A DNA stretch of 64,000 bases from Sipunculus nudus (taxonomy: Eukaryota; Annelida; Sipuncula; Golfingiida; Sipunculidae), in the NCBI GenBank assembly GCA_026874595.1, contig CM049315.1, positions 72,091,416 through 72,155,415 on the forward strand, written 5' to 3'. Of the stretch, positions 1 to 64,000 are shown in pieces. Each line of letters opens with the position of its first letter. The stretch's first letter is position 1. Made by a program: the position numbers and the translations under genes. The notes under the pieces are model-generated. The model searched no databases and was not told the DNA's origin. It worked only from the letters and a program-made list of their open reading frames with translations.

Positions 1-1131
1 ATCCATTATAAGGGTTACCCTAACCCTTCGGGCATAAAATACCCCCTTAGTGTTTGTCACTATTAATATATGCTATATCTTGGAAACGGGTTACCCTAAC
101 CCTTCGGGTATGAAATTCTCCAGTAAGTGTATGTCACTATTATTGTATGCTATATCTCAGATACGGGTTACCCTAACCCTTCGGGCATGAAATACTCCAG
201 TAAGTGTTTGTCATTTTTTAATATGTGCTATATCCGGGGTAACGGCATGAAATACTCCAGTGAGTGTTTGTCACTTTTAATATATGCTATATCTAGGATA
301 CGGGTTACCAAACCCCTTCGGTATAAAATACTCCAGTAAGAGTTTGTCATTATTATCATATGCCATATCTAGGATACGGGTTACCCTAACCCTTTGGGCA
401 TGAAATACTCCAGTAGGTGTTTATCACTATTAATATATGCTATATCCGGGATACGGGTTACCCTAACCCTACGGGCATGAAATACTCCAGTAGGTGTTTG
501 TCACTATTAATATATGCTATATCCGGGATACAGTTTACCCTAACCCTTTGTGTATGAAAATCCCCAGTATGTGTGTGTTACTATTAATATATGATATATC
601 TGGGATACGGGGATCCATAACCCTGCTCGCATGAAATACCCTAATAAGTATTTGTTACATTTAATAAATGCTAATCCGGGATATGGGTTACCCTTATCAT
701 TCTGGCATAAAATACTCCAGTAAGTGTTTGTCACTATTAAATATATATGCTATATCTGAAACAAGGGTTTCCCTAACCTATTTTGCATGAAATACTGCAG
801 TAGGTCTTTGTCACTATTAATATATGCTACATCCGGGATACTGTTTACCCTAATCCTTCGAGCATGATATACACCAGTAAGTGTTTGTCACTTATAATAT
901 ATGCCATACTCGGAACACGGGTTACCCTAACCCTTCTGGCATGACATACCCCTTTAAGTGTTTGTCACTATAAATATATCGTATATCCAGGATATGGGGT
1001 AAGTTTACCCTCCGGGAATGAAATATTCCAGTAAGTGTTTGTCCCTATTAATATATGCTATATCCGGGATACGTGTTACCCTGACCCTTCAGGCATGACT
1101 TACTCCTATAAATGTTTGTCGCTATTAATAT

Positions 1132-4100
1132 ATGGTATATCTAGAATACGGGTTACCCTTACCCTTCGGGCATGAAATACTCCAGTGTGTGTTTGTCACT
1201 ATTAATATATGCTATATCCAGGATACGGGTTACCCTAACCCTTCGGGCATGAAAAACTCCCGTAAGTGTTTGTCACTTATAATATATGCCATATCCGGAG
1301 TACGGGTTACCCTAACCATTCGGGCATAAAATAACCCTGTAAGTGTTTGTCACTATTAATATATGCTATATCCGGGAAACGGGTTACCCTTACCCTTCGG
1401 GTATGAAATGCTCCAGTAAGTGTATGTCACTATTATTGTATGTTATATCTCAGATACGGGTTACCCTAACCCTTCGGGCATGGAATACTCCAGTAAGTGT
1501 TTGTCATTTTTTAATATGTGCTATATCCGGGGTAACGGCATGAAATACTCCAGTGAGTGTTTGTCACTTTTAATATATGCTATATCCAGGATACAGGTTA
1601 CCCTAACCCTTCGGGCATTAAATACTCCAGTAAGTGATCCTCATTATAATATATGCAATATCCGGAAAACGGGTTACCCTAACCCTTCGGGCATGATATA
1701 CAACTTTAAGTGTTTGTCACTATTAATATATGCTCTATCCAGGATAAGGGTTCCCTATCACTCGGGCGTGAAATACTCCTGTAAGTGTTTGTCACTATTC
1801 ATATATGCTATATCCAGGATACCGGTTACCAAACCCCTTCGGTATGAAATACTCCAGTGTTTGTCATTATTATTATATGCTATATCTAGGATACGGGTTA
1901 CCCTAACCCTTTGGGCATGAAAAACTCCAGTAGGTGTTTGTCACTATTAATATATGCTATATGCGGGATATGTGTTACCCTAACCCTTCGGGCTTGAAAT
2001 ACTCCAGTACGTGTTTATCACTATTAATATATGCTATATCTCAGATACGGGTTACCCTAACACTTCGGGCATGAAATACTCCAGTAAGTGTTTGTTACTA
2101 TTAATATATGCTATATCTAGGATACGGGTTACCAAACCCCTTCGGTATGAATACCCCATTAAGTGTTTGTCACTATTAAATAAATATGCTATATCTGGAA
2201 CAAGGGTTCCCTAACCTATTTTGCATAAAATACTGCAGTAGGTCTTTGTCACTATTAATATATGCTACATCCGGGATACGGTTTACCCTAATCCTTCGAT
2301 CATGATATACACCAGTAAGTGTTTGTCACTTATAATATATGCTATACCCGGACTACGGGTTCCCTAACCCTTCGGGCGTGACATACCCCTTTAAGCGTTT
2401 GTCACTATTAATATATGCTCTATCCAGGATAAGAGATCCCTAACCCTCGGGCGTGAAATAGTCCTTTTAGTGTTTGTCACCATTCATATATGCTATATCC
2501 AATATAAGGGTTACCCTAACCCTTCGGGCATGAAATACTCCAATGAGTGTTTGTCACTATTAATATATGCTATATCCGGGAAACGGGTTACCCTAACCCT
2601 TCGGGTATGAAATACTCCAGTAAGTGTATGTCACTACTATTGTATGCTATATCTCAGAAACGGGGTACCCTAACCCTTCGGTCATGAAATACTCTAGTAT
2701 GTGTTTGTTACTTTTAATGCTATATCCAGGATACGGGTGACCAAACCCGTTCGGTATGAAATACTCCAGTAAGTGTTTGTCACTATTAATATATGCGATA
2801 TCCGAGATACAGGTTACCTAACCCTTCAGGCTAACTTACTCCTATGAGTGTTTGTCACTATTAATATATGCTATATCCGGGAAACGGGTTACCCTAACCC
2901 TTCGTGTATGAAATACTCCAGTGAGTGTTTGTCGCTATTATATATATGCTATATCTAGGATACAGGTTACCCTAACCCTTCAGGCATGAAATACTCCAGT
3001 AAGTGTTTGTCACTTATAATATATGCAATATCCACAAAACGGGTAACCCTAACCCTTCGGGCAAGACATACCTCTTTAAGCGTTTTTCACTATTCATATA
3101 TGCTTTATCCAGGATAAGGGTTCCCTAACCCTCGGGCGTGAAATACTCCTGTGTTTGTCACTATTCATATATGCTATATCCATGATAAGGGTTACCCTAA
3201 CCCTTCGGGCAGAAAATACCCCCGTAAGTGTTTGTCACTATTAATATATGCTATATCTAAATACGGGTTACCCTAACCCTTCGGGCATGAAATACTCCAG
3301 TAAGTGTTTGTTACTATTAATATATGCTATATCTAGGATACGGGTTACCAAACCCCTTCGGTATGAAATACTCCAGTAAGAGTTTGTCATTATTAACATA
3401 TGCCATATCTAGGATACGGGTTACCCTAACCCTTTGGGCATGAAATACTCCAGTAGGTGTTTGTCACTATTAATATATGCTATATCCGGGATACGGGTTA
3501 CCCTAACCCCTCGGGTTTGAAAAACTCCAGTAGGTGTTTGTCACTATTAATATATGCTATATCCGGGATACGGGTTACCCTTACCCTTCGGGCATGAAAT
3601 ACTCCAGTGTGTGTTTGTCACTATTAATATATGCTATATCCAGGATACGGGTTACCCTAACCCTTCGGGCATGAAAAACTCCCGTAAGTGTTTGTCACTT
3701 ATAATATATGCCATATCCGGAGTACGGGTTACCCTAACCATTCGGGCATAAAATAACCCCGTAAGTGTTTGTCACTATTAATATATGCTATATCCGGGAA
3801 ACGGGTTACCCTTACCCTTCGGGTATGAAATGCTCCAGTAAGTGTATGTCACTATTATTGTATGCTATATCTCAGATACGGGTTACCCTAACCCATCGGG
3901 CATGGAATACTCCAGTAAGTGTTTGTCATTTTTTAATATGTGCTATATCCGGGGTAACGGCATGAAATACTCCAGTGAGTGTTTGTCACTTTTAATATAT
4001 GCTATATCCAGGATACAGGTTACCCTAACCCTTCGGGCATGAAATACTCCAGTAAGTGTTTGTCACTTATAATATATGCAATATCCGGAAAACAGGTTAC

Positions 4101-6670
4101 CCTAACCCTTCGGGCATGACATACCCCTTTAAGTGTTTGTCACTATTAATATATGCTCTATCCGGGATAAGGGTTCCCTAACCCTCGGGCGTGAAATACT
4201 CCTTTAAGTGTTTGTCACTATTCATATATGCTATATCCAAGATACGAGTTACCCTAACCCTTCGGGCATAAAATACCCCCGTGTTTGTCACTATTAATAT
4301 ATGCTATATCCGGGATACGGGTTACCCTAACCCTTCGGGCATTAAATACTCCAGTAAGTGATCCTCATTATAATATATGCAATATCCGGAAAACGGGTTA
4401 CCCTAACCCTTCGGGCATGATATACAACTTTAAGTGTTTGTCACTATTAATATATGCTCTATCCAGGATAAGGGTTCCCTATCACTCGGGCGTGAAATAC
4501 TCCTGTAAGTGTTTGTCACTATTCATATATGCTATATCCAGGATACCGGTTACCAAACCCCTTCGGTATGAAATACTCCAGTGTTTGTCATTATTATTAT
4601 ATGCTATATCTAGGATACGGGTTACCCTAACCCTTTGGGCATGAAAAACTCCAGTAGGTGTTTGTCACTATTAATATATGCTATATGCGGGATATGTGTT
4701 ACCCTATCCCTTCGGGCTTGAAATACTCCAGTACGTGTTTATCACTATTAATATATGCTATATCTCAGATACGGGTTACCCTAACCCTTCGGGCATGAAA
4801 TACTCCAGTAAGTGTTTGTTACTATTAATATATGCTATATCTAGGATACGGGTTACCAAACCCCTTCGGTATGAATACCCCATTAAGTGTTTGTCACTAT
4901 TAAATAAATATGCTATATCTGGAACAAGGGTTCCCTAACCTATTTTGCATAAAATACTGCAGTAGGTCTTTGTCACTATTAATATATGCTACATCCGGGA
5001 TACGGTTTACCCTAATCCTTCGATCATGATATACACCAGTAAGTGTTTGTCACTTATAATATATGCTATACCCGGACTACGGGTTCCCTAACCCTTCGGG
5101 CGTGACATACCCCTTTAAGCGTTTGTCACTATTAATATATGCTCTATCCAGGATAAGAGATCCCTAACCCTCGGGCGTGAAATAGTCCTTTTAGTGTTTG
5201 TCACCATTCATATATGCTATATCCAATATAAGGGTTACCCTAACCCTTCGGGTATGAAATACTCCAATGAGTGTTTGTCACTATTAATATATGCTATATC
5301 CGGGAAACGGGTTACCCTAACCCTTCGGGTATGAAATACTCCAGTAAGTGTATGTCACTATTATTGTATGCTATATCTCAGAAACGGGGTACCCTAACCC
5401 TTTGGTCATGAAATACTCTAGTAAGTGTTTGTTTCCTTTAATGCTATATCCAGGATACGGGTGACCAAACCCGTTCGGTATGAAATACTCCAGTAATCGT
5501 TGTCACTATTAATATATGCGATATCCGAGATACAGGTTACCTAACCCTTCAGGCTAACTTACTCCTATGAGTGTTTGTCACTATTAATATATGCTATATC
5601 CGGGAAACGGGTTACCCTAACCCTTCGGGTATGAAATACTCCAGTGAGTGTTTGTCGCTATTTATATATATGCTATATCTAGGATACAGGTTACCCTAAC
5701 CCTTCAGGCATGAAATACTCCAGTAAGTGTTTGTCACTTATAATATATGCAATATCCACAAAACGGGTAACCCTAACCCTTCGGGCAAGACATACCCCTT
5801 TAAGCGTTTTTCACTATTCATATATGCTCTATCCAGGATAAGGGTTCCCTAACCCTCGGGCGTGAAATACTCCTGTGTTTGTCACTATTCATATATGCTA
5901 TATCCATGATAAGGGTTACCCTAACCCTTCGGGCAGAAAATACCCCCGTAAGTGTTTGTCACTATTAATATATGCTATATCTAAATACGGGTTACCATAA
6001 CCCTTCGGGTATGAAATACTCCAGTAAGTGTATGTCACTATTATTGTATGCTATATCACAGATACGGGTTACCCTAACCCTTCGGGCATGAAATACTCCA
6101 GTAAGTGTTTGTTACTATTAATATATGCTATATCTAGGATACGGGTTACCAAACCCCTTCGGTATGAAATACTCCAGTAAGAGTTTGTCATTATTAACAT
6201 ATGCCATATCTAGGATACGGGTTACCCTAACCCTTCGGGCATGAAATACTCCAGTAGGTGTTTGTCACTATTAATATATGCTATATCCGGGATACGGGTT
6301 ACCCTAACCCCTCGGGTTTGAAAAACTCCAGTAGGTGTTTGTCACTTTTAATATATGCTATATCCGGGATACGGGTTACCCTAACCCTACGGGCATGAAA
6401 TACTCCAGTAGGTGTTTGTCACTTTTAATATATGCCATATCCGGGATACAGTTTACCCTAACCCTTTGTGTATGAAAATCCCCTGTATGTGTGTGTTACT
6501 ATTAATATATGATATATCTGGGATACGGGGATCCATAACCCTGCTCGCATGAAATACCCTAATAAGTATTTGTTACATTTAATAAATGCTAATCCGGGAT
6601 ATGGGTTACCCTTACCATTCTGGCATAAAATACTCCAGTAAGTAATAGTCCTGTAAGTGTTTGTCACCAT
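1132..6670 (+). repeat. higher-order repeat (~2.4-2.7 kb) inside the satellite
   Basis: Blocks of monomers recur with their private variants. The segment from about 1,150 to 1,600 matches 3,572-4,022 at an offset of 2,422 bp. Further on, for example the monomers at 2,011 and 4,735, the offset becomes about 2,724 bp, so roughly four monomers were gained in the second copy. A distinctive variant block near 540-734 returns near 6,458-6,670. This is a normal outcome of unequal exchange. Confidence 0.85.
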
Positions 6671-6804
6671 TCATATATGCTATATCCAGGATAAGGGTTA
6701 CCCTAACCCTTCGGGCATAAAATACCCCCGTAAGTGTTTGCCCCTATTAATATATGCTATATCCGGGAAACGGGTTACCCTAACCCTTCGGGTATGAAAT
6801 ACTC

Positions 6805-8178
6805 CAGTAAGTGTATGTCACTATTATTGTATGCTTTATCTCAGAAACGGGTTACCCTAACCCTTCGGTCATGAAATACTCTAGTGTTTGTTACTATTAA
6901 TATATGCTATATCCAGGATACGGGTTACCAAACCACTTCGGTATGAAATACTCCAGTAAGTGTTTGTCACTATTAATATATGCAATATCCGAGATACGGG
7001 TTACCTAACCCTTCAGGCATGACTTATTCCTATAAGTGTTTGTCACTATTAATATATGCTATATCCAGGATACGGGTAACCCTAACCCTTCGGGCATGAA
7101 ATACTCCAATGAGTGTTTGTCGCTATTTATATATATGCTATATCTAGGATACGGGTTACCCTAACCCTTCGGGCATGAAATACTCCAGTAAGTGTTTGTC
7201 ACTTATAATATATGCAATATCCACAAAACGGGTAACCCTAACCCTTCGGGCAAGACATACCCCTTTAAGCGTTTGTTACTATTCATATATGCTCTATCCA
7301 GGATAAGGGTTCCCCAACCCTCGGGCGTGAATTACTCCTGTGTTTGTCACTATTCATTTATGCTATATCCATGATAAGGGTTACCCTAACCCTTCGGGCA
7401 TAAAATACCCCCGTAAGTGTTTGTCACTATTAATATATGCTATATCCTTGAAACGGGTTGCCCTAACCCTTCGAGTATGAAATACTCCAGTAAGTGTATG
7501 TCACTATTATTGTATGCTTTATCTCAGAAACGGGTTACCCTAACCCTTCGGTCATGAAATACTCTAGTAAGTGTTTGTTACTATTAATATATGCTATATC
7601 CAGGATACGGGTTACCAAACCACTTCGGTATGAAATACTCCAGTAAGTGTTTGTCACTATTAATATATGCAATATCCGAGATACGGGTTACCTAACCCTT
7701 CAGGCATGACTTATTCCTATAAGTGTTTGTCACTATTAATATATGCTATATCCAGGATACGGGTAACCCTAACCCTTCGGGCATGAAATACTCCAATGAG
7801 TGTTTGTCGCTATTTATATATATGCTATATCTAGGATACGGGTTACCCTAACCCTTCGGGCATGAAATACTCCAGTAAGTGTTTGTCACTTATAATATAT
7901 GCAATATCCACAAAACGGGTAACCCTAACCCTTCGGGCAAGACATACCCCTTTAAGCGTTTGTTACTATTCATATATGCTCTATCCAGGATAAGGGTTCC
8001 CCAACCCTCGGGCGTGAATTACTCCTGTGTTTGTCACTATTCATTTATGCTATATCCATGATAAGGGTTACCCTAACCCTTCGGGCATAAAATACCCCCG
8101 TAAGTGTTTGTCACTATTAATATATGCTATATCCTTGAAACGGGTTGCCCTAACCCTTCGAGTATGAAATACTCCAGT
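6805..8178 (+). repeat. recent 687-bp tandem duplication of nine monomers
   Basis: The stretch ending near 7,491 is repeated immediately afterwards at an offset of 687 bp. For example 7,192-7,374 and 7,879-8,061 translate identically. The only difference noticed is a 4-bp indel near 6,885/7,570. Near identity means this is the youngest event in the array, or possibly an assembly duplication. Confidence 0.85.
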
Positions 8179-9734
8179 CAGTGTGTATGTCACTATTATT
8201 GTATGCTAGATCTCAGATACAGGTGACCCTAACCCTTTGGGCATGAAATACTCCAGTAAGTGATTGTTACTATTAATATATGCTATATCCGGGAAACGGG
8301 TTACCCTGATCTTTCCGGCATGACATACCCCTTTAAATGTTTGTCAATATTAATATATTCTATATCCGGAGAACGGGTTACCCTAATCCTTCGAGCATGA
8401 TATACACCAGTAAGTGTTTGTCACTTATTATATGCTATACCCAAAATACGGGTTACCCGAACCCTTCGGGCATGACACACCCCTTTAAGTGTTTGTCACT
8501 ATAAATATATGGTATATCCAGGATACGGGTTAGGTTTACCCTCCGGGAATGAAATATTCCAGTAAATGTTTGTCCCTATTAATATATGCTATATCCGGGA
8601 TACGGGTTACCCTAACCCTTCAGGCATGACTTACTCCTATAAGTGTTTGTCGCTATTAATATATGCTATATCCAGGATACGGGACACTAACCCTTCAGAT
8701 ATGAAATACTCCAGTCAGTGTTTGTTACTATTAATATGTACTATATCCAGGATACAGGTTACCTTAACCGTTTTGGCATGAAAGACTCCACTAAGTGTGT
8801 GTCACTATAAATTTATGCTACTTAGTGTGTCACTATAAATTTATGCTATGTCCGAAGATATGTTACCCTAACCCTTTGGATATGATGGAAATACTCAAGT
8901 TAGTGCTTGTCAATATATGTTCTTTGCCATAACCCCTTGGCCATAAAATAAGCTTGGAAGTGTTTCTCACTATTAATATTTGCTACATCCGGGATACGGG
9001 TTACCCTAACCCTACAGGCATGAAATACTCCAGTAGGTGTTTCTCACTATTAATATATGCTATATCCCAGATACAGTTTACTCTAACCCTTCGGGTATGA
9101 AATACTCCAGTCTGTGTTTGTTATTATTAATATGTACTATATCTGAAGACTGGTTACTCTAACCCTTTGGATATGATGGAAATAATCCAGTAAATGCTTG
9201 ATACTATTAACTGTACTATACCTGGGATATGGGATACCCTAACCTTTTAGGCAGGAAATTCTCCAGGTAGGGTTTGTCACTGTTAATAAATGTTATATCC
9301 GAATACGGGTAACCCTAACCCTTCGGGCATGAAATACTGTAGTAAGCGTTAGACATAATTAGTATTTGCTGTATCTGGTATACAATTACCATAACCCATT
9401 TTCATGAAAAACTTCAGTAAGCGTATGTAACAATTAATCTATGTTATATCCAAGATACAGGTTACCCTAACTCTTTAGGCATGATATACTCAAGTAAGTG
9501 CATGTCACTTTTAATATATGCTTTAATCAGGATGCAGGTTACCCTAATCCTTTGGCATGAAATACTACTGTAAGTGTTGGTCACTGTTTTGAACTATCAA
9601 TATATGCTAAATCCGTATCCAGGATGTTTGTCACTATAAGTATATGCTATGTCCGAATCAGGTTACCCTAACCCTTCAGATATGAATGAAATATACCAGT
9701 GATTAATAAAAGTTATATTACTGGAAAAAAAAGG

Positions 9735-10130
9735 CTTAGCTTGGACAAGTTTTTTGTTAAGTGATCATAAAATCTTTCCTGAATATTTACAAAATGCATT
9801 ATCTTTGGGCGCATAACTTTTTAAAATTAAATTATACAGATTTAATTTCTGGCATCAACAGAGGAACTATATAGAGATTATTTTTGGTAAATATTAAATT
9901 TATTTTCCTAAATTTCTCAATGGAACATAGTTGCAAAGACCCAGTTTTTGGCTTGGTAGGAGATCTTGGGGACATCTATCATTTGTCAAATTTAAGATTC
10001 CTTGGACTTAGGGTTTCAAAACGTGGCACATGTACGGACAGATAGATGGACGGACGGACAGACGGACGGACAGATGACGGGCAATGGAGCACGACTATAG
10101 CTCAGATGACTTATAGTCAGCTGAGCTAAA
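9735..10130 (+). mobile_element. interspersed repeat with terminal TAGCTCAG/CTGAGCTA hairpin, copy A
   Basis: This non-coding repeat shares long stretches with copies near 15,230-15,678 (same strand) and 26,885-27,238 (opposite strand). Shared landmarks in order are AAATGCATTAT, TTTCTGGCAT, GCAAAGACCCAGTTTT, GGTAGGAGATCTTGGGGACA, TTTCAAAAC, a run of GGACGGAC units, and an end TAGCTCAGATGACTTATAGT followed by CAGCTGAGCTA. The last part is an imperfect hairpin with 8-bp arms followed by CTAAAA. A hairpin followed by a CTRR-like end recalls Helitron 3' ends, but no 5' TC end was found, so the class is open. Confidence 0.75.
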
Positions 10131-10808
10131 AAAGGAGTCAGTCTAAATTATCATTTGCACTCAACACTGGACTTGTGTGATCAATAGTGATGCCTTTAAT
10201 GAGGAAAAACTGGGAATACCAATATTAAATAGAAAGCAGTCCATGATGTGAAAATGTTCCCAAAGCAGCTAATGTCCAATATTGAGATTATGATATAAAC
10301 CAATTGTAGTAAAAGATGACACTGATCAAACTGAATTTATTATGTCTCAAAACAAAAGGCAGGCACAAAAGAATGGTAATTGACAAATGGACAGGTCAAT
10401 CTGGCATGAAGAAAAACTCAACAAAAACAAAATCCAGAAGTTGTAATATGATGGGAAACATTAAGGATTTAAGGTACAGTCCACAACCATTCAAATAATG
10501 TAATGTCAAATTTAAGATAGATAAATATACATATCTGTAAAAATTCTGTTGTGAGCCTTTAAATTAATCAATGTATATAGTCATTTCGAAGGCACCAAAC
10601 ATGATTACACTCCACATTAAGAACTATAGTCATGAAGAAATAGTTCTCATGATTAGTCACAGTAGCACATGCAATTGCACTCAATATGTTAATTGTAATT
10701 TCGATTGCACTGCACTGGGTATTTCGTCCCTCAACTTCCGTGTGAATACTGTGGTATTCTTCCCTTTGTGTTTTTTGTGGACCACCGAACCCAGACCTGC
10801 CCCTGCCA

Positions 10809-11571
10809 CTAAACTGAAGAAAGCTTGGGCGTCTTCAGCCAGATACTTATAGAGTTCCCATCACGTTTTACAGGCGGGATAAGTCTATGGCGACAAGCCT
10901 GTGCGGCGGTGACAGTTTCCCCAAACTGTAAGAGTTTTGTCACTTTGGTTGGGTAATGTGTAATAACGTCAGCCGTATACGGCATATTTGTGGATCCTGC
11001 ATTTATGGCCATAGGAACTGCTGGTGTGCACTGGTTAATCTCTGCTGGCATGTCATCCTCGAACAGGGCAAAATAGGACTCCACAAAATACCTTGCAACG
11101 TGAATGGCATGTCTGACGCTGGTTCCATCAATGACTGTGCACCACAATTGGTTTAACTCCTTCGTATCCTTATATCCATTAGGAAGTGGCTGGGCCATTT
11201 CTTGCGCTGTTGGGACCAGTTCTATATAAGGATTTGGCAGCTCCGGATACTCTTGGGAAAGGCTAGTGTCCTGGCTCCGATCATGATCGCTCATAGGTGG
11301 GGTTGATGACCCCTCTGCATCCACGTGAGAGGTTCCTGGACGAGGATCCTCTTGTCGTGCAGTGGCTTGGCTTTGAGAAGCACCAGGAAGACGCTCCGGA
11401 AGAGAGCACACAAACTTATCCCACTGTTGTTTCACCACATCAGAGTTATTTTCCGTTGACTCAGTAGCTGCGAATCTATTGACCATTGCCAATCCAGCAG
11501 CTTGGGATAAAATGTGGGATGCTAAAGCCAGTCTTCCAAGCATTCCTTTCATCTTGGACAAATATCCATGC
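10809..11571 (-). CDS. DUF3987-like terminal exon
   Basis: Exon of 763 bp after acceptor TTTTATTTCTAG, one base completing the split codon and then 253 codons plus TAG. It opens with HGYLSKMKGMLGRLALASHI, the conserved 'K-x-x-G-x-x-x-R-L-A' helix that follows the ATPase core in DUF3987 proteins. A low-complexity polar linker comes next (about residues 60-120, rich in S, P, Q, D). Then comes a helical segment with VRHAIHVARYFVES (about residues 165-178), matching the family's C-terminal helix. The last 50 residues (FGETVTAAQACRHRLIPPVK) look like a small winged-helix. Codon use and length make this the most solid exon of the gene. Confidence 0.65.
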
Positions 11572-14500
11572 CTAGAAATAAAAGATGCATGTAAGTCTTG
11601 ATCCCAGCACAACACAAGTAATGTAGACACATAATCACATAACATATCGACAAATAAATGGAATATGTGGCAAAATCAAAAATGAAACAGGTGGTCCATC
11701 TTTTTCAACACAAATGACCTTATGGATCAATGGGGTGGGGTATGAGGGGTGGGTGAGATCAACAAAGGGGTGTGGGGGTGTGGCGGGTGAATTGTGAAGG
11801 CCTGAGAAACATCACCTGGCAAACCAGGAGTGAAGAGATAAAATAACACATTGGTGAGCTAAAAGCAGGTTGCTGTACACTGTATATTAATTTCTTGATG
11901 TAAACATTTGACAAGGTGTTGTTAAAATGAGTGAAAAGTAGAATATTTGGGTAACAGGTTACAGGTTTCCAATGTTAACACAGAGGTGAAAATGCAGTGA
12001 AATTAAGGGATCCACAGTCCTGTCAAAAATAATTGCATGTTCAAATTAAGGCAAAATAAAAGGTACTGTTTATACTGTTTCAGAACATTCATAATCAAAT
12101 CTAATTGGGGTATACAAGTTAATCTCGAAAGTATGTTAGATTCTCGAATATAGTCTCTGCCTCCAAGAAATCACAGATTAATGATTAAATATTTTTCTAG
12201 TGAAGTCTTAATATATATTATATTTGAGTTTGTATCTTAAAAAATAAACACTAATGGCTTAATGTAACATGCTAAAACATGCTAAATGCTAACATGTATA
12301 TAGCAATGAATAGATGAATAAGTATAATAATATGCTTAAATAATAATATGACAACATGGCTGGGTGACAAATATCAAACAAATTTTAAGTAAAATTTATG
12401 GTTTGAATTGACAACATGGCTGGGTGACAAATATCAAACAAATGTTAAGTAAAATTTATGATTTGAATTGACAACATGGCTGGGTGACAAACCCATTGGC
12501 CAGAAAGCACATTATTACAACTTGTAGTAATAACAATAAGTATGCTCTATGGATCAGCAGATCCAGACTGTGGTGACATGAGAGGGTTTGATAAAAGAAT
12601 GAACAAAACCCTTACTTAAATCAGGACAAAGCTGTGGGGAAACAGGGTCAAAGGAGATGAATATGTCAATGTCAAAGGCCATGTCAAATGCCATCTTTCA
12701 ACCAGAGAAACAGCTGCAACTTGAAAGGCTATATAGACCTGTCTGTTCCTTGTCTTTGCTTGATAAATCTTAAATCCCAAAATGTCCCTGCCGTAGTAAA
12801 GAACTGTGGTCCTCACATGTTGCCATAACTGCATACACTCCTGGGACTTCATAACTGAAAAAAAAAAACATTGGGCACATGCCTATAGGTCTGGTGGCAG
12901 GACAACATCATGAAGTCATGAGGCTTTGAGCTCAGCCCTAGAAAGGCAACAGAAAAGACACAGAGCAACAAAAAATGTTAAAGGTTGCTTACCTGTCTCC
13001 ACACTCATAATATTCTGTTGCTGCTTGCAATGACAGTGTCATATTCTGCCCCCATAGCAGTACTGGCATCGTCACTGAGAGTATACTCTCTTGTCTCACG
13101 GTGTGTATCCATAATAATCTGCAAGAATACAGATTTGTGACAGAATGTATGTAAACATGAGCTATTAAGTATACAACCCAAAATTATGAATATTGGAATG
13201 ATCAATGTGAATTGAGAGTGAAAACAGTGAATGTACCATAAGGACCAGTTACTGTCACAGACAAGGTGGCATTAAATAATGCATGTTTTATAATGTCAAT
13301 CAAGACTACCTTGGCTTGTACTGCCACAACTGACGGCAACAAAGAAATAAGCTGGAAGAGTACAAAATACTATATCTACTGTACTGTAGCAAATATCCAT
13401 CAATAATGGTCTGTTAAACAAAGGACCAATGGGTCACAGCGCTCAGCTTTAGTTTGAAATTTTTGCAAATGCAAAATATTCTATTTTAATGTTTTTCATA
13501 TATATAAGCATATGAGAAGCCAAGAGGAAAGAAGCCCTCCTACTTGGTTATAGTTCAGTTCTAAATATATGATTGCAAACTAATACTCTGACAAGACTGT
13601 CATGAAGAAAAACAGTAAAAGTTTTGAGATACTGTGACACATATGAATAATTTACAAATGGACAGGCAAGTGGACAGAATGGACTAATACCTTTATTTCA
13701 CTTTCAAGGGAATAATGCATTTAAGTTAATATATAAGCCTATTATTTAAGCATATCCACTTTTTCCATTAAAATAGTTTTTATCTGATTAATTTTTTTTT
13801 TTACAAGTTTTATAAATCTATATTAAAAACTCTGAAAATATAAGTTAAAATATTAGAATTCTAATTTTCAATGATTATATATCTAGAGTGTAGCTCATAT
13901 TGGGTCCTATTATGCATACACATATTTTATCATTCTTAAATCACAAATGTTAAAACAGAATTTAACAAAACAAAATTCAACTTCTCAAGTAAGGAATCAC
14001 TTATCTGATGAACATCCACACTTACATAGCAATACACCACTTTGTGGACACAAATAAATGTGACCCTGGTGGTACAATACAAAATCTAAAACGTAGCAAA
14101 GCCTGGAATAAGAATGAATCAAATACAGAAAATTATAACTTTATGACTAGTTTATGCACCAGCTGGGGGAGGGGGGGGGGAGTGCAGGGCAGAAGGGAAG
14201 CCTGCTGGTAGTGGCCAAGCTGAGCCAATGCAAGCTCCCTGGGGTGGTTTACATACTGCAAGTGAAGGCTTGCTACTAGGTGGGCTAGATGTTAACAACA
14301 CTTGACATGGTGTATGGAAACTTGAATAAAAGCTACTCTTTTCAATCAATTCCGTTGAAATTTCAGATATTAAAAGATTAAATCCTTATGTATATATGCT
14401 GTTAAAAATTAAATCAACAGTGCTTACAGGGAAAACGTGCCATTGCCAAAGTTGGACAAAATTTAAGGTATTGATTTTTTGTTTATGCTAATAACTTGTA

Positions 14501-16128
14501 AAAATTTGAAAAAATTCAGATCTAATTTTGATAACTTTTTTATCTTGAATAAATAAAGTTTTATTCCTGAAAAAAAAGTCTCCAGCTTCTGCAATTCTCA
14601 TCTTTGGTGAGAATATATATTTCATGATTTTTTTAAAAAGTGCATTATGTTTGGGCCCATAAAGCAAAAATACGCAAGACCCACATAATTTCTGGCATGT
14701 GCATAGCGAATGAATAGAAAAATATGTATATTATATGAGATCAAAGTCAGATCAGTGGTGTTAATATTAGGCAGTGTAACAATGGGTTTTTAAGTTATTC
14801 ATTAATATCTCAAAGGATTTAAGTCCTAGTGACCAAATTCTTGGTATGATACAGGATCCTGGAGACATCTAACTGTATGCCAAATTTAAGGAACTTAGAG
14901 CTGAAGCTCGGGAGCTGAGCTCTAGCAAACTGCATAACACTTGCTTGATGTAAACAATATGTGACATGGTGCTTGAAAACTGGAATAAAATTTTTTGATC
15001 AATGGTTTCATATATTTGGTGTTAACAGTTGAAATGCAAACAAAAACAGGCTTTGAAAATTAAATCCACAGCAGTTACAGGAAAAAAACATGCCATGGTC
15101 AAAGTTGGGCATATTTTAAGGTATCAATTTTTTATTTTTGGTAATATTTAAAAAAATTTAAAAGATTTTGATCTAATTTTGGGTGTTCAATTTAATTTTG
15201 ATTGATAAAAGTAATATTAATGGAATAAAGTGCTTAGCTTTAACAAGTTTTGTGTTAAGTGATCAAATGTTTTTCCTGATTATTTACAAAATGCATTATG
15301 TTTGGGCCCATAAACTGTTTAAATCACATCTTATTTCTGGCATGTACATAGGAACAATATAGACGGTTATTTATGGTAAATATGAGGAAAAACAGATGAG
15401 TTGTTTTGATATTAGGCAGTCCTGAGGTGTGAAAATAGGTTTTTAATAAAAAATTAAGGTTTTTCCTTAATTTCTCAAAGTCGCAAAGACCCAGTTTTCA
15501 GCGTGGTAGGAGATTTTGGGGACATCTAACATTATGTTGAATTTTGGATTCCCAGGTCTTACGGTTTCAAAACATGCCACATCTACGGACGGAAGGACCG
15601 ACGGACGGTAACGGATGGACAACAGACAATGGGCCACAACTATAGCTCAGATAACTTATAGTCGGCTGAGCTAAAAATCATGGGATAAGATTAATACAAA
15701 CGTATAGAGTGACTAAAAACAGGATCATGGTTTCATGGATCATAAATAAAGTATTTAGGGGTATTGAATCCTACCCGATAGACATGCAGCAGCTCTGGCA
15801 CATGATCTGGCCCTTCTGCTCCCAATCCAGCCCACAAATTGACCAATGGAGGAGGTGCACACATAAGGAAACGATCCATGAGGCCATCATGGTTTTCCTC
15901 TGGTGCCAGGCGATTAATGATGAAGAGAGGCTGTATAAATCCTGTTAGATTGAGAGCTGTCGTGGCCATTTTTCCACTTGAACATTTGTAGCTACGGTTC
16001 CAGGAACCCCCTCCATTTAAAGTCAGCATAGTTTTCCGTTCACTATTGCCAGCATTGGCAGCCACGCTCAGATGATAATCAAGCTCATCTGACAAGATGA
16101 TCATTGAATGGTTGTTGTGGAGCATCAA
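10809..16128 (-). CDS. DUF3987-like ATPase/primase-helicase gene, three recognisable exons, one frameshift
   Basis: Gene-level entry. Exons in transcription order are 16,128-15,775, 13,118-12,993 and 11,571-10,809. Together they show the signature order of the DUF3987 family, which is best known from bacterial and mobile-element primase-helicase proteins: IILSDE (Walker-B-like), TGFIQP, GLMDRFL, then YTLSDDAS, then KMKGMLGRLALASHIL, and last a helical VARYFVES segment with a probable winged-helix tail. The N-terminal P-loop part was not found; it must lie in unrecognised upstream exons or be lost. The middle exon enters in phase 0 from the first exon but must leave in phase 2 to join the last exon, and an in-frame TGA appears near 13,007. 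A single-base insertion near 13,004-13,012 would explain both. The KDZ transposase gene starts head to head with it about 1.1 kb away, which suggests one two-gene transposon. A TTTATT (AATAAA on this strand) at 10,336-10,341 is a possible poly(A) signal. The family call rests on motif memory only. Confidence 0.55.
12350..12492. repeat. 60-bp tandem repeat, 2.4 copies
   Basis: The block GACAACATGGCTGGGTGACA starts at 12,350, 12,410 and 12,470, an exact 60-bp period. Full copies differ at only two positions. It lies in the last intron of the DUF3987-like gene. Confidence 0.95.
12616..12852 (-). other. possible extra exon in the DUF3987-like gene, doubtful
   Basis: A strong acceptor (eleven T then CAG) at about 12,855 is followed by frames open for 25-45 codons, one beginning at 12,852 with MKSQECMQLWQHV. 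None matches the family, the best donor (CAG|GTCTAT near 12,737) is weak, and splicing from 12,993 directly to 11,571 already gives a sensible join. Probably intronic. Confidence 0.2.
12993..13118 (-). CDS. DUF3987-like middle exon, frame-disrupted
   Basis: Exon of 126 bp between acceptor TATTCTTGCAG and donor CAG|GTAAGC. Read in phase 0 it gives REYTLSDDASTAMGAEYDTV, which fits the 'Y-x-L-S-x-x-A' helix that follows the RFL motif in DUF3987 proteins, but it meets TGA near 13,007. Read one base later, the 3' end gives EYYECGD and leaves two bases (AG) that complete the first codon of the next exon as Arg. So the 5' part is coding in one frame and the 3' part in another. One extra base near 13,004-13,012 is the simplest explanation. 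Confidence 0.5.
13119..14390. other. intronic sequence, no coding signal
   Basis: AT-rich intron of the minus-strand gene. It contains a G-run at 14,165-14,178 that creates a false proline-rich frame on the minus strand. I see nothing else in it. Confidence 0.6.
14391..14940 (+). mobile_element. partial, diverged copy of the interspersed repeat (copy C)
   Basis: It shares AAATTAAATCAACAG, TGCCATTGCCAAAGTTGG, TTTAAGGTAT, GCATTATGTTTGGGCCCATA and TTTCTGGCATG with the fuller copy that follows at 15,045-15,678. It lacks the GGAC run and the terminal hairpin. Confidence 0.65.
15045..15678 (+). mobile_element. interspersed repeat copy B, the longest copy
   Basis: About 630 bp in an intron of the minus-strand gene. 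It has all landmarks of copy A plus about 190 bp more on the 5' side (GCCATGGTCAAAGTTGGGCA, GATTTTGATCTAATTTTG). It ends with GGACGGAC units and TATAGCTCAGATAACTTATA followed by GTCGGCTGAGCTAAAA. No frame longer than about 30 codons, so it is non-autonomous. Confidence 0.75.
15775..16128 (-). CDS. DUF3987-like exon with SDE, GFIQP and GLMDRFL motifs
   Basis: Exon of 354 bp (118 codons, phase 0 at both ends). The acceptor is a T-rich stretch ending TTTACAG at 16,131-16,129 and the donor is CGG|GTAGGA at 15,774. The translation has, in order, a hydrophobic strand with IILSDE (about residues 10-15, Walker-B-like), a glycine/serine-rich NGGGSWNR (about 38-45), TGFIQP (about 60-65) and DGLMDRFL (about 80-87). 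These are the landmarks of the C-terminal half of DUF3987 ATPases. On the same strand the frame upstream (16,308-16,165) is also open, with TDASLVPSESRLFQLTNYMF, and could be joined only by an implausible 32-bp intron, so how the gene continues upstream is unresolved. Confidence 0.6.
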
Positions 16129-16308
16129 CTGTAAACACACAAAAATGCCTCTGTAAGGATAATGATTGCACATTACAAATACCTTGTAAACATGTAGTTT
16201 GTTAACTGGAACAGTCTTGATTCCGAGGGCACCAGAGAAGCATCAGTAGCCAAGGTTTTACAGAAGTGGGAACACAAGAGATGGACAATGCAATTCCATT
16301 TGTTCGAG

Positions 16309-17268
16309 TAGATAACCTACATGATGAATAATAAAATAGGGCAATCAGGCTTATGTAATGTCAAATGACATTTAATTGCTCAATTGTGTTTTGAGCTAGT
16401 AATCTTTATGGATATTAAAAAAAAGGCAATGGTGTAGAGAGGATCACACGAAAATGAGACATTGTCGAAATCTACAAGCAAAACAGACATTTGCAATGCT
16501 ACATGGAAAATATTTTGCGCAAAATGGCAGAGTCTACTAAAACACATCACGTCTAAGAAAATATGATCGAAAAGTCATTGTGCTCACCTGAAAGGGTTAA
16601 AAGTGAAAATTGGGAATATAAGCTATGGTGAAAACACGAGGTGGAAAGGGCTAAATGGGCAATGGATACATTTGACATAAAAATTTATTGCCAAAAATAG
16701 TTTGTCATCTGGACATGTTTCCTATTTGGTAACTGAAGGATTTATTATGTGTGAAATAAGGATTTACATTTTATCAAGATTACTGTAAAACTTTTACAAA
16801 ACTATTGACAATACAAAAAATATACACATAGGATCATGTAAATATATTGTAATCGAAGCAGGATGCTCCTATTTTTGTAGAAAATGTAAACAGTTTGCAT
16901 AATGTGCCCACACCACTGCATGCCTGTACAAATAGGCCATAGTGAGTTGGGGGGGGGGGGGGGGAGAGAGAACAATGATTGGATTTAACAACTATGACAA
17001 ACTGTTAGCAGTTCCACAATAGAAAGCAGTTGCAAAGGAATTTATACCATTGATCAACTGCAATGACCAAATGGCTGTGCAAAGGGGGCATGAGTAAAGT
17101 ACCGATCCCTACTTGTGATGATTTATACTTGTTTGTAAGAAATCTAAGGGGCTGTCTGTATGCCATTAAATCAATGAAGTAAATAAGAACTGCCAAAACA
17201 TGTTACAGTATATTCTGTTGTGCACAAAGAAATAATTTATACTGAATATAGTTTCTCTCTGATTGCAG
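16309..17268. promoter_or_regulatory. intergenic region between divergent transposon genes (putative bidirectional promoter)
   Basis: About 1 kb separates the first recognised exons of the DUF3987-like gene (minus) and the KDZ gene (plus). First exons, promoters and possibly the missing N-terminal coding parts of both genes should lie here, but I could not identify a start exon. A 16-base G-run lies at 16,949-16,964. The promoter role is inferred only from the gene arrangement. Confidence 0.3.
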
Positions 17269-18221
17269 ATCATAACCATTATACAGATCTCAAGTTCTCC
17301 TGGACAACAATGCCAAAGTACGTAAATCCAATACCCTGGCTGAACTGCCTGTGCTATGCAGCAAACCACTACCCACTGCATACCCCAAAAAGGTGGAAAC
17401 TTGTAGAAGAATTCATCCAAGCACATGTGGACAAGGAAGGACAACCAGCCAACAACGTCTTTGTGACACTAGGATCAGGGAAAAACACTGTGCACTTTGA
17501 ATGCAAAGCTTCTCATTGTAGGGAAGTTCACTTAATCTGCCAGAAAACAGCAGTTAGTGTGAGTAAGCAAGATTTAGATAAATTTGCAAGTGTGTTCTTT
17601 CAAGCTAGTGCAAACAAATATGCACATAAATCTATTATCCTGCTTCCACACAGTTCATCTTGTCCAGAGTGTAAGAATACTTTACAAATTGACTACCGTC
17701 CAAACTTTCCACAAATATTTACCAAGAGAGGAATGATAAGGGGAGTTGCATACCATGGCAGGTGCTCCAGTTGCAAAATATCACAGATGTACTCTTATTA
17801 CACAAGGGATAATGACAAAGGCGTGCCTGCTTGTAAGATGTTCAGTGCTTGCAGTCTGGATCAGTATATCATGTTAACCCGTGACACAGTATTTGAAGCA
17901 TGCTTGCTAGAACAATTTCATGCATCCTTGACAGTGAGTGGGTGTTCATTTGGAGCTATAGCAGATGCATATAATGCAGAAAACCGATGTTGTGATATGA
18001 GTACTTGTGTGCCTGGCCATAAGTGCAACCAAACCCCCAACCCAGGTGAAAACACCCTGCACCATGACCGACTGGAGGATGCTTGGTTTTTGTGGAGACT
18101 GCTGCTGCAGAAGGGACCAAGGGATGTGCTACGAGTGTCACAGCAGAAAGAAGGCCATCGTCCAGAATTGGAGGAACTGTGCAAGGAAGCATATGACAGT
18201 TTACTGCAGAAAACAAACCAT
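17269..18221 (+). CDS. KDZ gene exon with CxC5-like cysteine cluster
   Basis: Exon of 953 bp from acceptor TCTCTCTGATTGCAG to donor CAT|GTAAGT. An ATG at 17,310 (MPKYVNPIPWLNCLCY) could be the start, but the exon is open to its 5' splice site with one base of a split codon, so an upstream exon is possible. Counted from that Met, there is an N-terminal FHECK/CREVHLIC region (about residues 63-77), then SSSCPECKNTL (C118, C121), YHGRCSSCK (C152, C155), YSYYTRDN, and a C-terminal Cys/His-rich part (CCDMSTCVPGHKC, 227-239) ending in an acidic helix. The paired CxxC motifs followed by a Tyr-rich strand are what the CxC5 family shows. The likely role is zinc-dependent DNA or protein binding. Confidence 0.8.
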
Positions 18222-19521
18222 GTAAGTAATTCTTAGAAATTCCCGAAATAAAAAGAAAGGCATGCCAAGGGAGTGCATGCTTTGGTAGGCTTTACATACA
18301 TGTAGCTTGTATTTCTATTTGCATCCATTTTAAAGTTTCTAATGGTTTAAATTCTATTATTGCATGAGAACCTGTAAAATCAAGGTACAATAGGATCTTT
18401 AAGATTTAAATGATTAGGGAAATAAACCAACAAAACCGTACAATATCTGGTTCAGCCTTTGTTTCCATTCAACATGTGTCTCAGCCTGTGAGTCGACTGA
18501 TGCATGAGCCTGTTTCAAAAAGACAGATAAAATTGATAATAAGGTTATGTCAGAGGCAATCTCAGTAGATACGGCATGTTAGTCCTGAGGGTTCAATATT
18601 CACAGTAATATACATTGGCAATTACAGCAAAATAAAAAGCTTAATTTGTGAATATAACGAGACTACCACAGTAAACTGTGTCTCTGGAAATGGTGCGACT
18701 ATTCTTTTGTATGAATTTTGAAGTATTGACAGCTTTCCAATCACATTCCCAAAAGAAATGTCCCATTTGTACAACTGGAAAAGTCGAGCCCTTTTTCAGA
18801 TGCATAAACATTTCCTATTGGTGTGCTCAAACTGTCCCAAGTTCCAATTCAATTGCACAATCCACATCAAATTGATTGGAAAGAAGCAGAAGTCGCTTTA
18901 CAGGCGTTATCAGATGATCCCAATGTTAAACATTAGTAGAATGAGGATAAAATCACAGAAGATGGAGGGTGTCCGCCTGGCAATCAATTCCTAATTATCC
19001 TCTTTCCAAATATCTGCTCACCAAATATTCAGGTGCCCAGATATCCGTGTGTGAGCGTTACAGTCGAAAATGACCCTGCACGGTTCATATAAGCACCGGT
19101 CATGGAAAAAGAAGATTATGGAAGACATCAAGGAACATTTAAATACAGGAGCTACCGGTTTTTGAAGTTAATTTAATTTTCATGAATCCCAAACTAGTCT
19201 CATTTAATAACTATATTTTCTCATATAACGATGTATATTTCGAGGGAGTGAGAATGCATGACTGTATGAGAGTTAGAGTGAAGGAGAAATAATGACACGG
19301 AAATAATGCATATTGAATCCCAGAACTGTCTTATTTAAGTACTTTATTTTGTCCGAAGATATATATGACGAGAGAGAGAGAGAATGAATGAATGAATGAA
19401 TGAGAGATAGAGAGAGAAAAGAGAAATAATGAGAGAGACGGAAAGGGAGTGATATGTTAATTTTTAATTGATCCCAGACTTGTCTCATTTAATAACATTA
19501 TTTTGTTCGATAACGATCTAC

Positions 19522-19608
<87 letters not shown>

Positions 19609-22600
19609 GGGAAGACTGGATTAATGATTAATGAATGAATGAGAGGGAGAAAGAAAGAATGAGAAGAGAGTTATTCAATGTTGATGGTTCTTATTTAATA
19701 ACTTTTCCGATAACGATATATATGGAGAGAAAGAATAAATGAATGAATGAGAGAGAAAGAGAAAGAAAGGATGGATAAATGAAGGGATGAGAGATGGAAT
19801 GAGAGAGATAGAAAGAAATAATGAGAATAAGAATGGGAGAGAGACGGACAGAGATCGTTAATTAATTTTCATGGTTCCTATGACCTGTTTCATTTAATAA
19901 TTTTGCTTTGCTGACAACGGTACATCTTATATTGCAATTATTGCATTATAAGACTCATAAACAGATGGAGAGAGAAGATAAAGGAGAGATAAAATAAAGG
20001 AAGGAGAAAGAAAGAAAGAAAGAATAAATGAATGAATTTATTGATTAATAAATGAGTTTAATTTTCATGAATCCCAGACTTGTCTCATTTAATCGCTTTA
20101 TTTTGTCCAATAACGATGTATATGACGAGAGAAAAAAAGAATGAATGAATGAATGAATGAGAAAGAGAAAGAATGAGAGATAGAATGAGAGATAGAATGA
20201 GAGATATAATGAGAGAGAGACGGAAAGAGGGTTAAATTAATTATAATGGATCCCAGACTTGCTCACTTAATAACATTTTGTCCGAGAAAGTTATATGTAA
20301 GTAGTGCAATATTGTATAATTCATTTCATATTCACAAAGAGAGAAGAGAAAAGAGAGAGAATGAAAAAATGCAGATGTTGTAATGTTTATTTAGATATTT
20401 ACGGGGGTACTTGCCTTACTGATTAAATCTTGAAGACACATGATCAAGGGCGTTTTAATGTTTGTATTACACTTAGTGAGAACCCTTTCACGGTGGAGCA
20501 GTTTTCCACTGCACAAAACAGCTTAATTATATCACGCAGCCGGGGTTTCACCAGGTTAACATGATGTAAACATCCAAGCTATCATTTTAAGGTAAACAGA
20601 TATTGTCAAGTAATATGTATTATCTCTTATTATCACCTTTATGACAATGAATTTAACACCAGTTTTTTTGTCCGTCCGTCAACATATATGTGTCATGAAT
20701 GATTCAAAACAATCGCTCGTGGTACCTTAATAAAAACCTGCCAGAATGAATATAAAACTGACACAAAAACGTAAGATTAATAATAATTTAATAAAAGCAG
20801 TGTTTTAACTAAGGCTGGGATGGCCTCACGCATATCCCTTTTCTTTATAGTGGGCACATCACACATGCGAAAGAAAGGGATGCAGAGAAGGATACATCAC
20901 TATAGATGGGAATGCCAAACTGCGCCGTGCTGTCTGTGCTGCACCCAAGTGCTCTGTTGAGATGGGACCAAACATGCCAAAGGTGTTCAATTCCTGCCCT
21001 AATTCACCAGTGATGGGATGCCAAAATCGTGCACCTTCCAAGTATTGTAGAGGACATCAGGAATATGAAAGTGCAGGTAATTGTTTCACAAAATTGTGAA
21101 ATTACAGAGAACTCTGTGTCAAGATTTGTTCCAAAAAAAATCACCAAGGCATTATATATAAATAATTGCTCAGTTTCAGCTGCAATAAGGATGGAAATAA
21201 TACAATGTGTGTGGTGTATCATAAAGCATTTTAAACAAATTAATGAAACATTACAGTATGAAGCTGACATATCCTAAATGGGAACAATGGAACACTCAAG
21301 GGACTGGAATATTTGCCCCTATTAGTGAGTTGCCCCGTTTGGAGGATATTGGCATGTTGTGTTAAATCATCAATGAATGTTTCTGATATCCTTTCTTTTT
21401 ATTATGTTTACGCTTCATATGAACTACATATATTTTATTTCAATCATAGCTGAAATATTGTTAAACCACCAATTCCCCAGGATGGCCTTTGTGCCTTGGC
21501 ATTTGTCTCGCACCCAATATACAAGGATCAGTGGGCAAATGGATTTTAATTAAAGCTTCCAAACAATTTACAAAAACTACACGTCGAAATAATTTTTCAA
21601 CTATTAAAAAAGAGGAGAAGGAAGAACTGGTGAGGAAATTTAATCAGGCACACACAACAAACATCCATTGACCCTGTTGCCTCCAAAATCATGCATAACA
21701 CAAGTTTAAAAGTTAAAACATATAATTATATAATTAAAAATCAATTACAATGAGGTTGATGATAATGACTGCATCAAAGATGAAAAAGCTGTATCAATCT
21801 CTTAGTTGCTAAAATAGAATGAAATTAATGTTAATGATTTCATCAAAGATGAGAAAATTTAATTTAAATCCTAAATTCTACCCCAAGATAACAGTGAATA
21901 CCCCATAATTGTTTATTGTTCCAAATTCAAAAGTAAAACTACACCTAAGCATTAACAGTCACCCACATGTGTTCCCTTACCACCTAACTAATAAGTGTTT
22001 TAAGTCTGAAAGAAACACCCGTATTTGTGAAGGTTGAATCTGAAAAACTATACTAAATAGAAAACCTATTTACTGACTAAAAATACTTACTAAGTTCCCC
22101 TTAATTGGATACACAGAGATCCCCCTCACAGTAATGCTAAAAGCTAAGCTCCATTTAAGTCTAAGTAAAAATGTTAATTCCCACAAAAAAAATCATTCAT
22201 AACTAAACGACTTAAATTAGTATACATTAAGCATGAATATAACCTTCTTGGCACTCGCCAAACCGCCCTCAATTACAGTTTACCAAATCACTGAAAGTTG
22301 CTTAAACACCAGTACATATCAACTGTTGTAATTTATAAAAAGCTGAAAGGTTTATGAGAGAGAAAAAGAAAGGGGGGGAGGAATTTCGCATGTAACCTCA
22401 CAATGGTTCACCGTGTTACACATGTCCTGGGGTTGAACCACTTTGACCAAAACAGGTCCTACAAGGTCAAATCAAAGGTAGTGCAATGCCTGTTTGCCTT
22501 AAAGATTCATAATAAGTACTACATACGTAGGTGGGACAGTGAGGATAGTGAGTTCCCCGCTATACTGAGTTTACATTAAACATAAGATAGTGGCAATTTT

Positions 22601-25600
22601 GTAGGACAGGATTTATTGTCTGCATTAGTGAGATGTCTGCCTTACTGAGTTGTCCCCAGGTAGGAGTTTCACTGTACCAAATATTCCAGATGAAAGCATA
22701 CATGTATCATAATTGTAGTTAGTGAGACCTGAGATCGGTCAATTTCAAACTGTAACTGGTTCAAAACTTGCTAATATAATGCGTTTTTACCACCACCAGA
22801 TGAACAGAGCACTAATGACCAACAGAATCCAAAGAACACATCTGAACAAGGAGAACCATCACGTCCGTCCACAAAAGGGAAATCAAAGGCAACTGAGGCA
22901 AAAACAGGCATGACTCTTAGAACCCACTGTAAAAGTACTGGTAGGTAAAATACAAGAAGGGAAATGTTATATTATGAAGTGCAAGCCAAATTGCCAGACT
23001 TGCCCATTGTAGAATTAGGACCTTAGGTATATTACAGTGAGGGTATATATTTTATAATGGACCTACTGCTGGTACATAGAGGTTTCACATTCTGTTATTT
23101 ATCAGAAGATTGAAGTGCTGTTACTATGACTCTGGTGATAAAACCAATACAAAATAATGTAAAATCCTCCATCAGAACTCTTCAATTACTGCATAAACCA
23201 AACAATATACACCTTGAGGTGTGACTGCAATGGGACCATATAAGACCCCACTTAATATAGTTCCCAGCCCAGATGTAGACAGTAAATGATGCATAAATGG
23301 TTTACAAGGGGTGAAGTGTTCCAGTGAATAATAACATTAGCTGGTGAAATTGAACTCTCCATGCAACAATAAATCAGCCACAGACAACACACGTATTTAA
23401 AAGGAGTTGCAAAGTTACTTTAATGTATGGGAACACATAATATTGTAAATAATATTGCCAACTAAAAAAACCAATATACTGTAGCATTGAAATGAAAAAA
23501 GCACTTTAGTCACACAGTGTCATCTGTTGATGAATAAAGAAATAAAAAAAGGGGGCCCGATTGTATCTGCAATTTCTTTTTAGCCCCTAGGCTGATGGGC
23601 TATTGATATCACCCAAGCTGTCCTTCCTTCTGTCTGTCTGGCATCTGTTTACTTTTACCTTGTGAGCAGGATATCTCTAAATGGATTCACCGTAGGAATC
23701 TTTTTTTCTTTTGTGGAATGTTTGTGGACAAAATCTCTGTCAAATTTGAAGATGGGTGACCTTGACCCAATTTCCTACGTTTACAGCTGATTATGGAAAA
23801 ACTCTTAGAATATTATTTCTCAGGAACCATCAGGTGGATTTTCACAAAGCTTACTATGGTCATTTGGACTGATGGTTTGTACCTGCTGCAAAAGTTATGC
23901 ATTGCCACCTACAATTTCTGATTTTTTATGAATTTTTCCCGGATTTTTCAACTTTGGCTTTGTGAGCGGGATATCTCTTAAAGGAATCTCCGTATAAATG
24001 TTATTTCTTTGGTGAACATGTATATCTAAAAAACTCTGCCAAGTTTAAAGATAGGCGACCTTGACCTATTTTTCTATGTTTTACAGCTGATTATAGACAC
24101 TTATTAGCTTTTTTCTCAGGAAGCATTCAGTGGATTTTCACAAAACTAACTATGATCACTGGGACTATTGGTTTTTACCTGCTGGACAAGTTTGGGCCGC
24201 CTCCTACAATTTCTCAATTTTACTGAAATTTATCAGATTTTTCAACTTTGGCCCTGTGAGCAAAATTTCTCCAAAGGTATTCAACACAGGAACTTTATTT
24301 TTTTCAGTGCTGTTGCATGTTTACAAAATCTTGGTCATGTTCAAAGATGGGTGACCCTGACCTACTTTCAAGAGTACAGACTTAGAATAGAATAAAACTT
24401 CGGGGCTTATTTTTCAGGAAGCATTTGGTGGATTATTATGAAACATGGTACATACTTTTCCAGGTTAAATTTATAACTGAGACATGTACAGTTATAGGTC
24501 CCTGTGAGAACAATTATTTTGTACTTGTTAATATAACCACTTATAAACACTGTTCTTTTTGCTGAGGGCTTTTGTCAGCTTTTGGTTGATATTCTAGTTT
24601 TCCATAGCAGACAATATAGTAGCGTAAGAAATAGATACCAAGATGATATAGATCAAAGAATCATATGGGAGAGGAGCCAAATAGCAGGTTTGGCACATTA
24701 TTGAAAATGACCACCAAACATTATCAGGCACAGTGTTAAATAGAGGAACTTGTATAGGTCAGGAACATAATCTACTGATTAATGATGGTAGTAACATTTA
24801 TTACACCAAGCCATAAGTGGCACAGTTGTGCTCAGTTTCAATTGTAAAGGGCTATCATTATCCGAAAAACACCGCTAGTCAAAGCTTATTGTACCATTAA
24901 CAATAAAGAAGGTAAAATGCAAAACAGTTGGGTCCCTTTATAACAATTGTAGGAAACACACCGTACTGAAGAGCCATTAGCAACAGTGTCACATGATAGG
25001 TGTTACAACCAATGTACTATTGTGGTGTATGAACATGACAGTTTTGACCTTACCATAGTTAGGATACAGGGATACAATTCATGCACAATACACACACCAA
25101 AACATAACATTAATGCTATTACCCAAAAAGTATTGACAACACTGGTATGTATAGTACAAGGTAATAAAATGTCAAAAGTATAGTTGAGATTGGAATGAAG
25201 TTTTGAAATCACCAAGAATAAAATACACACACTTGTTAAACTGTTCAACCATTTAACCAATCCTGATATTATTTTAACAATAATAACATTAAAATAAAGC
25301 AGAGCATACGACAGATACCAACATGCATTCATCAGTCAGTTAACTGTTACTGGACTTGGACAACAGACTATGAGGGTAAGTTTGATGTAGACAACATCCA
25401 TGCATATAAAACAACATACCAGGTCCCCATCCTTTTTATTATAGGCATAATAACCTTCCAAATATAAGCAAAATTTTGCATGAACTCCTGAGGAAAAAAT
25501 TTAAGGAGTTAACATAAGTTGTTTGTTATGGCATGTGTCATATATTTTCACCAAGTTTGTAGATGGTCCATATATGAGACTTTTCAGACTGATCATTTCC

Positions 25601-28600
25601 ACTGCATTTCACCTGGCACTCATAATACCTTCTCACATAGATCTATATTACATATCTTTAACTTATTCTTATTTAGTGTACACAAGACGAGAAGACAGTG
25701 AAGCTTATATGGCTAATAAAACTTATTGTAAAATACAATACAAAACTGACAAGCAACAACAGGAAATTATGAGCTGGACATACATGTGTGTGTTGTCTGG
25801 AGGGGGGGTGGATTCATTGTGGAATATGGCATATATGGGTGTTTTGATTACTAACATAAATAGAAACTGGGGATGCTAATACATGGTTTCCATTTCCAGA
25901 GACAGATGAGCAAAGTACTGTTACTTCAAGGGGCTCCATAAAGACACAACATGATGGACATCCAGCAGCCGTGACAAGCAAAGCAAGACCAAAAACTACA
26001 ATGAACAATGCAACAAATAGTGACTGCACACCCTGTGAAGGTAAACAAGGGTTATATTGATAACATTACTATTTTAAGATGTAATGCTGGGTTCGTCCCT
26101 TGTTGAATTGGGACATGGTGGTAAGAAAACAACCTACCCAATGCCAAACAAATCCTGATCCCTATTTATCAAAAGATAGTGCAGAATACTTGACAAAAAC
26201 AACACAGATGAGAAGTCATACCACATATGTCAAAAAAGAGATGCCATTACAAAAATCTGAATAAAATTGTACCAAGGAAGCAGGTCAAGCAACAGAGGTG
26301 AACCACCACTGGCCAATGCATAGTTGATTGATATGTCCCCAACTAGACAAAAGCAAAGATATGGGTGGGAGGACATTTCCAATTTCAAATTGGGTCATGT
26401 TTAGAATTAGGAGAGATTGTTGACGTTGACGAAGCCATCTCAAGGGAAATTAGAAAACTTCTTAAATGTCTCCTGCTTTATTGCACAATTTGATCCAAAA
26501 ATTGGTTGACTGAATATCTTGGAAAGAGTTTTTATGTAATGCAAATCAATGGCGTAACCTTTTATTCATTACATGATTTGTGCTGAATATACTCCCACCT
26601 TACCACTGGACAATACAATGAGCTTTGTAAGTCAGGACTTATGGACAGTTTACTTTAAAGTATTCATATTTATCAGTATAGATTATTGGAAGGTGCTTAT
26701 TTAAAGGCATCACAACCTGACCCTGACTTTGACCTTGAATACTGCATATTTTTATACACACAGAATCAGATAATATTTCAATGAAATAAACAAATACATG
26801 ACTTTTCCAAAATTAAAAGTTGTTCAAAGTTCATTAATAACATTGTAGTCTGCAGGAGACATTAGCGCCACCATTGGTCCTTTTACCTCAGCAAACTATG
26901 AACCGACTGAGCAGAAGTTGTAGTCCATTGTCTGTCGTCCATCCGCCTGTCCGTCCGTCTTTTTGAAGACGTGGCACATTTTGAAACCGTAAGACCTAGG
27001 AATTGTAATTTCCTCATAATGTTAGATGCCCCCAAGATCTCCTACCAAACCAAAAACTAGGTCTTTGTGACTTTGTTCCTTTGAATATTTAAACAAAAAC
27101 CTCAATTTTGTATTAAAAACCTATTTTCACACTTCAGGTCTGCCTAATATTCAAACCACTCGTTTGTTTTTCCTCATATTTTTCTTAAATATTCCCCTAT
27201 TTAGTTCCTCTGTACATGGCAGAAATTAGGTCTGTATAATATAATTGTATCCGCCAAACAAAGTTTTGCGGATACTATGTTTTTGACCGGGTTCCGCCGC
27301 CGCCCCCGCCGTGTCCATTTCCGGAGAACTCCTCTGAGACTACTGGATGGATTTTTCCGAAACTTACACAATTATTGGGTCACATGTGAACTGGTGCCTA
27401 ACCATGTGACCTTGACCTCTGACGTTTCCGCTCTGCCCTGCGTCCATTTGTGCATCTGTTTCCACACATAAACCCACATATCTCGGGAACCAATTGACCA
27501 TTCAGAAAAAAATTCTGCACAAGTATAGGTGTACCATTTGTTTGTCCATTTGTCGTAGGTAAAATATTTTGAGAATGGTTTAATCATATGGTCTTCAATG
27601 AGCCAAGTACAACCGTCTCAGGAAGTTTTCTCATCCACCAGTCAATGGACCATGTGAATAGTAGAAAGAATTACCTTTTTCAAGACAGAATCACCATATA
27701 TGCCCAATTGTGTGGAAACAGAAGGCCAACCCCACTATATAGATCCCATACATAGCAGTTATATATACAGCAGATGTGCCTTATGAGGTGCATATTTCCC
27801 ATAAAAGGACTAATAATGAAATATGTATAAGACTTTATTGTATAAGGAAAATATCTATGGCAAGGGTATATGTACTCGTGATCCATGAAATACTGAAGGG
27901 TGATAACAACCATGTCTGTGTACTAACAAACAAGTGCAGATGAGAGCAGCAGCATGAGTGTTCCTGACTGGCAGGACTATAATAGCTGAATAATATATGT
28001 ATATGCCGTATAACAGAGACTGAATGTTGATAGTGCAAAACGATAGTGAAAAGCAAAAGCACAGTTAAAGTGTTCTATTATGTCAAGCAATAAAATATCA
28101 ACGTGTGTTTGCAAATGCATGCACAATTGTGAATGAATAGTTAGGGATAAGTAAACCAAACCTAAGGTAACAATATGATAATGAAATACAAATTTGGTTT
28201 TATTTGTAGGTAAAGGGCAAGGGATTGAGAAGAAATTGAGAATTACCTTGTGTGACATGATGTTGAAAACCACGATACAGGAACTGTCAACCAAAGATAT
28301 GCCATTGCCCGAGGATTCTACAGTTATGACAGGATGCAAAGCCGGGAAAAAATTGACCACATTTTACAACACAACAGCAGGTGTGCTTGCTTTTGTCAAA
28401 CCATGTGGGATCATAGTGAGTTTGAAGGAGATGTATACATGTGAGTCCAGCAGCCAAGTATTTCATGCTCTGCTGTCACTGATGGAACAATTTCCAGACA
28501 CTTTTAGATACATTGGATATGACCGAGCCTGTGAGCTGCATCCCTTCTTGACTAAACTAGCCAAAAATGGTAATCCTGGAGCACAATTGCTCATCCAAAA

Positions 28601-28866
28601 CTGATTTTCTTGTGGATATTTTCCATGTAACCAAGCATGTCAAAGCAACATGCATGCCCTTGGATGGGCCCCTTTGTAGGTATCACCCTCATTTAGACCG
28701 TTTTGTGGAAATACGTGACACAAATACAGAAAGCGCCGAACAAGCATTTAGTTGGTTAAATCGGTTCAAACGCATTGTCAGAAAAATGACAGTTCATAAG
28801 TTCAAATGGTTGTTGCAAGAGGCAGTACATGCTAGGAACACCCATGTTCAATCCACATTGGGGTGA
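17269..28866 (+). CDS. KDZ-type transposase with CxC5/CxC6 cysteine clusters, five exons, one frameshift
   Basis: Gene-level entry. Exons: 17,269-18,221, 20,851-21,076, 22,800-22,940, 25,900-26,040 and 28,210-28,866. Every junction is GT-AG and the phases agree (0, 1, 1, 1). In order the product has a CxC5-like cysteine cluster, a CxC6-like cluster, a hydrophilic linker encoded by two twin 141-bp exons, and a KDZ transposase core with KPCGIIVSLKEMYTCES, GYDRACELHPFL, DIFHVTKHVKATC, CRYHPHLDRF and NTESAEQAFSWLNRFKRI. KDZ elements are DNA transposons with an RNase-H-like transposase; CxC clusters are zinc-binding-like domains associated with them. Counting from the ATG at 17,310, the product would be about 690 residues. 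The frame shifts by one base near 28,597-28,605, so this copy is probably inactive unless the indel is an assembly error. The 5' exon or exons before 17,269 were not identified. AATAAA occurs at 29,020 and 29,226. Confidence 0.85.
18222..20850 (+). other. intron 1 of the KDZ gene
   Basis: Begins GTAAGT and ends in a pyrimidine-rich TTTTCTTTATAG. It holds a simple-sequence-rich tandem repeat (19,160-20,350) and a short open stretch near 18,690-18,870 with a CPIC motif that I could not join to any exon. Confidence 0.7.
19160..20350 (+). repeat. ~140-215-bp tandem repeat with GA/GAAT microsatellite tails
   Basis: About seven copies of a core, TTCATGAATCCCAGACTTGT then CTCATTTAATAACTTTATTT then TGTCCGATAACGATGTATAT, each followed by variable (GA)n, (GAAT)n and (TA)n runs. 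Core starts are near 19,166, 19,305, 19,455, 19,670, 19,860, 20,055 and 20,235, so spacing varies with the microsatellite length. (TA)n is at 19,523-19,572. Confidence 0.85.
20851..21076 (+). CDS. KDZ gene exon with CxC6-like cysteine cluster
   Basis: Exon of 226 bp, entering in phase 0 and leaving in phase 1 (GCA G|GTAATT). The first codon after the acceptor is TGG. The translation reads CERKGCREGYITIDGN, then RRAVCAAPKC, FNSCPNSPVMGC and APSKYCRGHQEYE. Spaced cysteines with a central I-D-G-N and a terminal YCxxH match the CxC6 cluster that follows CxC5 in KDZ proteins. In the shadow frame the sequence just before the exon has a stop, so the splice site is needed and decides the exon start. 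Confidence 0.85.
21077..22799 (+). other. intron 2 of the KDZ gene
   Basis: AT-rich, opening GTAATT and closing CCACCAG. No exon fitting the phase was found. A short frame at 21,489-21,671 is a chance opening. Confidence 0.6.
22800..22940 (+). CDS. KDZ gene linker exon 1 (141 bp)
   Basis: Exon of 47 codons between acceptor TTTTACCACCACCAG and donor ACTG|GTAGGT, phase 1 at both ends. It encodes a charged, unstructured linker beginning DEQSTNDQQNPKNTSEQGEP and rich in K, S, T and Q. A symmetric exon like this can be skipped without a frame change. It shares length, phase and the DEQST start with the exon at 25,900. Confidence 0.7.
23640..24480 (+). repeat. ~290-bp tandem repeat, about three copies, in KDZ intron 3
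   Basis: Units begin near 23,655, 23,950 and 24,245. Each contains CTTTGTGAGC(A/G)GGATATCTCT, AAACTCTGCCAAGTTTAAAGAT, GACCTTGACC, TTTTACAGCTGATTATAG, TCTCAGGAAGCAT and GTGGATTTTCACAAA. Copies are about 75-85% alike by eye. The frames at 24,130-24,395 are inside this repeat and are not coding. Such units are a common interspersed repeat type in mollusc genomes, but I cannot name the family. Confidence 0.8.
25900..26040 (+). CDS. KDZ gene linker exon 2 (141 bp)
   Basis: Exon of 47 codons between acceptor GGTTTCCATTTCCAG and donor GAAG|GTAAAC, phase 1 at both ends. It encodes ETDEQSTVTSRGS, a polar linker, and ends NSDCTPCEG. Like the 22,800 exon it is 141 bp, symmetric and starts with DEQST, so the two probably arose by exon duplication. 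The frame before the acceptor is not conserved with it. Confidence 0.7.
26885..27238 (-). mobile_element. interspersed repeat copy D, inverted
   Basis: Reverse complement of the copies at 9,735 and 15,230. In plus orientation it starts with the hairpin side (CTCAGCAAACTATGAACC), then GTCCGTCCGTC, TTTTGAAACCGTAAGACCT, CCAAGATCTCCTACC and GGCAGAAATTAGGTCTGTATAA. It lies in the last intron of the KDZ gene. Confidence 0.75.
27247..27420 (+). repeat. repeat starting with a GTATCCGC...GCGGATAC hairpin
   Basis: GTATCCGCCAAAC, a short loop and TTTTGCGGATAC form a perfect 8-bp stem at 27,247-27,275. It is followed by a GC-rich CGCCGCCGCCCCCGCCGTG and TGTGACCTTGACCTCTGACG. The abrupt change in GC content suggests a separate inserted element abutting the inverted repeat copy to its left. 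Confidence 0.5.
28210..28866 (+). CDS. KDZ transposase core exon, frameshifted
   Basis: Terminal exon after acceptor TTTTATTTGTAG, completing GGT from the previous exon. The first frame runs from 28,210 to a TGA at 28,602 with TGCKAGKKLTTFYNTTAG, KPCGIIVSLKEMYTCES and GYDRACELHPFLTKLAKNG. Homology resumes one base later with TDFLVDIFHVTKH, ATCMPLDGPLCRYHPHL, NTESAEQAFSWLN and VRKMTVHKF, ending in TGA at 28,864. The Asp of YDRAC and the Glu of NTESAEQ fit the second and third acidic residues of the RNase-H-like core. I could not place the first Asp with certainty. An extra A in a run of four (28,597-28,600) is the simplest cause of the shift. Confidence 0.85.
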
Positions 28867-29822
28867 TGACAGAGCAGTAGCATTGATCCAGGGCATTATA
28901 AAATGTCTCTCCTGAGAATGTTAAATGTAGCCTTATCTTATGGGCCAAGATTAACCAATAATTTTGGTACTGACTTTGGAACATAATTAAGCACAATTTT
29001 GGTGTCTAAGCCCATCTTCAATAAAAGGGATATTAAATCACACAGGAGTCATGTAGCAAGTTGTCCACAATGTAACATGTAGTGAACCCATCTGCAATAT
29101 ATTAACCTTGTATGCATATGATTTTTGCAAAACACAAACTGTACAGAAAGATTTCAAACATCATGAATGTAATGTTATCTGTTGTAAATTGTCTCAATTG
29201 GATAGAGAATTGGTCATCTGTTGACAATAAAGAGCAAAAAAAAAAAAATAAAAATCTGTCATTAAAAAAGTGGAGTAATTAAATAAAACTATCCTAGGAT
29301 CAGAAGGACACGTCAGAGAAACACTGTATTATAAGGTGTTTGTATAAGCGGCATAATATAACACCCTATTGTTGTGGATATGTGGTTAGTGTGAGGATGT
29401 AAATATAGTTGGGGGGGGGGGGGGCAAGCCAAGAAGTGGAGCAAATAATTTCTATGGATACTGCCAAGGCAAAAACATCTTACTATTTAAAAAAAAGGTG
29501 AGTTACTGCTATATGTGTTAGTGGAAGTGATGTAAAGAAACTTATGAATATTTTTAACCATTGTATGTGTTAATATAAATGGAGCGGGTCATGTACTGTA
29601 TATATTACAGACACTTATATCATTGGCCCTATGAGAAGTCAAAAACATGGCAGGGAGATTGCATAAGTCATGATGATAATGAGTATAAAAATTGAATGAG
29701 GTCTGTATGTAAAATAAAAGTTTAAAGAAGGGGATGCGAGTTGAGTTTTTTTAGCACAATAAATATTAAGCAATTGATGAACTGCAAAAATTGTTTTTGG
29801 GCAATAATATACGCTTTATACG
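28867..29822. other. 3' flank of the KDZ gene
   Basis: AT-rich non-coding sequence with a G-run at 29,411-29,425. The right end of the transposon should lie here if the element is complete, but I could not recognise a terminal inverted repeat matching the 9.7-10.8 kb side. Confidence 0.4.
29020..29240 (+). terminator. poly(A) signals downstream of the KDZ gene
   Basis: AATAAA at 29,020-29,025, about 155 bp after the stop, and AATAAA at 29,226-29,231 followed within 5 bp by twelve A residues. Either could serve as the polyadenylation signal. Confidence 0.45.
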
Positions 29823-30445
29823 GTTATGGGTTACCCTAACCCTTCAGACAAGAAATAACCAATGTGTTTATCACTGTTAATATATGATATATTACAGACA
29901 GGGTGACCCTTAGTCTTCGACATAAAATACTCGAGAGATATTTTAGTAACTATTAATATATGCTTTTCAAGGATACAGGTAACCTTCCCTACGGACATGA
30001 AATACTCCAGTCAGTGCTCCTCACTGGTGATATATGCTATATCCGGGATATAGGTTACTCAAACCCTTCTGCCTTTAATTACTCCAGTAAGTGTTGTTCA
30101 CTATTAAAATGTGCTGAATCTAGGATATGGGTTACCCGAACCCTTTAGGTATGAATACTGGAGTGTTTGTCACTATTAATATATGCTAAATGCAAGATAC
30201 GGGCTAACCTCCTCCTGCAAACTTGAATTACTCCAATAAGTCTTTTTAACTAATAATATATGGTATATCTGGGAGACGGGTTACCCTAACCCTTCAAATT
30301 TTAAATCACCAATCAGACTATACTCCAGGAAGTATTAATATAAGGTATATCTGGGATACGGGTTACCCTAACCCTTCAGGTGTGAATACTCCAGTAAGTC
30401 TTTGTCACTATTAATATATGCTACATCCAGGCTACAGGATACCTT
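29823..30445 (+). repeat. diverged second block of the 77-bp satellite
   Basis: About eight degraded monomers, recognisable from ATGGGTTACCCTAACCCTTC, TGAAATACTCCAG, GTTTGTCACTATTAATATATG and CATCC. Same strand as the 1-9,720 array. Divergence between monomers is much higher than in the main array, like the array edge at 8,800-9,720. Confidence 0.9.
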
Positions 30446-30839
30446 AATATTTTAGATGGAACGGACAACAGCAATGCAATGAAGTAAGAGAAGTGAACAG
30501 CAAATGCATCTCACATGAATCAGTGACTTTATATTATAAATATAAACATATAGAATTTCTGCGAGATAATAATTATTATAGAGTAATGCATAAGTACTTG
30601 AAATCAGGACATTGGAATGAAATCTGGACAGTTCTAATCCTGAAATGTTGGATGTTCATCAGAATTAGAACTAATGCTAATCACCTAATATGAATTAATG
30701 GAGAAAGTTTTACAGACAAACATGTGACCAACCCCAAAATAATTGTGCAATATTGTGTATAAACAGAAGATTCATATAAGAACGATTCTGACATTAATGT
30801 AATATTTGCACTCTGTCATGATATTTATACCGGTGCAAG

Positions 30840-30962
30840 GACTTCAGATTACGCCCCCCCCTCTCAGGTTACCCCCCATTAATCTGAAATCGATTTCAGA
30901 TTACCCCCGGGGGTAGCCTGAACCTGATTCCAGGTTACCCCCCTACATTTCAGATTGTCCCC
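30840..30962. repeat. palindromic CAGATTACCCC cluster, copy 1
   Basis: CTTCAGATTACGCCCCCCC, then a perfect palindrome AATCTGAAATCGATTTCAGATT, then CCCGGGGG, an AGGTTACCCCC block and CATTTCAGATTGTCCCCC. Shares the palindrome and the C-rich arms with 33,690-33,800. Confidence 0.8.
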
Positions 30963-31622
30963 CTCACCGATCAAGCTGATATGATTACTTTTTGTTTAAG
31001 TGGCTAGGAGCTCACCGCTCCAGATATATTTATTTACAACATCCTCATCTGGCTGGTGATATAGTGGTCAGCTCCGTCGGGCCGTACATGGGTCTCTATC
31101 CGTAACCTCTTCGTAACACGTATTATCTCAAAACTTTACTCACATCCCATTTTAATTAACTTGGCAGGTGTATTCATTTATAATTGCAGGCACTTTGTAA
31201 GATAGAAACTAGGGCTGTATCAATATATCGAAATATCGATACGAATCGATACGCGACATCGATACGATAACCGAAATGCGTTGCATGCTGTATCGGTCGT
31301 ATCGATGTAAAACATTGATTGCTAACGAATAGGAATATGAATCAAAGTTTAAATATAACCTTGATGATTTATAAAAATAAATGCATTGTATATTTGTTGT
31401 TTTGCCTTTAACGACTTGATTAGAAATGTTTATACGCATGCACGTCAGTACTTCAATGAAAAGCAGGTGCATGTAAGCGATAATAGGAATATGATACTGA
31501 CTTTCCTCTTTAATAATGAAATCGATATTCACATCACACATTGCTACAAGGAACAAGATACATTCACGTCTATATCCTATATATGTGTGTGTGTGTGGGT
31601 GACACTTATTCGCATTATGATA

Positions 31623-32019
31623 CAGTGAAACCGCGGGTTGCAGGCGGACACCTAACGTACACATTTTGGGCCGACGGAGCGTTTTTACTACTTTTTAAAA
31701 CCCATTAAGGCCAGGCCACACCGAACGCTGCCCTGCGCCGCAAAGCGCTGCAAATAATCGGCTGAGCACTTTTGCGACGCTGCAAAGCGGAGAAAGTTGA
31801 ACTTTTTTCAGCTTTGTTTTGACGGGCTGTAACATATAATTAAGGTTTAATAGTAAAGGAAAAATACCGGTGTTTATGGTTGATAAAATCCAATACTTGG
31901 GTCTCCGACATGTTGCCGCAGCCGGACTTCCTGGGCCCGACTCCCTCTGGGGCGGACACCCCGCTACAACGAACAAATTGTCCAGTCCCGTGAATGTCCT
32001 CCCCAGAGGGGTTTCACTG
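31623..32019. mobile_element. pogo/Tigger-like MITE
   Basis: A 397-bp element with TIRs CAGTGAAACC...GGTTTCACTG, flanked on both sides by TA (31,621-31,622 and 32,020-32,021), the Tc1/mariner/pogo target duplication. CAGTGAAACC followed by a GC-rich GCGGACACC is typical of pogo-type ends. There is no transposase frame; the 110-codon minus-strand opening across it is fortuitous. Confidence 0.75.
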
Positions 32020-32139
32020 TATATCATTTTATCTCTTTTTTTTAATAATTTTCGCAGTCAGTAATAGGTTACTTGAAACTCCCAAGTTTCACATCAGACG
32101 TGAAATAAATGGTTGAAGCCTGGGGACGAATTCTGTTCA

Positions 32140-32640
32140 CACACGAGATTGACTCACTCCAAAAAAGGCTATAAGAATTATCACAAATAGCAAATACAAT
32201 GCCAACAGTGAACCGATTGTTAAATTATTAAAAATCCTAAAAATTAACGACATCTTCAGACTAAATATATTAAAATTTGACTATAATTACTGCCATGAAT
32301 CAGTATCAAAATATTTACAAATATTTAATTTATCAACAAGGACTATGACACAAGAACATGACACAAGACATAAAAATACCCTTGTTACAAATAAAACCAG
32401 ACCTAAGATAGCAGACAGCTTTCTGAGAAACATAGCATCAAAAGTCATAAATGAAACCGACTAAATCATTGTTGACAAAATGTTCACTAATAGTCTTCAA
32501 GGTTTGATTTGCTACATCAAAAAACATTTTATAAATTATTATAAAGACAAATGCCTTCAGGTAAACTGCAACATCTGCAACGAAAATTACTCTAAGCCAT
32601 AAAAAATTAGCTTTTACCAATAACAAACTATAATTTCAGT
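32140..32640 (+). pseudogene. non-LTR retrotransposon remnant (C-terminal of reverse-transcriptase ORF)
   Basis: The frame from about 32,180 reads IRIITNSKYNANSEPIVKLL, KILKINDIFRLNILKF, HKNTLVTNKTRPKIADSFLR and ends near 32,463. Another piece with the C-x-x-C motif CNICNENY follows near 32,565. 'RIITNSKYNAHTEP', 'LKILKLNDIY' and a C-terminal Cys motif are hallmarks of the end of ORF2 in CR1/Jockey-type LINEs. The N-terminal RT domain is absent, a typical 5' truncation. Stops interrupt the frame. Confidence 0.75.
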
Positions 32641-32898
32641 AATTCAAGTTGTAAATCTTCCCAGTTTGTTGCCAATTTCCTCATTATAACATAGTCTCAA
32701 ATATTAAGAATGTATAATCATTTAACCACCATATTTATGTACATTTTCTCTCTCTCCATGTTTCATGCACAGGGGGCTGTTGTGTTGGCGCATTAAAATC
32801 CTTAACAACAGTCCCTAGACATAATAAAAACAAAAATATTGACAAACATATTGAATATATTTTGTATGGATGCTTTACTTTTATGTCAAATAAAATAT

Positions 32899-32932
<34 letters not shown>

Positions 32933-33689
32933 TCACTAATGGATTCAGCGGTCTAAAATTATAAATTATTAATAATCAGTGGCTTTGGAACACTAAAATA
33001 AATATATTTTATATGTTTAACATTGATTTATGTTAAAATAAAAGAATGAAAACCATTCAAGTGAGTCACTACAACATAGAGACACGACATATTAAAAATA
33101 TATATAACACGCGATAAATTATGTATAAATTGTTCTTCTACCATGACAAAATACGGGACTTTTTATGTCATATTTTTATAATTTAAATTCGTCAAAATTT
33201 CCTCCGATCGAATTTTAGCGGGTTTTTAATTATGTCTTTCCAAAGAAGTAATTGTGTCGAATAAAAACCAAAATAAACTGTCTACCATTTTTTCCATGTA
33301 CAAACCTAATGTCCGACTTCAACGACCTCACTAAAGAAGCCAGGAAGATAGCTGCAGTATGCTTGCCAGTTGCCGTACTTCATGATCACGAAAGATAGCA
33401 TTTAAATTATGGATGTAATTATCATACCCAGTTAATGTGCAAGACTGTATGTTACATTTATAGTTGGTGTATTTATAATTTAAATGGAGAGAGAATGTTT
33501 TGTACCTTTGGTATTTCAGGTAGAATGAAAAATTTGATGATAATAATTATCATCGTTATTTTTTCTGTTGTTATTATTATAAAAAGTAGTAGTACTAGTA
33601 GAAGTAGTTGTTGTTTTTTTGTTGTTGTTTTCAGGTTACTTAAGGTAATGTAGTTAAGATAAGCATCTAAATAATCATAAATAATCAAT
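32641..33689. other. non-coding, AT-rich
   Basis: Contains (CT)n at 32,901-32,934 and an ATT/GTT-rich stretch at 33,538-33,630 that makes false hydrophobic frames on both strands. Nothing else seen. Confidence 0.6.
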
Positions 33690-33802
33690 TTGTGGGGGGG
33701 GGGGGTAATCTGAAATTGGAGGGGGTAATCTGAAATCGATTTCAGATTACCACCCCCCCCCCCTTTAATCTGAAGGGGGGGGGGGTAATTTGAAATCGGT
33801 AC
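33690..33802. repeat. palindromic CAGATTACCCC cluster, copy 2
   Basis: G-run, GGTAATCTGAAATTGG, then the perfect palindrome GGTAATCTGAAATCGATT plus its complement TCAGATTACC, a C-run, CTTTAATCTGAAGG, and a further G-run with GGTAATTTGAAATCGG. It shares the same core with 30,840-30,962. Confidence 0.8.
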
Positions 33803-33980
33803 ATCAGTTTAATGAGGTCACGTAAGCCGACATCTATGCCTCGACCAGCATAGAAGCAAGTAGAATGCTTCAGAAGAACAGGGTCTCTGTTTAAATTTAT
33901 TGAAAGCTACTTAACTAATTGTAAACAATGCATAGTTCTAGAGGGCTCAGAGTCAAATAGTTAATATATATATATTTTCA

Positions 33981-34905
33981 GGTGTGCCGCAGGGTTCTAA
34001 ACTGGGACTACTCTTGTTTCCTGTTTATGTTAGCGATATTGAATTGCACATGAAAAATAATATTAAAATGTAAGCTGATGACACCTGTATATATTCTGTT
34101 ACTGACAACCCGGACGAATCAGCAGATTCTCTCAACAGTGACTTGCAGCGCTTGAGCCAGTGGGCTAAGAAATGGCATTTACAAATGAACCCAACGAAAA
34201 CTAAAGTTATATGTTTGTCAAGTAAAAATCGTACAATACTCATCCACTGCTGTATTTTGATGACGTCAAACTGAATGACATGACCAGCGTAAAACACCTC
34301 GGGGATATACTTACAAAAGACTTGTCATTGTTCGAACAAAATAATAATTTTTGGTCTTAAAACTTCCAAAAAATGCCATTTTAAAATATTATAAATTCAA
34401 CATGACTATAAAAATACTGGAACGGTTGTACAAAACAATGTTTCTTGCTGTTTTAGAATACGGGCACACGTATATAAGAGCTGCACAGCGAAAGAAACTA
34501 ATCAAGTAGAAAGCATACAGAGAAGAGCCGCACGTATCTGCACCGGCGCTTTAATCACAACTACTCGAACAAAATGTAGGACGAGCTGCATTGGCCTCAA
34601 CTGTCCTTAAGAAGAGATTTCGAAATATTTCTCACATTTTCAAAAATGGTCAATAAGCTATATCCTATTTACTAGAGGAAACTAATTCCAGGGGGCGCGA
34701 CGATTCCAACTCTTATAATCTACGAAATAAAAAGAACACATTGTACCACCGATGCTAAAAGAACAATAAAAAATCTTTTTTGCCAAGTTCGTGTAAAATA
34801 TGGAATAAATTGCCCATTGAAATAAGAAACATTAATTGTTTTAATTTTTTCGAGCGCACCCTGAAAATTAATTTATTCAAAACAAAAAAACCAGGAGGCA
34901 CATGT
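33981..34905 (+). pseudogene. degraded non-LTR (Jockey/CR1-like) reverse transcriptase
   Basis: From 33,981 the frame reads GVPQGSKLGLLLFPVYVSDI, then a TAA directly before ADDTCIYSVTDNP, then LQRLSQWAKKWHLQMNPTKT. GVPQGS and [FY]ADD are the RT motifs B' and C, and the WAxxWxxxxNPxK block follows in LINE reverse transcriptases. The aromatic residue before ADD is replaced by the stop. After several frame changes the thumb and C-terminal part appears (TMFLAVLEYGHTYIR, SYNLRNKKNT, CKIWNKLPIEIRNINCFNFF to about 34,900). Multiple stops and shifts show an old dead copy. Confidence 0.85.
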
Positions 34906-35774
34906 TTCAATTTTTCCGTCAGAAAAGAAGAGATAATTATCAATAGATTCGAAGCTTGTCCCATGACTCAGTACGTACTTATTGAAAACCGGGAAAACGG
35001 AGAGCCCAATATGTAACTGTATACTGCAGCTGAAGTAAAGCACGCAACACTATTTATTACAATGTTCAAGGTACACCCGAAATCGATCCGACATGTTCAT
35101 GTTCATTGAAACAGCATTTGACGAAGAAAAATACGATGTAAATTTCTGTATCAGACTTGACCCTACAACTAAAACTGAAAACGAAAAGTGAAAGAGTTCA
35201 TATTACATATGAGAATTCCCGCATCAGACTTTCAAAGAGATAAGATACGCATAGCCTTAACACGGTTTATTATACACAAACAAAACTTTTTTAAGTGACA
35301 CAATGTATATATACCAGAGTGCCTCACTACTTATATCTTGAACCCGCTTCTAGTGCAGAATATAGTAAACGGTTATCCTGCTATATTGTTTTCACGTCAT
35401 TGTTTAGTCATTCTGTAAGATTATTTGTCGCCCATATTATGTTGTATATATTTTAGCACGTGCATATATGTCACCTGATACTTAAAAGTCACCTTATGCG
35501 TTAATGTTTATATGTTGTGTTCGTCATTGTTAACATGTTATACATGCTTACAGAAGAGCATGTCTATTAGCCAATGGCTAAATGGCTACTTTGTAATCCT
35601 GTTAATATAAATATGTTCAAATCACGAAGATTTTGTAAGAGAAGGGCGACAAAGGTTTTGTTTTTCAAAATTAAATGTTAATACATCATTAGTTATTGAA
35701 TAAAAAAAATGCAATGAACTGTAACATATATTGTTAAAGAATTATGTCTATGATTAGTAAGTAGCAGAACTTGC
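34906..35774. other. non-coding
   Basis: AT-rich sequence between the reverse-transcriptase remnant and the GC-rich repeat. No feature recognised. Confidence 0.6.
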
Positions 35775-37255
35775 TATTTCGCAGGTGTCTTAGCTACCGT
35801 GCACATTGCGCTTTGCTGTCGCTAGTTAATATGGCCAGTAAACCCTGCTACTGCGCAGGTCAATGCGACTACTAATTCCTTACGCGCCTAGTGCAAAGCT
35901 TGTTGCAGGCCTCTCCGGTCGACCTATGGTTACAAAGATTGGACTGAAACTATAGCATCAAAATTTTCGATCGCAATAGATAGCCTCCCTGAGGTTCTCG
36001 CTACCGCGCATATCTGATTTGATACCGCGCAGATTGCGCATTGCAATCGCAGCTAAAAATGGTCGATGCCACTTGCTACCGCGCATATACATGTACTTGC
36101 TACTTTGCGACAGTTAATTGCTCCCGCGCATATTGCTTTGAATGGTCGTGTCCGAGCGACCCCTGGCAGCAAATACTTGCAACACATTTACAATAGCAGA
36201 ATTTGCGATCGCAAATTCAGTTCCCATGGTAGCAGGCAACAACAACGTCCTACCACGCTGGTCTGTTTGCTACCGCGCACATTGCGCATTGCGATCGCAG
36301 CTGAATATGACCCATGGCATTTGCTAACGCGCACATCTGTTTGCTACTTTGCGACAGTTAATTGCTACCGCGCATATTGCTTTAAGTGGTCGTGTCCGAG
36401 CGACCTCTGACAGTAAAGACATGCACTACGTTAATAGTCGCAGAATTTGCGATCGCAAAGACATAGACCCCATGCATAGGAGCTGAAAGCAACTTGCTAC
36501 TGCTACCGCGCATATTGCTTTGAGTGGTCGTGTCCAAACGACCTCTGGCAGTAAAGACTTGCACTACGTTAATAGTCGCAGAATTTGCGATCGCAAAGAC
36601 ATAGACCCCATGCATAGGAGCTGAAAGCAACTTGCTACCGCGCAGGTCTGTTTGCTTGCGCGCACATTGCGATCGCAGCTTAATATGGTCCATGGCCTTT
36701 GCTAACGCGCACATCTGTTTGTTACTTTGCGACAGTTAACTGCTACCGCGCATATTGCTTTGACTGGTCGTGTCCGAGCGACCTCTGACGGTGAAGACTT
36801 GCACTACGTTAATAGTAGCAGAATTTTGCGATCGCAAAGACATAGCCCCCATGCATAGGAGCTGAAAGCAACTTGCTACCGCGCAGGTCGTTTGTTTGCG
36901 ATCGCAAAGACATAGCCCCCATGCATAGGAGCTGAAAGCAACTTGCTACCGCGCAGGTCGTTTGCTACCGCGCACAATGCGCATTGCGATGACAGCCATT
37001 TGCTCCCGCGCAGTTCTGATTTGCTACCGCGCAGTTTGCGCGTATGAGGCGGTTTGTGTCTGATGGTAGCAAGTCCAGTTGCAGCTCATTGCGCGATGTG
37101 GCGAGCAAAGCGCAAGGGTAGCAAATGCTACTGTGCGACTGCTATTTGCTACCGCGCACTTTGCGCTCAATAGCCTTTGAGCGCATAATAGTAGCAAGAT
37201 GAGTGGATGCTGAGTGCGCGTTGTGCCGGGCTCTGCGCAATGGTAGCAAAGAATC
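35775..37255. repeat. GC-rich complex repeat with CTACCGCGCA and GCGATCGC motifs
   Basis: A 1.5-kb island much richer in GC than its surroundings. The short motif GCTACCGCGCA (or GCGCA variants) recurs more than fifteen times and the palindrome GCGATCGC at least eight times. A longer unit, CATATTGCTTTGAGTGGTCG then TGTCCGAGCGACCTCTG, lies near 36,128, 36,366, 36,504 and 36,743, giving alternating spacings of about 238 and 139 bp. A 66-bp segment ending at about 36,892 is directly duplicated. Frames up to 114 codons result from the repeats. Confidence 0.9.
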
Positions 37256-38035
37256 CCTTGATTAGTCTGAAAAACCGACAGTTCCCCGCATATATGGGAC
37301 TCACATTCAATTGATCGAACAGATATTATAGGTTACAGTATCCGTATATCAGTCCACAAATATTTTAGTTTTAATTAGGTTTCGTGGCTAACTGTGTAGT
37401 GTAAGCTCCATATATCTCATACGTATTACTATTAATCTTAAATCGCATAGGTAGCTCATACACCCATTATACATGGATTATACATTATACATAGATACAC
37501 TTTAAGGTTTTTATGCCTTTATAATATTTACAGCGAATATGAATGATTGCGTGGAGGTTAGATGGCAGGCCCGTCAGGGAGAATGTCTGTTAAATGCAAT
37601 AGACTACGGCGTATACTATCTTCTCTCTACCACTTAGATCATGACCCTAAAGAAACGTAGGGTCACATAATTCCCTGTGAAATTAGTCTAATGGAAAAAC
37701 TCCCGGCTTAGCATGATGTAAACATCATGATTACACATTAAATAAATTAATCTGGGTAATAGGTTTTGAGGCTATGAGACACCTGTCTTTGGCGCGTAAT
37801 TTGTGCAGTGAGGGGGCTGAACGCGGAGGAATCGTGCTAGAAGTTATGCGGCCCCAGAAGTAAACACATCAGGATCTGAGCGATGGGTATGGAATATGGA
37901 TAAACAATTTACTAATCGAGGTGAAATGGAGGCGTGGAAGCAAGCTAGAGGCATGAATCTATACAGCTAAACCGGCATCTCTTTGTACAGTGCTCTTTTA
38001 AGCGCACTACTTTGGTTGGCGGAAGGTAAATAAAA
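37256..38035. other. non-coding upstream flank
   Basis: No gene recognised. The last 200 bp precede the candidate first exon at 38,036 and may contain its promoter, but no TATA box or initiator stands out. Confidence 0.4.
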
Positions 38036-39637
38036 ATGCATCAACAAAACAGAAAAAAAAGTTCTCAGCTGGATGGCGATGAGCGAGAGGTAAGTGGTAT
38101 CCTTGTAATTTCAGTCTAAATTCTTTTAAAAATTATTGACAGTTCGTTATGATGTAGGAAAACTATCTTATAAAAGCTTAATACCTTATCTAGCATGAGC
38201 TGTCATAGTAAATCTATCGTAACACTTGTGAAACTCGTTTCAATGAGAAAACTTTCGTATCACAATCAGTTATGTTATTGTTCTTAAATGAACGTAGAAG
38301 AATAACATTGTAACGCTACTGTTACTACTAACTGATAATTCTTATATATTTTATTACTTAATTATACCACTGATTAATCTGGTTTAAGTAAACTATATCC
38401 CGTATAGCGGATTTGAAAGTTTTAGTGATATTGCACTATAAATTCGGGTTTAACGAAGGGTGCTGGAAGGCGGATTAGTACAAACCTTGGCGGTCAGATG
38501 GCAGCACCGACAGCATCGTGTAACAGGACCGTATAATACGTCAAATGGACTCATTCGCTTGGTAAAATGTTATACTGAGGGATTCACGTGAATCGTAATT
38601 AATAATCGTTATTCATAATAAAAGAATTTGTTTGCACATTTCGTGTTAATATTTAACATTTAAAATGAGGACTATTTTTGGAAAGAATAGACATAATAAG
38701 AATGTTATTGTATGTTTGGATGGAATTCCAATAGAAGGAATTTACATAGACCTTTCGTAATAATAATACATACATCCCGTATGTGAAACGCGGGGATGAA
38801 AGAGTGATTAGTACATTAGTTTCACTCTTGACTGCCAGATGGCGGTACTGTTGACTACTGGCCTAATCAATGCCTTTGGACTAAACTTATTTATATATTT
38901 ATGAGACCATAAAAATATATAATTATATAATTATCTATAATAATACGTGGCAGGCGGTTTTGTCACTGTACAACTAGTAATTAGTTGTGGCTGGAATAAC
39001 CCCTGGTGTGAACGGTTTCCGGCATACTGACCGAAACGGACGCTAAAGACATTCCTGCAGCCGGGGGGGGGGGGGGAAGAGAGAGAGAGAGAGACACGTG
39101 CTTACCAGCCTACTAAAGTGGCCGAATTTTAAGTAAAATAGACTGGGAAATTTATACTAAACCCTTGCAGTTGACCCTACATATAAATGGGCGCAATATA
39201 CGAGATGCCTGCACAAGATAACTGACTGTTCTATTTCTTAAAAAATAAATAGGATACACCTGGGAAAAACTGACATATTCTCTGTATTCTTAACCAAACA
39301 AGAAACGCGAAACCAATATATTGGTATCAAACCGACATTCTAGGCCTTGAAACATTCATTAATAATAATTATTCCTTCACTTTAGGGTATCGGGGCAATA
39401 ATATACGGTTCCTACCTGAAGAAGAAAGACCGTGGTCAGCTTGTTGCCAACAAGAGGAGCAAGGCTGGACTGACGTGACAGTTCCGAGACCTCGTGGACG
39501 TTCCGGAGCTGTCACGCCTCATTGCCCAAACCACCCCAAAACCGGTCCGACAAAACATCGTATTCTTTCTCCCAGGATTTTCGCCGGCCACGTATGCAGG
39601 CCATACTACGCAAGGGAAACCGTTTAATGACCCTTGA
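38036..39637 (+). CDS. unrecognised two-exon gene candidate with in-frame TGA
   Basis: Exon 1 (38,036-38,089) starts at ATG and encodes MHQQNRKKSSQLDGDERE, then a consensus donor GAG|GTAAGT. Exon 2 (39,386-39,637) follows acceptor TATTCCTTCACTTTAG in phase 0 with GIGAIIYGSYLKKKDRGQLV and reaches TGA at 39,476. The same frame stays open for 52 more codons with protein-like content (QFRDLVDVPELSRLIAQTTP, QNIVFFLPGF) to TGA at 39,635. So this encodes either a 48-residue peptide or, more likely, part of a longer protein with a nonsense mutation. I do not recognise the family. The sequence here is more GC-rich than its flanks, which favours coding. Confidence 0.4.
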
Positions 39638-39723
39638 CCAGGAGGGACTTTACTCGAGTGTCACTCCGGATTGACAGACAAAATGAAAAAAAAAAACATG
39701 GGGGTTTATTTCCCCGTTTTACA

Positions 39724-39726
<3 letters not shown>

Positions 39727-39783
<57 letters not shown>
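39727..39783. repeat. (TA)n microsatellite
   Basis: About 28 TA units, directly after the candidate gene. It produces a false IYIYIY frame on the minus strand. Confidence 0.98.
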
Positions 39784-39789
<6 letters not shown>

Positions 39790-40609
39790 ATTATTTCTGT
39801 ATGACAACTTTCTTTTGGTATCAAATCCTTAGTGTTATTATAAATTTATAAAAGATTATGTTTCCATATTTATTTATCAGTATATGCATTTAATACATAA
39901 TGACTTTTTCATCTTACAATTGTGTTTAATCTTCTGCTGCTGCAATTTATAAAATATTTTAAATAAAACATTTGGCTTTATTTTCCTAAGTTTATCTTTT
40001 CACCATCGGCGATGACAAATACGTCCAACCATGTGTACACCTGCGAAAATTCGAACGGATATAAACAGCCCAATCCCAGTCCGCTTTACACTTCTAACTT
40101 CTGCAATCATAAAAAAAAGCTAAGACTGTGTATATAATTTTCACTGTAGGTATGTTTATCTGAACAGTGATACAATATCATTAAGGGAAAATCAATCAAA
40201 AGTGTATTTTCCCTAGAATAATGCTTTGTTTTATTCAGCTTGTGATTTATAAATAAAACGCTTGTTTAGTTGTATATGTCATCACAGATATAAACAATGT
40301 AAATGACATTTAATTTAAAAATAATATAACTGTGGTTTCGAGTGAGTTTGTGTGTATGTGGAGGGGGGGGGGGGCAGACTTCAGCCACCAAAGCCCACCC
40401 CGTCTGTATCTGATACCGAACAAAACGATGATTTCTTTCACAGGTAATGCATAGGACTGACTTTGAAGTTCATACAATCTTTCCCATGCGGATACCGGAT
40501 TTAAAATACTTAACGGAAACATTTTTTTTAATGAAAATGTGTTTGATTATATAATGTGTTCGTTAATGTATATGATCTGTTAGATCCGCAGACTCTGACA
40601 GCAGGGATT
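39784..40609. other. non-coding
   Basis: AT-rich sequence with a G-run at 40,362-40,374. No feature recognised. Confidence 0.6.
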
Positions 40610-40806
40610 CAGGGGCGGATCCAGGATTTAGAAACGTGGGGGGGGGTAGGAAACTCTGGAGGACCTATGTAAAAACCTTAAAAAAAGTCCCCTGCTCCGG
40701 AAAAGGGGGCCAGGCAGCAAAATTTAGGTCTGAAACCATAACAAAAAAGGTTGCGGCGGCCGAAAGAGTGGAGAACGTGTCCGGACCCCCTTGATCACCT
40801 TCGCCA
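40610..40806 (+). mobile_element. hAT-like MITE, copy 1
   Basis: Starts CAGGGGCGGATCCAGGATTT and shares GTCC(C/G)GGAAA, GGGGGCCAGGC, GCAAAATTTAGGTCT, AAAAAAGGTTGC and GTCCGGACCCCC with the copy at 48,451. The right end is degraded (CTTGATCACCTTCG in place of CTGGATCCGC). CAGGGGCGGATCC ends are common in non-autonomous hAT elements. Confidence 0.75.
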
Positions 40807-42000
40807 TCCCCCCCCCCCCCAATCCACCACCCCCATCCTCCGCCCGGGTTTCGGTTCTGGGAATTGAACGTAGAGTGAAAAGTACGTGGCATGTTGGACA
40901 TGTAAAAGTAACTGACTGGGAACAAATTATTACATGCCCTTTAACGTGATCTAGTATGTTATATACTGCAGTTTTTCTATATTCTTTATTTTACTTCATT
41001 TATTTGAAGATTTCTAATTTAAACATCACCACATGATCATTTCAAAGACCCATTCATAGGATAATAAAGATATAAATATACATGGTATAAATGTTCCCTT
41101 CTTAACACATAATGGAAAATGTGAATATTTTGTACTAAAACCGTGTGTGGACCCCTGTGCACATTTCGAAATAAATGTACAGCGGGCGCAATCAGAACGG
41201 CAAAACATAAATAAAGCGCAAGCTATCTGTTAACCATATTGTGCAACTTCCAAAATCTTGATTTGTCAAGCCTTCAACAGGTGTTTCTTCATTTTTCTCT
41301 GTATTCCTGGTCACGCTGTCTTTTTTTTAATGGAAAACAGAAATACTTGGATTGTGTTTCCTTGCACACACCCAGACAAACACGCAAACACCCGTAAGAA
41401 CGTATAAAAAGGAAAATGAGAGATTCAAATCCATATGTCAGCGCGGTCCAATTGGGCAACTGTTTTAGCCAAAAACGAGTTAAAAGTGTGAGAAAATACA
41501 CATTTAATGGTATATTTTCATGTAACTTTAAAATAACACCACCATTTTAAATTGCAGACACCAACTACACGAATCACATCAAAATATCTAATACATGCAT
41601 GTTAACGATAATACCGAAAGCCGTTACTAAGCAGATATAGATGGAAAACCTGAAAATAAAACAAATATATAATTTAACTTACGAATCTTACTTACGATAT
41701 TTTAATCTTTGAAGTTTCGTCACATTAAACTGCAAATGCATGATTAATAAACCTTCGTTCAGATGCGGAGTATAAAACATAAATTTACGTAATTTTTATG
41801 TAACGCCATAGGAATAACCGGAAAGGTGTAACATGTTTAAAACTGGTTCAGCAATATTTATTCCATGCGGGCATTTGTAAATTTCTTGTTCCATTTGGTA
41901 GTCATTACCATTTAAGCAGCAATCATATTAAAGGGTATTTTTGTTTTATTTTCAATATTACATGCATCTCAGATTAAAAAGGTGTCCAATGTGCCGGACT
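40807..42000. other. non-coding
   Basis: AT-rich. The minus-strand openings of 60-70 codons between 41,026 and 41,501 show no protein-like composition and are not supported. Confidence 0.55.
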
Positions 42001-42132
42001 TCAATCAATTTCCCCGTCATTTTCGTCCTCCTCATACTGTGAAATCTTGAAGGCGATGTCTAGAAAGATCTGAATCTTCTCATTACGGACCGTGAGTTCC
42101 TCATATATTCCATGAAGTGCAGGAACATGATT
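42001..42132 (-). CDS. C-terminal exon fragment, family unknown
   Basis: On the minus strand 43 codons before TGA (42,003-42,001) read VPALHGIYEELTVRNEKIQI, FLDIAFKISQYEEDENDGEI. The amphipathic helices and the acidic tail look like a real protein end. A TAA lies just upstream in frame and no acceptor AG is evident, so the 5' limit is not clear; it may be a fragment of a transposon-derived gene. I cannot name the family. Confidence 0.35.
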   Translation of the reverse strand, partial: NHVPALHGIYEELTVRNEKIQIFLDIAFKISQYEEDENDGEID

Positions 42133-42758
42133 TTAACACTCTTTCAGTCAGATGGCACAGCACAGATGGTACCAGGTGTGTGTAGAAAATTTAACGGTTA
42201 GGTCTATACGCAAAATACATGCCTTTTAGCACTCTGGGAGTCATTTTATCCATTGTTGAAGGCTTCTTAAATTCACCTAAGCATCATGGCCCATGGGTCA
42301 CTTGTTATCCCACCGATCGATGTAGCGGTAGGGACAGGCATGTATGTGAACCCTGTTGAGTGCCATTTTGGAAAGAGAAATGTCCCTGCTTAGACAGTCC
42401 CAAAACTTCGCGTTGTTGTAATGGGAAGAAAGTGTTATAAACTTTTCGGCATATCCCCCCCCCCCCTATCTGAAGATGGTGACCCAGTAGAAATGACTGC
42501 AAGAGGAGGTTCTGTTTCAGGAGTGTAAAGCTTCAATTCTGAAATTGGTAGTATTAATACAGAGAGTTTATTAAACGCTTGATTTGTTTTGGAACCGGAC
42601 ATCATAAACCCTTTGATACTGAATGCATACTTGCTCCTGTTGAACATATTTATGTGCCCCTTTTGGGCGTTAAGTCCACAAATAACGAGAACCGATTGTT
42701 CACGTATACCATTTTAATCTGAAAAACATTGATATTTACATTTTCCTCTTCGTATTGA

Positions 42759-42789
<31 letters not shown>

Positions 42790-42832
42790 ATGTTTCTTTC
42801 TGTCAAACCATCATGCAGATCTTCAAAGTTAC

Positions 42833-42865
<33 letters not shown>

Positions 42866-44119
42866 ATTCCATAGCAACACAGACACTTTTTATAAGAAAA
42901 TTGGACACACATAAAAGACCAAATACTTTATTTGTTTAGGTCTTAGGGTGACACACTTTATCTATTTTTTATTCTAAATGTTATGGAGGATTTTCCACTG
43001 CTTGGTAACTGGATCCTTCTTCCAGACAAAAATGGATCTGAAAGCATTTAGGAATATCTGAAATGAACGTGCATAGGAACAAGCCACATTGTGAATATAT
43101 AGATTAATGAGATATTTTTTTTAATAGGGATAAAGATATCGAATAATGGCCGGCGACTCTAGATTAAGAGATTCAGTTGTTGGTGTTTTATTTTTAAAAC
43201 GGCATTTGGATTAAGAGATTCAGTTGTTGGTGAGGGATTAGATATATTTCAAGGCAAATTAGATTAAAAATAAATGTGGTAATGGAAAAATTTTTGAAAA
43301 GCATGCGGGTGTCCAATATAAAGTGTCTTCTTCTTGAATTTTGACAAAGGTTGATTTTGAAACTGAGACAAGTAATCCCCGCAGCCCCACTATCACTAAC
43401 TGGAAAACGTTTGTTTTTTTTTATTAGAAACGACTAATATATATTCTAAATTCTAAACTCTAAAACATTGTATTATCGCTCTCGTAATTTCGAAACTAAA
43501 TTAATACAAATATACATTTAAATCCATCTTCTTAGACTGTATGTGATGTACATTTAAAAACTGCACGAGTCGGATCACCTGTTTATATACAATACATACG
43601 CATTGTTCGTAGAATGGAGCAGAACCGTGTCATGTTAAGGAAAACACAGTTTATAACTGCGCCATACTTTATGTAAATTCTTACAGTTGTCTCCCCCCCC
43701 CCCCCCCCCCGATCAATCCACAATCCATGTCCTCAGGCCATTAACCTAGATACAGTTCTTCTTATTACATAAAGAGTTAGACAAGGCCAAGAAGTCGTTC
43801 TGTTTTTGCAAACAAACAACTTTACATTAACCACGTTAATTCATGTGTCAGTTATATTAATGTCGACATAGTCAAAAGAGGATACCGCATGCGCGCAGAG
43901 CATATACCGTGAAGTGCCAGTTGATCAGTTGCTGTTACGTATCCAGCCAATGAATACAAACAGGTAATACATACTTTTCTTTACTGCTGACAATCTATCT
44001 CTTTTTATTTAAAGTTTTCATCATACTGGCATGTAACGCGTTCTTGTGTAGTTTACATCGTTCCAGATAGATTGCATCAGACCCTTCGTGGAAAAAAGTT
44101 CAAATATTATTTTTTTTAA
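42133..44119. other. non-coding with microsatellites
   Basis: (ATT)n at 42,761-42,789, (CA)n at 42,833-42,861, an 18-base C-run at 43,693-43,710, and a 23-bp direct repeat ATTAAGAGATTCAGTTGTTG near 43,164 and 43,211. No gene seen. Confidence 0.6.
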
Positions 44120-44680
44120 ATATGGAAAATGACCCCTTTATGACACACTTTGGTAAAACAACTCAAGTAATTAAATTGGAATTTAAGTTGCACGACAAAA
44201 CGACGACAGCCTTTAAATGTATACATGTCATTGTTCAAATGGCTACAGACCCCTTTGGTATAATCGTGCAAGTGCACATTCTCATTGTAATTCGTACTGG
44301 TACCAAAGGCAGTTTTACCAGATGGCAGATCTATTTTTACTGGTAGAAAGAAATTTTCAACTTAGCTGGTAAAACTCTCAGTCGTACCAGTCCAAATCAT
44401 AATTGGGATCTGTAGTGGTACGATTTCTAATTGTACCACTGCAGGTGACAACTGTGATTTATGCAAGTACAAGACACAATTGGCATTGGTACTGGTATAA
44501 ATGCGAATCTTACCAGGTCTGGGACATTTTACACCGCATATACAGGTCGAGATTTTCTTAAACGCTGTAGTACTGACGGCAAGACCAATAAAAAATAATA
44601 ACCTAATGTGAGGAATCAAACGATTGTAAGCATCGTGTTGACTAATTAGTTTCGTACCATTGTACGGCACTCCTAAGAAC
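44120..44680. repeat. old imperfect inverted repeat (foldback-like), ~0.56 kb
   Basis: The two arms meet near 44,340. Inner pairing: CGTACTGGTACCAAAGGCAG then TTTTACCAG on the left against CTGGTAAAACTCTCAGTCGT then ACCAGTCC on the right. Farther out, GACGACAGCCTTTAAATGT (left) pairs with the complement of a segment near 44,575. Chance frames on opposite strands translate to similar strings (TTAFK, RTGTKGSFT / WTGTTESFT), which is how the symmetry shows. Arms are perhaps 65-70% alike, so it is an old element or a decayed foldback. Confidence 0.6.
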
Positions 44681-44825
44681 GGTATGACTGAAGGGGTTGT
44701 ACACTGAACAACTGGTTGTTCACTGGAGCGTGTTTGTGATTAATACCTGTACAACGTGCCTATATGCTCTGGTTATGCGTTCTAACATTTTTCTATCATT
44801 GCATTGCAAGCAGCCTAGAAAGAAC

Positions 44826-44828
<3 letters not shown>

Positions 44829-44876
<48 letters not shown>

Positions 44877-44886
44877 CATTTATATA
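44829..44886. repeat. (TA)n microsatellite
   Basis: About 21 TA units followed by CATATACATTTATATATG. Confidence 0.97.
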
Positions 44887-46233
44887 TGTTATGTAAGTAC
44901 ACCATAACATGCTCTAGATATCACAATTGATATAACTCCATATATATGTTTTTTATACATACATAATATAACTTTCAAACATAAGAGTCGTCACTTTCAT
45001 TTTCTGTTTTTTTAATGGACACGACATAAATGTCATGTACTAGTAATTGACTCTGGAGTCCCATTTTGGGGTAAAATGATCAACACTCTATTTTTGGAAT
45101 CAAGCTCACCTTAGCTGAGACCATTACAAGAGGTTTCTCAATGCTCTGTCTCTTTCTGAGGAACAGGACAGCCACGGCCAACGTCAGAGTTTTATTTTTA
45201 CCTACAGGGTAGCTCCAACAATAATTATAAATAAAAAAGTAATCAGGATGCATAATAACAAAACATTACAAAATGTGAGGAACTTAAGGGTAACATGAGA
45301 GCTGTGGATGCTGTTAACCATTACCAATACCTAAAAAGGTTTTATAGAAAAGCATAAACTCTTGGTTGTCACATACATGACTTTGAGTCATTGAATGAGT
45401 TTATTAAACATTACCTCTTGAGAATCACTTGCAATAGGCAGCTTAATTGCCTTCTGTAAAATGGTATTTTTTCAACTGATCGATCTAAGAAGGATATACT
45501 CTTGGTGCGTGCCGTGAATATTCATCTTTCCTCCGGGACTGATAAATGAATTTGCCATGTCTGTGCGGAGCCTTTAAAGGTTAGATTATATACATTTCTC
45601 ACTTATGCATTACCATCAGAGGTGCACTTCCAGTTTCAAAATATATTTTCGTTGCATGAAACAGCGAAATTGGGGTGTTAATCTCAAATGTGGACGATAT
45701 ACACTGCTTTTCTTCTTTTATCTGTCTTACTGAAATAAAAATTATTTACTTCCCAATGGATATTGCAATCTAGAATGTATAGGGTCCGGGAGGGGATTGG
45801 ATCCTCAGGAGGTATAAGTATGGGAGATCCCCTTTTCCGAGGATTAAAGCTGCTCTGAGGATGGTTGAAAGAAGCATCAGTGGGCGCGATATTTAATTAA
45901 AAGGAACTTTGATTACATGTTAATTGACAAAAGAAAGCTAAAGAAGTTACAGAAAACCATATAAATCGTTATAGAAGTGTGGAAGGAATTTTTGCAGCAT
46001 TCAACCGGGCATTCCTTTTTCTTTAGGGATATTATACACTCTACTCAATTTCACCTCTATACAGATACTTTACCGTCTTTAACCATACGGGGACAGGTGG
46101 TCACCTGAATTGAAGCAGCTGAATATGGTTATTATTGAACTCTACACAACTGCACAACTTTAAAATCTTCAGAGGTCTTTGACCGCATACAAGAATAGAG
46201 GATTCATTCGCAAATTTGCTCACTCGTTGTGAG
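44887..46233. other. non-coding
   Basis: No exon, repeat or motif recognised in this AT-rich stretch. Confidence 0.55.
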
Positions 46234-46685
46234 GTAGCTGTTACAACCCATAATGTAATAACCGGCCCATAATGTAATAACGGCCCATATTGTAATAAAA
46301 ACGACCCATAATGTAATAATCATACCCTACCCATATTGTAATAAAACTGGCCCATACTGTAATAACGGCCTATAATGTAATAAAAAACGGCCCATATTGT
46401 AATAACGGCCCATATTGTAATAAAAACGACCCATATTGTAATAATCATACCCTACCCATATTGTAATAAAACGGGAAGTGGGAAAAACGACCCATATTGT
46501 AATAACATATTTATATTGTAATAACATATGTTTAAGCTCAAGAATGACAAGGCACACGCTTAGTGTCATTTACATAATATCCTGCCCCCTTCCATACCCT
46601 CTCCATGAACCTGTTACTAACCTCAAAGAAACCATGGTTCACAATTGAATAAAAAAATAATATTTTCATACACTAAAATATAACG

Positions 46686-46725
<40 letters not shown>

Positions 46726-46837
46726 TAATAATAATTATTATTATTTTAATAATAATAATAATATATATATATATATACATATATATATACACGTATATAT
46801 AACAGTTTTCATAGTACCCATGTATGCATATTAGCGC

Positions 46838-46918
46838 CCCCCCCCCTACAACTTTCGAATTTCTAGATCCGCCACTAATCATGGCCCCCTGCCCTCCCTC
46901 AAACCTGGCTACGCCCCT
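46838..46918. mobile_element. hAT-like element end nested in the foldback element
   Basis: A C-run, then TCTAGATCCGCCACTAAT and, about 50 bp on, CTGGCTACGCCCCTG, the reverse complement of the common hAT end CAGGGGCGTAGCCAG. The left end could not be located. Confidence 0.5.
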
Positions 46919-47376
46919 GAATCTCCACGCTCTGCGCCCTATGCTCTACCTCTAGAACACAGAAACCGGCATTTTCAAATTGTTGTTTTGTTGTTTGGGC
47001 TAATTATTAAAAAAAAAAAATTGTAAACTCTTGAATCGCACGAATGACGCATCAAGGTTTTAACTTCAAATACGTGCGTGGTAAAGCTCTTAATCTATGC
47101 GACGTGTTATACATGTTAACCTAAGACATCTTAACCAATACATATATAGGCACCAAAAAATTGCAGCAGTACCTCCATTTATAATTTCCAAATCTCGGAA
47201 GGTTTCGAGAGATCATATAAAATATTCTCTATGATACATTGAGCAAAACGCACTGAAATTTAAACTTTCATTTATATTTTAAAAATAATTAAAATACATT
47301 AAAATGTATCGATAATGAGAGTTTTGTATATTTTATCTGTTAAAATTGACAAAATATTTACATTTTGGCGATATAC

Positions 47377-47380
47377 ATAT

Positions 47381-47428
<48 letters not shown>
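47377..47428. repeat. (TA)n microsatellite
   Basis: Interrupted TA run within the interior of the foldback element. Confidence 0.95.
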
Positions 47429-47430
<2 letters not shown>

Positions 47431-48275
47431 CTTGTTTAAATACTTTATCATCCTATTTAAACACTGATTCAACAAAAGAATAATCATGAATCATGTCCAT
47501 ATTTCGCTCATATTAGCTTGGTCACCGTTTTAAACAAATAGTCATTATGTAATCCAGTGGTTTTTCATACTTGTATGTTCATTTACACATTCGTGTCACG
47601 AGAAGTCAATATTTGAATTGTCTAAGTTAATTTGCATGAACTTTGATTTATAAAATTATTGGCCGTTTTACCCACCTTCGATTTTATTACAATATGGGCC
47701 GTTTTACCCACTTGCGATTTTATTACAATATGGGCAGGGTATAGTTATTACAATATGGGCCGTTTTTTATTACATTATGGGCTATTATTACATTATGGGT
47801 CGTTTTTATTACAATATGGACCGTTATTACATTATGGGCCAGTTATTACATTATGGGTCGTAACAGTAGCAACATTAAGACGGTGGCCCCATTCAATAGA
47901 AGCCAAACTACAGGCGGTACCGACCATCCCAAACTGGTTAGCTTAGAAAAAGAGGCAACCACCTAATCAACAGTAGCCTTTCACAAACGACACACAAATC
48001 TTCCAACAATGATTGGAATGACCTAACCAAATTTCGCATTGACCTAGAACAACATAAAATTCCGAAATCTTGATAATATTTTGTTTTTACAAAAGTTTTA
48101 AATAGGGGTTTCAAGTACTATTTTGGCCAACATTGTGTCGGCCCTCTCCTTTAAACACAAACTTGAAAAATTCTTAAACCAAACATCTGTTGCCATCAGA
48201 AACTTTTAGGAGCAGAAACGCTTCTTCCATACTATGATTTGAGGTACTATATGTCAGTATTACAAAAACACTTTG

Positions 48276-48279
<4 letters not shown>

Positions 48280-48310
<31 letters not shown>
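48280..48310. repeat. (TA)n microsatellite
   Basis: About 15 TA units. Confidence 0.97.
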
Positions 48311-48314
<4 letters not shown>

Positions 48315-48450
48315 GATACATTTCTACCTAATGTCTCTACTCACAGCTTTTTACACATTTACATACCATGGATTTTCTAGATTAGGTGGACGAATCCCAT
48401 TTTCACAGATACAAAAGAAGACGTTTCTACAATAAGAAGACCTTACATTC

Positions 48451-48645
48451 CAGGGGCGGATCCAGGATTTAGGAAAAGGGGGGGTCCAACCCAGGAGGGC
48501 TTATGAAAATCCTAAAAAAAAAGGTCATCACGTCCGGAAAGGGGGGGGGGGCCAGGCCGCAAAATTACGTCTAAAACCCCTTAAAAAAGGTTGCTTCGGG
48601 TGAAAAAGGGGGGGGGGGGGTCCGGACCCCCTGGATCCGCTTCTG
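48451..48645 (+). mobile_element. hAT-like MITE, copy 2
   Basis: A 195-bp element with ends CAGGGGCGGATCCAGG and CCTGGATCCGCTTCTG. Same family as 40,610-40,806. It contains two long G-runs. I see no convincing 8-bp target duplication (TTACATTC on the left, AATTCTGG on the right). Confidence 0.8.
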
Positions 48646-48828
48646 AATTCTGGACCTGGGAAACCAAACAATCGTAATAAATCTCGTCAATTCCAAGAGC
48701 AGCGACCCCACAATCTCATCTTAGTACACATTTCCTGATAGGCCTATCACTGGCCTGTACAACGATTGATCGAATTCCTGAAGTTGAGATGGAATGCCTC
48801 TCGTCCATTTTTCTCCTATCCGGGGGTC

Positions 48829-49029
48829 TTCCCGTTGCACATCAGACATTTGACATATGCTTAAAGGAACACTTGGCAGCTGCAGGTTTAAACGCAGGTC
48901 AGTATTCTGAGCACAGTTTTCTGATAGGGGCCGCAACTATGGCAGCTTCAAGAGGGATGTCTGACACAAACATTTTTTACTTGGTTAGATGGCAATCAGA
49001 CACTTTTAAAATATATCTGAGGCCCCATT
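48829..49029 (+). pseudogene. tyrosine recombinase C-terminal remnant (Crypton/DIRS-like)
   Basis: The frame reads LKEHLAAAGLNAGQYSEHSF, LIGAATMAASRGMSDTNIFY, LVRWQSDTFKIYLRP. This matches the end of the tyrosine-recombinase catalytic domain of eukaryotic transposons (HSFRIGAATxAA...GRWxSxAxxxYIR). The Arg of the HxxR motif is Leu (HSFL), and the Gly of GRW is Val. The Tyr of IYLR sits where the nucleophile should be. Only about 65 residues remain, with no upstream catalytic Arg, so it is a dead fragment. Confidence 0.75.
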
Positions 49030-50872
49030 ACATCCATTAGGTTTAAATTAGACCATTACTCTGCAAACAGTTAAAGGATTGCTCATTCCCTCGTAGGTTA
49101 AACATTATCATATATCACAAAAGACAGGTAATCTAACCTATATTAGCATAACACAAATACCAGGAACAGGCTCCGTGGGAACTCACTGCTGGGAGACCAG
49201 ACCCTGTTAACTGACAGTCAATTCTCGGTTCGTTCAAAATGGTTCATAGGCTTTATTGGGGAGTTGACATACCTCTTGGACGAAGCCAAATTCCTCATTG
49301 AATGAGTTGATTATACCGAGGAAACTGTCAACGAATGATCTGAATCCATAAGGCTCAGATTGTATGCTGGTTTCGTTTATTCTATTTACATATATATTAC
49401 CAGCTATTACTGTTTTCATGATCAGCTGTGGAACCGTGAGTGCCCGAGCTACAACAATATTGATTTGCATGAGAATATCTCAAGCGTACATAAACTAGAT
49501 TTATTAAATACCTTTATTATCTAGATACGTTTGATCGTAGTGGGCATCTTCTTTCTACGTAATGGAAAATTACTTTGCCTGTACCCAGGCTGATGCCCTC
49601 ATCGATATGTAGGTCACGCTGGTACCAGTAAATGTATGCGTATATGGACACATTAAATAATATAAAAATTAAACTCATTGCACTGATGCACAGGAGAATC
49701 GTACTATGTAGTCTTGATGGGAAGAACAAGCATGTTTTATTGCACATAGATACGTATGTATATTTATACTGAGTATATACAGATATAAGTATGTATTCGT
49801 ATAAATTGTAGAGCAGATGTATCTGGTGTAGTTATTCGTTACTGCGTGTAAGCTCGTAAGGCTCGTAATTGTAGGTATACAATTGATTATACGTATGAAA
49901 TACGTGCTCAGGGCTGGTATCGTTCCTTCTATTTTGCTTTTTTCCTTCTCTCACAAAACAGGGACTGCATTGTACTCGATGTAGGGTTCTACAGCGATGA
50001 CGGTATAGTCGCATGCAACCTACATCCTAGAGACGCTGAACACGTGAAAAAGAAAATTTGCAGGGAAGATAATAAGCAAACTTGGACTGAAAAACCAACC
50101 GAAGTCAATAAAGTCAATAGACTTCTTGGACATCACATTGGACCTTAATAAAGAAAATATATATTATAATTATATATAATATCCCAACTTGTACCCATAA
50201 TCACAGTAGTAATCCCATCCATAATAAAGAATGTAACAGCGAGTATAAAAAAAAACAAACAAAAAAACAGTCCACCATTTCATCCAGCGCAGAAGTATTT
50301 AAAAGAGCTACACCACCATACCAAGATGCATCACAGAAAAGCGGATATAACTTCAACTAAAATACTCCGAACCGCAACAACCCAACTTAAGCAGTAAGAA
50401 GAAAAAAAGAGCGAGGCACATCCTATGGTTCAACAACTTCTGCAACATCCTGGTAAGTGTTTTCCCAGGACCACATACTGCATAAAATCATGCATCGTAA
50501 CACCGTTACACTCAGCTACAGCTGGATGCCAAACATGAAACATATAAAATCGGCACACAACCAAAGACTACTCAGTCATGAAAAAAGAAAAAAAAACACC
50601 TAAGTTACTCAGACAAGATGTCGGATCAAGATAGGATGTTTAACACATGAACTGGATTCTGTAAATACACCTTTGTAATCGTTTATATATTTTGAAGGCC
50701 TTAGATAAACGATAATGAATCATGATGTATTCCGAAGATTTGTGATTTAGGACATAATACGAGCACATGGTTGATGCGGACTAAATAATGTATTTAAAAT
50801 CGTGCACGCATGTGTATATTAGCTGTGACATAAGTCCTTTCTTAAGTTGTGACATTTTGTAATTGTTTAACA
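49030..50872. other. no supported gene
   Basis: Two minus-strand frames, 49,747-49,517 (one possible membrane segment, YIYWYQRDLHIDEG) and 49,470-49,234, have somewhat protein-like content but no family match and no connecting splice sites. They might belong to the membrane-channel pseudogene upstream, but I cannot show it. Confidence 0.4.
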
Positions 50873-52486
50873 TTAGATCAAGTCGTCCCGGTCGTCTCCG
50901 CAGTCTTGTTTAAGTAGAATCGACCTGTGGCTGATTTTGGAACGAACTAGGCTGATATCGGACGACGCAGTATTCGGTCTCCATAATAATGCCAGATCCT
51001 CCCGGCTGATCGGTCCCATTCTGCTGGTCACGTGACCCCCGATCATCCCTGCGATTTGCGTCCTCATGACTCTTTTAAAGCCAGCCAGTACCCAAACTGA
51101 TCCATATAGGAAGAATTGAATTCCAGTATCTCCGATATAAGAATTATCTTCTTCGCACTGATGTTTTGTCTTGTGCCTAATTCTCCGCCTATAGGAAGAC
51201 TGTTTCCAAGGTAAGATTTTCCAAAGTTTGTACGCTTGTTAACATAGCATATACGAGCGATGCAGGCAATTGCTGAAAACCCAACAATGATTATAATAAT
51301 TACCAAAATTACCTTCGTAGAGTACGAGTCGTTCATGTAACAGATGTATACATCGTAGTTCGGGATTTTGCATTCAAATTTACCAGGACCACTCCAAAAG
51401 GTGTGACCTTTGTCATCCACAGTTTTGAAGATAAGTACAAGGTACGTTAAGACAGAGGCGCCACAGACACCTAACACAGAAACCTGCGTGGCTATATATA
51501 GTTTCCATACCTTTGTCGCATGTGCATTAAGCCAATTATTGATAATATTATAAAGGTCTGTGCGCCGATGAATGTCAGTTTTAGTGTCTCCGTCATTTCT
51601 GTGTCGCCAACGAGAGATGTTAGAACACATATCTGTCATGGCGTACTTTACATCACTTTAAAGTCGTCGCAGTTTCAGAGTCGCCCCCATCTGCCATACA
51701 AGCAGAGGTATGACGAATAGTAGTCCCTGGATTGCAAACGCCACAGAGAATCCGTATTTCCTGACACTCACGATAGCAGATATATCTGCTAAGTTACCCA
51801 TGTTTTCGTCACAGTAACGGTCAATGAAGGTAATCCTGGTGTCCATTTAACTTCTCTGGGGTTGACATTGCGGGGTTTCCACTATAAATATAAAAATGTT
51901 ATATATATATATATATATATATAAAACAATATATATATATATATATGGTTGAAAGAATTGGTATATCAAATTTGAGGAAAAATACGCAGTTTCAAGTTGA
52001 CTGGAGTCTCAATAATATAGTATTTCACCTGATTTGACCTTAAAATCAATTCAATGTTATTACATTTTGAAGTACACAAGGTGACTATTTCGAATAAATA
52101 GATTACCTAATTTGAGGGAAATATATGCAATGCTTCAACAGGTATGGGGGTCACAGGAAACCTATATTTCGACTCTAAATAGCAAGGTCAAGGATCAATT
52201 TTTCAAATTAACCCGAGATTTTCTACTTTGTTTATAAAATTAGAGTTATTATTTAAACCACGCGCTGATAAATAAAAGGAACACTAAGGTTAACCATAAT
52301 TAAAAAAAAAAAAAAAAACAGAAATGCTTAGACGTACCCAGGAGGTCCTCCAAAAAGGAAATAACAGCTACAGAAAAACTGAAGACGATATTCCCGGAAA
52401 TGACGATGGCTTCAAACATCAGCTGAGGTCTGATCTTCTTGTTGTCCAAGGGCAGCAACTGACTGGTAAAACTAGCAACCGGCCTT
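50873..52486 (-). pseudogene. innexin/pannexin-like four-transmembrane channel pseudogene
   Basis: An exon at about 52,486-52,338 encodes a hydrophilic start and TM1 (MFEAIVISGNIVFSFSVAVI) and ends at donor CTGG|GTACGT. A second exon begins at 51,881 after TATTTATAG. It encodes RITFIDRYCDENM, TM2 (YGFSVAFAIQGLLFVIPLLV), TM3 (KLYIATQVSVLGVCGASVLT), FECKIPNYDVYICYM, TM4 (KVILVIIIIIVGFSAIACIA) and a cytoplasmic tail. Four membrane spans with cysteines in each extracellular loop, and the FID-YC ... Q-x-LLF-x-P-x-x-x-W pattern, fit the innexin/pannexin connexin-like fold. It is weaker than a true innexin, so LRRC8- or CALHM-type channels remain possible. Two in-frame TAA codons (51,849-51,847 and 51,660-51,658) and a frameshift near 51,070, after which the frame from 51,067 to 50,873 continues the tail, mark it as a pseudogene or an error-rich copy. 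Confidence 0.5.
51900..51946. repeat. (TA)n microsatellites in the pseudogene intron
   Basis: Two TA runs separated by AAAACAA, 20 bp from the acceptor at 51,882. Confidence 0.95.
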
Positions 52487-52992
52487 AAAAGGTGTATAAA
52501 AATTTATAAACTTGATTGCCTGGTCAGCTACAATTTTGTGATTTATAATGTTTATCGAAAAGAAAGCTCATACATCCAGTGACGTCATTGGTTTGATAGA
52601 TGCAAGGAAATTACAAAATTCGGCCTATGTAATATAACAAAAATAGTTCCGTGTCGTTTTATTTAACTGTGCTACAGAAAAGCTGACTGCTGGTACATGT
52701 CAATAACCCTACAATTTAGCTTTAGAATGATATAATGTTATTTTTATATTGACTCGGAAAGTCAATAAAATCTTAAGTAAGAAAGGAATAACTAAATGGT
52801 AAAACGGAAATTTAGGACCAATGAATGACCACACAAAGACAAAGATTTAAGACCCTTGGGTGTTACCGTAATGGTGATGTCCCAGTTAGGCGACTCTTTA
52901 GGTGACTACACGCAACTAGGATGTAACAATATTATTGTCAAGATGTTGCCGGTATATTCATGGGTAGTCTCCTCAAATCGCCATAAGACTCA

Positions 52993-53265
52993 TATCCTCT
53001 TACCTGTCGCCGCGTGATATTCTACATGGTCAACTGTTAAAGCGTAGCCTGACTTTAATAGGCGTAGGTGCTGTCGTTGGTTGTCGCTAGGTAACGTAGG
53101 TTGTCGAATATGCTGTCCTTGGTTGTCATTAGGTGATATTTCGGCGATCTTTGTCTCAAGCAAATGAAACAGTTTGTCAGGCAGCACCAATGTGGTTTTT
53201 GGATTCAGCTTCTTCTTCTTGCTGGGACAGCAGTACTCTAGATTTTTCCAGGTAAAAGATCTACT
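52993..53265 (-). CDS. possible 5' exon of the membrane-channel pseudogene
   Basis: A minus-strand frame with RSFTWKNLEYCCPSKKKKLN, PKTTLVLPDKLFHLLETKIA and two related halves (ISPNDNQGQHIRQP / LPSDNQRQHLRLL) runs into a good donor, ACAG|GTAAGA. It lies 0.5 kb upstream of the TM1 exon. The phases do not match any acceptor I can see there, so the link is only positional. The internal near-repeat GACAACCAA(G/C)GACAGCA suggests a short tandem duplication. Confidence 0.25.
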
Positions 53266-56200
53266 GCCAAACAGACCTCGTTTTGGCCTACTTCATTCAA
53301 GTCTCCTAGTCTTCCTATTTTGCTAATATTTTACAATGAATGCTACCGCAAGTACCTTTAAAGCTTCTTTTTTTGCAACATCAATACAATCACCATGCAG
53401 GATTACTGCAAAGTATACCCCTTACTCTTTATTATTGGAAAACTTTGAGAGCCCAGTTGTCGTGAATTCTTCTCACTTCTCTTTATGATCATAGAACGTG
53501 CAGGGGCTCGTCATAGCTTGTAGCTGGTGGACGGAGCATGGTTTCATGTGTTGTAAGTTTTCGCCATTGTGGTTGTAAGTTGACGTGGTTGTGGTCTTAG
53601 GTTGTCGTTGGTGATTGTCCTTTGACGCGGCAAATGTGCAGTAAATTGATTTCAGATAGGTGTTAGGCTATTAAAGCATGTGGTAGACCACGATGGTCAG
53701 CAGTCCCATTCGAGACCGCCTAAGTGAGACAGACCCATAACTGTGCACACGGTTGCATGATGTTGTTTTTTTTTTAATTGTGTGCGTATTGTTGCTAACA
53801 AATAAATTTTATCATTTTAATCATTTTGGTCAGCAGGTATATTACCAGCAAGTGAAAACCTGCTAAACAAACTCTAAGTAATTATTTTTTTCAGTACTGT
53901 AGTGTGAAAGTCAGGGAGGACATAATGATAGATTTTGATATGTACGTGTATATTGATATAGGCCGAAGTGATTTCTTTCGGGTATGAAGTACTCGCCCAA
54001 TGTTTGCCATGGCATTGAGTCACTTCTGTGAAACTCAAGATCACTTGCGTCTTATTTAGTCCAGAGGTTCTCCGCAAGAGAGTAGTTTGGCAAATGTGTA
54101 TTCGTCCAGAAGAAAACACCCGTTGCCTGTCGAATTTTCGTATAAAAGCAAGAACGGTTTGCAAAGCTGTTCCAGGTTTTCCTACGAAGACAAACATGTA
54201 TACTCACAGCCTGTAAAAGCCAAACACGTATGGGTATTTTGTATAGACAGAAGTATCTAAACAGTACGTCTTAAACGTTAGCTACTTGACAAGAAAATCA
54301 AGGGCAGTCACATTTACTATATTTTGGCACTTAATCAAAGGAAATTAAAGAGAAGAGAAATATTTATATGAATATATGTATATTATACATTTATATTTCA
54401 TTGTCAGGTATGCACATTTTAGCATTTAAAGAACAATATGCATTTAAAATTAAAATTAAAAATCCATTAGGAATGTTGTATGTCTTTAATGTGATTACCA
54501 AGAAAGGTGTTCCAAAATGAAAACAAACAGGACTGACATATAATACATAGAAGAAAAGCCATCCTAGTTCATATTTCACAATGCAAATTTACATATTGCT
54601 GGACAGATGAGTATATTTACAATTACAATGAAGACAATTTTGTCTAAATTTAACTCCCGGTATTTACCCCACGAATGCAATATTTCTAGTTCCTCGGTGG
54701 ATCTGCCCAAATATGTTTCTTCAATGATGAGAAAAAGCTAATTTTTTTAAGCTGGCGTCATCATTTATGACAAAACGGTACTATCTGCTTTGCCTGAGTA
54801 AGGAAGAACCTATCAAAACTACGTAGCTTTCATAGCTGCAATAATGAGGGTTCACAATTTTTTTAATTAAAGCTTAGGGAATTATATGAGTAAATTTTTA
54901 GGGGCCCATTACAACGGAAGGCGAGGCATGACAAGTCTCTAGGGAACGAACGAATGACGTTAAAATTGGCTTCAATATAACAGAGTTCCGGATCTCAACT
55001 TGGTTACATGAAACAAAACGAACATCGAGCATATACTTAGATCGTTTTATCGATCTGTAGTTACGGTTCAAGCTTCGACCACTCGTCTGATCTGTTGTGA
55101 AACCCAGCCGACAGCGATCACTTAATTAACATTGCACACATGAATAAGCAAATTTTCATAATCAGGGCGTAGTTAAATGGTTCTTTCACCGCTGTTTACT
55201 ATCCGGCTTGGTTGAGTGCTTATGTTTTATTGTTTGAACCAAATACAGTACTCAGGATACGGCACATGTCTAATTAATGATAATAAAAGGAAAAACATGA
55301 CATTTTTATCCAACAAAAGTCATAATAAAGCAGCGAACTGTATCAATAATGGGCAGAATAAGAGACACATTCGTTCCGTACAGTGAACTTACACATGGTA
55401 AAAAAGACCTGCAGTTACAAATGGATACACCGCCCGCAATGAAACGCCGCTTTGCAATTTTTGCTTCACAGAGGGCTGTGACATATGCCACTACAAGAGT
55501 ACACATAAAACTCTATATGCAACACCATCGGGCAACTGCATGGCCAGTGGAACGTGAAACTTAGGAAATCAACGATCTGGCATATCCGGACCTCTGTCGA
55601 CAACTGGTTACGCATTGCTGAAGATTCGAGTCAGGTGATCCGATTTCCTAGGGGGGGGGGGGGAAGCATGGGATCATGAAAGGCGCTGTTAATGTTTACG
55701 AGAAGCTAGGAATAGATAACGACTAAATGCTAGGGGGAATTAGAAAGCTGTTTTGGTGAAACAATGGGGATAACTGGCTTTAACTATTTTACTGAAACCA
55801 TTTTCTTGCTGTACATTTGTTGTAAATAAAATTATTTTATAATATGTTTTTTATTTTTCGTGTCTGTCCGAGCACGTGTGCGAAAGTGATAATCATTTAT
55901 TTGGTTAATACTAAAAATATAAGCATACCTTTTCATATACATCCGTTACAGATGTTATATACCAGTTATGTTTTCAGGTAATTTCCCGAGTTCAGTTCAT
56001 TACAACAGAAATTCAATGCAATGATCCAATTCCCATGCGACAAATATGTTCATTATAACGACACCTGACTAAACGAGACAGGACCTATATACAAAATAGT
56101 TACTACACGAAGCTTAAAACTGCGCTTACCGCCAAATTCGATGAATCCATGAGGTGTACATGATACAACGACCGTGACCATTTTATTTTCAATTAACTTC

Positions 56201-57330
56201 TTTCGCTAATTAATTTCAAAGGAACATTGAACAATGTGCCGGTAATGTAAATTTAAACTGTGGATGGCACAAAATATCTTTATTTTGCCTTTTTACAACA
56301 AAAAACTCAACATTCTTTTAATATCGTTAATAATATTGTTAGTGGTTTCTTAATACATAAGAAATTAAATAGTTATTTCTTTTATTGCATCTTTCCAATT
56401 GCGTCATTTTGATATTTTAAATTATATTTTATATTTTAGAATTTTTTAGAGATTTCACCTGTTACCGAGTACCTTGGCAAGTTCTTCAGAAATTGAAACT
56501 CAGTACGCAGTTGTACAGACATGTGGATTAATAAACAGTACGTAGCGCTACCTATTTTTATTTTATTTGTAAATATCACGCCACGTTAATCATACCGTGT
56601 AGGTATCTATTTTTTTCTGAACCATATGACTATTTTTCACCAGTTTTATATAAAAAACTGATTTACATTTTTCTATAAATATATCTATAAATAGACCTAG
56701 ATAATCCAATGGACCCTACACTTCAAGCAAGAAGTAATTAATGACGCATTTATTAACATTGTACCAGTATCAACGTAATCATTTTCTTGAACTAAAAATT
56801 GCGCATTACGTAGAAAGCATTCGAAATTAGCCCTTTATTTATTTTCACACGTGTTTGTGGGATGGGTGGGAGGCATCTTTTCCCCTTGAATTCACATCCC
56901 TAAACAGAACAAAGAGGACAGGATTAATGTCATCACAGGCGCTTGAATTCCTCTTGGTACAAACACTGGATTAAAAAGATCATGAGATCATGCTGAGATT
57001 ATGATGTTCAAGTTTGAGACCTACTACAAGACAAAGGGACCTTATAGGTAACTGTTCACCTGACTTGTGCCGTTTCCCGTAGCACAGTTATAATTAATGC
57101 TGGCTTATTTCAATGAGAACTATCATAACAATTATAAAGTAACCAGTACAGTGACACTAACCGCTGTGCTTCATGCCATGAGAATGATGGTGGGCTTATA
57201 AAAAGTACTTTCGGTAAGCTATTCTAGCCAAATTCTTTGTTATATACATAAATGATAGTAGAGGTAATTAAGCACTGATAAAATGAATGAAATAATCAAA
57301 TTATGAACAATTATTCAGGTTTACTTACAG
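53266..57330. other. about 4 kb with no supported gene
   Basis: Mixed AT-rich sequence with a G-run at 55,652-55,664. Openings at 53,874-54,216 and 55,306-55,564 are open on both strands and show no family resemblance. No repeat family recognised. Confidence 0.5.
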
Positions 57331-57483
57331 ATTAAACCAAACCTTATTCCGGCATGTAAAAGCACGCTTCGCCGCAAGCCGAACTGCTGTGATCCAAGTG
57401 GAATGCCTTGTCCTAAAAAAATTCAAACCACAAAACCATTGACCTCAATACAGTTCCTGTCTTTACCTAGCATTATATCATAA
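57331..57483 (+). CDS. possible cysteine-rich terminal exon
   Basis: After the acceptor-like CAGGTTTACTTACAG, 50 codons read IKPNLIPACKSTLRRKPNCC, DPSGMPCPKKIQTTKPL and end at TAA. Four closely spaced cysteines look like a small disulfide-rich domain, but there is no partner exon and no known family, so it may be chance. Confidence 0.2.
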   Translation: MKPNLIPACKSTLRRKPNCCDPSGMPCPKKIQTTKPLTSIQFLSLPSIIS

Positions 57484-58980
57484 CACAAACACGTGAAGGA
57501 AACGCTCTTCAGACTTAGTCGGTGAAACGGCTTTTGCCGTTAACAATTCTTGTCAAACATGTTTTTTATTAGTCATATGTGATGCCACCTTATGGATGAT
57601 TTAAGGACAAAGCACATAATATGTTATGTTTTTGTTAACACACAACTCCACAGTAACGGAGCCCTTGAGGTTTCAGCCGGTTAAAGTAAGTAGAATCGAA
57701 ATTAGACACCACTGAACATAAACCGCTGAATACCAGGTGATCTATTTTCTGTAGTTTCAAATATCTCTGTTAAAAATAACCGAATCAATACACATATTTT
57801 TGTGTTGTTTCACACTTCATGTTGCCGTTAGGCACTTGACACCTATCAGCGCAGTTTAAGCACATTTCATTGCAGCGTTTTCAGTGCCCGCCTGACGGGT
57901 TGTTCGCTCACACAACACACCGCCTTGCACTGCATTTGTTAACACATCCTAGTCTGACTGACCATGGGCAGCTTAGCAGGCCCTGACTCACAGGGCTGTG
58001 ACGTGATTCGTCGGGAACTGGGTCAGCGAAGGATTTAAAGCATCGGCTCGACAAGGTCAATCAGAGCTGTTTTGCCCCCCGCCCCCTACGAACTGAGCCA
58101 CAAATCGCCATATTTACCGAATTTGCATTCAGTTTCTGTAATCTGTGAAGACTTCAGGTTCAGTAGGTTTGTATAGTAAATATAACTTTGCATAAATTCT
58201 TTGATTTTTAGATTTCATTTCATTGTTTCGACCTGAAATCACTTGTTTAGAAATATTGCGACATATTTTTAAGGGAGTGTAATCTGTAAAACTTCCACAG
58301 AGATGGGTTGTACTGTAAAATTTTGTGAAACAGATGCCAGTCCACGGTGAGCGATAATACAAGAATAGTATACATATTGGAAGGGGGGATGTTTAGGCTG
58401 TCTCGGTTCTATAGAATTTCAGTATCCAATACCCAGCACAAGCAAGATCGGGGTTTTGTACATATCCCATTAGCCATGGGCCCTGTTTACAAGAAATCAT
58501 TTTAATATGTTCTTTAAAAATATGCTGGCGTATCATACAGCTAATTTGAATTAGAAGTTTAAAAGAATGTTTCGTATCATTTATTTCATCCTATGAATGT
58601 AAAATTATCATCTAGGGTATCTTTGAAATAAGTCAAAAAGGCCTGAATTGTCATTAAGCAGGTATTGCTAGATTTTGAAAAAAAAAGATAAATACCTCAG
58701 ATTCGATGCCTCTTTGACCAGATCTCTGTCAGTTAGGGCTCAATTGCATCTGATAAAATATTGTCAGTATTTCATTAACAAAAATATGTTTAACATGAAA
58801 GAACACAGCTTAAATAAATTTTCGGTATATCATTTTGTTTATCATAGGCACTGCATATTTTGATCTTATCCTCACTAATGTCCGCATACAAGTATGCATC
58901 AGGGTAAAAGTTGTCACTTCAGGACATTTTATTTGCAGACTTACTGTAACCATAACGCATCTTTCCATTCTAATTTACCG
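57484..58980. other. no supported gene
   Basis: AT-rich; nothing recognised. Confidence 0.5.
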
Positions 58981-60460
58981 AATGCTAGGTGTCCTTACCC
59001 AGAGAATGCTTGTGAAAGAAAAATTGCCAATTTTTGTTTCGCTAAAATCACATATTTCACGAATTCATAAAGGAGAAAATTCAAAGCAATATGTTGAATC
59101 TTGGAGTGTACAATTATGTTGTAAGTTTAACATGTATTAAGCTGTACATTTTTAGGAAGCAAGGTGGATTGCCTATTCAAAAAATGTAACAAAGACTTTG
59201 ATAAAGTGTCCTTCTTTACTTTCCCATTTAAGCAGATATGAATTATCAGGAGAAGGGTAATTTCATGTCAGATGAAGACATTGAAAATGCTTTGATGACA
59301 AAAGTAGCAACATTTCTGCTGTCCCTCCAAAACAAACACAATATGTCAGTTAGTGTTATACATATGACTTTGGAAGAAATCAATTCCCTCCATGAAGTAC
59401 AAACGAACTACAAGAAAGGTCAACTGAAAGATAGGCTAGATCAAACTGGCCTCTCAGCTGACTGCATCCAACAAATCATAAAACGGTATGAGTATGACAG
59501 TCTAAAAAAAGTTGTTTTATCAGGTACCTAAAGGTCAAGAAAAAATAGAGAGAAATATTATAAGGATCAATTTATTTTCTGTCAAACCATTACCTCACAA
59601 GCCTAAACATAGAACAGGTGATAAAACAGCCAGTGTGTCAGTACGTACCAATCAAAGCGCCCCTTCAGGCTTTGTTTTTGAATAGAAACATAAAGCACTA
59701 CTTTGAATTCCTTACAGATTTTACAGATGGCCGAGTCTTTAAAGAAGTTTGTTTCTTAAAAAAAAAAAATGCTTTGACGCTACTTTTGTATCAAGATTCC
59801 TTTGATGTACTTCATCCAAGGGGTTTGCAACGAAAAAACTTTGGCAAAATAATCACCCTAGGTAATATATGTCCTCCTGTGAGAACTATGTCATATGTTC
59901 TTTAATGTAAAGAAAGTGACTTAAAATTATTGTCAGAAAGAGATAATGGCTCCCATGATGAAAGACCTGGTTGACCTTGAAGTTAATAGTGTATAGGGAG
60001 TTTTGGTAACCACAAATGCACAGTTTCCTTTGTACTTGGGGACAACTTGGGTAGTAATATGTTAGGTGGTTATGTGGAAAACTTCAGTTCTGTATCCCTC
60101 TGCTGCAGATATTGTCTAATTAGACTCTCGTTTGTCTTGCAGTACAGTTTTTAGTTTTGATTCGTTTTCTACCACTTTTGATCCAGGGTAAAATTGGTAT
60201 CATGACAAGGTTTTGTATATGCTACTTTTGTTAAGAAAATGATTGTTGAACTGATTTGTGCCGCAATTATTGCCAAAGGTCCGGTTGCCATAATACCAGA
60301 TTACATTCAAGAATATATTGGAATGAGACTTGCGCTTTTCCCTCGTGTTAGCTTGCAAGCCAAACACCATTTCCTGACTCACTATCCTGTGCTGACCACA
60401 AAATGTGGACAACTCATAGTTGTGGATAATGCGTTTTGAAAGTAAGCACTCATATATCAA
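58981..60460 (+). pseudogene. degraded zinc-finger / KHHFLTHYP-family protein gene
   Basis: Fragments in the expected order. A C2H2-like SLKSHISRIHKGEN (59,040-59,080) and CLFKKCNKDF (59,170-59,200). Then KVATFLLSLQNKHNMSVSVI (59,298-59,360), then QYVPIKAPLQALFLNRNIKH, DGRVFKEVCFL, ALTLLLYQDSFDVLHPRG and TLGNICPPVRT (59,640-59,890), then VELICAAIIAKGPVAIIPDY, IQEYI and KHHFLTHYPVL (60,245-60,410). These match a family, widespread in animals, of uncharacterised proteins with N-terminal zinc fingers, an 'LYYDDFEVxNPLGS...HKxxxFYxTLGN' block and a 'LKPKHHxLxHYP' block. I infer it to be transposon-derived. Key positions have changed (YQDSFDVLHPRG) and stops separate the fragments. Confidence 0.7.
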
Positions 60461-60813
60461 GAGAAGTGCACAGTCGGCGCAATACTATATCAATATAACA
60501 AAATAACAAACAGAAAAGCACCAACTGCTGCAAGCCTTGTACAGTGCAGGGTCTTTGTTCAGACCACTAATTCCATATCAGACCTCTATAACTTATAATG
60601 CTGATTTGTATGGCTGTATATAAGTTCAAAGCATTACATATTAGCTGTGGAACTGTTTTGTAAAAACGCGCTGAAAAAAATCGCGCTAGTGTAAATCAGG
60701 TTTACCTTTTCCACGCAGGCGGGAATGCAGTCTGTTTCAGGTCCAGCATAGGCCTATATCATGCATGGCGACAAATCATACTTAACTGCTGCTCTGCTTG
60801 TCTCTAATGCATG

Positions 60814-60817
<4 letters not shown>

Positions 60818-60856
<39 letters not shown>

Positions 60857-60869
60857 TATATATATATAT
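60818..60869. repeat. (TA)n microsatellite
   Basis: Interrupted TA run; the IYIYIY frame across it is meaningless. Confidence 0.97.
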
Positions 60870-61379
60870 AAACATATATATGTGCGGCGGGGTGTTAAAT
60901 ATCCGACTGCGGTATATCTTCTCTTATATAGCCTATATACGACCCCATCACGCCTGTCAATAGCACACTACCATAATAAAAACTGAACGTTCCTGCAAAT
61001 ATAACGAAAATTTAAATGTATACATGCATAAAGTGAACTGTACATAACAGATTCATGCTCGACATGTTGCAGGGAAGGCTTTGGGAGGGTAATCACTTGT
61101 GGAAACACGTAACGCGAAGGGGGAATTCCGCACGTTTTTATGCGCAAATAGAAAAGCTCAATTCAGCGCGATTTTTTTTTCAGGGCGCCTTATTGTTCAT
61201 GGTATCCATCATTACACAGTTCAGATGCACAGGGATGGAATATTCAACTTATTTGTTGGAAAAATATGACGGCTTTCCTTAATCAGAAATCTGACATTTT
61301 ATTTATTGTACAGTTGAAGGGATCACAGAGATCAACAACTGGATTGCATGATATTTTTTTTATTTTGATTGTTAAAAAA

Positions 61380-61500
61380 ACTGATGGTATTCCATTCAGG
61401 GAGTTGCTTCATTATTGTTCCTTTAGAATATACCGATTTGGTGCCAGTGCATTTGTGGTCCCTAAGCACGCTGTTGTTGAGAAAAAAACTACTTGCAGGT
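61380..61500 (+). pseudogene. possible C-terminal fragment of the KHHFLTHYP-family gene
   Basis: FRELLHYCSFRIYRFGASAF, VVPKHAVVEKK vaguely resembles the C-terminal 'DLLDYxPLxxYxxxxxxxVxLKH' block of that family, and it lies 1 kb downstream in the right orientation. The fit is loose. Confidence 0.25.
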
Positions 61501-61603
61501 AAGCGTTTTCTATGTTTATCCAAATAAAGATTTAAATATATTTAGTACATTGTCATGGTCAGAGAAACCTTCGCAATCTGCTTAATTTGCGTAATCTGCA
61601 ATT

Positions 61604-61740
61604 TTAGCCCAGCTGACTATAAATCATCTGAGCTATAGTTATGGTCCTTTGTCCGTCGGCCAACCGTTAATAAGGCACGTTTTGAAACCGTTAGACTTAC
61701 GAATCTAACATTCAACATTTGAACTGTATTTTCTTAATTG
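61604..61740 (-). mobile_element. interspersed repeat, partial copy E, inverted
   Basis: TTTAGCCCAGCTGACTATAA then ATCATCTGAGCTATAGTT, then TTGTCCGTCGGCC and CACGTTTTGAAACCGTTAGA, matching the hairpin end and GGAC region of copies at 9,735, 15,230 and 26,885. Confidence 0.7.
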
Positions 61741-63247
61741 TAAAGCTATTTTCATTCCAATGTACCAAACATTGCTTTTGACAACAATTCAATTACTAAT
61801 TCCAAGTTTATGTAGCATGTTAAAGAAAATAATGTCCTTTTAAATAATTTTAACATATTAAAATATAATGTAACCAATTATTATGCATAAAATGATAATA
61901 TATAAGCCGAATATTTGATAAATAATGGCACAACTTAGAATCATGAACTCTGAATTAAATTTTATTTTCAGATATTGTTTTGTTATCAGATATGTTTTCT
62001 TTGTGGTAAATATAAATACATTTGATGCACATTGTGGTGTTATCTGACAAAATTAGGGATGTATGATGATGCAATTTAGAATTTTTAATCAACTTTTGTG
62101 TAGAATTATTAATTAATTATTAGTGTTCTATAACTCTCAGGCCCATCATTTTTTTTCCTTATTGTATTTTTAAATAGTTTCAGGTCACAATTTCGTGCAT
62201 TTTTACAGTGCTGTATCTACTTATCTGATTTATTTTTTTGCTCATTTGAATAGGAAAATTATTTTTATAGCATTATATTTCCGTTAATAAAAGAATAATA
62301 TATATTATTATTATTTAGCTAATCTCAAATTTCTTCCTTATTTTATAATTTACAGGGGTACATAAATTTCCTGTGGAGTGGTTTCTCTTACACATATTAT
62401 ACTGTCATTATATAGCTCAAATACTGATACATGACACTTGACATTGGATCATGAGAGGCACCTTCATCTTTGATATAGTTCGTTAAAGTGGAAAGTATTA
62501 GTTTGGAAAACATATATTTAGCATTTGAAAGCACGTCCATTTGCTCTAAACTTTTCAAGTGCTAATTTATATAAAAAAAGAAAAAAGTATATTTTGCATT
62601 TGCTAAAATAAAAAAAATCAGCTATATCTTGCATTTGCAAAAATTTACAAAAAATCAGCTGAGCGCCGTGACCCATGTGTCCTTTGTTTGTATTTTCCTC
62701 CGCCCTTTCCAAAGTGTATGATTGGGGGGGGGGGTACATTGCAACATACAATATTAATTTATATAGGTATTATAATAGGTCCATGGTTAGTCCCTGGGCA
62801 CTGGTGAAGCTTGAAGATAATATGAAACCTTTAAGCGTAACTCATTGGAATGGTGTATTCTGTTCTTCTTTTGTTATGCCCCTCCCTCTATAACTATATG
62901 ATCGGGGGTATCAACATTAAATTATACAGGTTCTTGGTTGGGCACTGGCTAGGCATAATGTTAATATAAAACCCATGAGTTTTACTTTTATCAATGATTA
63001 ATATTAGCAAAAATATCGTCAACATTTACAAAATCGTTAATTTAGGGGGGGGGGGCTGCCTATACAAATGATTGCATCCTATCCTGCTTGGAGTTAGAAA
63101 TTTATCAATTATGTTGCTATTTCTTAAGTGTCAGATTTATTTAAATATTTTATAAGAGGATTGTTGTAAAATGTTATAATTTTAGAATGCCTAAGGTTTC
63201 AGACAAGGTCAACATTTTTTTATCAATTGCACTGACTGTTTTTGCAG
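61741..63247. other. AT-rich, no supported gene
   Basis: Long A/T runs, a G-run at 62,725-62,734 and another at 63,044-63,054. It includes the intron leading to the acceptor at 63,247. Confidence 0.5.
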
Positions 63248-63342
63248 ATGTGTTAGCAGAATTGCTGGACAACTTGGTAGATTATGAAATGATAGGCATG
63301 TCAGACCTACAGTTTCCTGAGCCCGAGAAAGGTCTGACTTGA
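63248..63342 (+). CDS. terminal exon of an unidentified gene
   Basis: A strong acceptor, GACTGTTTTTGCAG, is followed by two bases of a split codon and 30 codons plus TGA: VLAELLDNLVDYEMIGMSDL, QFPEPEKGLT. The amphipathic acidic helix and high-quality splice site argue for a real C-terminus. No other exon with the matching phase 1 donor was found, so the gene may begin in the 61-63 kb region, or this may be the end of the transposon-related gene at 59-60 kb. Confidence 0.45.
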
Positions 63343-64000
63343 ATCTTGAACTTGTTGAGCCTTATAGAGAAGGCATACAAACGGAGGGCTTACTGATCAG
63401 ATTCTTGTCATTTGATGTTTAAATAGCTTTTAAAAAGCTAAAATAATTTTAAATAGCTTATTTAACAAATCACTGCAGTAAAACTACTGTTAAAACCTTT
63501 TAATCAACGGCTAATTTTAGCAATTTCATGGGATGTGGGAATCTGGACGCCTTTTAAATTAGAAATGTTTTTCGATTCCCAAGGATGTTACGTAGAGTTA
63601 AAAACTCCTATAAACAAACGTATAAACAAACTGATACCAAAGACCTTATGAATTGAGACTGAATTACTATTAAAACCAAAATACAAGTCGCGTCCAAATT
63701 AAAGGATTTTTAGTATACTTATGATAAATTCTTTTTTTAATTGCTACCTCTTACAAAATCACAACTCCATTAAAATTGGCATATATCCAATTCCTGGTTT
63801 TTTAATTGATATGGAAAGAGTAAGTGATACAATGCAAAAACATTATTTTGCATATTTCTGTTTGGTGAAGGATAATACTGTAAAATGAGAATTTTAACAT
63901 TTATAATTAAATTTAGCTCAATGAGCAATTTTACTTCATTCGCTGAAATTAATCTTCACTAACAATGTTTTTCTTAAATAACTTACAGCCTCTCTTGTCT
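63343..64000. other. AT-rich 3' flank
   Basis: No feature seen. AATAAA-like signals are frequent by chance here. Confidence 0.4.

Follow-up and report, generated by a model that had tools for sequence, protein, structure and literature searches.

A probable decayed giant KDZ-superfamily transposon of about 51 kb in Sipunculus nudus, likely with a captured or accessory DUF3987 gene

Can a transposase gene and a predicted helicase gene that lie back to back at one locus of Sipunculus nudus belong to the same mobile element, and if so, do they work as partners? The locus lies in a stretch of 64,000 nucleotides (C10:72091416-72155415; hereafter the window). The original prediction, made from the letters of this stretch, paired a plus-strand KDZ transposase with a minus-strand DUF3987-like ATPase in a single transposon. 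That both genes lie inside one delimited element is supported by the analysis described here. The locus is probably best read as a single old insertion of a decayed giant KDZ-superfamily transposon of ~51.2 kb, in which DUF3987, a predicted helicase gene, is captured or accessory. As read, both genes look broken in the window copy, which would thus not be a working two-gene unit.

The element spans window positions -13934 to 37296, well past both limits of the interval first proposed for it (10809..28866). Its right end is fixed where homology to a sister copy at C9, whose identity to the window is 96-98% from position 17100 onwards, abruptly stops, and is therefore set independently of the terminal-repeat search. 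The left end, 14 kb outside the window, is the reverse complement of the right end, recurring once. The inverted repeat common to both ends agrees at 22 of 23 bases, and the left-end match to its 19-mer core has one mismatch, against 4-6 in all 60 of 60 Markov-shuffled left regions. Both ends are directly abutted by GGACTCAC, an 8-bp target-site duplication; counting both strands, 94 kb of sequence hold three occurrences of the 8-mer, two of them at the element ends. The duplication can be taken as 7-8 bp, and when read as 7 bp it leaves the termini CA..TG. Inverted ends and matching duplication enclose both genes, and on this point the original prediction is supported. The features are collected in the table below.

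Table. Features of the element in window coordinates (negative positions lie to the left of the window)
Feature	Position	Strand	Remarks
Left target-site duplication GGACTCAC	-13942 to -13935 (C10:72077473-72077480)		outside window
77-bp tandem array inside element	1..9585	+	starts ~7.5 kb left of window
DUF3987 last coding exon found	10809..11571	-	KMKGMLGRLA and C-terminal part; stop 10809-10811; splice acceptor read
DUF3987 short exon	12993..13118	-	donor GTAAGC; frame changes inside
DUF3987 core exon	15775..16128	-	SDE ... GFIQP ... GLMDRFL; Pfam PF13148, tblastn
Possible 33-nt upstream DUF3987 exon	16183..16215	-	weak inference from phase and splice sites only
KDZ exon with CxC5 cysteine cluster	17310..18221	+	Pfam PF18718; 57% identical to C12 exon
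KDZ conserved internal exon	20851..21063	+	73% identical to C12; codon pattern; splice borders approximate
KDZ catalytic part, first stretch (YIGYDRACELHPF)	28209..28601	+	66% identical to C12; codon pattern
KDZ catalytic part, second stretch (NTESAEQAFSWLNRF)	28603..28854	+	PF18758 21.3 bits; frame-shifted relative to first stretch
Right terminus (...AAAAACCGACAGTTCCCCGCATATATG) with GC-rich tandem repeats next to it (subterminal)	36013..37296
Right target-site duplication GGACTCAC	37297..37304

The terminal sequence of the KDZ element ends, GCGGGGAACTGTCGGTTT, is also found at C9, C12 and C12b with 0-2 mismatches, and the left end of the window element aligns with the C12 end at 80% over 89 columns. 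Several observations on the ends count against the preferred reading. The C12 end lies downstream of its KDZ gene, yet resembles the window's left end, and the C12b end lies upstream of KDZ, yet resembles the window's right end; both are unexplained. A search for the left end of the C12 copy and for the second end of the C12b copy found neither, and the window element is the only copy delimited at both ends (n = 1). Terminal-motif matches with 4-5 mismatches (C9 55955542, C17 52869394, C12 49151925, 49165312 and 49195029) were set aside as weak, those at C17 52869394 and C12 49151925 falling within matching internal sequence. Outside the element, one copy of a 1.8 kb direct repeat lies on each side, at -29999 to -28215 and 37936-39725, the two being 96.7% identical.

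The setting is repeat-rich, with a GC content of 31-46% in 2-kb steps across the window. Long tandem arrays extend toward both element ends, the one at the right being GC-rich. The array of 77-bp units totals 17 kb, and between it and the left terminus (-13934) lie arrays of ~101/138-bp units. A short piece of the 77-bp unit is also present to the right of the KDZ gene, at 29.8-30.4 kb. An Rfam scan of the window gave no matches.

The identity of the plus-strand gene as a KDZ transposase, proposed at the outset, is upheld. Window positions 17187-18233 (plus strand) match CxC5 (PF18718) with 29.4 bits against a cut-off of 26.9. The last plus-strand exon stays below the KDZ cut-off of 26.6 (PF18758), while its near-identical C9 sister exceeds it with 38.7 bits. 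The predicted CxC6 cluster had no match in the pieces scanned with Pfam, a scan that covered sequence outside introns, and neither did the first catalytic stretch when searched alone. Alignment with C12 suggests a probable start at the ATG near 17310. The catalytic part carries a frameshift between 28601 and 28603, a point through which the C9 sister exon is open. Over 592 codons, the window and C12 exons differ at 154, 119 and 329 first, second and third codon positions, with 194 silent and 209 replacing changes; the excess at third positions points to past purifying selection on the KDZ gene. Between window and C9, 18 codons have changed, 3 silently and 15 with replacement, which gives no sign of constraint since these two copies parted, small as the numbers are.

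The minus-strand gene likewise proved to be what the original prediction had named. Window positions 15736-16242 (minus strand) match DUF3987 (PF13148) with 34.5 bits (cut-off 27, E 1.7e-8), and a model joining exons 16128-15775, 13118-12993 and 11571-10809, with an X placed at the frame change, reaches 49.3 bits over profile positions 135-333 of 364. The exon phases match across the joins provided that the frame change in the middle exon is read through. Searched alone, the last exon has no DUF3987 match in Pfam; it matches within the joined model. Two candidate readings were left out of the model: an open frame on the minus strand at 12.6-12.9 kb, which is not needed to keep the exons on either side of it in phase, and an alternative frame for the exon at 16.2-16.3 kb, whose phase misfits the next exon. 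The two genes had been said to start head to head: the divergent order holds, with the KDZ ATG ~1.2 kb from the 5'-most firm DUF3987 exon, which begins at 16128. A DUF3987 start at that place is not demonstrable, as the pieces scanned gave no match to the N-terminal part of the profile (positions 1-134).

It is in this N-terminal part that the Walker A P-loop of a DUF3987 ATPase is expected. No G-x4-GK[S/T] motif occurs on either strand in window positions 0-40 kb, and a relaxed pattern gave no plausible match at 10-30 kb, where a split motif would escape it. The test is weak because the same kind of pattern misses one of the two bacterial relatives examined: in the first, AESGTGKS lies at residue 306, ahead of its aligned part (from 436), and the second matches no such pattern. 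A 5' exon with a split P-loop could therefore have been missed. No primase domain was found in the pieces scanned.

An independent tblastn search with a 183-residue query from the minus-strand gene returned four cyanobacterial plasmid records (E 8e-4 to 0.3), three of them annotated as DUF3987; the best, an Allocoleopsis plasmid protein, is 28% identical over 98% of the query (E 8e-4). A blastp comparison with one cyanobacterial DUF3987 protein gave 26% identity over 188 columns. Pattern searches for relatives of the core exon, which reach close relatives only in the case of bacterial and archaeal genomes, confirmed none of 146 matches there and none of three in viral contigs; no relative was confirmed in phages either. 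The best PDB sequence (E 0.058) was judged a chance match, and NCBIfam gave nothing above a cut-off.

How often do the two genes travel together? Across the genome (1.43 Gb, 153 contigs), PF18758 has at least nine matches at at least eight loci, the window copy not being among these. In a set of 35 own-genome loci (294,919 bases, partly overlapping), a single-sequence query with the DUF3987 core exon found it at none, while queries with the window KDZ exons recovered matches from these loci at C9, C12, C17 and C12b. The core exon was seen at none of six further KDZ loci in the flanks examined. At C12 these came to 50 kb, of which ~19 kb lay upstream; at C5 and C16 they reached 10 kb upstream, and at C12b and C17 they extended ~22 and 16 kb, respectively, upstream of the exons detected. 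Two more loci, C11 and C13, were covered over 3-5 kb. Single-sequence queries of this kind also miss the more divergent KDZ genes of C5, C16, C11 and C13, so a divergent DUF3987 at those loci would be missed too. The KDZ loci themselves vary. C5:32280938-32282659 holds a different KDZ subfamily with an open frame of 574 residues, and a copy at C16 is 98.5% identical to it over 3 kb. At C17:52841001-52873430, a KDZ internal exon recurs in three near-identical units ~6.46 kb apart, and a 15 kb stretch of C12 that holds the CxC5 exon is either absent from C17 or inserted at C12.

Beside the same repeat array as in the window, the C9 copy carries a DUF3987 tail of about the last 49 codons, which indicates that DUF3987 was resident before the two copies parted. 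It matches window positions 9902-10955 at 97.6-98.0% DNA identity, and its tail is itself broken in frame. The C9 copy is rearranged by a 32.4 kb tandem duplication (99.8-99.9%, about 55981670-56042000), and a 10.2 kb palindrome (98.7%) at C9:55984845-55995058 disrupts the sister element. This rearrangement, with a left end that is not placed, counts against the preferred reading.

Other accounts of the locus deserve consideration. Two unrelated neighbouring gene remnants, with the terminal repeats and duplication there by coincidence, would fit the degenerate look of both genes and the many repeats of the region. This is very improbable: the right end is set by an independent copy, the inverted repeat goes beyond the shuffled control, and two of just three occurrences of the abutting 8-mer in 94 kb are at the ends. 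DUF3987 might instead be part of a different mobile element nested in the KDZ element. Neither C9 nor C12 has a counterpart to the core of the DUF3987 block (~10.96-17.1 kb), and dispersed repeats sit in its introns; against this, no inverted-repeat pair flanks the block among the 25 longest of 36 pairs, and the C9 match breaks at 10955, inside an exon, as expected of a rearrangement and not of an element end. Nesting is unlikely.

Also unlikely is an ancestral two-gene transposon in which a DUF3987 helicase or ATPase was needed for, or helped, the KDZ transposase, the window copy being a decayed member. The enclosure of both genes by one pair of ends, their divergent arrangement and the tail common to window and C9 are all in keeping with this idea, as is the prediction of DUF3987 as a helicase of mobile-element replication (PMC5862659, as far as available). 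At C12, however, where the matched KDZ exons are open, the 50 kb surrounding the gene did not yield the core exon, and neither did the flanks examined at C9, C5, C16, C12b and C17. The mechanism first envisaged, in which transposition would depend on an ATPase partner, gained no support: no P-loop was recognised in the window copy by the weak test above, an exon changes frame, and the core exon was found at none of the six further KDZ loci. Capture would be a simpler reading than partnership, judging from absence at few loci with one query sequence, and it has parallels in the available parts of the literature: TET/JBP genes have been captured by KDZ elements of fungi (PMC12730594), and an F-box domain is present in a Zisupton isoform of a fish (PMC12062965).

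If the locus is a decayed KDZ transposon with a captured or accessory gene, its transposase would have bound the terminal repeats, excised the element and joined it at a new site, where a staggered cut would have left the GGACTCAC duplication; this cut-and-paste route is inferred from the duplication and from the domain of the transposase. DUF3987 was most likely carried along with it, a helicase-type gene already resident in the element before the window and C9 copies separated. A helper role in transposition is possible. Bolder, and improbable on present evidence, is the proposal that a giant-KDZ lineage acquired the bacterial-type helicase as a divergent second gene that aided the movement or copying of elements of at least 50 kb; if true, the KDZ superfamily could transpose with helicase help and not just as a stand-alone transposase. 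A delimited KDZ element of 51 kb is large for a DNA transposon, and is notable because the efficiency of DNA transposition drops above ~6 kb of cargo, according to the accessible part of a review (PMC6431247). With its ends and duplication as a guide, sister copies can be retrieved, which makes the link between large cargo and a helicase partner directly testable.

Compared with known systems, the element is both familiar and unusual. A literature search of mostly non-subscription papers, with Repbase outside it, found no report of DUF3987 in a eukaryotic transposon, and the term is absent from a KDZ paper (PMC12730594). The minus-strand gene shares the motif order SDE, GFIQP, GLMDRFL, K.KG.LGRLA with DUF3987 proteins of bacterial mobile elements. 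In the accessible text of one study, DUF3987 is among the profiles by which the primase of PICMI phage satellites is recognised; deleting this primase reduces the number of circular copies (PMC10803314). Unlike its bacterial counterparts, the window gene is spliced, has no N-terminal part that could be found, and sits inside a eukaryotic DNA transposon. With Kyakuja, Dileera and Zisupton, as far as the available descriptions go, the element shares a KDZ transposase, CxC5, many exons and a 7-8 bp duplication, this being 7 bp in Kyakuja and 8 bp in a Dileera family (PMC12730594); it differs from KDZ transposons in its size of ~51 kb, its long subterminal tandem arrays and the DUF3987 gene aboard. 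Kyakuja has CA..TG termini, like the window element under a 7-bp duplication, and reportedly lacks inverted repeats (PMC12730594, section 3.2.1), whereas the window element has them. Nematode Zisupton copies are described with inverted repeats and no detected duplication in the part of the source available (PMC9297572). In size class and in carrying non-transposase genes, the element resembles the giant transposons Polinton and Teratorn, as far as the accessible review text goes (PMC6431247), and also Starship, and is set apart from them by its KDZ-type transposase.
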